This document shows positions 1 to 64,000 of a DNA stretch of 64,000 nt, one piece after another. A program made the translations under genes and the position numbers. Each line of letters starts with the position of its first letter. Within the stretch, counting starts at the first letter, position 1. The notes under the pieces were generated by a model. That model did not search any database, was not told the origin of the DNA, and saw nothing but the letters and a program-made list of their open reading frames with translations. The DNA is from Boletus sp. NGJ. Its lineage: Eukaryota > Basidiomycota > Agaricomycetes > Boletales > Boletaceae. The stretch lies in contig JAGTXK010000275.1 in assembly GCA_019096195.1 (NCBI GenBank), forward strand, positions 310,001 through 374,000. The letters run 5' to 3'.

Positions 1-393
1 CTGAAAGACGCAGGCATCAATTCACACTCGCAAACATGTATGACAAGTGCAGTCGAACGAAACAGAGAATATTGATCACTTGAGTGCGTTCTATCGACCA
101 GCCTAAAGATCACGTGTGAACATTATTTGTCCATATTTTTTCGATCACGTGTGCGATGGGATGGTCGTGCAAGCAAAGACCTTGCAAGCAAGGTAACAAG
201 GCTGCAACTAATTCAACCTTTGATTGTGGGTAGTGTTGGATGCTGAAGCGCTGATGATCTGCAGCTGAGCGTTGGAACGGCGGGTCGAGACAGTCCGTGT
301 GCAATATCTCACCCAGCTCCAGCTTCATAGCCAATCTCGAATTCACACAGTCGCAATCCTCTCAGTTGGGCCTACTTACGTGCCCAAAGAACC
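1..393. other. Upstream spacer, no gene seen
   Basis: No coding exon with recognisable splice sites or family similarity was found on either strand. The last part is presumably the promoter and leader of the dehalogenase gene that starts at 394. No clear TATA box was picked out. Confidence 0.5.
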
Positions 394-1651
394 ATGTCCT
401 CCAACGCTCTCTCGCTTCTGCGCGACGTCGACGCTTACATGTTCGATGTATTCGGGACGACCGTAGACTGGTTCACAACGGTGGCGCGCGAGGTCGCTCG
501 CCGGAGCAACGGTGCAATCCATCAAGGTGCGTCTAGAACTCGTTGACATCGTAACGGTACGGTGCCAGACAAAGAGTGCCGTCCCTGTATGCACCTCCGG
601 ACACTGACGATCTTCCCATCTATTCACTGCCCCGCTCGTGATGGCCATGATGCGTATCAACGCGATCGACAGACCAGGACGCCGTCGACTTTGCGCACGA
701 GTGGCGACAAGGGTATTACGCAAACATGTAAGTATATACTCGTACGACGTACGGACAATGTTTTGTATCCAAACGTTTCCAGTCGCAACGTCAACGCGGG
801 TGGTGAGGGCAGCCTCAACACCGATGTCGCCCATCGACAGGCAAGTCACGCCGCACGACTTTGGGGGTGGCCTCGTCCCGGCTCCCACTGTGGACCATAC
901 TTAACAATATGTTACTAGATACTCGACGGGATGCTCGCGTCCCCGCGCTGGTCCCACCTCGCCGCCATCTGGGACGAACCCGCACGCCACGAATTGGTAC
1001 AGGTGTGGCACGACCTCGACGGTGAGCATCCCTTTGACACATCATCATCTCCACATCTGAGCAATACCGACAGTATACGAAGACACCATCCCAGGGCTCG
1101 CCCATCTCCGCACATCCGGGATCGTGGTCGCCCTATCCAACGGGAACTATAGACTCCTGCTAGACATGGTGAGTCCCACAGTCGCGGAGGCGGTGAATCC
1201 AGCCCTTGGCTCCGAGACACTGAAGAGGGAATACACCCGTGTCATCGCTCTGTATAGGCAAAGAACAAACAACTTGTGTGGGACGGTATCTTATCGACCG
1301 AGTTCTTTGGGGTGTACAAGCCGTACGTACAATGTTTCATTTCTACCGCTGTTGGCCATAGAGTGCTGAGATGATGCGCACGATGGGTCGGACAGGACGA
1401 CACAAGCGTACCTCGCTGCATCGTACCACCTCGGCGTTCCGCCAGAACGCGTTGCGATGGTCGCCGCACACAAATGGGACGTCGAAGGCGCTGCGCTCGC
1501 AGGTCTCAAGACTATATATGTACCGCGCTCTGCAGAAGACACTCAGGAGACTAGAGAGGGCATGCGAAGCAAGGTAGAAGGAGGGAGCGTAGACTTGGTG
1601 GTGAAGGATTTCAAGGAACTGGCTATGCTCGCGGCCGAGGCGAGGAAATAG
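394..1651 (+). CDS. Haloacid dehalogenase, type II (HAD superfamily hydrolase)
   Basis: Seven exons give one continuous frame of 765 bases (254 residues): 394-526, 673-727, 783-840, 919-1021, 1074-1168, 1258-1322, 1396-1651. Five introns are GT-AG; the third (841-918) has a GC donor (CAG/GCAAGT). HAD motifs are visible in order: the nucleophile Asp in FDVFGT (residue 18), the SNGN motif II near the middle, FFGVYKP around the catalytic Lys, and the MVAAHKWD region near the C-terminus. Family members hydrolyse L-2-haloacids or related small substrates in the cytosol, but the natural substrate in fungi is generally unknown. The start was chosen because the residues just before the nucleophile match the usual short N-terminus. 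The UTP7 gene lies tail-to-tail 200 bases downstream. Confidence 0.9.
841..918 (+). other. GC-AG intron in the dehalogenase gene
   Basis: The donor reads CAG/GCAAGT, the usual strong context for the rare GC donor class, and the acceptor is TTACTAG. Removing it joins HRQ to ILDGML in frame, as expected for type II dehalogenases. No GT donor nearby keeps the frame. Confidence 0.8.
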
Positions 1652-1851
1652 GGAGAATGACCCAAACTATGTAAGAGTACACAACACGTCGACGTTATCA
1701 CACGCCCAGAGCATGAGTGATGCTCCCTTACCTTCCAGCGCCAACATCTCATATCACCAGGCTGTGATTCTCTCAATGGAGGTAGAGTAATAGAGAAGGA
1801 CAACGTGATCTGGGAGAACGGTTGCGAGTCGCAACATTTTATATATCAGAA
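1652..1851. other. Convergent 3' spacer between the dehalogenase and UTP7 genes
   Basis: Short tail-to-tail spacer that presumably holds both 3' UTRs and poly(A) signals. Nothing else was seen. Confidence 0.5.
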
Positions 1852-4120
1852 TCATGCACGCCTGAAACGATCTAGAGCAGATGATTTCTTGGGTTCCATC
1901 TCCCCCTTTTCGATCGCCTTCGCAATCCGTCTCTCTTCCCTTTGCTTCTCCAACTTGGCGCGAATAGCAACCTAGAATCCAACACGCCTGAGTGCGAACA
2001 TGACAAAAACAAAAGAGGCGGGGAGGACGCGATACGAACCGCAGTAGGGTCGATGACGTTCTTGCGCTGCTTCCTCAGATACCTGATCCGCCCATCTCAA
2101 CGTAAACTCGCAGTTTGGAAAAAAGGGTTGGGGAGTTTTGACGTACCGCTTCAAACTCTTTCCCTTGCCACGCATCTTCCTCTTCTCCCTTTCCTCCTTC
2201 GACTTGCGCTTACCAGGATCGTCATCGCCATCAGCACCCTCGGCATTAACACCAGCATCGAGCTCCGTTTCGTCTGCTTTCCCTTCTATACGCAGTCGCT
2301 CCAGGCGCGAAAGACGCGCAAACGGAATCTCATGCTTGTCATTCACTGCCGTCGTCAATTTCGTAGGAGGTGCCAACGACCCCACAAAGTCCGGATCTAG
2401 AGAGATCATATCTGGTTGAATCTAACAATAGGGTTCGATTCAGTATGCGAATCGAGTATGAGTAGGGATCGGCCAAAGACTCACCTTGTCCAAGAGACCT
2501 TTGACCTCGCGTTCCTGTCTCCTCTTCTTGTCTTCAAATGGATCGGCTTCGCTGCTATCCATGTTTGGCTCTCCAGATCCCGGCACGAGAAGGCTCGAAA
2601 GACCCGCATTGTGCCCGACCGTGAGGATATCTTGGAACGGACAGAACCGTACCGAAGTGAGCGGTCGATGGGGTATCGGATGTGTCAGGTAAAGCGGTGG
2701 GGCAGCTTTGGCAGAGAACGAGGTTTGTATCGACGGTTTCGTGTACACCTGCAACGAAATAAAATGAGCTGTCAAGGGTCTTGTCAGAGAGAACGGAGTG
2801 GCACACGTTGACGCTTCCACCGGTAGCGACTGCCAACGCGCCTTTGGCACTCCACTCGAGCTCGGCACTACCTCCTCTCGTCGTCCATTCTCGCACGGCA
2901 CCCTTCCAATTTCGACAATCCCAGATTTTGACGGTGCCATCTGCACCGGAAGACGCCATATAGCGTCCTCCAGTACTAGGATCGACACTGAGACCAACGA
3001 CAGGGCCGAGATGCGCGAGGAGTTGGACTGCGGGATGAGGGAGGTTTGGAGTCCATAATGACACGGTACCGTTTTGGTGGCCGAGATGGATGACGGCGTT
3101 GTGTCGATTTTGAGTCATGGTACGGCAAGCGCCAGCTTTCGTTCGATGTTCTGCCACGAGCGCACCAGTGGACGTGTCTTGGTATTTTAGGTACCCAGGG
3201 TTTCCCTGTCAAAAAACGTTCCAAGGGGGCCGGGATAGCAAACAGAGTACTTACGACGCTCGCGAGTAACCAATGATAAGGGAGAAATTCGAGTCGCGTA
3301 GGCTCAATATGAGATTTAAGTCTGTGCAATTCGACACCGTTTCGATCGTAGATGAAGACACATTTCTTCTGCGCAACCGCGAAATAGGAGTGGTCTTGTA
3401 GGAACCTAGCGGGTATTGAGCACAGGGCATATATATACATCATTTGCAGAATAACGCACGTTATATCCCGACATGTCTCCTGTAACTGCAGTTCCGCATG
3501 AATCGCACCCGTTTGCCAATCGAACGTGGCTACGTGCCCAGTGTTCCCTACGATAGCCAGGTGTCTTGCCGATGTCATCAGATCCAACGAACACCATCCA
3601 GAGCTGGCGCACATAGATTGAACCCCACGCACCTCCCGTTTCTCGTATACCGCGACCGGTATGGACCCCCGTCCAGTTTCCACTCCCGACGGCCCATGGC
3701 AGCCTCCTGGCCAGCACCCCGCACAATCTCGTCCTGGCTCACCCGCCACGTCTTTTCCATCTCGTTTTCCGCCCGTATGATCCCCACATCCTCGGTCAGG
3801 AGTAGTTCTGCATCTTGGAGGAGCGTCTTGGCGCGAGCGGCATGCGTAGCTTGTCGATCGAGTTGGGTCCGTAGCTTGAGGTCCTTGATGTGGGCAGATT
3901 TATGCACGTTCCCGGGTGGAGGCGACGTCGGACGGAGCGATCGAGGTAAGGACGTGTTGGGCGTAACGGACGCCAACGTGCGGTCGGACGACGGGCCAGC
4001 CTTGGTCGAGGCATTCTTGCTGCGGGTAGCTGTTTTCTTGCCTTGCTTTCTGTCGAATTTGGCCTTTTTTTTCTTTGACAAGGGTTGTATCGCATCCGCT
4101 TTGGCGAAAAGCGAGTCCAT
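1852..4120 (-). CDS. UTP7: UTP7 / BING4-type WD40 protein of the small-subunit processome
   Basis: Eight exons (complement of 1852-1971, 2040-2082, 2147-2421, 2485-2748, 2807-3205, 3255-3405, 3460-3564, 3633-4120) sum to 1,845 bases (614 residues) with every phase matching. The N-terminus is Lys-rich (SKKKKAKFDRKQ). A WD40 propeller follows, with recognisable stretches DGGPYRSRYTRNGRHLAI, CRDITFLQDHSYFAVAQKK and GGRYMASSGADGTVKIWD. The BING4CT region (PLTSVRFCPFQDILTVGH) lies at about residues 385-470, and the tail is basic (SKEEREKRKMRGKGKSLKRY). In yeast UTP7 is a U3 snoRNP component needed for 18S rRNA maturation in the nucleolus. The start at 4120 (MDSLFAKADAI) was preferred over an in-frame ATG 63 bases upstream because it matches the usual family N-terminus. 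Length is close to normal and no defect was seen. Confidence 0.93.
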
Positions 4121-4555
4121 GCCGCGTTGGTGTTTAAATCCCAAGTCTCGGTGGTAGTGACTCTGAAAACGGTTGTTTGGCAAAGGCTTTGGAAATAAAC
4201 AACCATCGACGATAGAGTGTCACGTGCGTCTTCGCTCTCTTACTAACTTAGAGTGCGTTCGGCAGCATATTTCGTTTCAAAATAGCTGTCGTATTGAATA
4301 GTCTGCCTACATCTGCTCCCACTGTCATGGACCGAAAATCGATAGGCTTCGTACGCTATGCGCTTATCGCTATCTGATACGTTGACTTACGTGTGACTAT
4401 TTTGTGCCAGTGAGTGTATTATCATGCGTATGGTATGTACGTCTGCGCCGACGCGTCTAAATCTGGTACATCTGATCTACTGTAACAGGCCCAACACATC
4501 CGAACTGGATCCAGCATAAGGCTAAGGTCCAGAGTTTGGAAAGGTTACTGACACG
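4121..4555. other. Spacer upstream of UTP7
   Basis: No gene was recognised. The right part may hold further decayed 3' flank of the DUF6533 fragment that starts at about 4,556, since it lies in the position of that family's downstream sequence. Confidence 0.4.
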
Positions 4556-4915
4556 ATTGTTCTGGTTCACTCGTAGGAACAGGAGCGACTCTCTGTAGGC
4601 ATTGTAAATCACGTCCTATACCCTCGATATACTGGTGTCCCAACACGATCCAGACCTTGTCTACATCAACGTAGAAACTCATCAAACACGCGATCCCCTT
4701 CCAGACAACTCGAATGCATTAGACTGTGAATTCAAGAATGCATCATTATTGAACATGATCGAATCCATCGTCATCCCTGTCTGTAAACTGTAGGAGCTCT
4801 TGCGTAGGCTGAACATGATGTGTGATGCAAGCACGCTGTGGAGGGTGATCTGGAATCTGCACATCGTCAGAGCTTCGGCAAAGCAAATACGTTAAAAACG
4901 CAGTGTCACGCACAG
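4556..4915 (-). pseudogene. DUF6533 gene tail fragment (5'-truncated third copy)
   Basis: On the minus strand this stretch matches the last intron, last exon and 3' flank of the DUF6533 genes at 6336-8137 and 50972-52665. It shows the intron start GTGCGTGAC, the exon words QITLHSVLAS and LRKSSYS, TMDSIMFNNDAF and ELSGRG, and the trailing stretch ending in GTGAACCAGAAC. Everything upstream of the last intron is missing: similarity stops abruptly at about 4,915, where an oxygenase fragment begins. It is a non-functional partial duplicate in inverted orientation to the two larger copies. Confidence 0.75.
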
Positions 4916-4984
4916 GCCCTTATTGCTCTCTGTGTCCACTTTCTACCTCCGAGTCGGAAGCGTCATGAATTAGAGGGACATATC

Positions 4985-5321
4985 ATATCGAGGAAGAGGA
5001 TATACTTGCCCAGTACTTGCGCGCCTTGTACCCGGCATAGCCGACTTTCTCGATGTTGGGTGTAGATCTTCATTTCTTCGGGTGGCACAGCTGTAAACGA
5101 CACATCTGCAATGTCGAAAATCCGACCGCGCTAATCCGCGGTGAGTGAGTGGAAGAATGGAGCGTGACAAGGGATACCTGGGCCTGGGTACACCCATGGT
5201 TGATTGCGTACACGAGGCTATTGGTACGAAGGGCATCGCGAAGCTGTGGTGCGAGCTGAGCACGTCCTTCGGGAGTGTGCGCTTTGGAGAGGTTGATGAT
5301 CGCGAGATCAGCGAAATCCAC
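4985..5321 (-). pseudogene. 2-oxoglutarate/Fe(II) oxygenase N-terminal fragment
   Basis: The minus strand encodes DFADLAIINLSKAHTPEG, QLRDALRTNS and YAINHGCTQAQ, then after a short intron RIFDIADVSF, PPEEMKIYT and GYAGYKARKYW. This is the conserved front (DIOX_N) of isopenicillin-N-synthase-like oxygenases. The iron-binding His-Asp-His core and the whole C-terminal half are absent, because sequence after KARKYW runs into a DUF6533 fragment. A one-base frame slip appears between EEMKIYT and the GYAGYK stretch. A first exon further upstream (about 5,340-5,500) is possible but could not be fixed. Not expected to be an active enzyme. Confidence 0.65.
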
Positions 5322-6335
5322 TAGAAGGATCCGTCAGAACTGGAGGGCAGTAGTAACTTGTAAGTTGGGCCAGATCGTCGCGGTCACATTCAACCCCCGG
5401 CGCGTGGACAGCGTTTTCGTGGTCGGACGATGTCAATGGACAACAGCGAATCTTTACCGGATTGGAAGAGTTACTCGTAGATTGGCATGCCATGGAGGTT
5501 TGGGTCGATCTATCATCTTGTGTAGGATAGCAGGAATAAGTTGTATGTTACAAATATTGTTGGTACCAAGGGCTGTCGCGGCACGTGACTTCTTAGAAGA
5601 TTGAGTCAAGTGGCAGTGCTGGCGGCATCTCGTCAGCGAGGCTGGCTCCCTCGCATCGAGCGCCTCGCTTGCTCCTCGTTTCTGCACGCACCACTCCCTC
5701 CTACCACTCCCATGCCAAACTCTCGCGCGTCGTGGGGTTCATGGGCGCTGGTTGTGGTCGATTGGTCAACGGATCAACGGCCAGGGTAACCAAATGATGG
5801 CCAGCCGCTGGCATGGCGACTCGGATGTTCACACTGGCTTACCGCGACTTACTGCATGTTTCCCGCATACTATACGGTAAGTATGTAAATTTCGTCGATT
5901 CAAGTTATTAGCCTGCCCGATTCAATCCATTACGGTTTTGCAAGAGACGCGAGTCCTCGTTGACCCAACTTGATCACCTACAGTGACCTACTTGAGTAAA
6001 ATCATCTCAACCTTGTCCCTTCTCACCCACTGAGCGTCTTCTCGGCGTGATTGTCGCGTCACCATCAGCGCTCGGAAAAGTCATGTCCTTCACACCGATA
6101 CTTGTCATTTGATTGGCTCGCCTCATCATTCACGTTTAGATTCCACCGACGTGAGGTGGGACTCGGACCGACACAGCACAGGAATGGCACAACTAGCCAC
6201 GCTGAGTTCAGCGCTCCCAGCCTTATTAGCTTGGTTGCTTTGCGCAGCAGAGGTAGTTATTTTATTTTCTTCTCCCCGCGGCGGTTGGCTGAGTTCTACC
6301 GGGATCCGAGTCTTAGTCTATCGAGTGAGTAAGGG
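5322..6335. other. Spacer with unsupported short ORFs
   Basis: Short ORFs on both strands (5601-5789 plus, 5454-5687 minus) show no family similarity. The last 100 bases before 6,336 are shared with the region before the second DUF6533 copy (about 50,880-50,971) and are the best candidate for a shared promoter or leader. Confidence 0.45.
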
Positions 6336-8190
6336 ATGTCGTTTGCGGGCACCGCGTCCCAGGTAGCTGGGCTACAGACATCCAAGGTGGGTCTTCTACT
6401 GAGATGTTTCAGCCCACCTCACCCTTCCCTATTCTCGCCTCTGCCCTCACTCTGGTTAATGGTGTTGACAGTATTTCAACAGTACGTCTTTCTTTCGCAA
6501 GCGATCCACACTACTAACTTTTTCTTTGGCATCGTGCTTACATATGGATAATCCCCAGTCGCTGGCATGGCGATTCTGGTGAGGGGATCTGCCTGAGAGG
6601 TCGACATTTCTCTGATGCATTTGGATTGCCAGATCTTCGACTATGCGATCACCCTCGAGGACGAAGTATGTAGACACGATGGAATTGTCCTCAACGCGTT
6701 AATTATTTGTTAGGCACGATGGGTGTGGGGCCGCGGCTGGGATGTGACCCGATTCGTCTTTACTGTATCAAGGTATATGCCATTCGTGGGCGCGGGGTTG
6801 ACTGCATATGGTGAGTCTGCCACGACGAGATTTTTTTTTTTTTGCTGAAGATGCTGCACGGGAAGTTGCCTTGCGTTCAAACTCAGACGTATGTCCAATG
6901 TATGATCGACTATGGTGACATTGGTGATCCCTATGCCCTGATAGCCCTGCGGACCGAGTTCGGGACAGAGCAGCCTGAGTGGGTGGATGTGGTCGTTGAT
7001 GTCTTGAGGATACTCGATTTGACACCACTTTTTGTGCCAGTCATTCATATGCTGGGTATCATCGCTGCGGAAGGTTCGTCGTCTCGTCTCCCTCCATGAG
7101 TAGCACAAGAACGTCTTTGCCATCAAGTGCTTCTGGTCCTACGCACGTACGCGTTTTGGCAAGGCGATAAACGGGTGTTATACGGCCTTCTTGCGTATGG
7201 TGGCGTGAGTCGTTTTCGTTGTATCTCTTTGAGCTCGCTCGAGCAGAAGACATGACGTAGGTGACGATCATTGCATCTGTCGGGATCGCCGTCGTACCAC
7301 AGCAACTCATCCCTGGAGGTAAGTCTCGAGCTACGTCAACTGTTCTTCTCTAGACTCATCTGTCCGGTGCATAGCACAAGCTCCTCCGGGCTGTTATCTG
7401 ACCGCCGGTCGGAATGGTACATTTGTATATTTATTCTTGATGTTTTTCGAAATGGGTACGTAGCCTATCATATCGATTCGCCACTGTCTTATGTTGATTT
7501 ATTCCAGTGATATTGTTTTTAATGGTCTATAAGCACATTCGTTGCTATCGGGAAGTGAGGTCATCCATCGTGTACACAATCTATCGAGATGGCATGTTTT
7601 ATATCGCCTGCATCATACGTAAGAGAAATCTTCACGTCCCATGGACTCGTAGCTAACATAAAGGCGCAGTCGTCACACTCGCCAACACGATCGTCGACGG
7701 TGCATTTCCGGTAAATATTTCTCATCCACGGCACGCATCCAGAAAATGCTAACGAGAATGGTTGTTTCCAGTTTCAATTCAGTGACCTCTTGGAAACGTG
7801 CGTGACGCTACGTTTGTAACGTCGTTGCTTTACCGAAGCTCTGACGATGATTTGTTTCACCTGCAGAGCCCAGATCACCCTCCACAGCGTGCTTGCATCA
7901 CGCATCATGTTCAACCTACGCAAGAGCTCCTATTGTCAACAGAAAGCGACGACGACGGATTCGATCATGTTCAGCGATGACGCATTCGACCCGCCCTCAG
8001 GCTTGAGCTCACAATCTTCTAGTGGATCCGAGTTGTCTGCAAAGGGGCCGTGGTATTTGATGAGTATCTACGTCGATGTAGAGATCGATTTGCCATGGCT
8101 CGAATTATCTTGGGACAGCAGTATATCGAGGGTATAGGACGTTATTTACAATGCCAGCAGAGAGTCGCCCCGGTGAACCAGAACAACCCA
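6240..8190 (+). repeat. Segmental duplication, left copy (DUF6533 gene plus flanks)
   Basis: Sequence from shortly before the first exon to just past the stop codon is repeated in the same orientation at about 50,880-52,830, introns included. Similarity on the right ends near the shared words GTGAACCAGAACAACCCA. The copies lie about 44.6 kb apart on either side of the repeat island. Introns match base for base over long runs, so the duplication was of DNA, not of a processed transcript. Confidence 0.8.
6336..8137 (+). CDS. DUF6533 multi-pass membrane protein, copy 1
   Basis: Fourteen exons give one frame of 1,005 bases (334 residues): 6336-6386, 6472-6481, 6559-6578, 6633-6665, 6714-6810, 6851-6914, 7009-7073, 7128-7204, 7261-7318, 7375-7455, 7508-7618, 7670-7710, 7772-7797, 7867-8137. 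Exon 2 is a 10-base microexon and exon 3 only 20 bases; both are needed to build the DUF6533 signature (KYFNIAGMAIL, then FDYAITLEDE and RWVWGR). Hydrophobic segments follow (GIIAAEVLLVLRTYAFW, VTIIASVGIAVV, FVYLFLMFFEM, FYIACII, VTLANTIV), consistent with about seven helices, then a Ser-rich tail. The function of this large basidiomycete family is unknown. The exon 6/7 junction is the least certain: the chosen acceptor keeps frame but the adjoining residues are poorly conserved. Confidence 0.78.
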
Positions 8191-9038
8191 CTCTTTAATG
8201 AGCCACGTCTTGGCAAAAGAGAATTGGCGGGAGTCGAGTTACTATTCGACCTGGAGTTTTCGTTTTCCAAGCCACAGCCTGAGCGACACCGAACTGTGAC
8301 AAGCACAAAGAGGATGAAACTCTTGACGAAATCTGCATCGTCGATTAACGGATATATGTTCAAATTTCTCGAAGGAGTTTCTCCGAGTCTGTACGTGCGA
8401 TTTGGTTCTGTGCTGGAAACACTTTCAAGATGTACGGGAAGGCTTTGTCGAAAGCAGCACGCCTTTCGCCCTCCTCGAGGACGACAACATTGTATATGAT
8501 ACAACCAAAGACTCCTGACATCCAGATAATATGCGACTCGGAGTTTTGCACGTTGCTCGCGGAGGCACGAGTCCGAGAATTCGAGGGCTGCCTTGTTCCA
8601 TCACGCGTGGAATATCGTGGGTCCATGTACCCCAACCGTCTGGCGTTCATTCATCGTATTCTCAACTTCTTTCGGTGTGGACACAGGATCACAAATGAAG
8701 TCAGCGAAGTTGCAACATTCCTGTAACCTACAAAGTGGGAGAGAAGGTGCCAGATCGGCTCGCAATGCAAGCCGGACTGTAACGCTGACGCAGAAGCGCA
8801 AGGGGATCTACCTCTCCGGTAATGTGAAGTCTGCTCCCAAGTGCACACACCAAGAAGAAAAGTCTTCCTTGTGATCGAACTTGAATATCGATAGAACTGG
8901 AACCAGTCGCGTCCGGCGACTCGACACGAGCCATCTGTTTATCTTCGTCGACACCCTCCTGCAAAGTAGAAGGCAAGGAACTGTCGAGCAATGCGTGCTC
9001 AACGTCGCCGATGGAATCTTTGACCTCGCCAGATACAC
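8142..9038 (-). CDS. Possible hypothetical gene, exon structure unresolved
   Basis: Several overlapping minus-strand ORFs (8142-8504, 8360-8650, 8601-8801, 8728-8991) show protein-like stretches such as CNFADFICDPVSTPKEVEN, WMSGVFGCIIYNVVVLEEG and AFDKAFPYILKVFPAQ. They could be exons of one gene. No family was recognised and no model keeping frame across all of them was found, so boundaries are only the outer ORF limits. It could equally be a decayed gene or chance. Confidence 0.22.
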
Positions 9039-9281
9039 GCGGACGGGAAGATTATACTCTGCCGGTTCCGGATTACATAATCATAATTTGTGGAGAGACC
9101 GTTTTCCCCACGCGGCGAACACCATCATAAAAATGGTCACATAGTGTCGGCCCGAAGATCCGAAAACCAACTCTATGTCATCTCTAATACTTTGCTTATA
9201 GGTTTATCGGGTTATAGGCACAGGTGCTTTCTTTCCTCTTTCGCTTTTCCCTCCCTACTACGACCCATACCGTACCACAAA

Positions 9282-10248
9282 ATGGGGATCATCTACGACG
9301 AGATCCCAGACAAACTTATCGAATGGATCGCGAAGCAAAAGATGTTCTGGGTCGCCACCGCCGCGCTTAACGGTCACGTCAATGTCTCGCCCAAGGGATG
9401 CATCGAGAGTTTTCACATCCTGAGTAAGAACTGCGTTTGGTATGAGGACATCACTGGTAGTGGTGAGTCCCTCCGCCCACTGCACCTACTTACCTACACT
9501 CTACCCCCATCTGCCACTGATACCGACTTGCCAGGTATCGAAACCATTGCGCACATGCGCGAACCCGGAAATGCTAGGATTACGATCTTGTTCCATGCTT
9601 TTGAGGGTGCGCCACGGATCTTGAGACTTTTCGGGACAGGTATGTATACTTCTCAGCACTGTTCTCCAGGGTGCCCATCTCAAACGACGCGATGCAGGTA
9701 CTGTGCACGAATTTGGTACGCCAGGGTACGATACGCTCATACCCGCTGCGAGCCGCAAGGCAGGTTCGCGCGCAGCGATCGTCATCGACGTGCACAGGGT
9801 CGCTACGGTGAGCATACCATCCCGACCCTGCACACACGCCTCTAACCCTCACTCCAAACCTGCCCAGTCCTGTGGCTTTGGCATCCCTCAATATAAATTC
9901 ATTGGCCAGCGCTCACAACTTGAACGGTGGTGTGATGACCTGGAGCTGGCGGAGGCAAAAGTATCTCCCACAGAAAAGGCACCAAACGGTATCAAGGCGT
10001 GGTGGACTGCGGAAAACACCCATAGTATCGACGGGCTCCCAGGCTTGGAGCAAGCCCACAACACGTCGATCGCTGTCAAGAATTCTTACGTCCGTAACGC
10101 CTCACGGCCGCATGCCCAGACTGACCCGATTACAACTGCTGAGCCGCCATCAATCAAACATTTCGACAGCGGGCTTCTCGTGGCTTTCTCATTGGGTGTT
10201 GCAACCACGTTGGTAGCCCTAAGACTCGCTGGCTTCCGTATACACTGA
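9282..10248 (+). CDS. Pyridoxamine 5'-phosphate oxidase-like FMN-binding protein with C-terminal membrane anchor
   Basis: Four exons (9282-9462, 9535-9639, 9698-9807, 9868-10248) total 777 bases (258 residues) with matching phases. The N-terminus (FYD-like IIYDEIPDKLIEWIAKQKMF, WVATAALNG, HVNVSPKG) is the split-barrel start of the PNPOx-like family. GNARITILFHAFEG and ILRLFGTG continue the barrel, and CGFGIPQYKF closes it. The last 25 residues or so (LLVAFSLGVATTLVALRLAG) form one hydrophobic helix with a short basic end, suggesting a tail-anchored protein. PNPOx-like proteins bind FMN, F420 or haem; residues alone do not show whether this one oxidises pyridoxamine phosphate. True PNPO is usually soluble, so an unknown reductase-like role at a membrane is at least as likely. 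Confidence 0.85.
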
Positions 10249-10494
10249 GCACTTAACGTTTTTATTTTCCCCGAGCGGAATCTTCATTGTACATACCCGG
10301 GGTTTCAACATCACCTGTCTATATGATAAGTATCATGAAACGCAATGCTATCCTTCGGTGGTATTTGACCTGGCACATCCAAATGGTATACTCGGGAATC
10401 CGTAGTACGAGGCGATGTTTTCATTGCGGCCCGACCGTGACTGTAACCATGGTGTTGTGGAGGCATGGCCCGATATATCGCCCAATGATATTTG

Positions 10495-10560
10495 CGCGGA
10501 GCCGAACACAGCCGCCCGTGCGATAAGAGTAAAATCGTAAACTCCTTTTCAAAAATCCGT
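10495..10560 (+). repeat. Diverged interspersed repeat, partial copy
   Basis: Shares words such as GAGCCGAACACAGCC, GCGATAAGAG and AAATCGTAAACTCC with 10,780-10,850 and, more weakly, with 12,950-13,000. Only the second half of the repeat is present. Confidence 0.5.
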
Positions 10561-10719
10561 AGAAGCACGCTTGCATTTGTCGGACACGTTACTTACCACT
10601 AGGGACGCCGGAAAGGAACACGCACTAAAATCGCATGTATTAGCACTCTTAAGCTTGTCTCACCCGTTGCCAGCAATTGTTTGTGGCGTGTGAGATCTGT
10701 TCCAACGACCTCAGTTGAA

Positions 10720-10870
10720 ACGTTGAGACGCAGCTCCTCGCATGCAAACAACGCCCCAATTTTTAAAGAAGCCGTGAAGACGCATCCTCAGCCGAATACG
10801 GCCGGCCGCGCGTTAAGAGACCGAAAAGTGAAATCGTGAACTCCCGGATAGGCGCCAAATTTTTTTGAAG
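10720..10870 (+). repeat. Diverged interspersed repeat, fullest copy
   Basis: Begins GACGCAGCTCCTC then GCATGCAAACAACGCC, and continues into AGCCGAATACGGCC, GCGTTAAGAG and AAATCGTGAACTCC. The first half recurs at 12,858 and the second half at 10,495 and 12,950. No coding capacity or clear termini were seen. Confidence 0.5.
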
Positions 10871-11513
10871 ATCTAGCCGTGAAACTGATAGGTACACGAA
10901 TGGAACCTGGGCTAGCGAGATGGCGGGAGAAATCTACAAGCAAAATACAGCTGGCAGCCTGGCACATACCTAGCGAGACGACGAGAGGAAATCGGAATTA
11001 CCCTAAGCTCCATTGCCTGGATATGCCGGAGTTTCGATTGAGCAAAGACGGTAAGTACTCTTCACAGTGGGGCCTCTCGGCACACACGAATTGACTTAGC
11101 CGTCGTCCAATTACAGCTCTCAAAGGACCGTGTGGTCGAACTGTCAGGCAATGACGTTACACACCGTCTATACATATGTGAATATCTGTGAGAGTTTCCA
11201 TTCTCTATATTTCTTCAATTCCTACGACTTCTAACATACTTGTCATATGCGAGCATCACATCGCAGTATAATGTCATCGTCATGATTGTGGCTGTTAAAA
11301 TGTGATTTCCCACATGATGGTGGGCTCGCCGCCATGGGGACAACGTCAAGATATATCGGGCGACACCTGGTCTCGCACCTCTCAAAGGACCTATTGTAGA
11401 GTGATAGATTGACAGGTAGAACCTGCCAGTGGTTCCTAAAACACTACCTCGCCATTTTTTTTTTCACAGGGAAGGACTCGGACAAGTTACGCCCATGATA
11501 GTTGACCTGAGGG

Positions 11514-11520
11514 TATAAAA
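11514..11520 (+). promoter_or_regulatory. TATA box of the small secreted peptide gene
   Basis: TATAAAA lies 63-69 bases before the start codon at 11,583, in the context GGGTATAAAAAGGGG. That distance fits a TATA box with a 5' leader of about 30-40 bases. It is the clearest core promoter in the window. Confidence 0.7.
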
Positions 11521-11582
11521 AGGGGTGCTCTATCCCATGAGTTTCCATAATATATCCCTCTCACATCTTCTCAAAGCCAATC

Positions 11583-11853
11583 ATGCAGTTCTCTGCCATC
11601 ATTTTACTTTTTGCCGCTGCTGCTGCCATTGCTGCTCCAGTGCGTAGTATCCTTTTTGATTCTCTGGAATGACGTGATTGTGTTTGGTTGGACTAATGGA
11701 GATCGGTTTTTATTAGGCCCCCGTCCAGCTCGAGGAGCGCTCTTCGGAAGCTCTCGCAGGCGTATGTCTCGATCATATACCCTATGTTGCACCATTTTCC
11801 TTATGCTTTCATCACAGCGCGGGTCGGGTGGTATGAAGGGATCTGACTGGTAA
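11583..11853 (+). CDS. Small secreted peptide, 45 residues
   Basis: Three exons (11583-11639, 11717-11761, 11818-11853) give 138 bases in frame. The first 19 residues (MQFSAIILLFAAAAAIAAP) are a textbook signal peptide. The rest is APVQLEERSSEALAG followed by a short Gly/Ser-rich tail (RGSGGMKGSDW). Intron 1 begins GTGCGT and ends TTATTAG; intron 2 begins GTATGT and ends ATCACAG. A strong TATA box precedes it. The mature peptide has no Cys and no recognised domain. Signal peptide plus tiny body is typical of fungal secreted peptides of unknown function, and the Leu-Glu-Glu-Arg stretch could be a processing site, which is only inference. No relative was seen elsewhere in the window. Confidence 0.7.
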
Positions 11854-12129
11854 TCCGCATGCGTCAGATGTTACTCTGAACCTCTTTATCTTTTGTGAGT
11901 GCTATCCTCGACCATCTCGTCTTCGACTTACGTGGCTTTGAGTTTTATCACGTTCAGACGACGCACAAAATTTGTACCTGCGACAAGAATTTTACATTTT
12001 ATCCTTTGAACAAGTCTGAGAGTCGGCTTTATCCTCCCACGGTTTATCTTTCTAGGCTGATGGTGTGGAGGACATTTATGAGGGTGGAGGTAAATGGGTA
12101 ATATGACGATTGCTACGCCAACGACTGAC
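11854..12129. other. Spacer, no gene seen
   Basis: A short plus-strand ORF (11895-12101) has no recognised similarity. This is probably 3' UTR of the peptide gene followed by decayed sequence. Confidence 0.4.
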
Positions 12130-12835
12130 GTTGCGATGAAGTGTTACACTGTTAAATTTGTATCTTGAAAGTTGGTTCGCGAAACGGGAGTCCTGTAAAT
12201 TAACAAAACAGCATCATTTCTATGTGCAGGTGCCGTACAAAAATTCGTTCGTTCACCTTGCAGATGTACCTTCCTCGTTGACGCCTCGTGGCTTACCGGA
12301 TAGCATATGGATGAGTGCTTGGACGCTCCAAGAACTTCTTGCACCAAAGACGATCCACATCTATAATTCTGAATAAAAGACATACCTCAACCCACCACAA
12401 TCACAAAAACTCCTGCACCATCATTGGGGCACTGGCATCTGCTGTCTCTGTTGCTCCAAAAATGCTCTCTGCGCTTCGTCCAGGCGATCTGGGAGTACGT
12501 GAGACCCTGTGCTCGCCTTTGATGTGACAGTAGAAGAAGAAGATATTGCATACTCGTTCGGAAATTTCGCTAGTGACCTCCCACCAAAGTACGATAACAG
12601 AAATCCGCTTGGACGGCTCTTGGAGGAAAGTGTGAATCATTTGTATGACGTGTGCTCGTCTGGACAGCGAATTCACCACGATTCATGTTCAACACTGTTG
12701 CCTGCCTGCCGAGATAGCAGTCTACAAGGAACCCCCACAGACGGTATCACCAAGCAATGCGAACAAGCCGAGGAACACACAACTCAGGTCCTTCTCTCAG
12801 AAACCCAACTGTCTGTGATTGTTTCAAGTTTGTAG
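12130..12835 (+). pseudogene. HET-domain (heterokaryon incompatibility) gene fossil
   Basis: The plus strand shows LTPRGLPDSIWMSAWTLQEL followed by LLAPKTIHIYN, and further on VEEEDIAYSFGNF and PLGRLLEES. These are hallmark blocks of the HET domain of basidiomycete NLR-like proteins. The blocks sit in different frames and no start or effector partner domain was found, so this is a broken remnant with several interruptions. HET proteins trigger cell death on non-self fusion; this copy is not expected to act. Confidence 0.65.
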
Positions 12836-12849
12836 GTGCGAGATTCCGT

Positions 12850-13040
12850 TTGTGGAGACGTAGCTCCTCTGCAGCATGCAAACAACGCCAGCACACTGTC
12901 CCCCGTTAACGCTATGCATGCATTCTCGCCAACAGATAGTATGCGATACCCGCAGTCGAATCCACCCGCCCGTACGACAAAAGGGTGATCGAAGCTGGTG
13001 GACCCTGATTTTCAAAGGTTTCGAACACCTAGTGACCTTT
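12850..13040 (+). repeat. Diverged interspersed repeat, third copy
   Basis: Shares GACGTAGCTCCTC, GCATGCAAACAACGCC and a degenerate form of the AGCCGAATACGGCC half with the copies at 10,495 and 10,720. The spacing between halves is longer here. It lies between the HET fossil and the minus-strand zinc-finger gene. Confidence 0.45.
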
Positions 13041-13241
13041 CGTTTTTGGGCCCGCTTTGACTTGAAGGTGATGGCTGCGCCACGCTGAGGGAACGCACGC
13101 GGGCGCGGTATGTATCTATGGACTTTTATGCAGTTTTTCGTCAGCAAGGACAGGTCGTTCGTCCTGTACTTGCAGCGTTCTTTGACAAAAGACCTCAAAG
13201 GCCCGCATACTTTGATCGTATCAGGGCACGCGTGATTCTTC

Positions 13242-13557
13242 TCACCGGTGCTGGATGAACGAAGTGAACATTGAGTGAAAACGTTGGGAAAGGATAGACT
13301 TATTGGATTGCGATGTGGACTTCAAGAGTCCTGGATCGAGAGTATAGAAGTCACAGTGTACGCAGTAATGTAAACTATCGATAGTCGTCAAGTTTGACAC
13401 TGGTCATATCACCAAGATACCTGTCGTGAGTGAGCTTGTGCTTCTTGAGTTGGTGCTCTCGCGAGAAGACTAGGTCGCAGCCCTCAAACGTGCAGGAGAA
13501 AGTCTAGAAGAAGTTGATTAATTCCGTTTCCGATGAGACGGATGGAAAACGTACCAT
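13242..13557 (-). CDS. Decayed C2H2 zinc-finger paralogue
   Basis: On the minus strand exons 13555-13557, 13421-13503 and 13242-13374 give 219 bases (72 residues). The first coding exon is just ATG followed directly by a GTACGT donor. Exon 2 encodes one good finger (TFSCTFEGCDLVFSREHQLK, then HKLTH). The second intron is alignable with the second intron of the plus-strand zinc-finger gene at 14,717, both ending CGATAG. Exon 3 encodes YCVHCDFYTLDPGLLKSTSQ, where the second finger keeps two Cys but has lost the His pair. It is either a single-finger derivative or on its way to being a pseudogene. If the second intron is retained the reading stops soon after the first finger. Confidence 0.5.
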
Positions 13558-14716
13558 GCCCGTAATCTACGTACGATCATTATGTTCATGAATCAGAACA
13601 CAACTATGTATTGAAAAGGAAGAAATCGATAGTGTATAGGAGAATGACCAGATTCTCGTAGCCAGATTTAGGCGTGGGGATTCCCCCGGGACACTGAGCT
13701 TACACGCATGATGTTTAACTGTGGAGGTCTATCTGCCTTTGTCAAGCTCAAAAGAGGTTGAAAGGAGAAGCGCGCACGGAACACGCATCTGGATACATTT
13801 CAAACTTGAAACGTGACTGAAGGGCCATCAATGTGGACATTTGGATAGGGCAAAGCGGTATAAATCTGAGATGTGAAATGCACCATGGATGCGAACTTCG
13901 GGAAACAGAAAGTACGCTCGTTCATTCGGTGTTGGAACGGTGGCTCAGTATCAGCATTTGAGTTACTGGCAAAGTTCGACTCGGAGGTCCTGGTGGAGCA
14001 CCATCGATACATGAGAATGCACCTCTCGGGTCGCATTACTGTAGTTGGAATAGTATTTCGTAGCCAATCCAGGATCCTGGTTCTCTATGGTACGACGATG
14101 TCAGACAACGAAATCTAGCGCAGTAACTCAGTTGGCTCACGTTCACAGCTACTAATCTCCCGTAGGCAGAGCCGAGAGACTTGGCAAAGGACGATAGTCC
14201 GACGATGAATCTTCAAGTTGAACTTGTCCCCGAACGACACGAACCGGATTTGTCTTGGTTTACTGTGTACCGTACATGATGCACCGCCACATCTATAGCA
14301 CTCCTCCACAGTCACCCAGATGATTCAAAGAGATGCCAATGCGCACAGTTGCCATCGTTGCAGCACCACCGCAGTGATGCACTTGATCCCGTGCATCCCT
14401 TTTTCTGACATCCACACCCATTGTTTCTTCCAGCCAATCCCAATGTGAATGTCCATCCTGATATTTGCCGTGACAGCATCATGTGCAGATGACTCGGGCA
14501 GTATGACACGAGTTGCTCTGCTTTGTGCGTAGTAGAGCAGGACAATGACGCCAAATTCCGGACGCGTTTACACCAGGCTGTCTCCAAGATTCGATCCCGA
14601 TGTACATAAAAGCCGGTATGTTGAATCCTCATCATCTCGCAGTCCTCTAGTTATTCTCTTAGAATACCAACCCCCACTCCACCCCTCTCACATACACACC
14701 TATCTAGGAACTCGTC
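13558..14716. other. Divergent spacer between the two zinc-finger genes
   Basis: Both neighbouring zinc-finger genes point away from this 1.16 kb stretch, so it probably contains both promoters. ORFs of about 80-107 residues on either strand (13873-14118, 14312-14635) have no recognised similarity. No other structure was seen. Confidence 0.45.
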
Positions 14717-15530
14717 ATGAGCAAAGTACGCTCTCCTCTTTACTTCATCGGAGCTCAGACCGACCGATTCATTCCAGACCTTCTCCTGCGACGTCGACAA
14801 CTGCGGTTCCGTCTTCACAAAAAAGTCTGATCTAAAAAAGCACATTGTTGAACACGAGGACCCATCGAAGTACGTCAGGGTATCATAGTGACATGGCGAG
14901 TGTCGAACTTGACGAACATCGATAGGCTACTCCGCTGCACGAAACATGACTGTGAATTTTCCACTCTTTACCGGAGGGGTCTTGAGACACACCGAAACTC
15001 CCAGTAAGGCTATCGTAACATGTCCGCTGTGGATAGACGTGTTCATGTTCCTCTCTTCTAGTTCTAACGCAAGGCCATATGCCTGTCCTGATATGGTCAA
15101 AGATCCCGCCTCTTCAGCCACTCCCGGTGGCAGATCCGCGCAGCCCTCCGTCTCCGAGAAACAGTGCACTTTCAGGTCGAACTGCCCATCCGCCCTGTTA
15201 AAGCATCGTGTAACGCATCACGACTATAAACCGAACCCACGCGCACGGCGAACCGCACCCAAGAATCGGCGAGCAAAGTCATCGCCGTACAGCTCGCTCC
15301 CCCGGGCCGTCGCTCCCAAAAAAATGATTTCGAGCAATCACGATGCATATCACGACTTCGAGTCAAACCCCTCGTCATCCGCTGCCTTTCCACCCTCACC
15401 GGCGGAAATACCTTTCGACCACGACGTTCATACTAACGCAAGCTCAGCTGCACCATTCCGCCGATCGCGGTGTTGCGCTCCCGGCACCATCCCCGGTTCC
15501 CGTCCCGGAAACGCCCATCCACAGCTTTAG
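14717..15530 (+). CDS. C2H2 zinc-finger protein, putative transcription factor
   Basis: Four exons (14717-14725, 14778-14869, 14926-15003, 15062-15530) give 648 bases (215 residues) in frame. Finger 1 is TFSCDVDNCGSVFTKKSD with LKKHIVEH; finger 2 is RCTKHDCEFSTLYRRGLETH; a third (YACP, then QCTFRSNC with LLKHRVTHH) has a long insert between its Cys pairs, perhaps an unspliced or optional 48-base in-frame intron. A basic stretch (RARRTAPKNRRAK) may be a nuclear signal. The tail is Ser/Pro-rich. A second frame from about 15,440 to 15,726 (VHSFSDFEPEIHEDEIF, acidic) looks coding too, so the true 3' end may use another splice or a frame shift occurred. The first coding exon has only three codons. 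Confidence 0.7.
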
Positions 15531-16327
15531 TTCATCCGGTCCGACCGACATCGTGCATTCCTTTTCAGACTTCGAGCCCGAGATTCACGAAGACGAAATC
15601 TTCTTCCGGGGGACAGGTCGTGAGGGGTGTCTTTGCCCCGAAATGATGGCCAACGCCGGCGTTGAGGGATGGGACGGGTCTCCCTTGAACACACACCAGG
15701 AATACTACAGCTACTCTCACGCCTGATCCTGTCAACACAAAAGAACTTTTCGCTCGCTGCATCGCTCATTATAGTCTCATTTCGCTTCCCTGTCTATTTC
15801 TGCTTTCCATCTCATGTATCCCTATCCTTGAGAACATGTCACTCCTCTGTATCGGTAGGTATTTTCGTCGCGTAGTCGTAGTACTGGCGTCTCGACTGCA
15901 ATTCAAACTAATTATCTCTTCGTGTGCACCGCCACTGCGTGAATGAGGTGACCAAGTCACAAAGCGCCGTTGTTCAAGTTCCTCGCGAAGACCACGTGCA
16001 CCTAGCTGTCATTCCGGCTAACGCGCTAAAGTACCCCGACGAACAGATTCGTCGTGTCGAACTTTGGTAGTGTCTGGCTGTCGACTTGGACAAGGAGAGA
16101 CTTCGTAGCAGCGCCGAGGCGTAGATGTGGGTCGTCCTATCCACTCTCAGGCTTGCCAGGAGGATAGAGATGGTTTAGTAGCGATACAGACGAGTGATCA
16201 TCGAGTAAGCCGTTTGGTGTCCTTGCTTGTATCTGCTAATCCTTCGATCTTGACACTGTACCAGCAATTCTGCACCGCCTGACGTGAAAGATGGGCTCAA
16301 ACAAGATCCAGGCACGATTAGAGCATC
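15531..16327. other. Spacer before the repeat island
   Basis: The first 200 bases overlap the possible alternative 3' coding end of the zinc-finger gene (to 15,726). The remainder has no recognised gene. CpG content is still normal here and drops just after 16,400. Confidence 0.45.
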
Positions 16328-16559
16328 TTGTACATTGTCGGAAAAAGTTAAGGTACCATTCTAATGTGGCTATGTTGCAATGTCACGCGAATGGTGTGAC
16401 TAATCATGATAATGCCACTTGAAATGGGTTTACAATTTGGGCTGATAAGATAATAATTTGGCAACATGCATTACAAGTACACATAAATGCCATTATGGTT
16501 TACTTATGCCAGTGCCTGGTATGGGTAGGTGTCATTGTGAATGCTTCTGAGGTTCTTTC

Positions 16560-16800
16560 CCCTCGTTTTCACATCTCTCTGAATCTCCACCACCACCATG
16601 CTGCTAGCTACTCACAAGTCCCAACAACAACTCAAATACCAACCTCTAATGGTGTAGTGCCACCACTGTGGAAGCCCATTCAAGGCCCAAGGACTAAAGA
16701 AGCATGAGAAAAGCTGCCAAAACCATGTGCACAGCATGCTTGATCAAGTGCACTATGTTGAAGATTTTGAGAAGAAGTGTCAATGAGGTGAGTCCTTTTT
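16560..16800 (+). pseudogene. Remnant of a transposase N-terminal zinc finger
   Basis: The plus strand reads PFKAQGLKKHEKSCQ near 16,680, which resembles the single C2H2-like motif at the start of Plavaka/KDZ-type transposases. No longer frame is open and the remainder is CpG-poor and degraded. Confidence 0.35.
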
Positions 16801-17152
16801 GAATCATCATTGACAGATATGACATTGATCTTATGATCCTCCTGGATACTGTACATTGACTACTACTACTGAACCATAATTGACAGTGCAGCACATCTAG
16901 GATTCAACAATGATCCAGAACACACCAGCTAGAGCTATCATCCACATCCCTCCTGCAGCCAGTGAGCTGATGATACAGTATATCTGAGTTTTTGCTCACT
17001 GCTTTGGTTGATGATTCACTTTGTTGGCAGTATGAATTCCTTCCACTGTCATAAGTGTCATTGTTGACATATCTGACCACAGGTACACCTATGCAGAACA
17101 ACCTGTAGGTGCCAGTGGTGGCTCCAGTCTGAGAAGCTCTGGTAAGTTAATA

Positions 17153-18724
17153 TAGTGGCTCAAAAAAGTGTCCCAATGTTTGGCTATTTTGCAAAGACTT
17201 GACATTTACAAAAGAACCAAAAGGTATTAGCCCCAATCCTTGCCCTGAAGATGAGCCCTTAGTTATATAATTTGGTTGTCATGGCACTGAGATATAGCCA
17301 TATTAAAGTGACATGTCATTGGGACACTTTTTTGAGCAACATTTCTATTCTTCAATTTAGTACTTTGTATGCCCTCCCTTTGCTTTTATCACTGCCTCTA
17401 GTCTTCTAGGCATACTCTCTATCAATCCTTGACACTCCTCAACCTCTATCTTCCCCCACTCCACTTCAATTCTCTCCCAAAGCTCCCATACTCCTTTTGG
17501 TGGTGTTGTATAGCTATTGAGTTTTTTTTTTTGAGGATTTGCCAAAGATGTTCAATGGGATTAAGGTCTGGAGATTGTGCTGGCCAGTCAAGAAGCTTGA
17601 TCCCTTGAGATTCCAGCCACTCCTTGGCTCTTTTATAAAGGTGCTTGGGGGTCATTATCTTGTTGAAAGATGCTCTCTTCAGGAATTCCAGAATTTTCCA
17701 TGGAAGGAAGCAGATTATCCTCCAAAATGGAGACATACTGCTCAGCATTCATCCTCCCTTCAACCTCTGCAAGAATCCCCACTCCACTCCAACTCATGCA
17801 TCCCCAAACCATCAAGGAATCTCCTCCAAACTTTACTATTCCCTGAACTTCCTTGTCTTGCAAAGACTTTCCTGCCAATTTCCATACATACTTCCTTCCA
17901 TCTGACCCAATCCTGTTGATCTTGGTTTCATCTGACCATATAACCCTAGTCCAGTTCTCCACAGTTCAATGTTGGTGCTCGAGAGCAAAGGCTAGCCTAT
18001 GTTGCCTATGCTTCACAGACAAGAGTGGCTTCTTTTTCTTGACTACAGCCTTGAGAGATGCAGACTTGAGAACATTCCTAACAGTTTGAGCAGAGACAGG
18101 AGAAGAGAGAGCAGAATTGATGAGATGGGTAGCCTGGACAGCATTTTCAACTTTGCCAGAGGTGGTACCAGAGACAATTCTCCTTTTATCAGTAGAAGAA
18201 AGTTTAGAAGGATATTCTAATTTGATGTTTTCCTTGCCTGGGTGGATCTCCTTGATAACTCTGGCCACAGTAGACTTCCCCAGACCAGTTTGGAATGATA
18301 TTTGCCTAGTAGAAAGGCCAGATTCAGAGAGAAAAAGAATATTGGCTCTAGCAGAGGAGGGAGTGGATTTCATAATGAAGTAGGGTTGGCTGAATGGTAT
18401 CTCTGCTCTTTATGCCATTTGGAGTTATGTAAGTGACATAATCAGACAGGGTTGAAGCACAGCATCCATCAGAACCTTATGTTATTCACTAAATGATAGT
18501 TGATAATATCAGGGTCAAATAAGTGTCCCAATGACATATTCTTTTAATATGGCTATACCTCAGTACCATGACAACCAACTCACATGACTAAGGGCTCATC
18601 TTCAGGGCAAGGATTAGGGCTATCAATGGCCCAGCAAGGGTTAGGGCTAATACCTTTTGGTTCTTTTGCAAATGTCAAGTCTTTGCAAAATAGTCAAACA
18701 TTGGGACACTTTTTTGAGCCACTG
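17153..18724 (-). mobile_element. Tc1/mariner-type DNA transposon, copy 1
   Basis: A 1,572-base element between TA dinucleotides (17,151-17,152 and 18,725-18,726). Both ends carry AGTGGCTCAAAAAAGTGTCC as inverted repeats, followed by a longer imperfect subterminal repeat with the words CTTGACATTTRCAAAAGAACC. It encodes on the minus strand a Tc1-like transposase. It is nearly identical to the plus-orientation copy at 20,837-22,407, which lies 2.1 kb away. Confidence 0.9.
17357..18373 (-). pseudogene. Tc1-type transposase (DD34E), inactivated, copy 1
   Basis: Starting at 18,373 the minus strand encodes a helix-turn-helix front (GLSTRQISFQTGLGKSTVAR), then the catalytic blocks VIWSDETK, FQQDND and [11 protein letters not shown], the usual Asp-Asp-Glu triad of Tc1 enzymes, and ends in AKGGHTKY. 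Three defects are visible: a TGA at 17,966-17,968 where family members have Trp (after ALEHQH); a one-base insertion in the C-run after FQQDNDP; and an 11-base A/T homopolymer after QILKKK that shifts frame. Full length would be about 335 residues, normal for the family. It is a plain DNA transposon gene, dead as it stands. Confidence 0.85.
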
Positions 18725-18726
18725 TA

Positions 18727-19081
18727 GATCTGTCTTGAGCCAGAGGCTCAACATTGTATGACATAATGGGGGGGAAGTCTGCAGAGTCTACAGGTCTATC
18801 ATTACTATGTAGTGCTATGTAGTGTTGTGTAGTCATGCAGTTTTTTCCTAATGTGGATAAGCCTTGACCATTCTGTGGAATGACAGCTGGGTCTTGTCTA
18901 TATAGAGTATGAAGGCAAAGGGGATAGGACATCAGGAAGATGAGACTTGTTAGTTCATTGAGAAACATACATGAAAACATTACAGTGAACAAGATGTCAC
19001 AAAGTACTGTACAATTACATTATTGACAACATACTTGAATGTCCCACCAATGATTGCCTGTCCACAGTTCAGTATAGAAGC
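18727..19081. other. CpG-poor spacer, nothing recognised
   Basis: Short degraded sequence between Tc1 copy 1 and the first palindromic repeat. A minus-strand ORF (18675-18992) mostly reflects lack of stops rather than a known protein. Confidence 0.4.
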
Positions 19082-20172
19082 CATCAGTAAAAACAGGACT
19101 AACTGTCCAGTACTGTCTAGTAACATAGTGCTCATAGTGAGGGTCCAACTGGATAGTGGTTTGATAGTACTATGACAGTGTCTCATAGTCTGTTTATAGT
19201 GTGGCCATAGTCTGTCATAGTCTGTCATTAGTGTCTCATAGTATTCTCATAGTACTTTCATAGTGGTCATAGTATTCTCAGAATGTCTCATAGTGTCCCA
19301 TAGTATTCTTATAGTACTTCCATAGTGATCATAGTGATGCCATAGTATACATAGTGCTTCTATAGTGGTAGCAATCCTAATCCTAATTCTAATTCAATCT
19401 CAAACCAATTCTACAGTAATTTCAAATTCAATCAAATATTAATTCTATTAATCCTAATCCTAGTCCCAATCCCAATCCCAATCCCAATCCCAATCCCAAT
19501 CCTAATGATTTACAAAGTGAAATGTTAACTTCATGTAATGAGTAGAGAAAAATAAAATTGAGAAACAAGAGGGTGTGGGAAAGTTTTTGAAGTCTGGCTT
19601 GTTTATATAAGAATGGTGACACAAATACTGGCAAATAATGTCCGCTTTTTTAACACTGAGTGTGGGAAAATGGACTTGCATATTTTTTTTAAGTGTAGAT
19701 CTACACTTTTGGTACATTTTGTGACTACACTTTTACTACACTTTGGTGCACATTTTTGCTACACTATACTACTCTTTCCTACTCTTTTTGTACAACATTT
19801 GACTATACATTTGACTACACTTTTTGTACACTTTTTGACTACACATTTTGTATACTTTTGACTTAGAATTAGAATTAGAATTAGAATTAGGATTAGGATT
19901 GAGATTGAGATTGGAATTGGAATTGGGATTAGGTTAAAATTACTACTATGACTATGACTACTACTGTATGAATGTACTATGAATGCTATGAAATGCTATG
20001 GTACTATGATACTATAATACTATAAACACTATGAATATACTATGGATACTATGAATACACTTTCAATACTATGATATTATAAACACTATGAGTTATCTAT
20101 GAAACTACTATGACTACTATGAAACTACTATAGCACTATGAGCACTATGATGAAATCCTGTATTTACTAATG
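19082..20172 (+). mobile_element. Palindromic MITE-like repeat, copy A
   Basis: About 1.09 kb. It begins CATCAGTAAAAACAG and ends CTGTATTTACTAATG, inverted ends of about 15 bases. Inside each end is an array of degenerate CATAGT/ACTATG words, left array CATAGT and right array ACTATG. Further in lie CCTAAT/CCCAATC repeats on the left and TTAGAA repeats on the right. The unique core contains GGGAAAGTTTTTGAAGTCTG and a series of CTACACTTTT words. There is no transposase. The layered inverted design suggests a foldback-like non-autonomous DNA element. Two further copies lie at 31,072 and 34,186. Confidence 0.7.
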
Positions 20173-20352
20173 GCACTTGTACTCCTCACCATCATATCTA
20201 TGCAAGCATTGTGCATCCCAGACAAAGTGTGGAGCAATCAATGGGTTGCTCAACAAGTCAAGTGCCCAATCCCACAGCAGCCAAACATGTACCTCAAAGG
20301 TTTTTGGTTCCTTCCTATGACACCCAACTTCATGAACTAAGCACAAAATTTT

Positions 20353-20757
20353 TTAATAGATGTAGTGAACCAAAAACAGGCAGAGAGAACATACTGGCAT
20401 CAGTTCCTGTGCTGCCAAATCACATGCTAGACAAAGCTTGTTCTTGTTCTTGAATGTGACCCTTGCACTTTTATTCACCACCTGTGAGGTGGTATTGAGC
20501 AGTGCGTTGACATAAGACACATTCAGACCTACCTGGATGGAAAAGTTAGCAAACTCCAGGTCAGCCTTGGTTTTGAAAGGTTGCCATGGCTGATCATCTG
20601 GTTGAATAGCAGGTGCATTTGAATGGCCAAAGTCCTCAGTGGTTTGGAATAGCAGCAGACAGCCACTCTGGGGGTGATAGTCAGTCATGAAGTCAGTAGA
20701 GACTTCAACATCAGATTCTTGGGAAAAATAGATGGCTGAACTGCCAATATCATGCAT
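20353..20757 (-). pseudogene. Plavaka-type transposase N-terminal fragment
   Basis: The minus-strand ORF includes MTDYHPQSG, DDQPWQPFKTKADLEFANF and SARVTFKNKNKL. These match the remembered segment before the catalytic core of agaricomycete Plavaka-type (CACTA-related) transposases (PWRPFKTKADFEFAE). No catalytic region follows on this strand. The piece sits between MITE-like copy A and Tc1 copy 2. Confidence 0.55.
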
Positions 20758-20836
20758 AGATGTATCAGAAACTATTTATAATTTAAATCATTGTCAATTG
20801 ATACCGTAATGAGAAGGCAGGAACAAGGCCCAGTTA

Positions 20837-22407
20837 CAGTGGCTCAAAAAAGTGTCCCAATGTTTGACTATTTTGCAAAGACTTGACATTTGCAAAAGAA
20901 CCAAAAGGTATTAGCCCTAACCCTTGCTGGGCCATTGATAGCCCTAATCCTTGCCCTGAAGATGAGCCCTTAGTCATGTGAGTTGGTTGTCATGGTACTG
21001 AGGTATAGCCATATTAAAAGGATATGTCATTGGGACACTTATTTGACCCTGATATTATCAACTATCATTTAGTGAATAACATAAGGTTCTGATGGATGCT
21101 GTGCTTCAACCCTGTCTGATTATGTCACTTACATAACTCCAAATGGCATAAAGAGCAGAGATACCATTCAGCCAACCCTACTTCATTATGAAATCCACTC
21201 CCTCCTCTGCTAGAGCCAATATTCTTTTTCTCTCTGAATCTGGCCTTTCTACTAGGCAAATATCATTCCAAACTGGTCTGGGGAAGTCTACTGTGGCCAG
21301 AGTTATCAAGGAGATCCACCCAGGCAAGGAAAACATCAAATTAGAATATCCTTCTAAACTTTCTTCTACTGATAAAAGGAGAATTGTCTCTGGTACCACC
21401 TCTGGCAAAGTTGAAAATGCTGTCCAGGCTACCCATCTCATCAATTCTGCTCTCTCTTCTCCTGTCTCTGCTCAAACTGTTAGGAATGTTCTCAAGTCTG
21501 CATCTCTCAAGGCTGTAGTCAAGAAAAAGAAGCCACTCTTGTCTGTGAAGCATAGGCAACATAGGCTAGCCTTTGCTCTCGAGCACCAACATTGAACTGT
21601 GGAGAACTGGACTAGGGTTATATGGTCAGATGAAACCAAGATCAACAGGATTGGGTCAGATGGAAGGAAGTATGTATGGAAATTGGCAGGAAAGTCTTTG
21701 CAAGACAAGGAAGTTCAGGGAATAGTAAAGTTTGGAGGAGATTCCTTGATGGTTTGGGGATGCATGAGTTGGAGTGGAGTGGGGATTCTTGCAGAGGTTG
21801 AAGGGAGGATGAATGCTGAGCAGTATGTCTCCATTTTGGAGGATAATCTGCTTCCTTCCATGGAAAATTCTGGAATTCCTGAAGAGAGCATCTTTCAACA
21901 AGATAATGACCCCCAAGCACCTTTATAAAAGAGCCAAGGAGTGGCTGGAATCTCAAGGGATCAAGCTTCTTGACTGGCCAGCACAATCTCCAGACCTTAA
22001 TCCCATTGAACATCTTTGGCAAATCCTCAAAAAAAAAACTCAATAGCTATACAACACCACCAAAAGGAGTATGGGAGCTTTGGGAGAGAATTGAAGTGGA
22101 GTGGGGGAAGATAGAGGTTGAGGAGTGTCAAGGATTGATAGAGAGTATGCCTAGAAGACTAGAGGCAGTGATAAAAGCAAAGGGAGGGCATACAAAGTAC
22201 TAAATTGAAGAATAGAAATGTTGCTCAAAAAAGTGTCCCAATGACATGTCACTTTAATATGGCTATATCTCAGTGCCATGACAACCAAATTATATAACTA
22301 AGGGCTCATCTTCAGGGCAAGGATTGGGGCTAATACCTTTTGGTTCTTTTGTAAATGTCAAGTCTTTGCAAAATAGCCAAACATTGGGACATTTTTTTGA
22401 GCCACTG
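20837..22407 (+). mobile_element. Tc1/mariner-type DNA transposon, copy 2
   Basis: A 1,571-base element between TA dinucleotides (20,835-20,836 and 22,408-22,409). It begins CAGTGGCTCAAAAAAGTGTC and ends with the inverted match GAGCCACTG. Over its length it appears well above 98 percent identical to copy 1 (17,153-18,724) but lies in the opposite orientation. The differences noticed are single bases and one base in a poly-A run. Confidence 0.9.
21188..22203 (+). pseudogene. Tc1-type transposase (DD34E), inactivated, copy 2
   Basis: Same protein as copy 1, here on the plus strand: start MKSTPSSARANIL at 21,188, catalytic blocks VIWSDETK, FQQDND and NPIEHLW, end AKGGHTKY at 22,203. It shares the TGA at 21,593-21,595 in place of Trp and the extra base after FQQDNDP with copy 1. 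The poly-A run after QILKKK is 10 bases here and 11 in copy 1. Shared defects mean both copies were made from an already inactive element or have been homogenised, and movement would need a transposase supplied from elsewhere. Confidence 0.85.
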
Positions 22408-22551
22408 TATAGTAGTTCATTATAGCACACCATAGCACATATAGTATTGCCAAAAAGATGCTATATTACACAATGTAGCCACTTGTAGCCATGATAGTGC
22501 CTATATTAATTATGACTCAGCACACTTGCTGATCACATCCATCTCCTGCAC

Positions 22552-23870
22552 TCAATAATACTCATTCTTCTTGCCTAAGTTCCCCTTATCTTCATCAACT
22601 TCTTCATCATCCAGCACCTCAACACCTTTGATCCCTCCTGCATCCTTCTTAGCCTGCCATCCTAACTTCTTGATAGCATTTTCAATCACTGTAGTTGAAA
22701 GGCTACTAGCACTATTCAGTTGAATGAGTAGAAGACCCATGTGCAATCTATAATATATGAGTAACCAAATAACCACTGATTCTATACTTACCTTCCATTA
22801 TATATACCAAATAACCACTGATTCTATATTTACCTTCCATTATTATAGTACACCTGCTGTATGAACAATGGAAGGGCTTTTGCTTTCTGAGTTTTCTTAT
22901 CAAAATTTTCCAGTTTCTCGACATGCTTGTTGTAGAGTGTCACACAGCTATATTTAGTGAATTTAATATGTTCATGCAATCCAGATGTCCATTCATCAAT
23001 GGCACATTCAACCTGCACAAAAATTGTTAGTATCATTCAAAACTTCAGATACACACTATCACCATGAGTGCAAGAGTATAGCCTAGAATAGAAAAGGGTT
23101 GATAGTATTCTGGAAATTGGATTCCTTCACTGAATTTATTCTTGAACAAGACTTCATTGATGACTTGCTGGACTCCTTTGTTTTGAAAGATGCTGGTTAG
23201 TGGATCCTCCTTGAAGTCCTTGCCATTGCACCATACATATAAGTAATCTGTTAGTTGATATCTTACTGTGAAAGGACTTACACAATAGATGAACACATCA
23301 TCAGTCTTGAGAGCTATGATGAGCCTTCAGTTAGCATCTAGCATGGCAGGAGTTGCTGTTATCTTGAATCCATATATGATTGGAACCACTATGCACACTC
23401 TGCTTTTGAACTGGCTATGCAAATGAGCACCTTAGGTGATGATCTGCAAGGTCATTAGCTGGTAATTTTAGTAGTGGATAATAAAGACCATCTACTAGTT
23501 TCAGTATACATGGATCATGATTGTCAGGTCTGTTGGTGTCATGATAGTTGCAGCTCATGTTCCAACATTCCTTCATCCTCTTGATATCCCTTTGCAGCTG
23601 GGGAAATGGAACCTTTGTAAGTAGAAATGCATGATAATAATCAATTGTGGTATCAATGATGCAACATATTGCAAGATCATAGTCCCCAGCTTTGGAATAA
23701 CTTGTGAGCTTCACTAGTGTGCCACCTTTTGGCTGATTGATGTTGTTGTAGTGTTCAAGAATACTTGTGTGAGTGAAGTGCTTCTCCCTGGCTTGTCCAC
23801 CAATGAGTGGGTGGGTGGTTTTGCCAGCTGTCTCTATCCTATTAGCATTAGTGGCAATCACAGTATCCAA
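22552..23870 (-). pseudogene. DUF6532-domain protein, decayed
   Basis: Minus-strand ORFs in order from 23,870: THPLIGGQAREKHFTHTSIL, DLAICCIIDTTIDYYHAFLL and MKECWNMSCNYHDTNRPDN; then INEVLFKNKFSEGIQFPEYY and QPFSILGYTLAL; then CAIDEWTSGLHEHIKFTKYS and AKALPLFIQQVYYNNGR; then ENAIKKLGWQAKK. These resemble a DUF6532 protein of agaricomycetes, with the front resembling sequences often found before that domain. Frames change several times. Some changes may be introns (a candidate ends near 23,040), but the extreme CpG loss and gaps argue for a dead gene. The function of DUF6532 is unknown; it is frequent in transposon-rich regions. Confidence 0.55.
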
Positions 23871-25560
23871 CAGCTCATTGTCACTTTCAACAGTATAATG
23901 AGTCTGCTTTTTTGCACCTGACTAAGTATCTGCCAGATTCAGATCATCATCTTCACCATAGGTCCTGTAATAATGATCAAAACATGAGATATAGTTAAAT
24001 GAAGAACAAGCTGAAACTTACTCTATTTCTCATTCACTGACACCACAAGACACCTCAAGTGACTGCTCGTGGACCCTTTTGTGCATAGAAGATTTAGTCT
24101 AGATAGTAGGAATATAAAGCAGAGTTTCCATCCTATGCAAAGGCTTGGCTTCAATACTGGCAGTTCTAAGCATAGGTGGAACAACATCAATGCATGGAAT
24201 AAGAGGGGTCCTTAGAAGATTGGCACAAGTCTGACTGACAGCATTATCATGTCCATTTGTCTGACAGGATGAGAACTAGAAGCATCCATGCAATAATAAG
24301 TCATGAACTCAGTCTCAATCATTAACACTTACAGTCTTGTCAACCATAGAGGGGGTTACACTAGCCAGATCTTGTGCTCTGGAAGTGTGTGGGCCTGGGA
24401 GGTATATCATTGCCCTGCCTTGACAATCTGCTCACACTTTCAGTTCCACTCTGTGCTTTTTTGCTCTTGCCATGAGCATTTCTTCTTTGGTAGTCTTCTC
24501 CTGTCTCATGTTGTCTGGTAAGAGATCATTTGCACAAATGGTAAATAGGAGATATTACTTACCTTGCATTGCCTGGAGCTTTGCATTTGAGTGATGGACA
24601 TAACATTTTGCTAATGAGTCAGCCATTGCTAGCTCATTTTACAACTATGCAGTTGGAACTTTGGCCATTTGGTAGTCTACAGAAAAAAAGGGGGGGGGTG
24701 GCAAATCAATGCAGAGATAAAGAGACGAGAAAAGAACATATAACAAAGAAGTGAATGTTGAATCAGATATTAATGAAAGAATTAGGTCAGGTGAGAGTGA
24801 ACAAACAAAGGAAAGAATGAACTGTACAGATTCAACACAAACCACCCAAATTTTAAATGTGACAGCTTGATTTATTTGGCCATGTAACAGCTATGATGTA
24901 ACAGCCAGGATTGATAGCTTGAAGGGAATTGCCAGATAAGTTCTAGTCGGCAGGAAGACACTGTGAAAGGATCATCATACATGAGCACAGGGTCAAGTTA
25001 TGATAGAAATTGATAGGAATGGAGGCTTACTCAATTTCAGATAGATTCTGAAAGGTTGATGAACAGCTGAGCTGAAACCCAAAGCTCTATGCTGTATTGC
25101 TATCATTCTATCCATGTCATCTCATAATGTTCCTCAGCAATTGACCTTGCCAAGTGGCTTGTACAAAATATCAATCAGTGAGTCACTAAGGAATTCCTCA
25201 AACTATCTATTGTCAGTTTCAAAATAAACAGAGAAGCTGCAGCACTAACATACATACTGTACCTTGAAAAGACAAGGAATCAGATGTGGCCCAGCTACTA
25301 TAGTACTTACTATACATGTTCTTGAAGCTAGTGGACAAGTTGCCTACTGGACCAGAATGGACCTGTAAGATACTGGGAGCCTATATTGGCAACCATCATG
25401 AACAGTGCTTGGTAGCATGCTGTGCTGAAAATTGCTGCCCAAAGTGCCTGGTGCCAGTGAATTGACAAGGTGAAAATTTTCAATTCCCACTATGTAATCA
25501 GACACAAATAGCCCAAACACTCCATGCACAAGCCACTGGCCAGTATCTGCCTACATTTGA
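23871..25560. other. CpG-poor decayed sequence, no gene recognised
   Basis: A 1.7 kb stretch with short ORFs on both strands and no recognisable motif. A G-run (ggggggg, about 24,691) and A-run lie near 24,680. It may be the lost middle of the flanking Plavaka or DUF6532 sequences. Confidence 0.4.
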
Positions 25561-25599
25561 CTCTGATGGCCTGTGCCTGGTCTTCTCCCCTTTCTAGGT

Positions 25600-26631
25600 T
25601 GAGCTTCCATACACTGACATTTCCATTATATCTCCTCTGAGATTCTTCACCAACTTTATCTAGGAATCACTAAAGATCACCTTAAGCAATGGTGCTTGAA
25701 GCTCACTGATGTCACTCTTCTTGATGCACATTTCCATTCAATGCCAATCTTCCCAGAATTTCACCACTTTTAAAAAGGAATCTCGTCCATCAAGCAATGG
25801 ACGACTGGTGACCACAAGCAACTGGAGTGCATTTTTATTAGCACACTAGTTGGTACTAATGCTGATCCATGTGTTATCCAGGCTGCATGTAATCTTGTGC
25901 ATTTTGTGCAACTCACACAATATCACTCACATACAGATGACACACTTGTGGCCTTGCAATGTGCTCTTGGAGATTTTCACTATTTGAAGGATGTTTTTGT
26001 TAACCTCAGGTGCCATGATCACTTTAACATTCCAAAACTCCACTCTCTCATTCATTACACTGATATGATACAGGCACTAGGAGCATTGAATGGACTCAAT
26101 ATGGAGATCTCAGAATGCCTATGCATTGATTTCACCAAGAAGGTCTATTCTACAACCAGCCAAAAAGATTATACCATTTAAATGACAAAGTGGCTCCAGC
26201 AGCAGGAAGTCATTATGTGGTTCAGCTATTACCAGGCCTGGCAGTGCCAAACTACTACCCCTGCTGACGTGAATGCTACATTTTCTAGTGATGCAGAACA
26301 CCAGCATTTTTCTTCATCTCACAGTGCTACATTAGGAAGACATCACAGGTATCATAGAATCTCTCGCCAACCTCAGTTTCTGAAGAAGACAGTCCAATAT
26401 TTGAAACAACATCACAGTGCAATTTGCTTCTTAAATGTACTCAAGATGTTTGTTGGCAGTCTCCCTCAAAGGCTGCAGCACTTCAAACCCAACTCCAATG
26501 ACCATTTTGATATCTATGGCAATCTGATCTTGTTTAACCTACAACTAGAGCACACAACACCCACAGAATCAAGGATTCATGTGTATCTCCAGTGCTCTAA
26601 TGGAACTCACAAGCGGCCTATATTGGCTTGA
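25600..26631 (+). pseudogene. Plavaka-type transposase, C-terminal half
   Basis: The plus strand reads FLHQLYLGITKDHLKQWC, then MPIFPEFHHFKKGISSIKQW, TDDTLVALQCALGDFHYLKD, HFNIPKLHSLIHYTDMIQ, CLCIDFTKKVYSTT and MTKWLQQQEVIMWF. This order (LHQLYLG, KGIS..QW, HFNIPKLHSL, DF.K, MTKWL..QE) is that of Plavaka-type transposases, a CACTA-related class II group abundant in mushrooms. Several stops interrupt it, for example TGA inside the QW block near 25,810 and TAA at 26,179-26,181. No terminal repeats could be assigned. Confidence 0.65.
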
Positions 26632-26639
26632 TTTGATAC

Positions 26640-27640
26640 TGTCCTTGTGGACATTGATACTGAACTGTGACAACAACAGAGTGGGCTGCATGGTACATGG
26701 AGATCCTTGCCACAGACAACTACTAAATAAACTAAGTTGTAGGTTTGTGTGTCACTGAAGTTCATGCTATCTTTTGGCTATCACTGCATCTTGGGGACTA
26801 TCCTCAGCCATTGGCATATATTCATTAATTCAAATCTCTGACAACAATCTTATGGTGGAGGGGGCAGGTGGGCAGGCAGGCAGTAAGGCTTTCTGCATTG
26901 GTCATAATATCAACCATAGGAACTAATTGCTTGCACACACAGTTACTATCACAAATCACACATCTTGGCAGATGTAATGTTGGCATATGTACATATGTCT
27001 GCTTTCATCAACCTATAACCTCGCTGACATGTAAACAGATATCTATTGGAGAATCCAGTGTTATCTTAATATAGACTCCCCCTCATTCTTGTTCAGAACA
27101 CTGCCCTTTGATGCTGAACACTGAGCACTGCTTTCTTTTGTTCTGGTTGTTGTCTGGCTGGATCATTAAAGTGAGATATATATAATGACAGATGAGTCTG
27201 TGTCCAGAGCCAGTTCCACAATTGGGATCTCATTTGCAACCCAGCTAATGGCAATGTTCCTTGCCACCATGTGTTCTTTGCAAAGTATTGTTAAGTGCTA
27301 CATAGTCTACATAGTCAACATTGATGTGATGTTTGCTATGTAGTCTATATAGTTACACTGGTGACTACCAGCTTATTTGCTTTTTCCTGATGCCTGTTAT
27401 AGCACAGTGTGCAAATTTGCTGATAGATATATGGAATGGTGAATGTTTTGGTGGTGTATTGTTGATTGGTTATCAATCATAAGTGTTTGGTTTCTTGTCA
27501 GTTTCATTCTTGGGCTCAGCATGCTTAGGGTTTCACTGATCTCCTGGATTATTACTGTAACTATGATTTTAATGATGCCAATATTAGATACCCAAGCCAG
27601 CAAAAGAAGAATCTAAGAAGTTATAGACAAATCTTAAATA
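26640..27640. other. CpG-poor decayed sequence, no gene recognised
   Basis: No motif was recognised on either strand. A GGCAGGCAGGCAG run lies near 26,870. Confidence 0.4.
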
Positions 27641-29140
27641 TGTTATCTGGCATGAGTCATTCATGAAGCTTCTTGAATCTCTGTTTCAGTTATCCTGGAC
27701 TGGCTACAAATACAAATGCCATGACAAAGTTGAGCATTGGCTATTCCCTTTAGTTTTGATTCTCTCAGCTGATACAAAGAACAGTAAGCATGACCATTGT
27801 CACACTGTTATTATTAACATTTGCTAATAAATCCATTGATTCAATCCACATTGACAGATGTATGATGACCATGATATGTGGGACCAAGGGCAAGTGCCCA
27901 TGTCCTGTATTCCTTATTCCTCTTAAGGAGCTATGCAATCTTTTTAAGATATTCCCAATGCAAATGATAAGCCAGGCCATTGAGGGATATGAATCATATC
28001 TTAGAAAGAAGTTGCAAGGTGAGGAGATCCTCAAGGCACTTGGCTTGTGGCTGATTGAGGTAGGTTGTTTTTGATTAAATTCACATTAATAACTTGTGAT
28101 CATAGAATGTATTCTGTAGAAAACTCAGAACCAGAAGAGGCAGCCAGTTTTGACCATTTGCACTACCTACATGGTGGACTTTGGGGCAAGCATATGCTTG
28201 AGGACCTCAAAAAAATTCTGAAGGTGCTTGAATGAGATATTTCCACAAGAGTTGAGGAATAGTACATTATTTTCTAGGATCTGAATACTAGTATTAGTTC
28301 TTTGACTGAATGGATGAGTCTTATTGTCAGAGTGTCCAATTTTCCCAGGTGGCATAATCTGGCACATTTCAACACTGTGTTGCACATCACCTTCTTGGAT
28401 GCCAATAAACTAAGAGATCTTGCAAAGGTTAGTGTTTCTCAGTGCCATGTTCTCATCTGACTAAGCCACTATCAATATAGCAAGTATTTTATGCTCTTTT
28501 TGACATTCTCACTCAGGCCTCAAGTCCAGAGGGATATCACTTGTTGTGCATGCTTGGCACCTATCTGCAAATCGACAGCCTAATTGGTCTGGACATCCAC
28601 ATAGATGAAACATTTGCAATTCTTGAGAGGGAACTCATAGTTTTTAGTGAGAAACTCCAGGTACATCAACTGTTTTCATTCCTTTAAATCATTGGACTTC
28701 ATTATAATGTTATTATATATACTATGTAATTTAAAAAGAAATATATCAAAACTATTGAGCATAGTGACATTGCAATGCTCAAGCTTGATGGGAATTTTCC
28801 CAAGGCCCACCTATGGAAACATGTCATATGGGATATTCAATCAAAAAGAGTTGCCCATAACTATAGCACCTGTCCCAATGAAAAAATGCATAGCACACTC
28901 AAGGATGCATATGCTGATCAATCAAATGGGAAAAATAGATGTATTATAGTATTTTTTAGACCACACAATATTTAAATCAGTTCTAAATCATGTTCTATAG
29001 ATCCTCCATGTTGATCACCACCATCTGGCCATCAAGTTGCTTAAAGGTGATATGGAAGCTGAGGGTGAATGCCAGAGCACAGTGAGCATGATCCAAGATG
29101 AAGATGCTACAGAAGCCATCCATTCAGAAATTATCTGTCA
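27640..29140 (+). pseudogene. Second Plavaka-type transposase remnant
   Basis: Plus-strand stretches include GTKGKCPCPVFLIPLKELCN and AIEGYESYLRKKLQGEEILK, LHYLHGGLWG-like sequence near 28,170, and NFPKAHLWKHVIWDIQSKRV with AHNYSTCPNEKMHSTLKDAY and ADQSNGK. These are ordered blocks of a different Plavaka subfamily from the one at 25,600. The frame breaks many times and CpG is nearly absent, so it is an old remnant. Confidence 0.55.
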
Positions 29141-29319
29141 TCACTAATCAGCCAGCATCATTTGGACTGCCTTGACCTGGGCTGCCAACATGTGTATATC
29201 TGGGTTCTCCATGTTCATTGCCATCCACTATCTCAAAGATCAAGAATATGCACCACAAGGATCATGCATTTGAAAACTTCTGCTGCAAATTCACTGAGTT
29301 TATCAATCATTGCCTTTCT

Positions 29320-31040
29320 AGCTATACAGTATATCAGTTGGGCTGGGTGGAAGGAATTTACTTACTCAACATGTGATATATCAAGTGGCTTAGGCTGAAT
29401 GAACAGATGAGGAACGATGCAGTGATGTATCAATTGGATGTTGAGGGGAGTAGGGATGGACAACAATGAGGCAGTGTTCCATGATGTATTAGTAACATTG
29501 GGTAAAAGGAAATGGAATACACTTACCATGCAGGTGATACATCACATGGATGTCACAAAAAGGCAGGGAATCTGAAATCACTGATGCAGTGATATATCAT
29601 CAGTCGGGTTGGATGGAAGGAATTTACTTACTTAATATGTGATATATCACCTGGCTTGGGCCGAACAAACAGGCAAGGAACGACACAGTGATGTATCAAT
29701 TGTATGTCGAGGGGAGTAAGGATAGTGAGTGATATACCAGTCAGGTTGGGTGGTGATAATATTCATCCACAATGAAGTCTCAAACCTTTCCAGTTCCATC
29801 ACTTCCAAGCCCAGAAGTGTTACTCTGGAACCATATCCCGGAACTGCTGGTTCTGAAGGTGTTTTCAGAAATTTTCCACCCCCTTCTGCAGGTTCTGAGA
29901 CTAGCATCTTGAAACTGCTCCGGAACTGTTTCCGGAGCTTTCCTGCACTCATTCTGAACTCGGAATGAGCTTTTATTACACTTAAACTTTCATCATTTCT
30001 TAGCTGATACTTACAACATACATTACACACTTCTTTCAGACCCGTTTACACAACATCACATATAACACAATATGAGTATACCTCCGCCCATATATAGTTC
30101 CCACTCACTGACATGCACCTCAGTTGTTTCCACCCTCTTAGGCAGCAACTGAGATGAGTCTCTTTTTCTTTATCATTTATTTGTAGCTAATGTACTGTAG
30201 CTCTGGGCAATTCTTAGGTGAATAATCTAGTCGTTTCCACCCTCTTAGGTAGTGGCTGAGCTCTGGACAATTCCTGCCCATTCTTAGATTCTGTCAGGTG
30301 GAATGAATTTACTTACTTAATATGTGATATATTACCTGGCTTGGGCAGATGAGCAAATAGGTGAGTAACAATGCAGTGATGTATCAGTCAGTGTTGAGGG
30401 ATGCAGGGGATAGTAGCTGATATATCAGTCATATCAGTTGGGTTGGGCGGAAGTGAACATACTCACTCACCATGTGATATATCAGCTAGATTGGGTGGCT
30501 GACTCGGAGTGAGCCTGGGAGCAACAATGTGATGATATATCAATTAGATTGCAGAGAAAGAACATACTCACTCAGTTGTGATATATCACCTAGATTGGGT
30601 GGCCAAATGAATGCACAAGCAACTCAGACAACAAAGTGATATATCAGTCAGATTGTTAAGGGGAGTAAGGATGGTGGGGGAGTGATGTATTACTTGAATT
30701 GCATAGAAGGAACATACAATCTCAGTATGTGATATATCACTCAGATCTAGTAGCTGAGTGGCGAGTGATGATGCAGTGATATATCAGTTGAATCATTGAG
30801 GGAAGTAGGATTAGTGGAGGGGTGATGTATCACTTAGATTGCATAGAAGGAATCATCCTACCCATGTGGTGATATATTAGTCACATTCTCAAGGAGAGCA
30901 GGGGGGATGAAGGGTTGATATATGATTAGGGCAGCTGGGCAGTGCTCATGTATTACTGATATATCAATCATGGGGTGTAGGGGAGCAATCTGTTGTTGGG
31001 GGGGCTAGTAATGTACCACTACATTCATGGTAGCACCATA
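29320..31040 (+). repeat. Degenerate minisatellite with GTGATATATCAC palindromes
   Basis: Repeated units share CTTACTYAATATGTGATATATCA then a TGGCTTGGGC or GATTGGGTGG block, and GCAGTGATGTATCAATTGGA followed by GAGGGGAGTAGGGATG. Unit length varies from about 60 to 130 bases. The stretch at about 29,745-30,290 breaks the array and contains no repeat unit. The perfect dodecamer GTGATATATCAC and near copies recur many times, so single strands could fold locally. Confidence 0.7.
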
Positions 31041-31071
31041 GTATTATATATCACATTCCCTGCCACTGGTG

Positions 31072-32172
31072 CATAGTGCTCATAGTGAGGGTCCAACTGG
31101 ATAGTGGTTTGATAGTACTATAACAGTGTCTCATAGTCTGTTCATAGTGTAGCCATAGTCTGTCATAGTATTCTCAGTGTCTCATAGTATTCTTATAGTA
31201 CTTTCATAGTGGTCATAGTATTCTCATAGTGTCTTATAGTGTGGTCATAGTGATGCCATAGTATACATAGTGCTTCCATAGTGGCTTAGCAATTCTAATT
31301 CTCATTCTAATTCTAATCCAATTTCAAGCCAATTCTAATTTCAAATTTAATCAAATATTAATTCTACTAATTCTAATTCTAATTCTAATTCTAATCCAAG
31401 TCCCAGTTCCAATCCCAATCCTAATCCCAATCCTAATGATTTACAAAGTAAAGTGTTGACTTCATGTAATAAGTAGAGAAGGATAAAATTAAAAAACAAG
31501 AGAGTGTGGGAAAGTTTTTGAAGTCTGGCTTGTTTATATAAGAATGGTGGCACAAACATTGGCAAATAATGTCCGCTTTTTTAATACTGAGTGTGGGAAA
31601 ATGGACTTGGATATTTTTTGAATATAGGTCTACACTTTTGGTACACTTTGTGACTACACTTTTACTACACTTTTGGTACACTTTTGGTACACTTTGTTTG
31701 CTACACTGTACTACACTCTCCTACACTTTTGTTTGCTTTTTTTTTACTACACTTTGTTTGCTACACTTTTGCTACATTTGGTGCGCATTTTTGCTACACT
31801 GTATTACACTCTTTCCTACACTTTTTGTATAACATTTGACTACACCTTTGACTACACTTTTTGTATACTTTTGATTTAGGTTTAGGTTTAGGTTTAGCTT
31901 AAAATTTAGCTTAAAATTACTACTATGACTATGACTACTATGGATGTACTATGAATGCTATAAAATGCTATGGTATTATGACACTATGATACTATGAACA
32001 CTATGAAATGCTAGGGTACTATGATACTATGATACTATGCACACTATGAATATACAGTACTATGGATACTATAAATACACTTTCAATACTATGATACTAT
32101 GAATACTATGAGTTATCTATGAAACTACTATGGCACTATGAGCACTATGATGAAATCCTGTATTTACTGATG
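31072..32172 (+). mobile_element. Palindromic MITE-like repeat, copy B (left arm)
   Basis: Same family and orientation as copy A. It starts at the CATAGTGCTCATAGTGAGGG array, so the outer terminal CATCAGTAAA is missing. The inner end is intact (CTGTATTTACTGATG at 32,158-32,172). It is nearly identical to the reverse complement of copy C (34,186-35,292), with which it flanks a chitin synthase fragment. It contains three TTTAGG units near 31,875. Confidence 0.7.
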
Positions 32173-33345
32173 AATGCACAATATCATGACTTTCATGCAA
32201 TTAGCAATGATTCACATCCCAGCTGGTACTTTGAGAGTATGACTATCATACATTGGAACAACCATATTGGCTACATGGGCTACACCCCTCAAGAAATATC
32301 CAGCATGGCAAACTTGAGATCCTCCCTCAGTATCTACAATGGGCTAATCTATGATTTGACAGACTATCTCAATTACAGCCCTGCTGTTAAGGGACCAAAT
32401 AGTGAATAGGCTCCCACTGGCACAGACACACAGTTCATGGACAGCACCCTTGTAAATCTATTCAAGTACACCTCTGGTCAGGACCTCATGAAGGACATCA
32501 ATAACCTCAACATTGATTCTGGAATGCTCACCACATAGAAGACATGCCTCTGAAACCTATTCCTCATTGACATGGTGGACAACTAAAATTCTGTTCAGTA
32601 CTTGTTCTCACAACACATTCTCCCTGTATTATTGATTATAATAGTCAGCATTATCACATTCAAGTTCATTGCCTTGATCAACTTTGGTGCACCTTGTGTG
32701 CCTGAGGGCCATGACAAATCTGTGATTTATCAAGTGCCTTGTTACACAGAAGAAGAGACCTCACTCCATTGTACCATTGACTCGCTTACCCAGCTCAAGT
32801 ACAACAACAAGCACAAGTTGATTCTCATTGTCTGTGATGGCAATATCATTGGTTCTGGCAACAATCAACTGACCCCTGTATCATGCTTGATATCTTTGGT
32901 GCAGATGGTGACTCCAACCCCAAGCCATTGAGTTTTATGTCATTGTCAACAAGCAAGGGTGCTCAGCAATATAACATGGGCAAAGTATACTGGGTTATAT
33001 GAGTGCATGGGTCACATTGTGCCTTATCTCATGGTTGTCAAGGTCAGTGAGCCAATGGAGAGATTGCCCCATGGCAACCAAGGAAAGCAAGACCCACAAA
33101 TGGCTATTATGCACTTTTTGAACAAGGTACATCTGTACTCATGGGAGGACATGATATAGTGGCTTACATGCAATGGTGGAATAGGTGCACTTTAACTCTA
33201 GATGTATTACCAAGTCAAGAGTGTGATTGGTGTCCAAATTGACCTGACATTTTACAACTTTCTGTTCACAATTGATACTGATTCCACTGTGGATCCATTC
33301 TCTTTGAAGTTTGAACTAGTTGATCTTTGCATATGTAGTGACCTA
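32173..33345 (+). pseudogene. Captured chitin synthase fragment (class V-like)
   Basis: Directly after copy B the plus strand encodes WYFESMTIIHWNNHIGYMGY and TPQEISSMANLRSSLSIYNG, followed by IYDLTDYL (the cytochrome-b5-like region of large chitin synthases). Then come GTDTQFMDSTLVNLF, CLFSQ-like YLFSQHILPVLL, INFGAPCVPEGHDKSVIYQV, PCYTEEE and LILIVCDGNIIGSGNNQ (start of the glycosyltransferase domain), and finally MYYQVKSVIGVQ. The catalytic EDR and QRRRW motifs downstream are missing. Stops interrupt it (for example TAG at 32,407-32,409), and it is CpG-poor. It is a partial copy of a host gene whose intact parent would lie elsewhere; similarity starts at the exact inner end of the MITE-like arm. 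Confidence 0.75.
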
Positions 33346-34185
33346 TCTTTATCATAACTGTTGTTCATTCATGCTTGCTCCCTTTTGCAGCATGGTTTAT
33401 GATAAGAAGGTAAAATTACTTGGTGTCTGATATTACCATTTTCATCTTAATATTAGGGTCTTAGACCATACTTGTGCATGATTGAGGAAAAGCATAATCT
33501 AAATCTATCCATGTCACCATCCAAACCAATCTGAATTCACTCCCCAAACTGAGATTTAGATAATGCCAGATTATTGCAATGTCATTGACTATACATGACA
33601 ACCATAGACGACCACATTTGGAAGTTATGATTACACAATTATAATGGTATTAATAATGCTTAGTGCCAGTATTGGAGTCTGAAACCTCTCTTTTCCTTCA
33701 ACTGCAATGTTATTATGATGTGACAATGTTCTCTTGTCAATGGCTACTACCTATCCTACAAGGCTATGAATTGAACTTCTAAGTCTACCTATTGTCTGTC
33801 AAGCACCATCGCTCTTTTGCTTATATTCAATGCGACTAGCATTCTCATATTGATTGATGATGTCAAGGCTGTTAACACCTTCACAAATGGCAATTTCAAC
33901 CAGATTGTATTCAATGCAGGGAACTCAGATTCAGACTATATCCTATATGCAAACCTTTGTATTATTAAACAAAAAAAAAAGAACTTTTTGAATTTCTAAC
34001 AATGCCCATTCTAGATCTAGTACTATTCCCAATCAAACTGGCAGTGCTTTCTGGGCTATCTTGAACCAGATAACACTAATTTAAAGTAAGTGTCAATATG
34101 ACATTGTCTGTTATTATTTTGTTCAGATGTCTGACTCATGCAATTTTTATTTTTATTTTACCAACATCATCACTACATCAGTAAA
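33346..34185. other. AT-rich sequence between the inverted arms, nothing recognised
   Basis: No motif was recognised. It may be captured or internal element sequence too decayed to identify. An ORF of 60 residues at 33,817-33,999 has no known similarity. Confidence 0.4.
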
Positions 34186-35292
34186 TACAGGATTTCATCA
34201 TAGTGCTCATAGTGCCATAGTAGTTTCATAGATAACTCATAGTATTCATAGTATCATAGTATTGAAAGTGTATTTATAGTATCCATAGTACTGTATATTC
34301 ATAGTGTGCATAGTATCATAGTATCATAGTACCCTAGCATTTCATAGTGTTCATAGTATCATAGTGTCATAATACCATAGCATTTTATAGCATTCATAGT
34401 ACATCCATAGTAGTCATAGTCATAGTAGTAATTTTAAGCTAAATTTTAAGCTAAACCTAAACCTAAACCTAAATCAAAAGTATACAAAAAGTGTAGTCAA
34501 AGGTGTAGTCAAATGTTATACAAAAAGTGTAGGAAAGAGTGTAATACAGTGTAGCAAAAATGCGCACCAAATGTAGCAAAAGTGTAGCAAACAAAGTGTA
34601 GTAAAAAAAAAGCAAACAAAAGTGTAGGAGAGTGTAGTACAGTGTAGCAAACAAAGTGTACCAAAAGTGTACCAAAAGTGTAGTAAAAGTGTAGTCACAA
34701 AGTGTACCAAAAGTGTAGACCTATATTCAAAAAATATCCAAGTCCATTTTCCCACACTCAGTATTAAAAAAGCGGACATTGTTTGCCAATGTTTGTGCCA
34801 CCATTCTTATATAAACAAGCCAGACTTCAAAAACTTTCCCACACTCTCTTGTTTTTTAATTTTATCCTTCTCTACTTCTTACATGAAGTCAACACTTTAC
34901 TTTGTAAATCATTAGGATTGGGATTAGGATTGGGATTGGAACTGGGACTTGGATTAGAATTAGAATTAGAATTAGAATTAGTAGAATTAATATTTGATTA
35001 AATTTGAAATTAGAATTGGCTTGAAATTGGATTAGAATTAGAATGAGAATTAGAATTGCTAAGCCACTATGGAAGCACTATGTATACTATGGCATCACTA
35101 TGACCACACTATAAGACACTATGAGAATACTATGACCACTATGAAAGTACTATAAGAATACTATGAGACACTGAGAATACTATGACAGACTATGGCTACA
35201 CTATGAACAGACTATGAGACACTGTCATATGAGCACTATGGTACTGTCTAGTACTGTCCAGCACTGGACAGTTAGTTCTGTTTTTACTGATG
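34186..35292 (-). mobile_element. Palindromic MITE-like repeat, copy C (right arm)
   Basis: Complete copy in inverted orientation to A and B. On the plus strand it begins CATCAGTAAATACAG and ends CTGTTTTTACTGATG. TA dinucleotides flank both ends (34,184-34,185 and 35,293-35,294), a possible target duplication. It is almost identical to copy B over the shared length. A Ty3/Gypsy fossil starts only 11 bases beyond its outer end. Confidence 0.75.
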
Positions 35293-35303
35293 TAGGTTCC
35301 CAC

Positions 35304-36860
35304 TGTCATATCCCATGCAACTCAACAAGTCCAACTCTGGACCTCCATCCATAACTCCTGCACATTCCCCCTCGGAGTATGCTCTCATACCCTTGGACTT
35401 GTAACTCACCCCACATAGTATTCCTACTTCCTCATTCATACATAAAGCTATGTCCTACTCATCTGTCTTAGTCCCACTTTGTAGCTGTCTCTGATTGTTA
35501 CGCCGGGTAACAATTGGGACACGTTCCCGTATAATCCCAACACCTGTTGGATTACCGGACTAGCAGGCTTGAGGAAGAGATCACTTAACCTCCAGAGGCC
35601 CAAATACCCTCTGACTGGGGACCACTGCTAGCTTTACGTAGAGCGCTATGTTACCTCTACGACCGATGGCGGAGTCTCGGATTTGGAATGCCGGTGGCGG
35701 AGTCCCGGTCTTACTAGAGTGCTGGTGGCAGAGTCCCGGTCTTGCTGGATTGCCGGTGGCGGAGTCCCGGTCTTGCTGGGTCAGTGGCGGAGTCCTGACC
35801 TACTACGACCAACCCCTGTTGGTCGTTGGAGTTGCCGAAGCTTTAGGAGCCGGTTACGGCAACGACGGCGCACAAGTGCGAAGTGAAGAGGAGGATGATC
35901 ACAAGCACGAGGGCGAGCACCTCCAGAGCGCGGGAGAAGGCTTCTGAGGTGAAGTGGAACCTTGGCGGGAGAAGCGGTAGATTACACGGGAAGATGTGTA
36001 GATCTAGGTTAGAGGTTACATGAAGGGCCCGCGTCCCTATTTATAGGCCTTGCCCCTCTAGGGCAGGCTTCGTGACGAGTATAGTAATATCCAGTCGCAG
36101 ACACGAGATTACTATAAGTGGATCAAGGCATGAATCGAAACGGGAAGGTAGGAATACTGGGCTATGTACGAGAGAGAGCACAGCCGAGGAGGCAATGTCA
36201 ATGATCGGGTCGAGAAGGAGGAAGGCATGTATCAGTGAAATAGGAGAGGCGAGTGTCCATACCAAACGGGTAGGTTCCTAAAAAGGGAGTTACGAAGTAA
36301 CTTCCTAGAAAGGTAGTTCCGAATGGGGCGATGCCTGAGTTGGGGTGTGCGGGGGAATCCCAGGGGAATCCCTGGTCGGAGTCGAAGAAGAGGTCGTCCC
36401 ATAGGCCTACAGGGGGAGAGGGAAGGGGAAAAGATGTACCCCCTTTGGTAACTGTAACACTGATCCAGTGTCTGTCTCGCTTAGGAGCACTGCTCCGGCG
36501 AGGTCCATCTTCATTTCTAATTACTCAGCTACTACTTACTCATTACACCTTACGAACTCTGTTAGTAATCTTGTTTCCAATTGTATATAAATCTTCGCTA
36601 CTACTCTTGTAAAGTTAGTTTGAATATCAACTCTGAACACCACTCCTGTCCTCTGTCTGAGTTTCGACAACTCACTCTGATCCTCTGCTTGACTTGATGT
36701 TCAACCACGTTGAGTCTAAAAACCTTTGATCTTACTACGTCTTCAAAATCCGGGACATCAGACTCAAGCAAGGGTGCACCACATAAGGTGAAGCCAAGTC
36801 CTGACACCCTCAAGTAACTCCGGTCCTTTGGAGTTGCATCTGAGTTTTCCGTTCTTAACA
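35304..36860 (+). repeat. Left LTR of fossil A, interrupted by a solo LTR
   Basis: Starts TGTCATATCC and ends GTTCTTAACA. About 588 bases of its own sequence match the right LTR; the rest is a 964-base foreign insert plus the insert's duplicated target. Confidence 0.88.
35496..36459. mobile_element. Solo LTR of a different LTR retrotransposon
   Basis: A 964-base stretch beginning TGTTACGCCGGG and ending GGTAACTGTAACA, with the TG...CA ends typical of LTRs. CTGAT is duplicated on both sides (35,491-35,495 and 36,460-36,464) and occurs once in the right LTR of fossil A. No internal region is present, so it is the product of LTR-LTR recombination. It is CpG-rich, unlike the old island sequence, so it is probably a later arrival. 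It shares no obvious sequence with fossils A or B. Confidence 0.8.
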
Positions 36861-39034
36861 GTATATTTGAACTCCCACTTGCAACAAGTCTCTTACATTA
36901 TGGCTACATGCACCACTAGATTGCAGACTCGCATCATTGGCGTAAACCCCTCCGCATCTCCATGTTACAACCTGTTGAGTGCATTCGGTAGCAGTCGGTG
37001 AGGCCCAGAACTCGTCAACCAGTTCCAAAGCTTCTCTGCTCGACGAACCCCCACCTCTGCCTCACAGTCATGACCTCTCCCAGAGTCCCCTACTCCAGGA
37101 GCGTGCATCATCGAGCTACCTACCAATGATAACTCCACCACCTCCCGGCTCTCAAGCCAGCACTCAAATCAAAGAGTGCAGGCCGCCTTCTTCCCAAGTG
37201 ATGACATCCCGGACTTCCCCGGAGATGACCTATCAGATGATGATCCCGACTTCCCCAATGATGACGCTCCCTCTGACTCCAACAGTGAGCACGTCCCACA
37301 AGACACTCTTGCACTGCTTGCCGATGCCATCAAAGGCCTCGCTCGCTCCACGCGTCGTCCCCCCAACCATACCCCATGCACTAAGGTCCAGGAACCGGAC
37401 CAGTTTGACAGGACTGAGCCCCACAAACTCCGGGTCTTCCTGGTTCAGTGTGAACTCAACTTCCAAGACCGCCTGAAGGCTTTCAGGATGGACCGCGCCA
37501 AAGTCACCTTTGTGCAGTCCTACCTAAATGGCATGGCTCTGGAGTGGTTCGAACCAGACCTCCTCCAGATGGAAGATCCCACTTTCCGTCCGCTCTGGAT
37601 GGATGACTTTAAAGAGTTCGTCCTAGAACTCCAGACCAACTTCGGTCCGCACGACCCCGTCAGAGATGCAGAGCACCAGCTCAACCACTTGTCAATAAAG
37701 GATACTCAATACATCAACAAGTATGTGGTCGAGTTCAACCAGATTGCTTTGCAAGTCCATGGTTACGGAGAAGGTGCCCTCCGACACCACTTCTACAATG
37801 GTCTGCCGGACCGCATCAAGGATGAGATATTGCGAATTGGAAAACCCCTGATGCTCTCCGAACTCTGAAGCCTCGCACACACTATCAACATGCACTATTG
37901 GGAGTGCAAGTCAGAAGTCAGCAGGCAGACTAAAGCGTCAACCCCATCCTCTGCTCCGAAACCATCCACCCCCGCCGCATCATCCTCTCCGCACCCCTCC
38001 GGTAGTGTCAAGGACTCCTTGGAGTCCAAAGGCAAAGGAGCTACCACCTCCGCCCATCCAAAGCCAGACTTGTCGTCCAAATTAGGGAAAGACAGCAAGC
38101 TCACCACGGATGAGAGAAAGCGCAGGTTCGACAACAAGCTCTGCATGTTCTGTGGCCAAGCCGGTCACATGGCAAAGGACTGTCTGAAGTCAACCTCCAG
38201 CACATCCAAGGGTCGCACCGTGACCACAACTCTGGAAACCAAACCGGAGGTCTCCACCTCAGAGGCAAAAAAATAATCCGCGACCTCCATGACTCCGCAC
38301 AGACTGGAGGTTGCATTGAACCCACATGTGCAGCTAAGGAGATTCGCCTCAATGTGTCCACTCTTTCCAACCCCAAATCCCTCATGCCCTCTGTCTCCTT
38401 AGTCTCCTACCCAATTCTGCCCTTCTCCACACTTGTAGATTCAGGCTCCTCCAATTGTTTCATAGATACTTTCTTTGTAAATAAAAATGAACTTTCAACC
38501 TACCCCATCCCTCTGCTCCAACTCTGTCTCTTCGACGGAACTACCAATAGCATGATCATCCAAGCCATCAACCTCTCAGTCTGCTTCGCAACTGGTGACA
38601 TCACCCCGACGACTTTCTACGTCACTCCACTGGATTCCACCTACTCCATTGTCCTAGGACACAACTGGCTCACCCGCCACAATCTGTTGATTGATTGGGT
38701 CACGAGCAGTATCACATTCCATTCATCTGAGCAGCGTTTGCCAGCAACCCTAAGCTCCCCTCCGCAGCCTCCAGAATCCCTTCCTCCAGCTGACACCCCA
38801 CCCGATTCACCGCGTTTCTCTGACCACAAAGCTCTGCCCATAGCGCTCATTAGTGCACCAGCATTCACACTAGCCTGTCACCTTGAGGGCTCCATTCAAT
38901 TCAGCTTGCAACTCTGTCCCCAGGAAAGCGATCTCCGCTCCGCTTCCATCACTCCCCCAGAACCAGTTGACCTTTCCGGTGTTCCTCCGGAATACCACAA
39001 TTTCCCCAATGTCTTTAGCAAGAGCAAAGCCTCC

Positions 39035-39516
39035 TGTAATAATATAGGAAATTTTCAAACTTTTCAAACGCTCACTTACTTTTCATTCTCTTCAACTTTC
39101 TTCTTCATAAAGTCACGTGACTGTGCACGTGACCGTGGGAACACATCACATCATAGGTCCAGAACCTATGACATCATATGACATCATACCTCATGTGATC
39201 CACGCCTCTTTAATTTCCGCTCTTCTCACACAGCCCTATTAATCTCCGTCTTACTATATTTAGTAGTTTATCACACGCACTGCTTGGTCCGTGCGCATTC
39301 TCTCCATGTATATAAGATAGCACTTTGACAACTGGTATCCCCAGTCTAATCCATTTGTCTCTTCCTCAATAACCTATTAGCTTCGGCCATCAGTCGTCGT
39401 AGGGTTAGGAATAGTCAGGCCTAAGACTCCCCACCTGATCCGTTCAGCCAGGACCTGTGTAGCCTGCGAAGTAGTTCCGAGCCTTGTGGATTGTTTTCCG
39501 AAAGGGATTCATAACA
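39035..39516 (+). repeat. Left LTR of fossil B
   Basis: Begins TGTAATAATATAGG and ends GATTCATAACA. It contains a TATATAAG TATA-like site near 39,308 and a CACGTGAC palindromic pair near 39,110-39,130. Confidence 0.9.
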
Positions 39517-42500
39517 CTTGGATTAGACTACTATACACAATGCTCGGACTCCAGAGCTAAGGAGATATACACGGGCCCAGCGTTTTAAGGGACATCTGCA
39601 GAATTCACCACTTGACGGTGACAAGAAAAGAACTTGCCAAAACTCTTGCATATATGCTCGTCCAGCGTACTAAATAAGGATAATGTTGCTGCTGGGCATA
39701 GTGCACTAGCCCCACTTCTCAGGTGGTTGCCGACTTGAGCGTATGCTGGTTCTACAATAGTGAACCCAGGTTCTCGTGATTACCTGTGACATCACGAAGT
39801 AACGATACGGGAGATTTATCTCGCCTTTCTCCCGTGCTACACCTGCTCGTAGTAAAGCAGTCATCCTCCGGTCCCCCTATCACCGTCGCCCATCATTTTC
39901 AACGACCTCTACTTCGACTCCTACGAAGGCGTAGGAACCCCAGAACCGGATTGTAAGATATCTGGTAGTAAGGTTCTGAAAGAAGACCGACGCAGGAAAA
40001 GGAAAACTTATACAAGGAACCCCGACAAAATCAGACCTCTTCGTCCATCCTCCGCATTCGCCCTTTACCGCATCCAATACTTCCGCTCTTATCTTCGCCC
40101 CACATCTCTTCTAAAACCAAATCCTCGATATGTCTAGAGTCGACATTGACGAACTCGTCCAAAAGCTCGCCGACCTTACTCAGGAACGCGATAAGGAAAA
40201 TATCACGAAGAAGATTGCCGATCCTGGAAAATGGGACGGCACAAGGTCATCATTCCGCCCTTGGTGGATAAAGCTCCGTCTCTGGGTTGACGCTCAGAAA
40301 TGGAAAAATAACAAGATCATGGACATCGCTGTCCTCTCCCGTCTTGAAGGAAAAGCGGAATCCTTCGCACAATTAATCATGGAGCACTACCTAGATGAGG
40401 AAGCTACCATCGAGACGGACGCAAACGGGGTTCTGCAGCCGGCAAAAGGAGCCGCTGCTTGGCCTACTTGGAACAGGCTACAGGAGCAGATCAAAACCCA
40501 CTTCTGTATCGATACCTTGGCTCACGAGTCATTAAGGAAACTCGAGACCTTGAAACAAAACGGTCATCCTATTGACCTGTTCCTACAACGATTTGAGATC
40601 TTGAGGAAGGAATCGTACATCGACGATCACCACGCCGAAGTCTTACTGAAAAAGGCGGTAGACTACAAAATTTACGAACGTTCTCGTTTGAACAGCCCCG
40701 CCCGCAATTTTGACTATGAAGACTTAGTCATAAACTATAGAACAATAGGTCGGGCATTCGAACAAATCGTGAACGAGCGTGGCCCCCCTCATAGATCTCA
40801 ACCCCCGCGCTCCTCCTTCCCTCCTCCACGTGGGCAACCCCCACAAAATTCATATCGTCCAACCTACACGGCAGTAGGAACACAACCGGGTCGCGGTGCG
40901 CCCATGGAAATAGGTGTCCAGCAGGCTGGACCCTCCAAGGAAACCAGAACCTGTTTCCACTGTGGCAAACCCGGCCACATAAAACCTAACTGCCCAACGA
41001 ACCCTTTCAAACGGACTGGTCGTCCACCTATGCAACGCCAGATTTGGGACTGGAATCAAGGCTCGTACGTCGAGCAAAATCAGGGAGAAAACGAGTATCC
41101 CCATTTTTTTAACGAACCCCAAACTCGCGCCTACGCACAACGACCACTCCCGCAACCTCCCGCAGCTACAGCGGCACCAAGTGTAGCAGCAAGAACCTAT
41201 GTTTCTGATGAGGCAGAAGCATATTACAGAGACAAATTTGAGGTGGAAGCAAAAGCCCGAGCTGCACAGGCTTTAAATGGACAGCGCCAATGAGTACAGA
41301 GGGAACTCGGCGGCAAGAACTTTCTTCTTCTTCTTCTTTTTCATCTTCTCTTACAACGTGTACAAATACCGATTTTCCTATCTCCGATCTCTCCGCTGTA
41401 CTACGTAAACTATCAATGAAATCTGCGAGGGCGTCTCAATTGAGCGTGGCACCAGAATTAAGTGTACTTAATTCCCTCGTAAAACAACAAAAAATATCGA
41501 ATATATATAAACCCACAAAGGTCACGTTAAACCAAGCATCCACACTTTCCTATGGTGGAGAATTCTCCCTTGAAACCATAGTATCGTGCAACGTTAACGG
41601 CCAGTGGTCACGATACCGTTTCCAGTCCCTCCTGGATTCGGGAGCGTCGCATACGTTCATAGATCAGGACTACGTAAAAAGACACGGAATACCTTTCTAT
41701 ACTATCGACAACCCCATTAAGATACATAACGCTGACGGATCGGAAGGAGCAATCGGACCAATCCGTCATGCGGTAACCCTGATGGTGGAAATCGAAGGAC
41801 ACTACGAAGTCATAGACGCGTACATATCTAAATTAGGCACTCATCGAATGATCATCGGGTATGACTGGCTATACCGTCATAACCCTGACATCGATTGGGT
41901 AAAACAGACGATTACGTTTCCCCGACTGTACCTCATACTGTAAAATTATGGGCCTAGGACCCACTTCCTCTTACGAGCCAGGCTCAACTACGTACAATAG
42001 AAGAAGGACTCAAAGAAAAGGTCCCATTAACTTATCACGAATTTCTAGATGTCTTCTCGGAGAAAGAATCACAAAGGATGCCTTTACGAAAACACTGGGA
42101 TCACGCAATCGATCTCAAAGAAGACTTCATCCCCAAGAAAGGACGTGTTATTCCCCTTTCGGACATCGAGATGGAAGAAGTCAGAACGTTCATCGAAAAG
42201 GAAGTCAAAAAGGGTTACGTCAAACCCTCAAAATCTCCACAGACATCTCCCGTCTTCTTCATTCCCAAAAAAGACGGCAAAAAACGAATGGTTATGGACT
42301 ATCGCTATCTAAACGAAGGAACAATCAAGAATTCCTATCCACTCCCTCTAATCCCGCAATTAATTGATCGACTCAAAAATGCGGATCTATTTACGGCCAT
42401 GGATCTCCGATGGGGCTATAACAATGTCCGCATCAAAGAAGGCGATGAATGGAAAGCGGCATTCGTCACCCCTATTGGAGCATACGAACCTACCGTTATG

Positions 42501-44987
42501 TATTTCGGTCTTACGAACTCCCCTCCCACGTTCCAAACGATGATGAACGACATATTTAACGACATGTATGCGGTAGTCGTCATCTACATCGACGACGTCA
42601 TGATATTTACATCAAAGAAAGACAAAAGAACAACACGAAGAAGTTGTAAAGGAAGTTCTATGCCGCTCTCCGCGAGAATGACCTTTACGTAAAACCAGAA
42701 AAGTGTACCTTCTCGGCAGAAAAAGTGGACTTCCTAGGTATGGTGGTATCTAAAGAGGGGGTAGAAATGCAGTCGAAGAAAGGTAGCTGGGGTCATGGAT
42801 TGGCCGATTCCCACTGGCTTGAAGCAACTCCAAGGCTTCCTCGGACTCTGTAATTATCATAGACGATTCATAGAAGGCTTCGCGCAAATCGCTCGACCCT
42901 TGAACGATCTTACCAAGAAAGACGTTCCATTCAAATGGGGTCCAGATCAGCAAGAAGCATTCGCAAACCTAAAAAGAAAATTTACGGAAGCGCCACTTCT
43001 CGCGTACCCAAACCACGATCAAGAAATGCGTGTGGAAACCGATGCCTCAGACATCGCCACGGGAGCAGTGCTCTCCACCTTATGTAACGACGGTAATTGG
43101 CGACCAGTCGCCTTTATCTCTCACTCCTTTGACAGCGCAGAGCGCAACTATCCCATCTACGACAAAGAACTGCTGGCAGTAATACGTGCCCTGGAAGAAT
43201 GGCGCCACTATTTAATAGGTCGCAGAAGGATTTGAAATCTGGACCGATCATAAAAATCTAGAATATTGGAAGAAGCCCCAAACTCTCAGCGGACGACAAG
43301 CACGTTGGCATGCGCTTCTCCAAGAATTCAATTATACTTTCGTATACAAACCAGGATCGTCCAATGGAAGAGCTGACGCTCTCTCTCGACGACCCGATCA
43401 CGGCGACGCAGTTGTAGATCATAATCAAAACGTCACCGTTCTACCTCCTTCTATATTTATAAATCACGTTTCTCTCTCTTTGGACCTTATGACAAAAATA
43501 CAAAAAGAATCCAAAAAACATGAACGTCGATGCTATAAACAATTTCCTTTTCTACTCAGAACTTAATCTATTCAAAAATGAAAAAGATCAAATCTACGTA
43601 CCCGAATCCCTTACGTACAGAAATCATTACATTATGTCACGACTCGCCTATTGCAGGACACGGCGGTCATTCCAAAACTGATACACACTCTTTCTCGATA
43701 TTTCTCGTGGCCAGGAGTCACAAAGGACATAAAAATGTATGTAGATCACTGCCAAGTGTGCGCCCTCACGAAGGGTAAGCAAAACGCACCGGCAGGAAAA
43801 GTTATTCCTCTTACCCGCGGCAAAAAGACCATGGGAAGACCTATCGGTAGACTTTCATCACAGGCTCTACCGCCATCACAATCTTTTACGGCTATCTGCG
43901 TTGTTGTGGACAGATTCTCAAAAGAAGTTATTTTTATACCAACATACGATACATGCTCTTCGAAAGATCTCGCTATTCTATTCAGAGACCATGTCTGGTC
44001 AACACATGGACTTCCCTCTACCCTCGTATCAGATCGAGGACCACAATTCGTTTCTGCTTTCACTCAAGAGCTTTGTAAGCTCCTCAGCATAAAACAAAAA
44101 ATCTCTATGGCATATCATCCACAAACGGATGGACAAACTGAACGCGTTAATAGAGATCTTGAACAGTATCTCCGCGCGTATGCTGGAAAGAAACAAAACA
44201 ACTGGGTCAATTGGCTGAAGTTAGCCCAATTCTCTCACAATAACACCGTCACTACGGCTACCAGAGAAATTCCCTTTAAAGTAATAAGAAATTATATACC
44301 ACGTATGGGTTTTGAAGGGAATCTCACGGGTTTTGCAGACGAAATTGGGCATAACCATAAGGAGATTGAAGAAGCGCTAGAAGCTACACGCGAGAGGATG
44401 ATCACCTCTTCCGATAAAAAACGATCTACAGCACCAGAATATTCTATTGGTCAGCAAGTCTGGCTTTCAACAGATAAATTAAAACTTCCCTATACGGCAA
44501 AGAAACTCATACAAAAATGGATTGGCCCCTACGTCATCACTTGGGTCCTTTCTAACGCCATAACGCTCAAACTTCCCAATCCTGTTCACATCCATCCAAC
44601 TGTGAACATTTCTCACGTCAAACCATACAGAGACACACTGCCTGGACAGCCTAAATCTCGTCCAGATGCAATAGAAATTGACGAAGAAGGAGAAGAGCAG
44701 TTTGAAGTTGATTATATCGCCGCTTCCAGGATGAAGAAAGGCAAACTAGAATATCTGGTTCATTGGAAGGGTTACGATGAAACCGATCGTACCTGGGAAT
44801 CTGAAGACATTCACACCACTGCACCGGATGCAGTTAAAGATTTCCATCATCTAAACCCTTCTGCACCACGCAAGCTTTGTGGACTATCCATTTCAGCCTT
44901 CGCTTCTTTATTCACTCCTTATGAAAATTTCACGGAAAACAAAAAAACAACGACTCGCCTGGAATTCGAGTCTTAAAGAGGGGGTAG

Positions 44988-45469
44988 TGTAATAATATAG
45001 GAAATTTTCAAACTTTTCAAACGCTCACTTACTTTTCATTCTCTTCAACTTTCTTCTTCATAAAGTCACGTGACTGTGCACGTGACCGTGGGAACACATC
45101 ACATCATAGGTCCAGAACCTATGACATCATATGACATCATACCTCATGTGATCCACGCCTCTTTAATTTCCGCTCTTCTCACACAGCCCTATTAATCTCC
45201 GTCTTACTATATTTAGTAGTTTATCACACGCACTGCTTGGTCTGTGCGCATTCTCTCCATGTATATAAGATAGCACTTTGACAACTGGTATCCCCAGTCT
45301 AATCCATTTGTCTCTTCCTCAATAACCTATTAGCTTCGGCCATCAGTCGTCGTAGGGTTAGGAATAGTCAGGCCTAAGACTCCCCACCTGATCCGTTCAG
45401 CCAGGACCTGTGTAGCCTGCAAAGTAGTTCCGAGCCTTGTGGATTGTTTTCCGAAAGGGATTCATAATA
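44988..45469 (+). repeat. Right LTR of fossil B
   Basis: Same length as the left LTR and differs by about three transitions. It is preceded by a purine tract (AAAGAGGGGGTAG), the expected polypurine tract. Confidence 0.9.
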
Positions 45470-48440
45470 CCTCCCAGCTTGCTCCACACCAGGAACACAA
45501 TCTGAAGATCGACCTGGAGGATGGAGCCTCTCCTCCCTTGGAAACTACCTACTCTCTTTCCACCTCTGAACTCGGCTCTCTCCATGCTTTCCTCAATGAG
45601 CACTTAGCCATGGGCTTCATCAGACCATCTTCCTCCACCCATGCCACCCCAGTCCTCTTTGTCTGCAAGAAGGACAGTTCACTCCGCCTTTGTGTCAACT
45701 TCCGAGGGCTCAATAAGATCACAAAGAAAGACCACTACCCACTCTCCCATATCTCTGACCTCCTAGATGCTCCAAGCTGCGCAAAGATTTACACCAAGAT
45801 CGATCTCCAGCATGCCTACCATTTGGTTCATATTGCTGACGGAGACGAATGGAAAATGTCTTTCCAAATGTGCTACAGCTCTTACGAGTGGCTGATAATG
45901 CCTTTCGGCCTTACCAACACCCCCGCGGCTTTCCAATGGTTCGTCCACACTGTTTTTGCAGATCTTCTCGATGTTAGTGTGATCATCTACCTGGACGACA
46001 TCCTGATCTTCTCTGTGGATAAAACTGCTCACAGAGAACATGTCTAGGAAGTCCTCCGACGACTCCGCAAACATGGCCTATATGCAAAACCTAAGAAATG
46101 TGAATGGTCCACCAATACTATGGAGTACCTCGGCTACATCATCACGCCCTCCAGCCTTACGATGTCTTCGGACAAAGTCAAAGCCATGCAGGACTGGCCG
46201 AAACCTTATAAAGTCAAGGACATCCAATCCTTCCTTGGATTTGCCAACTTCTACCAGCGTTTCATCACCAATTACTCTGACATCGTCATTCCGCTAACCC
46301 GGTTGACCCACAAGGGTATTCCTTGGGTCTTTAGAGATGACTGCCGATCCACCTTCCTTTCGCTAAAGGAAGCCTTCACTACCACTCCCATTCTCACCCA
46401 TTGGGCTCCCGATGCTCCAATGATCATAGAAACTGACGCCTCTGACTACGCCATCGCCAGAATTCTTTCCATTTGTTGTCCGGATGAAGAACTCTGGCCC
46501 GTTGCCTTCTTTTCACAGACGCTCACCACTCTGGAGCTCAACTATGACATTCATAATAAAGAGCTCCTCACCATCCACAAGTCTTTCAGGGCTTGGCAGC
46601 ACTATCTCAAAGGCTCTGGCACCCTGATTGACGTCATCACCGACCACAAGAACCTGGAATACTTCACCACCTCAAAACTCCTGACCCACCAGCAAGCCTG
46701 GTGGTTGGAGTTCCTCTTCCAATTCCACATGATCGTCCACTTTCGCCCTGGACGACTTGGCGCGAAACCTGATGCCCTTACTAGATACTGGGATGTCTAT
46801 CCCAAAGAGGGGGATAAGGACTACACTTGCATCAATCCACATAATCTCTGCCCCATTTTTACACAGGAACAGCTCGCTTCTTCCCTCTGTGCTACTTATC
46901 TTGCAGCTCCGGTACTCCGGGCTAGCACCCTGTTTGATATAGAGCAACTCCACAGCGACATCCTATCCGCACTCCCTTCTGACCCATTCACCGAACTACA
47001 TGTGTCCTCTCCTGACCTGGACTTACGCTGGTCAGTTGACAAAGACGGCTTCCTCCATCTCAACAAGCGCATCTATGTCCCCAATGCCAATGACCTCCGA
47101 CTTCAAGTCCTCCAGTACAAACACAACCATCCTCTCTCCAGACATTTCAGCCAAAATCAGACATTAGAACTTGTACACCGCGAATATACCTGGCCAAGGA
47201 TAAGGACATTCATAAAAGAATACATCTCCTCCTGCACCACTTGTGCCCACACAAAGGTTCCAAGATACTGACCCTACGGGTTGTTGAAACAACTCCCCAT
47301 CCTGGAGAAGCCATGGAATTCCATCTCTATGGATTTCATCGAGCAACTCCCCTCGTCCTCCGGATTTACAGCTATCCTTGTCGTCGTGGACCAATTATCC
47401 AAACAGTGCATCTTCATCCCAACGTATGACATGGTAACATCCCCAGACTTGGCAAAACTATTCCTACCCCACGTCTTTTCTAAGCACAGAGTTCCCTCTC
47501 ACATCACCTCTAATCGAGGTTTGGAATTCGTCTCTCATTTCTTCTGCTCACTTGGGAAAGCTCTCAATATCTGCCTCCACTTCACCTCCAGTTACCACGC
47601 CGAAGGAGATGGTCAGACAGAACGGATGAACCAGACACTCGAACAGTACCTCCGCGTGTATTGCAACTACCAGCAAGACAACTGGTCCAAACTCCTTCCG
47701 TTAGCAGAGTTTGCATACAACAATGCTCCGAGTGCTACTGCTGGTGTCTCCCCGTTCTTCGCCAATAAAGGCTACCATACCAACATTACCATACATCCCG
47801 AGCACAACCTCACCTCTGCTAAAGCCCACGAATATTCCGTAGACCTCAATTCCCTCCATGACTACCTTTGTGAAGAAATGGCTGCCGCCCAAAAGTGTTA
47901 CCAAGGACCCACAGATGCTAGGCAATCTCCGGCACCAGACTTCAAAGTCAGTGACCCGGTCTTCATGAAAGCTAAGTACTTCCACTCCACTAGGCCTTTA
48001 AAGAAACTCTCCGAGAAGAACCTAGGGCCCTCAGGCAGGCTCTCACTCCTTCACACTCCAACTCCCCGAGTCAATGAAGTCTGTTCATCCGGTCTTTCAT
48101 GTCTCACAATTAGAACCCTTTGTACCCAACACCATACCTAACCAGGTACAATCTCCGCCACCTCCAGTTGAAGTAGACAGCGAACCAGAGTACGAAGTTT
48201 TGGAAATCCCTGATTCCAAGATAGATTGACGTTGCTGGAACTGCAAACTCCTATACCTTGTCTGTTGGTCCGGTTACGAAGGGACAGATGAAGAGACTTC
48301 TTGGTTGTTAGCCACCGAGCTTGGTCATGCTTCTAAACTCGTCTTGGACTATCACACCCACTATCTGGATAAGCCCGGACCTCACTCCACATAATCGGAC
48401 AAGGGAATATATTGAAGAAAAAAAAGAGGACTACACTACA

Positions 48441-49336
48441 CTACAGTATTTCCTCCTTCTCTCCTTCATTCTCCTCTGTCTCCTCACTTCCCTCCTCGAT
48501 TTCCTCTGCGGCCAACCCCGCCAACTCCTTCTCCACCTCTTCCTCTTCCCCTTCCCCTATCTCCTCCGAGCCTGACCCCCCACTCCTATACACCTCCTCC
48601 GCCTTCAGGTCAACCAGGTGCTCTAGCAGCATGTTTTACCGCTTCAAACACCTGTTCTGGGACCTCAGGGCATCCCAGATCTCCTGAAGGATCTCTATTA
48701 GCCCCAGTAGCACCCCTGGTGCTGCTTTGTCTGTGTTGGAGCCACTAGGCCCTGCCTCGCCAGTCTCCACCCTCTGCTTCTTCTTCCACTTCTCCGGCTG
48801 CTCCTCGCTGGGCCGCTCGCACTTTGCTTTCACATCACAACACTCGACACACAACTTAGACTTTCCAGGGCCGAGCACACACTCAAGGCCCCAGTTATCA
48901 CAGCAGACGCATGACTGCTCCACTGCCTCCCTCTTCTTCCCCTGTTTGATGCTTTGATGTGCCCTAACCTCCTCTGCCTGTGAAGTCCAGTTAGTTTTGT
49001 CAAACTCTGGTTAAAATGACTCACCCTGTGTATGGCCTCCTCCTCGGCCTCATGGTGTGCCTTCTCTTTCTCCTCGCACACCTTCCACTCAGCCTCCTCA
49101 CGTGCCCTCCTCTCCGCCTCCTCTTTCCAGGCCCACACTCGTCTCCGCCGTTTGGCGTACTTGGCCGCACTGACCTCCTCATCATTGTCCTCGTTCTCCG
49201 CAATGTGCTCGTTAGACCACTCCTTGATGTTGTCAAGGTCGGATATGGTAGGGAATAAGGGTAGTGCAGAATTGACCGGGGCACACCCTCGCCCTTTATA
49301 TTCTTTTTTCGGACTCCGATTTTCCCCACTCTGCAT
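48441..49336 (-). other. Antisense ORF region in the 3' part of fossil A
   Basis: Between the chromodomain-like end and the right LTR the minus strand has protein-like ORFs: a Lys/Arg/Glu-rich coiled-coil stretch (AKYAKRRRRVWAWKEEAERR), a Cys cluster (CVCCDNWGLEC, then CVECCDVKAKC) resembling a small zinc-binding motif, and an acidic tail (GEGEEEEVEKELAGL). Antisense ORFs of this kind are remembered from other agaricomycete Ty3/Gypsy elements, but their role is unknown. It is part of a fossil and its integrity was not assessed. Confidence 0.5.
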
Positions 49337-49383
49337 TGTCTCTCACCTAGACCTTCAGGGGTTCAGGCCTAAAAGGGGGATAC

Positions 49384-49975
49384 TGTTATATCCTGTGCAA
49401 CTCGACAAGTCCAACTCCGGACCTCCGTCCATAACTCCAGCATGTTCTCCCTTGGAGTACCCTCTCATACCCTTGGACTTGTAACTCACCCCACATAGTA
49501 TTCCTACTTCCTCATTCGTATATAAAGCTATGTCCTACTCATCTGTCTTAGTCCCACTTCATAGCTGTCTCTGATCTAGTGTCTGTCTCACTTAGAAGCA
49601 CCGCTCCAGTGAGGTCCCATCTCTGTTCCTAATTACTCAGCAGCTACTACTTACTCATTACACCTTATGAACTCCGTTAGTAATCTTGTTTCCAATCGTA
49701 TATAAACCTTTGCTACTACTCTTGTAAAGTTAGTTTGAATATCAACTCTGAACACCACTCCTGTCCTCTGTCCAAGTCTTGACAACTCACTCTGATCCTC
49801 TGCTTGACTTGACGTTCAACCATGTCAAGTCTAAAAACCTCTGATCTTACTACATCTTCAAAATCTGGGTCATCAGACTCGAGCAAGGGCACACCACATA
49901 AGGTGAAGCCAAGTCCCAACACCCTCAAGTAACTCCAGTCCTTCGGAGTTGCATTGGAGTTGTCTGTTCTTAACA
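49384..49975 (+). repeat. Right LTR of fossil A
   Basis: Starts TGTTATATCC and ends TGTTCTTAACA. It is uninterrupted, 592 bases, and followed by the target duplication CCCAC. Confidence 0.9.
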
Positions 49976-49980
49976 CCCAC

Positions 49981-50971
49981 CCAATCCCCCAAAGCTTTGT
50001 TGTCACCACATCTTGCCCTGAACCATTCCTTGATCTGCAGAACATCCCTTATGTTGACTATCTGACCCATCTGACATTGCAACATCTCTTTTCCACTGTC
50101 AACTGTCCCCTTTCCTTTTGCTCTCAATTTCAATCACTTTTTCTGTCAATGCTGTGGCTGCACTGTAAGTACCAATTACTTAACTTAATTTGACATCTAA
50201 TTATATCCTGATATTAAAATTTCTGTACAGGTTCTGGATCTACATGGTCTCTCCACTCTGAATTGTGCTACATGAGAATTTTGGAGCTGTGGAGCAGGGC
50301 ACAATTGGTAGGGTGGATGTATATGGTATTAGCTAAATGTAAATATAATTGCCGTGGATGTGAATTGGTGTCAAAACCATTAAAATGTTGACCCCCCATA
50401 AAAGTATTACTCTGTGCCATTTATACTTGTAGTAATGCCATTTTAATCCAGCCAACCCGCCCATTTGCCCTGTGACATTATTAGTCATCGTAATGTCTCA
50501 CCCGATTATGGTAATGATCATTATAATGTCGCCTGACAGCATTATCATCTTTTCTTAGTCATTACCTATACATTTACATTCAGCGCCATTATAATGCCCA
50601 TTATAAGTAATTTTCACGTCATCCAATGACACCCAGAATTTTCCGACAATACATCAGTACAACGCAACACCTATCTGCGTACAAAAGAAAGCATCCTCAT
50701 CACGAAGTGAGACCCTGCTGCAAATTCGAATTCTGCACTTTTTGTTGTGCGCGCCATTGTGACCCCTTGACGCGCATTCCCCATGAGCTGTGCACGGCTG
50801 AGCTCGGTAAGCTGGCTTTTCGTGCGCTTATCAGGACGGTTTCGGATAGTGTATTTACTTTTTGGGACCGACACAGGAATGCAACCACGTCTTCTCCCCC
50901 AGCGGTTGGCTGAGTTCTGCTACTAAGTACTACTGTAGGATCTGAGTCTCAGTCTATCAAGCGAGTAAGGG
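49981..50971. other. Right edge of the island and upstream region of DUF6533 copy 2
   Basis: The first part continues the CpG-poor pre-insertion sequence interrupted by fossil A. A minus-strand piece (VLQIKEWFRARCGDNKALGD, about 49,985-50,060) looks protein-like but was not assigned. From 50,400 to 50,630 palindromic words such as CATTATAATG recur. The inverted edge motif is at 50,639-50,650. From about 50,880 the sequence matches the upstream region of the DUF6533 gene at 6,336. Confidence 0.45.
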
Positions 50972-52830
50972 ATGTCGTTCGCGGGCACCACGTCCCAGCT
51001 AGCTGGGCTACAGACATCCAAGGTGGGTCTTCTACTCAGATGTTTGAGCACCCACCTCACCCTTCTATCCCTCCTCACTCCGGTTAATGGTGTTGACAGT
51101 ATTTCAACAGTACGTCTTTCTTTCGCACGCGATCCACACTACTTTTTCTTTGGCATCGTGCTTACATGTGGATCACCCCCAGTCGCTGGCATGGCGATTC
51201 TGGTGAGAAGATCTGCCTGAGAGATCGACGTTTTTCTGATGCATTTGGATTGCTAGATCTTCGACTATGCGATCACCCTCGAGGACGAAGTATGTGGACA
51301 CGATGGAATTGTCTTCAAATCCGTTAATCCTTTGTTAGGCACGATGGGTGTGGGGCCACGCCTGGGATGTGACCCGGTTCGTCTTCACTGTATCAAGGTA
51401 TATACCATTCGCCGGCGCGGGGATGACGGCATATGGTGAGTGTGCCATGGTGAGATTTTTTTTTGCTGAAGAGGCTGCACGGGCAGTTGCCTTGCGTTCA
51501 AACTCAGACGTATGTCCAATGTATGATCGACTATGGTGACATTGGTGATCCCTATGCATTGATAGTCCTGCGGACCGAGTTCGGGACAGAGCAGCCTGAG
51601 TGGGTGGTCGTTGACGTCTTCAGGGTGCTCGAATTGACACCTCTTTTTTTTGCCAGTCATTCATGTGCTGGGTATCATCGCTGCGGAAGGTCCGTAATCT
51701 CGTCTCCCCCCACGAGTATCGCATGAATGTCCTCTGTCATCAAGTGCTTCTGGTCCTGCGCACGTACGCGTTTTGGCAAGGCGATAAACGAGTGTTATAC
51801 GGCCTGTTTGCGTATGCTGGCGTGAGTCGTCTCGTCTCCTTCAAGTTTGAGTTCGCTCGAGCAGACGACGTGACATAGGTGACGATCGGTGCGGCTGTCG
51901 GGATTGCCGTCGTACCACAGCAACTTATCCCTGGAGGTAGGTCTCGAGCTACGCCAAATGTTCTTCTCTAGACTCATCTGTCTGATGCACAGCACAAGCT
52001 CCTCCGGGCTGCTATCTGACCGCAGGTCGAAATGGTACATTCGTATATTTATTCTTAATGTTTTTCGAAATGGGTGCGTCGCTTATCATATCCATTCGTC
52101 ACTGTCTTACGTTCATTTATTCCAGTGATATTGTTTTTAATGGTCTATAAGTACATTCGTTCCTATCGCGAGGTGAGGTCATCCATCGTGACCACAATCT
52201 ATCGAGATGGCATGTTTTATATCGCCTGCATCATACGTAAGAGAAATCTTCACGTCCCATAGACTCATAGCTTACCCAAAGGCGCAGTCGTCACATTCAC
52301 CAACACAGTCGTCGGCGGTGCATTGCCAGTAAATATTTCTCTTCCACGGCATGCATCCAGAAAATGCTAACGAGAACGGTTGTTTCCAGTTTCAATTCAG
52401 TGACCTTTTGGAAACGTGCGTGACGCTACGTTTGTAACGTCGTTGCTTTACCGAAGCTCTGACGATGATTTGTTTCACCTGCAGAGCCCAGATCACCCTC
52501 CACAGCGTGCTTGCCTCACGCATCCTGTTCAACCTACGCAAGAGCACCTGTTGTCAACAGACAGTGACCACGATGGATCCGATCATGTTCAACGATGACG
52601 CATTCGACCAGTTCTCAAGTGCACAATCTCCTAATGAATTCGAGTTGTCTGGAAAGGGGGTGTGAGTTTCACGAGTATGTATGTACGTCGATGTGGAGAT
52701 CGATTTGCCATGGCCCGAATCATCATGAGACAGCAGTATATCCAGGGTATAGGATGTTATTTGCAATGCCTGCAGAGGTCACCGGTCACCCCTGTTCCTA
52801 CGAGTGAACCAGAACAACCCAGTGGACTCT
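50880..52830 (+). repeat. Segmental duplication, right copy
   Basis: Direct-orientation partner of 6,240-8,190, introns included. Similarity ends on the right near GTGAACCAGAACAACCCA (about 52,805-52,822), matching the left copy's end. A third, tail-only copy lies inverted at 4,556-4,915. Confidence 0.8.
50972..52665 (+). CDS. DUF6533 membrane protein, copy 2 (probably frame-damaged)
   Basis: Same 14-exon layout as copy 1: 50972-51022, 51100-51109, 51183-51202, 51257-51289, 51339-51435, 51472-51535, 51624-51689, 51745-51821, 51879-51936, 51993-52073, 52126-52236, 52288-52328, 52390-52415, 52485-52665. The protein opens MSFAGTTSQLAGLQTSK and keeps FDYAITLEDE and VLLVLRTYAFWQGDKRVLYG. In exon 7 a run of eight T (about 51,643-51,651) makes it one base longer than in copy 1, which shifts the frame unless a different splice site is used. 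The last exon stops at 52,663-52,665 after ELSGKGV, about 30 codons earlier than copy 1. It is either a recent pseudogene or has an unrecognised exon 7. Confidence 0.6.
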
Positions 52831-53708
52831 TGCTGGTATGGCGTCAGTCACCTTTGTTAACGTTGAACAAGTCTGGACCTTTAGCCATGTGCTGGACCCC
52901 CGGACGGATTATGAGGGCTCGACAACGAGAAACCGCCATTGTCATGAACCAAGCGTGACTCTGTGCAGGACCAACGAGCAATTGATCTAAGCGCGTCGTG
53001 ACTGGTAAGACAAAACACGAACGTAAGACTTTCCTAAAATGTTTATGATACACGTACTCATGAAACACCATCATCTTGAGATTCTTCCAGACGTCCTCTG
53101 ATCGGTACTCCATTAAGAGTAAGCTTGCCACTAGTACGAGCATGTTACGTAAAAGCCTGTCGCTGGAGGGACCACAAGAAAAGCATTGTCAGTAAGCATT
53201 TGGAGGCTGCTGCTCGAGATACTAACAGAAACACGAGTATTACATACGTGACTCCAGGATACAACGAGACTTTGTCAGAGAGGGGACTCGCATGGAGAGC
53301 CACGCAAGAGTTGTCCAGCGCTTTGAGTGCTAGCGATGAGGCAGAGGTCCTGCAATTCGGGAGAGAATACGTTGCTGTGGGAAGGGCTTGGCGCAAGGCA
53401 CTTTTATAAGTGTCTTCAAGTTCCTGACTTGGGCCATCTCGGTCCCCGAAGCCGTTGCTTAAGACTTCTGACCCGCACTGCTTTCAGGTCGTCTTCCTAG
53501 TTCCAGTACCTATCCGGCCCTCGGACTTAGTATCTTCTCATCGCTACGTGTTTGACAGAGCTCAGACAAACACGAATCGTTGTGATCATTCTCACTGCGT
53601 GGTCCCGCATTCCGAATCTTAAATGATGGTCCACATCTGAGTCATGCTCCGAAGCACAATGTCTGGAGGAGGCGCGGGTACGGATGTGATACAATATATG
53701 CGCGATGC
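52831..53708. other. Region with an unassigned ORF
   Basis: A plus-strand ORF at 53,125-53,409 (ends GREYVAVGRAWRKALL) and an overlapping minus-strand ORF compete; neither resembles a known family. No gene is called. Confidence 0.35.
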
Positions 53709-54267
53709 TCACGATGAGTGCAGGTAGAGGTGATGGGTGCCTGGTGTGCTTGAACGTCCTTGACCCAATTGTTGCGCGACATCTGAGAGGCGGATGTGAC
53801 CTTCATACAAGCCAGGTAGATCGTGCCTGAGAAAAAGTGCGTGTGAGTGTGCTAAGGGCATGTACTGGATAGAGGACACGAGATAGAGGAGATCCTGTCT
53901 TCGTACGGAAGCGTCGTCATACCCTGCGGCGGCAACAGCGACTAATATACTCGATCTCGAGTGTGAGTCCTGCCCAGTAACGAGGTTGTCGGTACCCATG
54001 CATACCTCTCCCCAACGCGATACGTACGTTACTGATGCAATTTTCTGCTCAACATCCTCCGAGAGTGGTTCGTACGACTGCACCACGGAAGAGAAAGTCG
54101 AATGGGATGGGTTTTGCAAGTGAGGGATTTGTTGATCTGAGTTGCGAGAGCTCGTAGAGCTTGTTGTCGAGTAGTATTATGAAATCTGGGGAGTTTTTGG
54201 TAGTGAATAGATGCAGCGGAGGCCCTTGAATGAGTTCAAAGAGACCCGAGGCCAGTGCTGAGACCAA
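53709..54267 (-). CDS. Possible hypothetical gene, unrecognised
   Basis: Two overlapping minus-strand ORFs (54,049-54,267 and 53,709-54,119) contain GLFELIQGPPLHLFTTKNSP and then YEPLSEDVEQKIASVTYVSR with SILVAVAAAGYDDASVR. They may be two exons of one small gene, but no frame-keeping splice was fixed and no family was recognised. Confidence 0.22.
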
Positions 54268-54339
54268 TCTCCCTCCACATCTAGATCACGATTTGGTTCT
54301 GGAATATGGGTGCTGACAATTTAATAAGACCCAACAATA

Positions 54340-54640
54340 GTCCTTGATACCGATAGTTCTCGTGCGGTGTTGGCAGTCGTATTCCACCCTGACGAAAAGA
54401 ATATTTTCGGCGGTGGTAGTGATCGGATTCGAGGATGGTGACTTCAACTTGCACACGGTGAAGAGGTCGGAAAGAAAACGGGGATGGACTTGCGCGCCAT
54501 CTCTGCGTCGAGGGATCAAAAGCGGATGGTGTGCCATGGGACCAACGAAGGGACCAGCGGCGTGTGGGACGCGAAGATGCATGTTGCCTCATCAGGATGG
54601 CGGCAGCCTCATAGAGTCTCGGGCTAGACCTGCATTAGCC
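54340..54640 (+). pseudogene. WD40-repeat fragment
   Basis: The plus strand reads AVLAVVFHPDEKNIFGGGSD with RIRGW, then after a TGA (54,436-54,438) LQLAHGEEVGKKTGMDLRAI, SASRDQKRMVC and GTSGVWDAKMHV. This is one and a half blades of the WD40 type found in basidiomycete HET/NACHT-WD40 proteins (HP..IFGG..D..I..W then SRD...VCGT..G.V.VWD). No start, domain partner or further blade was found. Confidence 0.6.
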
Positions 54641-55050
54641 CGATAGCGGTCGCAGAGAGTCGCATCAGGCTGTCGATCATGTGTACCAGCAAGCGCTCTC
54701 CCTCCATAGACAGCCGGATGCGATGTGTCCAACCTATCATTCTAGCGAGCGGTAATGATTGCACTCATCAGACGTTACAGTATAAATCCTCTGCCAAGGA
54801 CGCTCACCCTGGTTCTCCAAAAAACAAAAATACTGTTCGTACCGGACAAGGTTCTGCAGTTCCAAAGGAAGCAGGTCCAGTGCGTCCTTTTCTGATTATT
54901 AAGTATCATGTCATGACAACTTATTTCCCATTAGGCGCAACAAGTGAAGATTGCATCTCAACCCTCCGCCAGGGAGTCCATCTCATGCTGCGCGTGGCAT
55001 GTGATGCACGACGTATTGAAAAGGGCGTCTTCGATAGATAATCATGCTAG
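54641..55050. other. Spacer with an unassigned 120-codon ORF
   Basis: A plus-strand ORF at 54,679-55,041 is open but unlike any remembered family. No splice or promoter context supports it. Confidence 0.35.
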
Positions 55051-55404
55051 TCAACGGTAGGCTCTGGCCCGCTTACGTCGACCAGCCGCTGTTGGTCTAT
55101 CCGTCTGGATTCCCTCAGCCGGCAAGGCCGCCAGAGACACGGCTATCGAGGTCGGCGTGCATGCTGGCAGCTGCATTTCGTGTTGTAGGGTCAGGTGCAT
55201 GGGGTTAGGCTCGAAGTTGCTGATTGCGGTGAACGAATTGGGTAAAGGGGTGAGGGTTAGATTGAAGCAGACGGTTGGGTAGGTCCCGTCCCCCTCCACC
55301 GATTCCTTAGTTCTTGCTTGCTCCCACACATATCGGCTTTCAGCGTCTACGAATGGAGAGAGATGTAAGGCATTCGACGCTTTGATAGGGGACATGATGG
55401 TCAC
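55051..55404 (-). CDS. Small hypothetical protein, 117 residues, unrecognised
   Basis: A single open frame starting MTIMSPIKASNALHLSPFVD at 55,404 and ending RRKRARAYR. It is divergent from the NTPase gene at 55,496 with only about 90 bases between the starts, the usual layout for a shared promoter. No domain or signal peptide was seen. It could be the first exon of a longer gene or chance. Confidence 0.3.
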   Translation of the reverse strand: MTIMSPIKASNALHLSPFVDAESRYVWEQARTKESVEGDGTYPTVCFNLTLTPLPNSFTAISNFEPNPMHLTLQHEMQLPACTPTSIAVSLAALPAEGIQTDRPTAAGRRKRARAYR

Positions 55405-55495
55405 GTTACTTGGCGGATTACTTGGCGGATCCGCTCACCCCCCTTTATTCTGCGTCCGCCGTGATCAAGCTCTTTGAACTTCGTCACGAACAAGC

Positions 55496-58136
55496 ATGCC
55501 CCTACCGCTGCTCCCAGATCGCTTCACCGATGCCACTCACCAGAAGCTCGACGCCGATGTGAATAAGAGGCTCCCACCCCCAGAACGCAAGGCCATTCCA
55601 AACGCGGCGAAGGAAAACTTAATGTTCGCGTTGACCAACCATCCTTATAAAGGTCGTGCTGTCGACGCTTTATACGAATATCTTGAGCGAAATCATCGCA
55701 AGTTCACTGACCCCACGACTCGCGGGTATTATGCTAGGTTCTGTTCAGAGTTCAGAGTTCCGGAACAGGAAAGACGCGCACAATGATAGAGGTTTTCCTT
55801 CTCTTCACGAATGCCTACAACAGAGTGCTCATACACATTGTGTGCAGCTTGCTCGCAAGGGCGTCTTGGTGTTGTACATGAATCTTCGACCTGTCGCGGA
55901 TCAGTCTGGATTTCCTGTTCGCGATGACATTCCCGCGTCGATCCTGACCGAAGACGGTAGTTCCCAGACGGACTATCGTAACAAGTGCTGTGCCTTCTTT
56001 GCAGCCATCTTCGAACTTGTGTACGAGCATCTCTCTGAGCGAAAATGTAATGGCAAAGCTGCAGTCGAGGACTGGAATAATGACTGGGACATGCGGTCGT
56101 CACCTCGTGCCGGTCCATTCGCTCGGCTGAAAAGTACATATGACAAGGTGGGCCTGGTGCAATATTAATTTTATCGATTACCTTATGTTGACTTTGTGGT
56201 AGATCAAGAGGGACATAGACAATGCCATGGGTGTGTAATACGCGAAGCTATCATTGTGCTGCAGCGCTCATTTGTTGCAATTGCAATATCAGTTATCGAT
56301 AACATGTCTGGCCGTTCAAATTCCGCTAGCGACTTCGCTGAACGATGCATGGTGGATAATTATACTAGAATGACTGGGTTATTCTCCTCAGCTTTTCTGG
56401 GTGTCGCGTCGGACAAGCCAAAGCTAGTTATTGCCCTAGACGAAGCTCACCCATTGCAAGAGGTGAAAGAATTCCGTCGTGCAACCATACTTCTCCGTGT
56501 CATCAAGTCATATTCTGAAGTGCCTCCCATCTCACACGCAGTATGGGTAATCTTTGCATCAACAACGTTGAAGGTCGCCCACTTTGCGTCCCCACAAACA
56601 TTGTGTACGTGCCACACTGCTTCTTTGCTATCTTGCTAACGAGCCTTGTAGTTGATTCCGCGAGAGTCTCAGTCCAGGGCGAATTATTATTCCCGCCATT
56701 TTCTGAGTTGGGGTGGGATCACCATGCTCCCTGCCTCGGTACTGTTCCACCGTCTGAGGTGGCTAAAGCTGAATATATTCTATGTTATGGCCGCCCTCTG
56801 TGAGTTTCTACCTCGTTTACATGATTTCTGGGGGGGAGTGCCGACTATTCATTGACAGGTGGTTCTCGATGAAGCACATCTCGTTCGAACCGATGTTCAA
56901 ACTCGCCACACAAAAGCTGAGCGGGTTTTCGCGGTACAACGCAACTAATTCACGTCAAGCACTTGCAGTCCTCGCGCAGAGGTTTGGCCTCGATGTTTGT
57001 TTCGGTCACCACGACGCCGTTCAGTACGTGGAAACGTCTGTTGCGAGCCACCTCCGGGTTTGCATCACAACAACCGACGATCGCCTCTGGAGCTATACCA
57101 CTTACCCATCCGAACCATTGCTGTCTTGTGCCGCCACGTACTTATTGCGCAGCACTGTTCAATCGTTGAAACAAACGTTGGAAACGCTGGTGACAAAAGT
57201 TGAGAACGGGATGATCGACATTGGGCAACGTGGCGAGCTCGTTAGCCGATTGCTCTGGCTCCTTGCGAAAGACCTTTTCGTTCTTCGCACATACGGGAAC
57301 CGTGATACGGTTGTGAACGGAAATGGGTTCGAGGCAGAGTTGATTCACTGCCAAATGATACCCGTTATTGCTTTTTTCGAGTTTGTATTCGGTGACCATT
57401 TCTGGTCTGAATGTCCAGGTGCCAAGGATGCATTCAAAGATGCATATGTAAACTTCTCCCACTGGGTTTCCATGGATGCCAACATCAGACAGAAGAAGAG
57501 AGAGGGGAGGCCACTGGAGCCTGAGCAACTACCGTAGGTTGTTTGGATTATCTCATCCAATCAATCATTGATGGCACATGCAGCTTGGATCGATGGACGT
57601 TGCGGCACTGGCAACGAACAAGTGCCGTGCAGTGTTGTCACAATCAACCGCTCATCGACAAAATAATCCCCATCTACTTCAAATCTGGTGATCCCAAGAA
57701 TTGCATGTCCCAAATTCTTATATCCGACGACTCTTCGGATCTGTCCAGTATCGAAAGAACCCATGAGAGCATCGGTGGACCAAAACACTCTCCGCACCCT
57801 CATCCCTATATCGTGACCTTGGCTGACCTTGGCTGCCACAAAGATGGATTTCATTCGGTCACCTTCCCTAAAGAAAGTTCCCCGCGACTGGGAAACGACA
57901 TGGCGTGTCTTCGTGTCCATCCGCTTGGATTGAGTACCAAGACATATCCATTTTTACAGGACCTCCCCGAAGTGTTCAATATGCTAGGAACCTTGGTTCG
58001 AAGGCAAGGGATTCCTAATTCGGAGGAATCATGTGCACAGTTGCTGCGGGACCAAGTTAGGTACGGGAGTTCTAGCGAGGCACGACACATGAGGTGGGAA
58101 CGGTGGAACTCTGTAACTGGCGAAATGCCACACTGA
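55496..58136 (+). pseudogene. Crinkler-like P-loop NTPase gene (treated as a fossil)
   Basis: A 2.6 kb gene-like region on the plus strand. Parts in order: an N-terminal helical region, a P-loop NTPase core with a Walker A-type GTGKT sequence and a Walker B-type stretch (KLVIALDEAHPL), a sensor-like block (WVIFASTT), and a long C-terminal region with VSVQGELLFPPFSELGW, VASHLRVCITTTDDRLWSYT and AFFEFVFGDHFW. This arrangement is remembered from a large agaricomycete family related to Crinkler-type NTPase effectors. Several short introns seem present. It may be nearly whole, with at most one or two breaks. Whether any copy of this family acts as an effector or in self/non-self conflict is not known from the sequence. 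Confidence 0.6.
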
Positions 58137-59901
58137 CTGTTGGTCTTGGTATGAATCACCGGTGGTGTATGATTCAAAGGGGTTACATTTCGGTTACACG
58201 CTCGATGAGACTGGAATGATTGCAGTCCTGCAGCTTTGTTCATGATTACGGTATTTTTGCTGTTTGTTTCTTCATATTTTGTAAGTCTTTATTTGCATCA
58301 CGGTCTCAAAGGTGCAGCCGCACGTTGATTTATATAATCCGAGTGATGCAGCATCCGAGTCGTTCCCCAGCGACAATACGGCGCGCGACGCCTTCCCCAT
58401 GCTCACCGAGAACGGCGACGGGCCCGCCCCACAGACAAGCCCCGACGATGAACCAAGGAAACCTTTGTCTCGAGTTCCTTCTTTAATCCGATTCACCCCG
58501 CGTCGCGCTGTCGCTTCCTTCGATAACCTTGTTGCCCTCGCAAACCACCAAGAGTGCCTCAAAGAAGCCCGCAAGATAATCTGGCGTGACAGAGGCGGGC
58601 CAGCTGTTGAGCTCACAGACGGTTGGGAATGCTGTGCGGGGTTCTGACGCATTTCTCTCAGGAGCTGGCACAATTGCTTTCGCTATCCGAGTCAGCCTCG
58701 ATCTTGTTCTAGCGATGCTCTGGTTTGGCAAGCCTGACAGACTCATTGAATAGGTTCTTGAGAAACAATTACTCAGCATTGTCGGTAAGCGTTCAGAAGC
58801 TGGTTGAGATAACAGAAGCACGAGTACATACTTGGCTCCAGTTTTGATCACCGCGCTCGTACCACCCTGAGCGATGTCAATTTATATGCTTATCGAATAT
58901 TTACAAAAGGGGTACACACATGACACGGGGTCAGGCGGAGTGCGATCTTGGAGCGTGTTATCGGTGGGCACATTAACCGTCGAGCCCTCTTTTGACGGGA
59001 GGGATTGGGGCTTGTTGCCACTGTTGTTAACATCCCCCCAAGTACGTTTTGTTTATGGTAGGGTACGCAGAACCGAAGGCAACACAGAGGACAAGAACAC
59101 TGAGCGTGCACGTCGGTCAATGTGACAATGATAGAGCGAGCCGCACATGATATACATAGATTGGGGAGCATACCGATGGAATGCGAGATGGATAGACTGT
59201 AGAAGAGAGACAACTTCATTGTCTGAACTCTGAAGGACGAGTGAGGGACCTGTGTGACTTTTATATCCGAGAGGTCATCCAACTGACCACTTGCAAGGCC
59301 TCGGGCCCGGGGTTATACACATTTGAGGCTAGGAGACAACGCAAATGAGAACGTCGACGGTATTGTTCCAAGTTGTGCGCACGTCCGACGAGCTGGGGTC
59401 GACGTCGCCCGCGCTGATAATATTAAAGTAGACGCGCAATGCTATGGCATCGCGTTGTACCCAGATTTGTGATGCAGAGATCGACGTGGGTACGACTCGG
59501 AGAGCCTGACTCAGGGCGGGAGCACGTCGACGATGAAAGCCTTCAACTTTGCTGAAACAGATCCGAGTCGCTGGAGAGTTTAATTGGCCATGGCGCAATT
59601 GGGCCGTCTAATGTTGCCTGAATTGCTTCAAAACTGAATACAATCCAAGTGGGCAGGAGACCGTGATTTCGTTCATCATCATATATTATTGACAAACGGG
59701 AAGGTGTAAGCAAAAGATAAGTAGGGAGATATCACGAGTATGTAGGTAGGTATGGCATAATGGACAACCAGAAACGCCCATGTTCAATAAAACGACGTCC
59801 CCAACAACGGCCAAAAGGGTCAAATCTAAACGGAAGGAAAGTGTCCAGCGCTGATTCCCTTTAACAAGGAAAAAGGGAGAAAAAAAGTGTCCAATTCTGT
59901 T
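58137..59901. other. Spacer with weak ORFs
   Basis: A plus-strand ORF at 58,312-58,647 (contains PRRAVASFDNLVALANHQEC) and minus-strand ORFs on the same stretch compete; none was recognised. A minus-strand start at 59,224 encodes a signal-like MKLSLFYSLSIS, but no splice kept a meaningful frame. The last 250 bases are probably 3' UTR of the glyoxal oxidase. Confidence 0.4.
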
Positions 59902-62325
59902 CTACAGCCGCGTTCCCGTACTACTTCTTCCTATTGCGTGTGGATTATAAGGATCGTAATGAGGTCGCCCGTCATGGTCGTCTCTATAAGCTGATTGTAG
60001 GCTAACAGTGCTTGCGTTCCATGCCATGCTCGGATTATCCTGGTGCAATGGCACAAACGCACTCGAGTTAGAATGCCGTGCATCATCAGCATGTCTGCTC
60101 AAGGCAGCAGCACCACTCGTGCCAAAACCAGCACGCGTCGCGCCCATGGCATACGCAGCTGATGGGTGTTGGCGACTTGCGGCGCGCCGGCGGCGGGCAA
60201 TAAAAATACCAGCAAGCCCACCGACAATTCCAATCGCGGCAACGACACCCACCACAGCACCAACGATGGTGCCGGTCTTTGAAGACGAGCTGCTATTGGT
60301 TTGGCTGCCTTGGCCACTACCTTGTGCAGCGGCATTTTGAACGCTCGGTGGGAGATCACTGATGGCACTAACGGGTTGCGCCTCAACATGACCACTGCCG
60401 ACGATCACCATGGTACCATTGCTAGGGATTCCGTCGATAACGACGAACATGAGGCAAGGACCAGGAGTAAGGAGGTTTGCGTTAGGAGGAACCTGGGAGA
60501 CGTGCAGGACATACGAGCCATCGCTGTTGACGGTGTAGGTATTATTCAGTTGCAGGAAGCGCTGACCCATGTTCATGGCATGGGTTGTGAAGCCGCCACG
60601 CGTAAGAACGACTGTTGTATTGGAAGCTGCAGCGTTCGTGGATCCAGTGTATGAGGTGGAAGGAACTGTGACGTTGAAGTAAGAACCACCATAAGTGAGA
60701 GTGGAAGGTATGCCGGTTGGATTCGGACGAACGGAAGCGGAGAAGTACAGCGGGTAGAAGATCTCGGCCGTGTAAGTCGTAGGGAAGACCGTGGAGAGGT
60801 TGACGTCGACGTTGGGATTGGAACCAGCAATGAGGACAGACGCATCGGGGAGAAGAATTGCAGAAGAATGGTACAAACGAGCGATGTTAGACGACTTGAG
60901 ACCAGCATTCGACCAGCGACTGCCGCTCGGCATGTTAGGGTTGTAGATTGCGGGAGTGCCAACAGGGCCAGCAGCCAAGGATTCGCCATAAGGCATGAGG
61001 TCGTAAGAGGGTGTCTGTCCAGTCGCCTGAGCGTATCCAGCAGTACCATTGGTACCTCCATTCACCACCAGCAGAGTGCCGTCTGGTAGGATGATAAACT
61101 GACCCATAGTGCGACCCTCGAGCATATTGTCGTCTTGCACATAGACCGGAGTTGAGCCATCTTGAGGCTCGGGAGTGATGCGTTGGCAATCTCTGGAGGC
61201 GGGGTAGGTCCAAGTGTTGTAGTTGGGGAATGAGTAATTGCCCCAGTACTGGTCAGGCATATCGGAACCACCACAAAAAAGGATGGTGGGAGTCCAGTTG
61301 TTGGCAGGGGTCAAAGGCAACATGGCAACAGCACCGGAAGCAGGGTATACACGTACGGTGCTCCCGGGCATGTCAGGCAGACGGCTTTCAGCGTTGGTGT
61401 CAGGATCCCAGATAACTGGTGGATAGATCAATCAAACGAGTGGAATCAATGGAATCGTCACATACTCGTGGATATGTTCGCTTGGATGAACATTTTCCCA
61501 GAAGGCATGAGGTATGTGTGGGCATAAGAGTTGAGACCCGAGGTGGTTACCATGAATTGCATGAGGGTAGCATTACCCCTCGAAGGGTAAAACTCGTAAG
61601 TAGGTTCTGCAGCGCCTCCCTCATATGCTGGATCTGTGTTGGGGGTATTCCGGTTGATATAGCCACCGTTGACGAAACCGCCTATAATGGCGATAGTTCC
61701 ATCACCAAGGGCTTCTGCGGCGGAATACCAACGTTGCTTTTGCATGGAAAGAATTGTGGCGTTGTCGAACCACTGACACTGGGAAGAGGCGAAATCCTGA
61801 GAGTCGGTACATGGATTGAGGATACGGATGGCTTTGGTGCCATCGTAGTCCTGGTAGGTAGTGTCATATGCGCCTGATCCTACGGAGCCAGTGCTTCCGC
61901 CAATGCCAACGGCGGTATTCCCACCCAATGTAATGTATGAGCCATTTGGGAGATGCATTCCGGAAGCACAGAAAGTGTTTGTGTAAACCTCCATGGTCTG
62001 GGCCTGATGTGTATTGAAGTCCCTGTAGAGCGATCAGTAACGAGGAGCTAAGGAAAAGAATAGATGGCTGACCATACGGCACCCCACGCAGGGTGGCCAT
62101 TGATTTGAACAGCGTTACCTTCGGCCTTATCCAGGATGTAAACCTTTTCCGTGTTTCCGAGGAACATCTAGTACGCGAATTGAAAAGAAGAAACAAAGAT
62201 CACAGAAGGAGACGGACCATCATTGCACTGACTAGTGTGTTGCCCGCTTGTACGATTGAGCCGCCCTGCTGAGCGGCGACGGCAGCGACGAGCCCCAGGA
62301 CGAGCCATGGAGCTGAGGAGAACAT
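59902..62325 (-). CDS. Glyoxal oxidase (copper radical oxidase) with membrane anchor
   Basis: Four exons (complement of 59902-61415, 61466-62022, 62073-62167, 62218-62325) give 2,274 bases (757 residues) in frame. A signal peptide (MFSSAPWLVLGLVAAVAA) opens it. Family landmarks follow: NTEKVYILDKAEGN, the Cys of FCASGMHLPNG (about 86) and Tyr of RWYSAAE (about 167) expected to form the Tyr-Cys radical cofactor, then RLYHSSA (Tyr 435, His 436) and GGFTTHAMN (His 532) as copper ligands. After the catalytic domain comes a Ser-rich linker, one transmembrane helix (about 635-660, TIVGAVVGVVAAIGIVGGLA) with RRRR behind it, and a cytosolic tail of about 95 residues. The enzyme oxidises aldehydes and makes H2O2 outside the cell; the anchor suggests it stays at the cell surface rather than being released as in the classic lignin-degrading form. 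Confidence 0.92.
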
Positions 62326-64000
62326 GATGAAGGGGAGTAAGGAATGGAGAGTTAACTCAACGAGCGTCCAAAGTTGTGTGGCGGCAGTCCGCGGTTGTCC
62401 TCGATACAGTGAAATGATTCGCTTAGTATATACATTATTGTTGTCACAGACCCCAGTCGCAGCCTTTCTCCAACTCCGATTTTGTACACCCATCTTCACC
62501 TCGAATTCTCCTGTGAGATTCGTCGCCGCTGCGTCCTGCATCGTTCGCAGCTTTTTTTTTTTTTTTTTAACAACCCGTTCTGCTCCGTTGCTAATTTGCA
62601 CACCGCCTTCTGGGGTCCTCCCATAGAATATTATTATTATTATTCGGAGTCTGAATTGCAGCGGAGGGTAATCGTCGGGACCCTGCCACGTATTCATCGC
62701 CATGCTAGCTGCCACAAGGCTATGTAAGTGCCTCGAGTTGAGGTTGAGTCGACTAAGATCTTAGCAGTGCGATCGCGTACAAAGTTTTTGGGTGGGCATC
62801 TCAACTTATCTCGGGTTTCGCTTTACCTCGGGACCTTGAGGTAAAACTCCGACGCTATCTCAGTGGGAATAGAGGGAGATGAAGAACATGCGAACGGGCG
62901 ACGCGATTTGCCAAAGTCGGTGATCCCCGAAAGCTCCAACTCAGGATACCTCAAGCTGTCGACCTCAGCTTGCGGCGGTTTTTACGCGTCACGCTTCGAG
63001 CGATCTCAAGTAGTAAGTACCCAAGATTGTAATTCGTCGGAATGTCCGAGCTGCAGCAGCGCGATATACAACTCAAGGAATCAGAGATAAGCTACATACA
63101 CACCCAGTCGGAGATGTCATTTCATGTTCCTGACTGCTGTCCTGGCAACCAGAGGGAACATTTCGGGCCTCTTCTACCTCGCTGAGTTGTCTCGTCCTCG
63201 CCCATGACATGGGCATAGCAATGTCAAGTATGCGCTGCCAGTGGATGGTCTGTGCATGCCACCAATACATGCATGATTGTTGGTCGCAGTTGGTTCTCCA
63301 GGATGCCTTCTGCCTTGTGCTGATCATTTATCGGTACCAATAGGCTTGGGAATAACGAACGCAGTATGAAGTACTCTAGCTGAGCCCCGCTGACCACCGT
63401 GGGGCCCCGGGAGTTTGATGCTTAGCCTTTGTTTCATCATCTCATATGTCTTACCCAGCCATGTATCTTTCCACGTCTCGATTCTATGCGGCACGGCTCA
63501 GTTTCTTTCTCGTGCGCGATTGAATCATTTCCACATTGAATTGCGCCTGGGCATAGTCGGGTAGTTCGAATACGACGGGCCACTTTCGGCTGACGCATTT
63601 GGACTCCACGACTGGTTCTGCTAGCGCCATGCCCTTTCGAGTCGTTTCAAGGACTTATGTCATTTCCAGGAACTCCCGAGCAGTTCCCTTTCCTAGAGCC
63701 GAAAACCTCATGGCCCACGGCGTGCAGGGTCGTGAGGGAATGATCGCACAGATGCGGCTAAGGTCCTCTCACAGTGTAAGTTACTCCAAAAGTGATCCCA
63801 GCAAACAAGCCAGCAAATGGCTAACATCCCTTTGCTTGAAAAGGTTTCTGTTCGAATGCGGTCGACAGAAACTCCCTCAACTTGATAAAAATACGTTTCC
63901 ATCGTCAAATGTTGGGTGCGAGGGCCAGCCTGATATTTCCATGCTCGCGGTGGCCGTAAACCGCTTAGACCAGTAACCTTTCGTCCCTGTATCCTAACTC
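62326..64000. other. Upstream region of glyoxal oxidase and window end
   Basis: Contains a run of about 17 T (62,552-62,568) and a TAT microsatellite near 62,630. A plus-strand ORF at 63,599-63,976 and others nearby were not recognised. No gene is called; a gene running off the right end cannot be excluded. Confidence 0.4.

Follow-up and report, generated by a model that had tools for sequence, protein, structure and literature searches.

Gene capture by a fungal transposon has already been described: in Pseudocercospora fijiensis, histone H3 was transduplicated by a hAT element (PMC6710886). In plants, Pack-TYPE transposons have been proposed to originate from tandem insertions followed by re-mobilisation (PMC8903248). 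Other known structures consist of long inverted repeats around a middle, such as Tetris of Drosophila virilis, a foldback element with target site duplications (TSDs) of 8–10 bp (PMC4079207), and the inverted repeats of 3–12 kb that enclose a core of ~2 kb in C. sojae, those of C. tropicalis being homogenised (PMC7292649).

We analyzed a 64,000-nucleotide stretch of the genome of Boletus sp. NGJ (hereafter the window; contig C21:310001–374000 in an assembly of 32.8 Mb and 141 contigs), in which the original prediction had described two inverted, nearly identical MITE-like arms around a chitin synthase fragment and had found them to look like a gene-capturing foldback or Pack-type element. Self-comparison of the window gave a single inverted pair at this place, with 3 mismatches among 1054 aligned bases (99.7%) and a spacer of 2003 bp (Table 1), and the terminal inverted repeat (TIR) of the arms occurs at 211 sites in the genome. 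The description of the arms is therefore accurate apart from the start of the right arm, which lies at 34176 rather than 34186. Taken as a whole, the locus is decayed DNA in which ordinary transposons lie nested and inverted neighbors are unusually alike.

Table 1. Features in and around the arm pair, with window positions and strand.
Feature	Position	Strand	Remarks
Repeat-rich flank	30297–31071	+	C73 homologue diverges after the base matching 31071
Left arm, MITE-like copy	31072–32172	−	Inner TIR CTGTATTTACTGATG at 32158–32172; outer ~50 bp and outer TIR absent
Near-identical tract	31119–32172	−	Partner 34176–35229; mismatches at 31567, 31470 and 31122 (left-arm positions)
Degenerate chitin synthase (Chitin_synth_2) fragment	32173–33412	+	83% to C17:42144–43389, introns kept
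Stretch common with C73 relative	33308–33801	+	C73:561610–562071, 83%; includes junction of chitin synthase tail and other sequence
Fragment similar to a different, gene-like place	33801–34071	+	C10:140754–141014, 81%
C73-like stretch resuming	34083–34175	+	34083–34152 aligned, 79%; remainder to right arm by eye
Right arm, MITE-like copy	34176–35292	+	Both TIRs; TA on either side; lacks 36 bp near outer end that are present in left arm
C73-like sequence outside right arm	35293–35303	+	AGGTTCCCAC vs. C73 AGGTCCCCAC, by eye
LTR retrotransposon insertion	35304–49975	+	TSD CCCAC at 35299–35303 and 49976–49980; 14,672 bp
Old C73-like locus past retrotransposon	49976–50661	+	49976–50020, 84%; 50186–50661, 79%

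Both arms belong to the same TIR transposon family, which is ~1.1 kb long, apparently non-autonomous and has the TIR CATCAGTAAAWACAG. The exact 15-mer was found at 107 sites on the plus strand and 104 on the minus strand (reversed control pattern, 0), 101 of them in the T form and 110 in the A form, and since the two ends are distinct in this way, each family copy has an orientation. A genome search with the right arm gave matches of at least about 900 bp outside the window pair at 77–91% identity, gaps counted, which were dispersed over many contigs (among the best 40 of 270 candidates), and the substitution-only identity of 36 aligned family copies has a median of 95.4%. In their length, TIRs, many dispersed copies, self-complementary CATAGT-rich ends and lack of a long reading frame (no stop-free frame of 200 amino acids or more was found in the arms), the arms resemble MITEs and other non-autonomous TIR elements, from which they differ in having no superfamily assignment and a 2-bp target duplication whose support is statistical. 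The family probably has a duplication of this length: when flank lengths of 1–4 bp were tried on 26 TIR-to-TIR spans, one of them spanning a nested pair, the two bases on either side were equal in 10 copies, where shuffling gives an expectation of 3.4 (P = 0.0007), and differed in the other 16, while equal 3-bp flanks were found in none of the 26. No autonomous partner was found in the one long TIR-to-TIR unit that was read, a candidate of 5.3 kb (C35:251721–257041), where a Tc1-like element (97.9%) and other repeats turned out to split a family copy. Neither a description of this TIR family, among the titles and opening lines of abstracts considered, nor either TIR 15-mer in print was found in the literature searched; a 10-mer occurs in 32 papers, and the ten of these considered are, judging by title, on other subjects.

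Elsewhere in the genome, C89:917301–920400 holds a decayed partial copy of RPB1, the largest RNA polymerase II subunit, that is split by an arm-family copy with TT on both sides. Rpb1 domain 5 precedes the family copy (E = 1.5e-25) and domain 6 follows it (E = 3.2e-17), in order. As RPB1 continues on both sides, gene-like sequence beside family copies can be explained by insertion into gene debris.

The chitin synthase alignment begins at 32173, the first base past the inner TIR of the left arm, as the original prediction had it, and only 32173–33412 of the spacer matches the gene on C17. The exon stretch of that gene is open over 317 codons with no stops and matches Chitin_synth_2 with E = 2.7e-57, a value for this stretch of the gene only. 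Alignment to this gene, which had been suggested as a way to see whether introns were retained, runs through intron sequence, and they were. The debris of the spacer matches three other places in the genome, on C17, C73, and C10; no source gene was found for the C73-like part, and the whole 2003 bp has no full-length match in the genome other than the window copy itself. The cargo is also CpG-poor and broken, again as predicted. There are 93 CpG in the C17 stretch and 1 in the window fragment, and 162 of the 177 substitutions between the two are transitions, 92 of these at CpG positions. The observed/expected CpG ratio is 0.05 in the cargo, compared with 1.08 at window positions 1–16000 and 0.95 at 53000–64000, a loss that we infer to have come from DNA methylation and subsequent deamination. 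A second chitin synthase pseudogene, on C114, is not CpG-depleted (88 vs. 78 CpG in a rough comparison), and no arm match over 80 bp was found beside it in the 4 kb read. The decay of the cargo far exceeds the difference between the arms. The arms neither captured nor carry the chitin synthase fragment, and the cargo is older, CpG-stripped debris rather than one captured gene.

The junction between chitin synthase and other sequence is also present in a relative on C73, without arms. The chitin synthase tail of this relative is matched by C17 at 85% over about 100 bp, and no arm match over 80 bp was found across the 3.8 kb examined. The window follows the order of this relative before and after the right arm and again beyond the retrotransposon; immediately outside the arm, the colinearity amounts to about 11 bp before the retrotransposon, and a longer match lies beyond it. 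Given this older C73-order sequence on both sides, together with the TA/TA flanks, the right arm has the look of an ordinary insertion that arrived on its own. The retrotransposon, which was named by eye from its LTRs, TSD, and reading frames alone, has outer LTRs that are 91.2% and 89.6% identical in two aligned stretches, a divergence indicating that the locus is old, although CpG decay may inflate the age. Within it lies a nested element with its own repeats at 39035–39517 and 44988–45470 (99.4% identical). The left LTR further contains a repeat of ~1 kb (35496–36459, start GTTACGCCGGGTAACA) with relatives on C73, C89, and C35, and those on C89 and C35 adjoin or sit inside arm-family copies. 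A separate direct repeat of 1.9 kb in the window (6268–8162 and 50890–52777, 44.6 kb apart) is 88% identical.

The left arm ends at 31072, about 50 bp before its expected outer TIR. Its outer flank is 95% identical to another sequence on C73 over the last 251 bp, after which the C73 sequence continues without a match in the window; since this homologue departs after the base matching 31071, the breakpoint is placed at 31071/31072. A comparison of 2143 bp of upstream chitin synthase sequence from C17 gave no significant match in the window. Presumably, a deletion or rearrangement took the outer end of the left arm together with the upstream part of the chitin synthase. The stretch ending with this flank (29333–31071) is repeat-rich, with many GATATATCA-like units, and is related to C73:511–531 kb; its portion 29900–30296 also matches some dozens of other places.

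Chance is an unlikely source of the identity between the arms. If the arms had diverged as much as the median of the family, 3 or fewer mismatches in 1054 bases would be expected with a probability of 4.8e-18; the value is 2.6e-6 for the divergence of the closest background pair in the 36-copy alignment and 1.3e-4 for that of the closest non-partner comparison (98.53%). The best non-partner match of the window arms is 97.6% compared with 99.7% between the arms. At the three differences, the right arm has the commoner family base twice and the left arm once. The identity extends to the ends of the shared homology, and beyond the tract the arm structures diverge, the right arm lacking 36 bp of the left and then reaching its outer TIR.

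From the first 100 of the 101 T-form sites and the first 100 of the 110 A-form sites, 162 elements were obtained. Among them are at least 10 inverted neighbor pairs within 5 kb, and a nested pair on C133 brings the number to 11, of which 10 were compared (C35:255942/260204 was left out). By substitutions, six of the ten are 99.45–99.91% identical (C40, 99.91; C89a, 99.73; C21, 99.72; C31, 99.71; C7, 99.56; and C124, 99.45) and the other four are at background (C89b, 98.5; C97, 97.1; C4, 93.0; and C133, 92.8). If C89a is set aside as a possible assembly fold-back, five of nine are near-identical. By contrast, 855 comparisons between non-partners, each over 300 columns or more, gave no value of 99% or above, the highest being 98.5%, and the only direct pair compared (C38, about 5 kb apart) is 89.8% identical over 325 columns. 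Near-identity thus goes with inverted-neighbor status. An excess of inverted over direct neighbors was considered and dropped, as the at least 10 inverted pairs stand against at least 9 "direct" ones within 5 kb, 8 of which pair a T-end half with an A-end half and may each represent one interrupted copy, as was the case for the one that was read.

Some of these pairs have features of their own. The C7 arms have 26 private bases in common. A tract edge seen in one alignment of this pair disappeared when gaps were penalized less: the first 300 columns then contain 9 indels and 2 substitutions and the other 827 columns contain 3 indels and 1 substitution. At C40:842401–846400, two inverted copies that differ at one base in 1150 bp surround a DUF6570 pseudogene, and their 2-bp flanks match crosswise only (TA with TA, TT with TT). 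Recombination between the arms that turned the spacer round would give such a pattern, although two-letter matches are weak. Such a crosswise match was found in one of the three pairs open to inspection (C40, not C7 or C4). A copy of the C40 locus at C55:2601–5000 is error-rich, with many small insertions and outer flanks without a match, and this contig may be unpolished long-read sequence. A palindrome with almost no spacer (C89:10501–15200, centered near C89:12865) lies near a contig start, contains the C89a pair and fills the 4.7 kb read, flanks included, and is possibly an assembly fold-back; mirror-image matches near a contig end (C73:963434–963815 and 971608–971989) resemble it. The window has a second inverted pair, at 17150–18726 and 20835–22410, which is Tc1/mariner-like (HTH_Tnp_Tc3_2, DDE_3) and 99.75% identical over 1577 bp, with the next best copy at 98% among the best 40 of 402 candidates; a single arm-family copy (19082–20172) lies between its two elements. 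Inverted pairs of family copies around gene-like sequence, the occurrence of which elsewhere had been proposed as a check of gene capture, do occur, at the C40 DUF6570 pseudogene and C89:917k, but at the latter RPB1 continues past the copy, which indicates insertion and not capture, so that the outcome of this check is mixed.

If the arms were the ends of one transposon that captured and moved the chitin synthase fragment, near-identical inverted ends, retained introns, a gene fragment that directly adjoins the left inner TIR and a cargo drawn from several places would all be accounted for, and the histone H3 case (PMC6710886) provides a fungal precedent. This explanation is nevertheless very improbable and the original prediction does not survive on this point, because the C73-like order of the cargo continues past the right arm, the arm-free junction exists on C73, the whole cargo has no second full-length match in this genome and it is far more decayed than the arms differ. 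Moreover, with its left outer TIR missing, the arm pair cannot be delimited as one element. Here too, as in plant Pack-TYPE elements, intron-bearing gene fragments derived from a host gene lie between TIR elements; unlike in those elements, the cargo is not bounded by the arms, and neither mobilized copies nor a single TIR-bounded, multi-copy unit with an outer TSD was found. Two insertions around debris could be a precursor of a Pack-TYPE element, the outer left TIR being gone in this case. The locus shares with Tetris the long inverted arms around a middle, but each window arm itself belongs to a dispersed family of mostly single copies, and transposition of the arms as one unit is not what we observed, as the right arm looks singly inserted and the 162 elements form at least 10 inverted pairs within 5 kb. 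Decayed host gene pieces in transposon-rich DNA are common to this locus and P. fijiensis, where, in contrast, the gene is part of an element that has multiplied to hundreds of copies (PMC6710886). In its anatomy alone, the pair also resembles the Candida inverted repeats around a core, but a homogenized, centromere-like repeat as in Candida tropicalis and its relatives is extremely unlikely, given that there are several such pairs, two of them on C89 alone, and that they are built from a dispersed transposon family.

The identity of the arms could alternatively stem from the assembly or its consensus, with the second arm or its sequence produced by folded or mis-joined long reads. The C89 palindrome, and the C55 copy of the C40 locus with errors such as raw long reads might give, lend this some weight, yet for the window there is little chance that it applies, since the identity stops at the inner TIRs, the arms differ in indels and outer ends, and a folded read would have duplicated the flanks. 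A more serious alternative, though still an unlikely one, is recent local transposition, in which one arm was newly copied from the other and inserted 2 kb from it in inverted orientation, with no conversion involved. A recent copy would likewise give high identity, the Tc1-like pair of the window could be the same thing, and the C7 tract edge, as noted, was lost under gap-friendly alignment. However, recent jumps would then be seen between neighbors only, given the absence of any non-partner comparison at 99%, and the private C7 bases mean that a long-separate copy must have moved under this reading, and to no place other than beside its source. We therefore consider it probable that two family copies inserted separately into old debris, with a later loss of the left end and then homogenization of the arms, most likely by gene conversion. 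Under this explanation, the two copies would have entered, in opposite orientation, an old CpG-depleted pile of gene fragments, as the arm-free relative supports for the right arm and as is supposed for the left. The outer end of the left arm, with any chitin synthase sequence beyond it, would later have been lost through a break or deletion. The inverted copies would then have recombined, most likely by non-crossover gene conversion, so that one arm was overwritten by the other and 3 differences in 1054 bp were left. Homogenization is favored because the identity exceeds the family background and the same pattern recurs at other inverted neighbor pairs, and conversion is preferred in view of the lack of recent movement among the dispersed copies and of the private bases shared by the C7 pair. 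It is thus plausible, and our favored reading, that gene conversion keeps the window arms alike; this part of the original prediction is compatible with the six near-identical pairs but unproved, as a local copy would look similar.

At this locus, independent insertions in gene debris and subsequent homogenization would have mimicked gene capture, producing identical arms around a host gene fragment, and loci of this sort could mislead methods that infer Pack-type elements from the pairing of TIRs. With the inverted pairs collected here, the extent of conversion between inverted repeats could be measured in a fungus. More tentatively, and with considerable doubt, closely spaced inverted transposon copies in this genome may be continuing substrates of recombination, such that copies up to about 2 kb apart still become near-identical when the family has long ceased to transpose, and some have their spacer flipped, as the crosswise flanks at C40 would suggest. 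If this is true, decayed DNA would undergo conversion and inversion preferentially at inverted pairs, which might also be a stage toward Pack-type elements.
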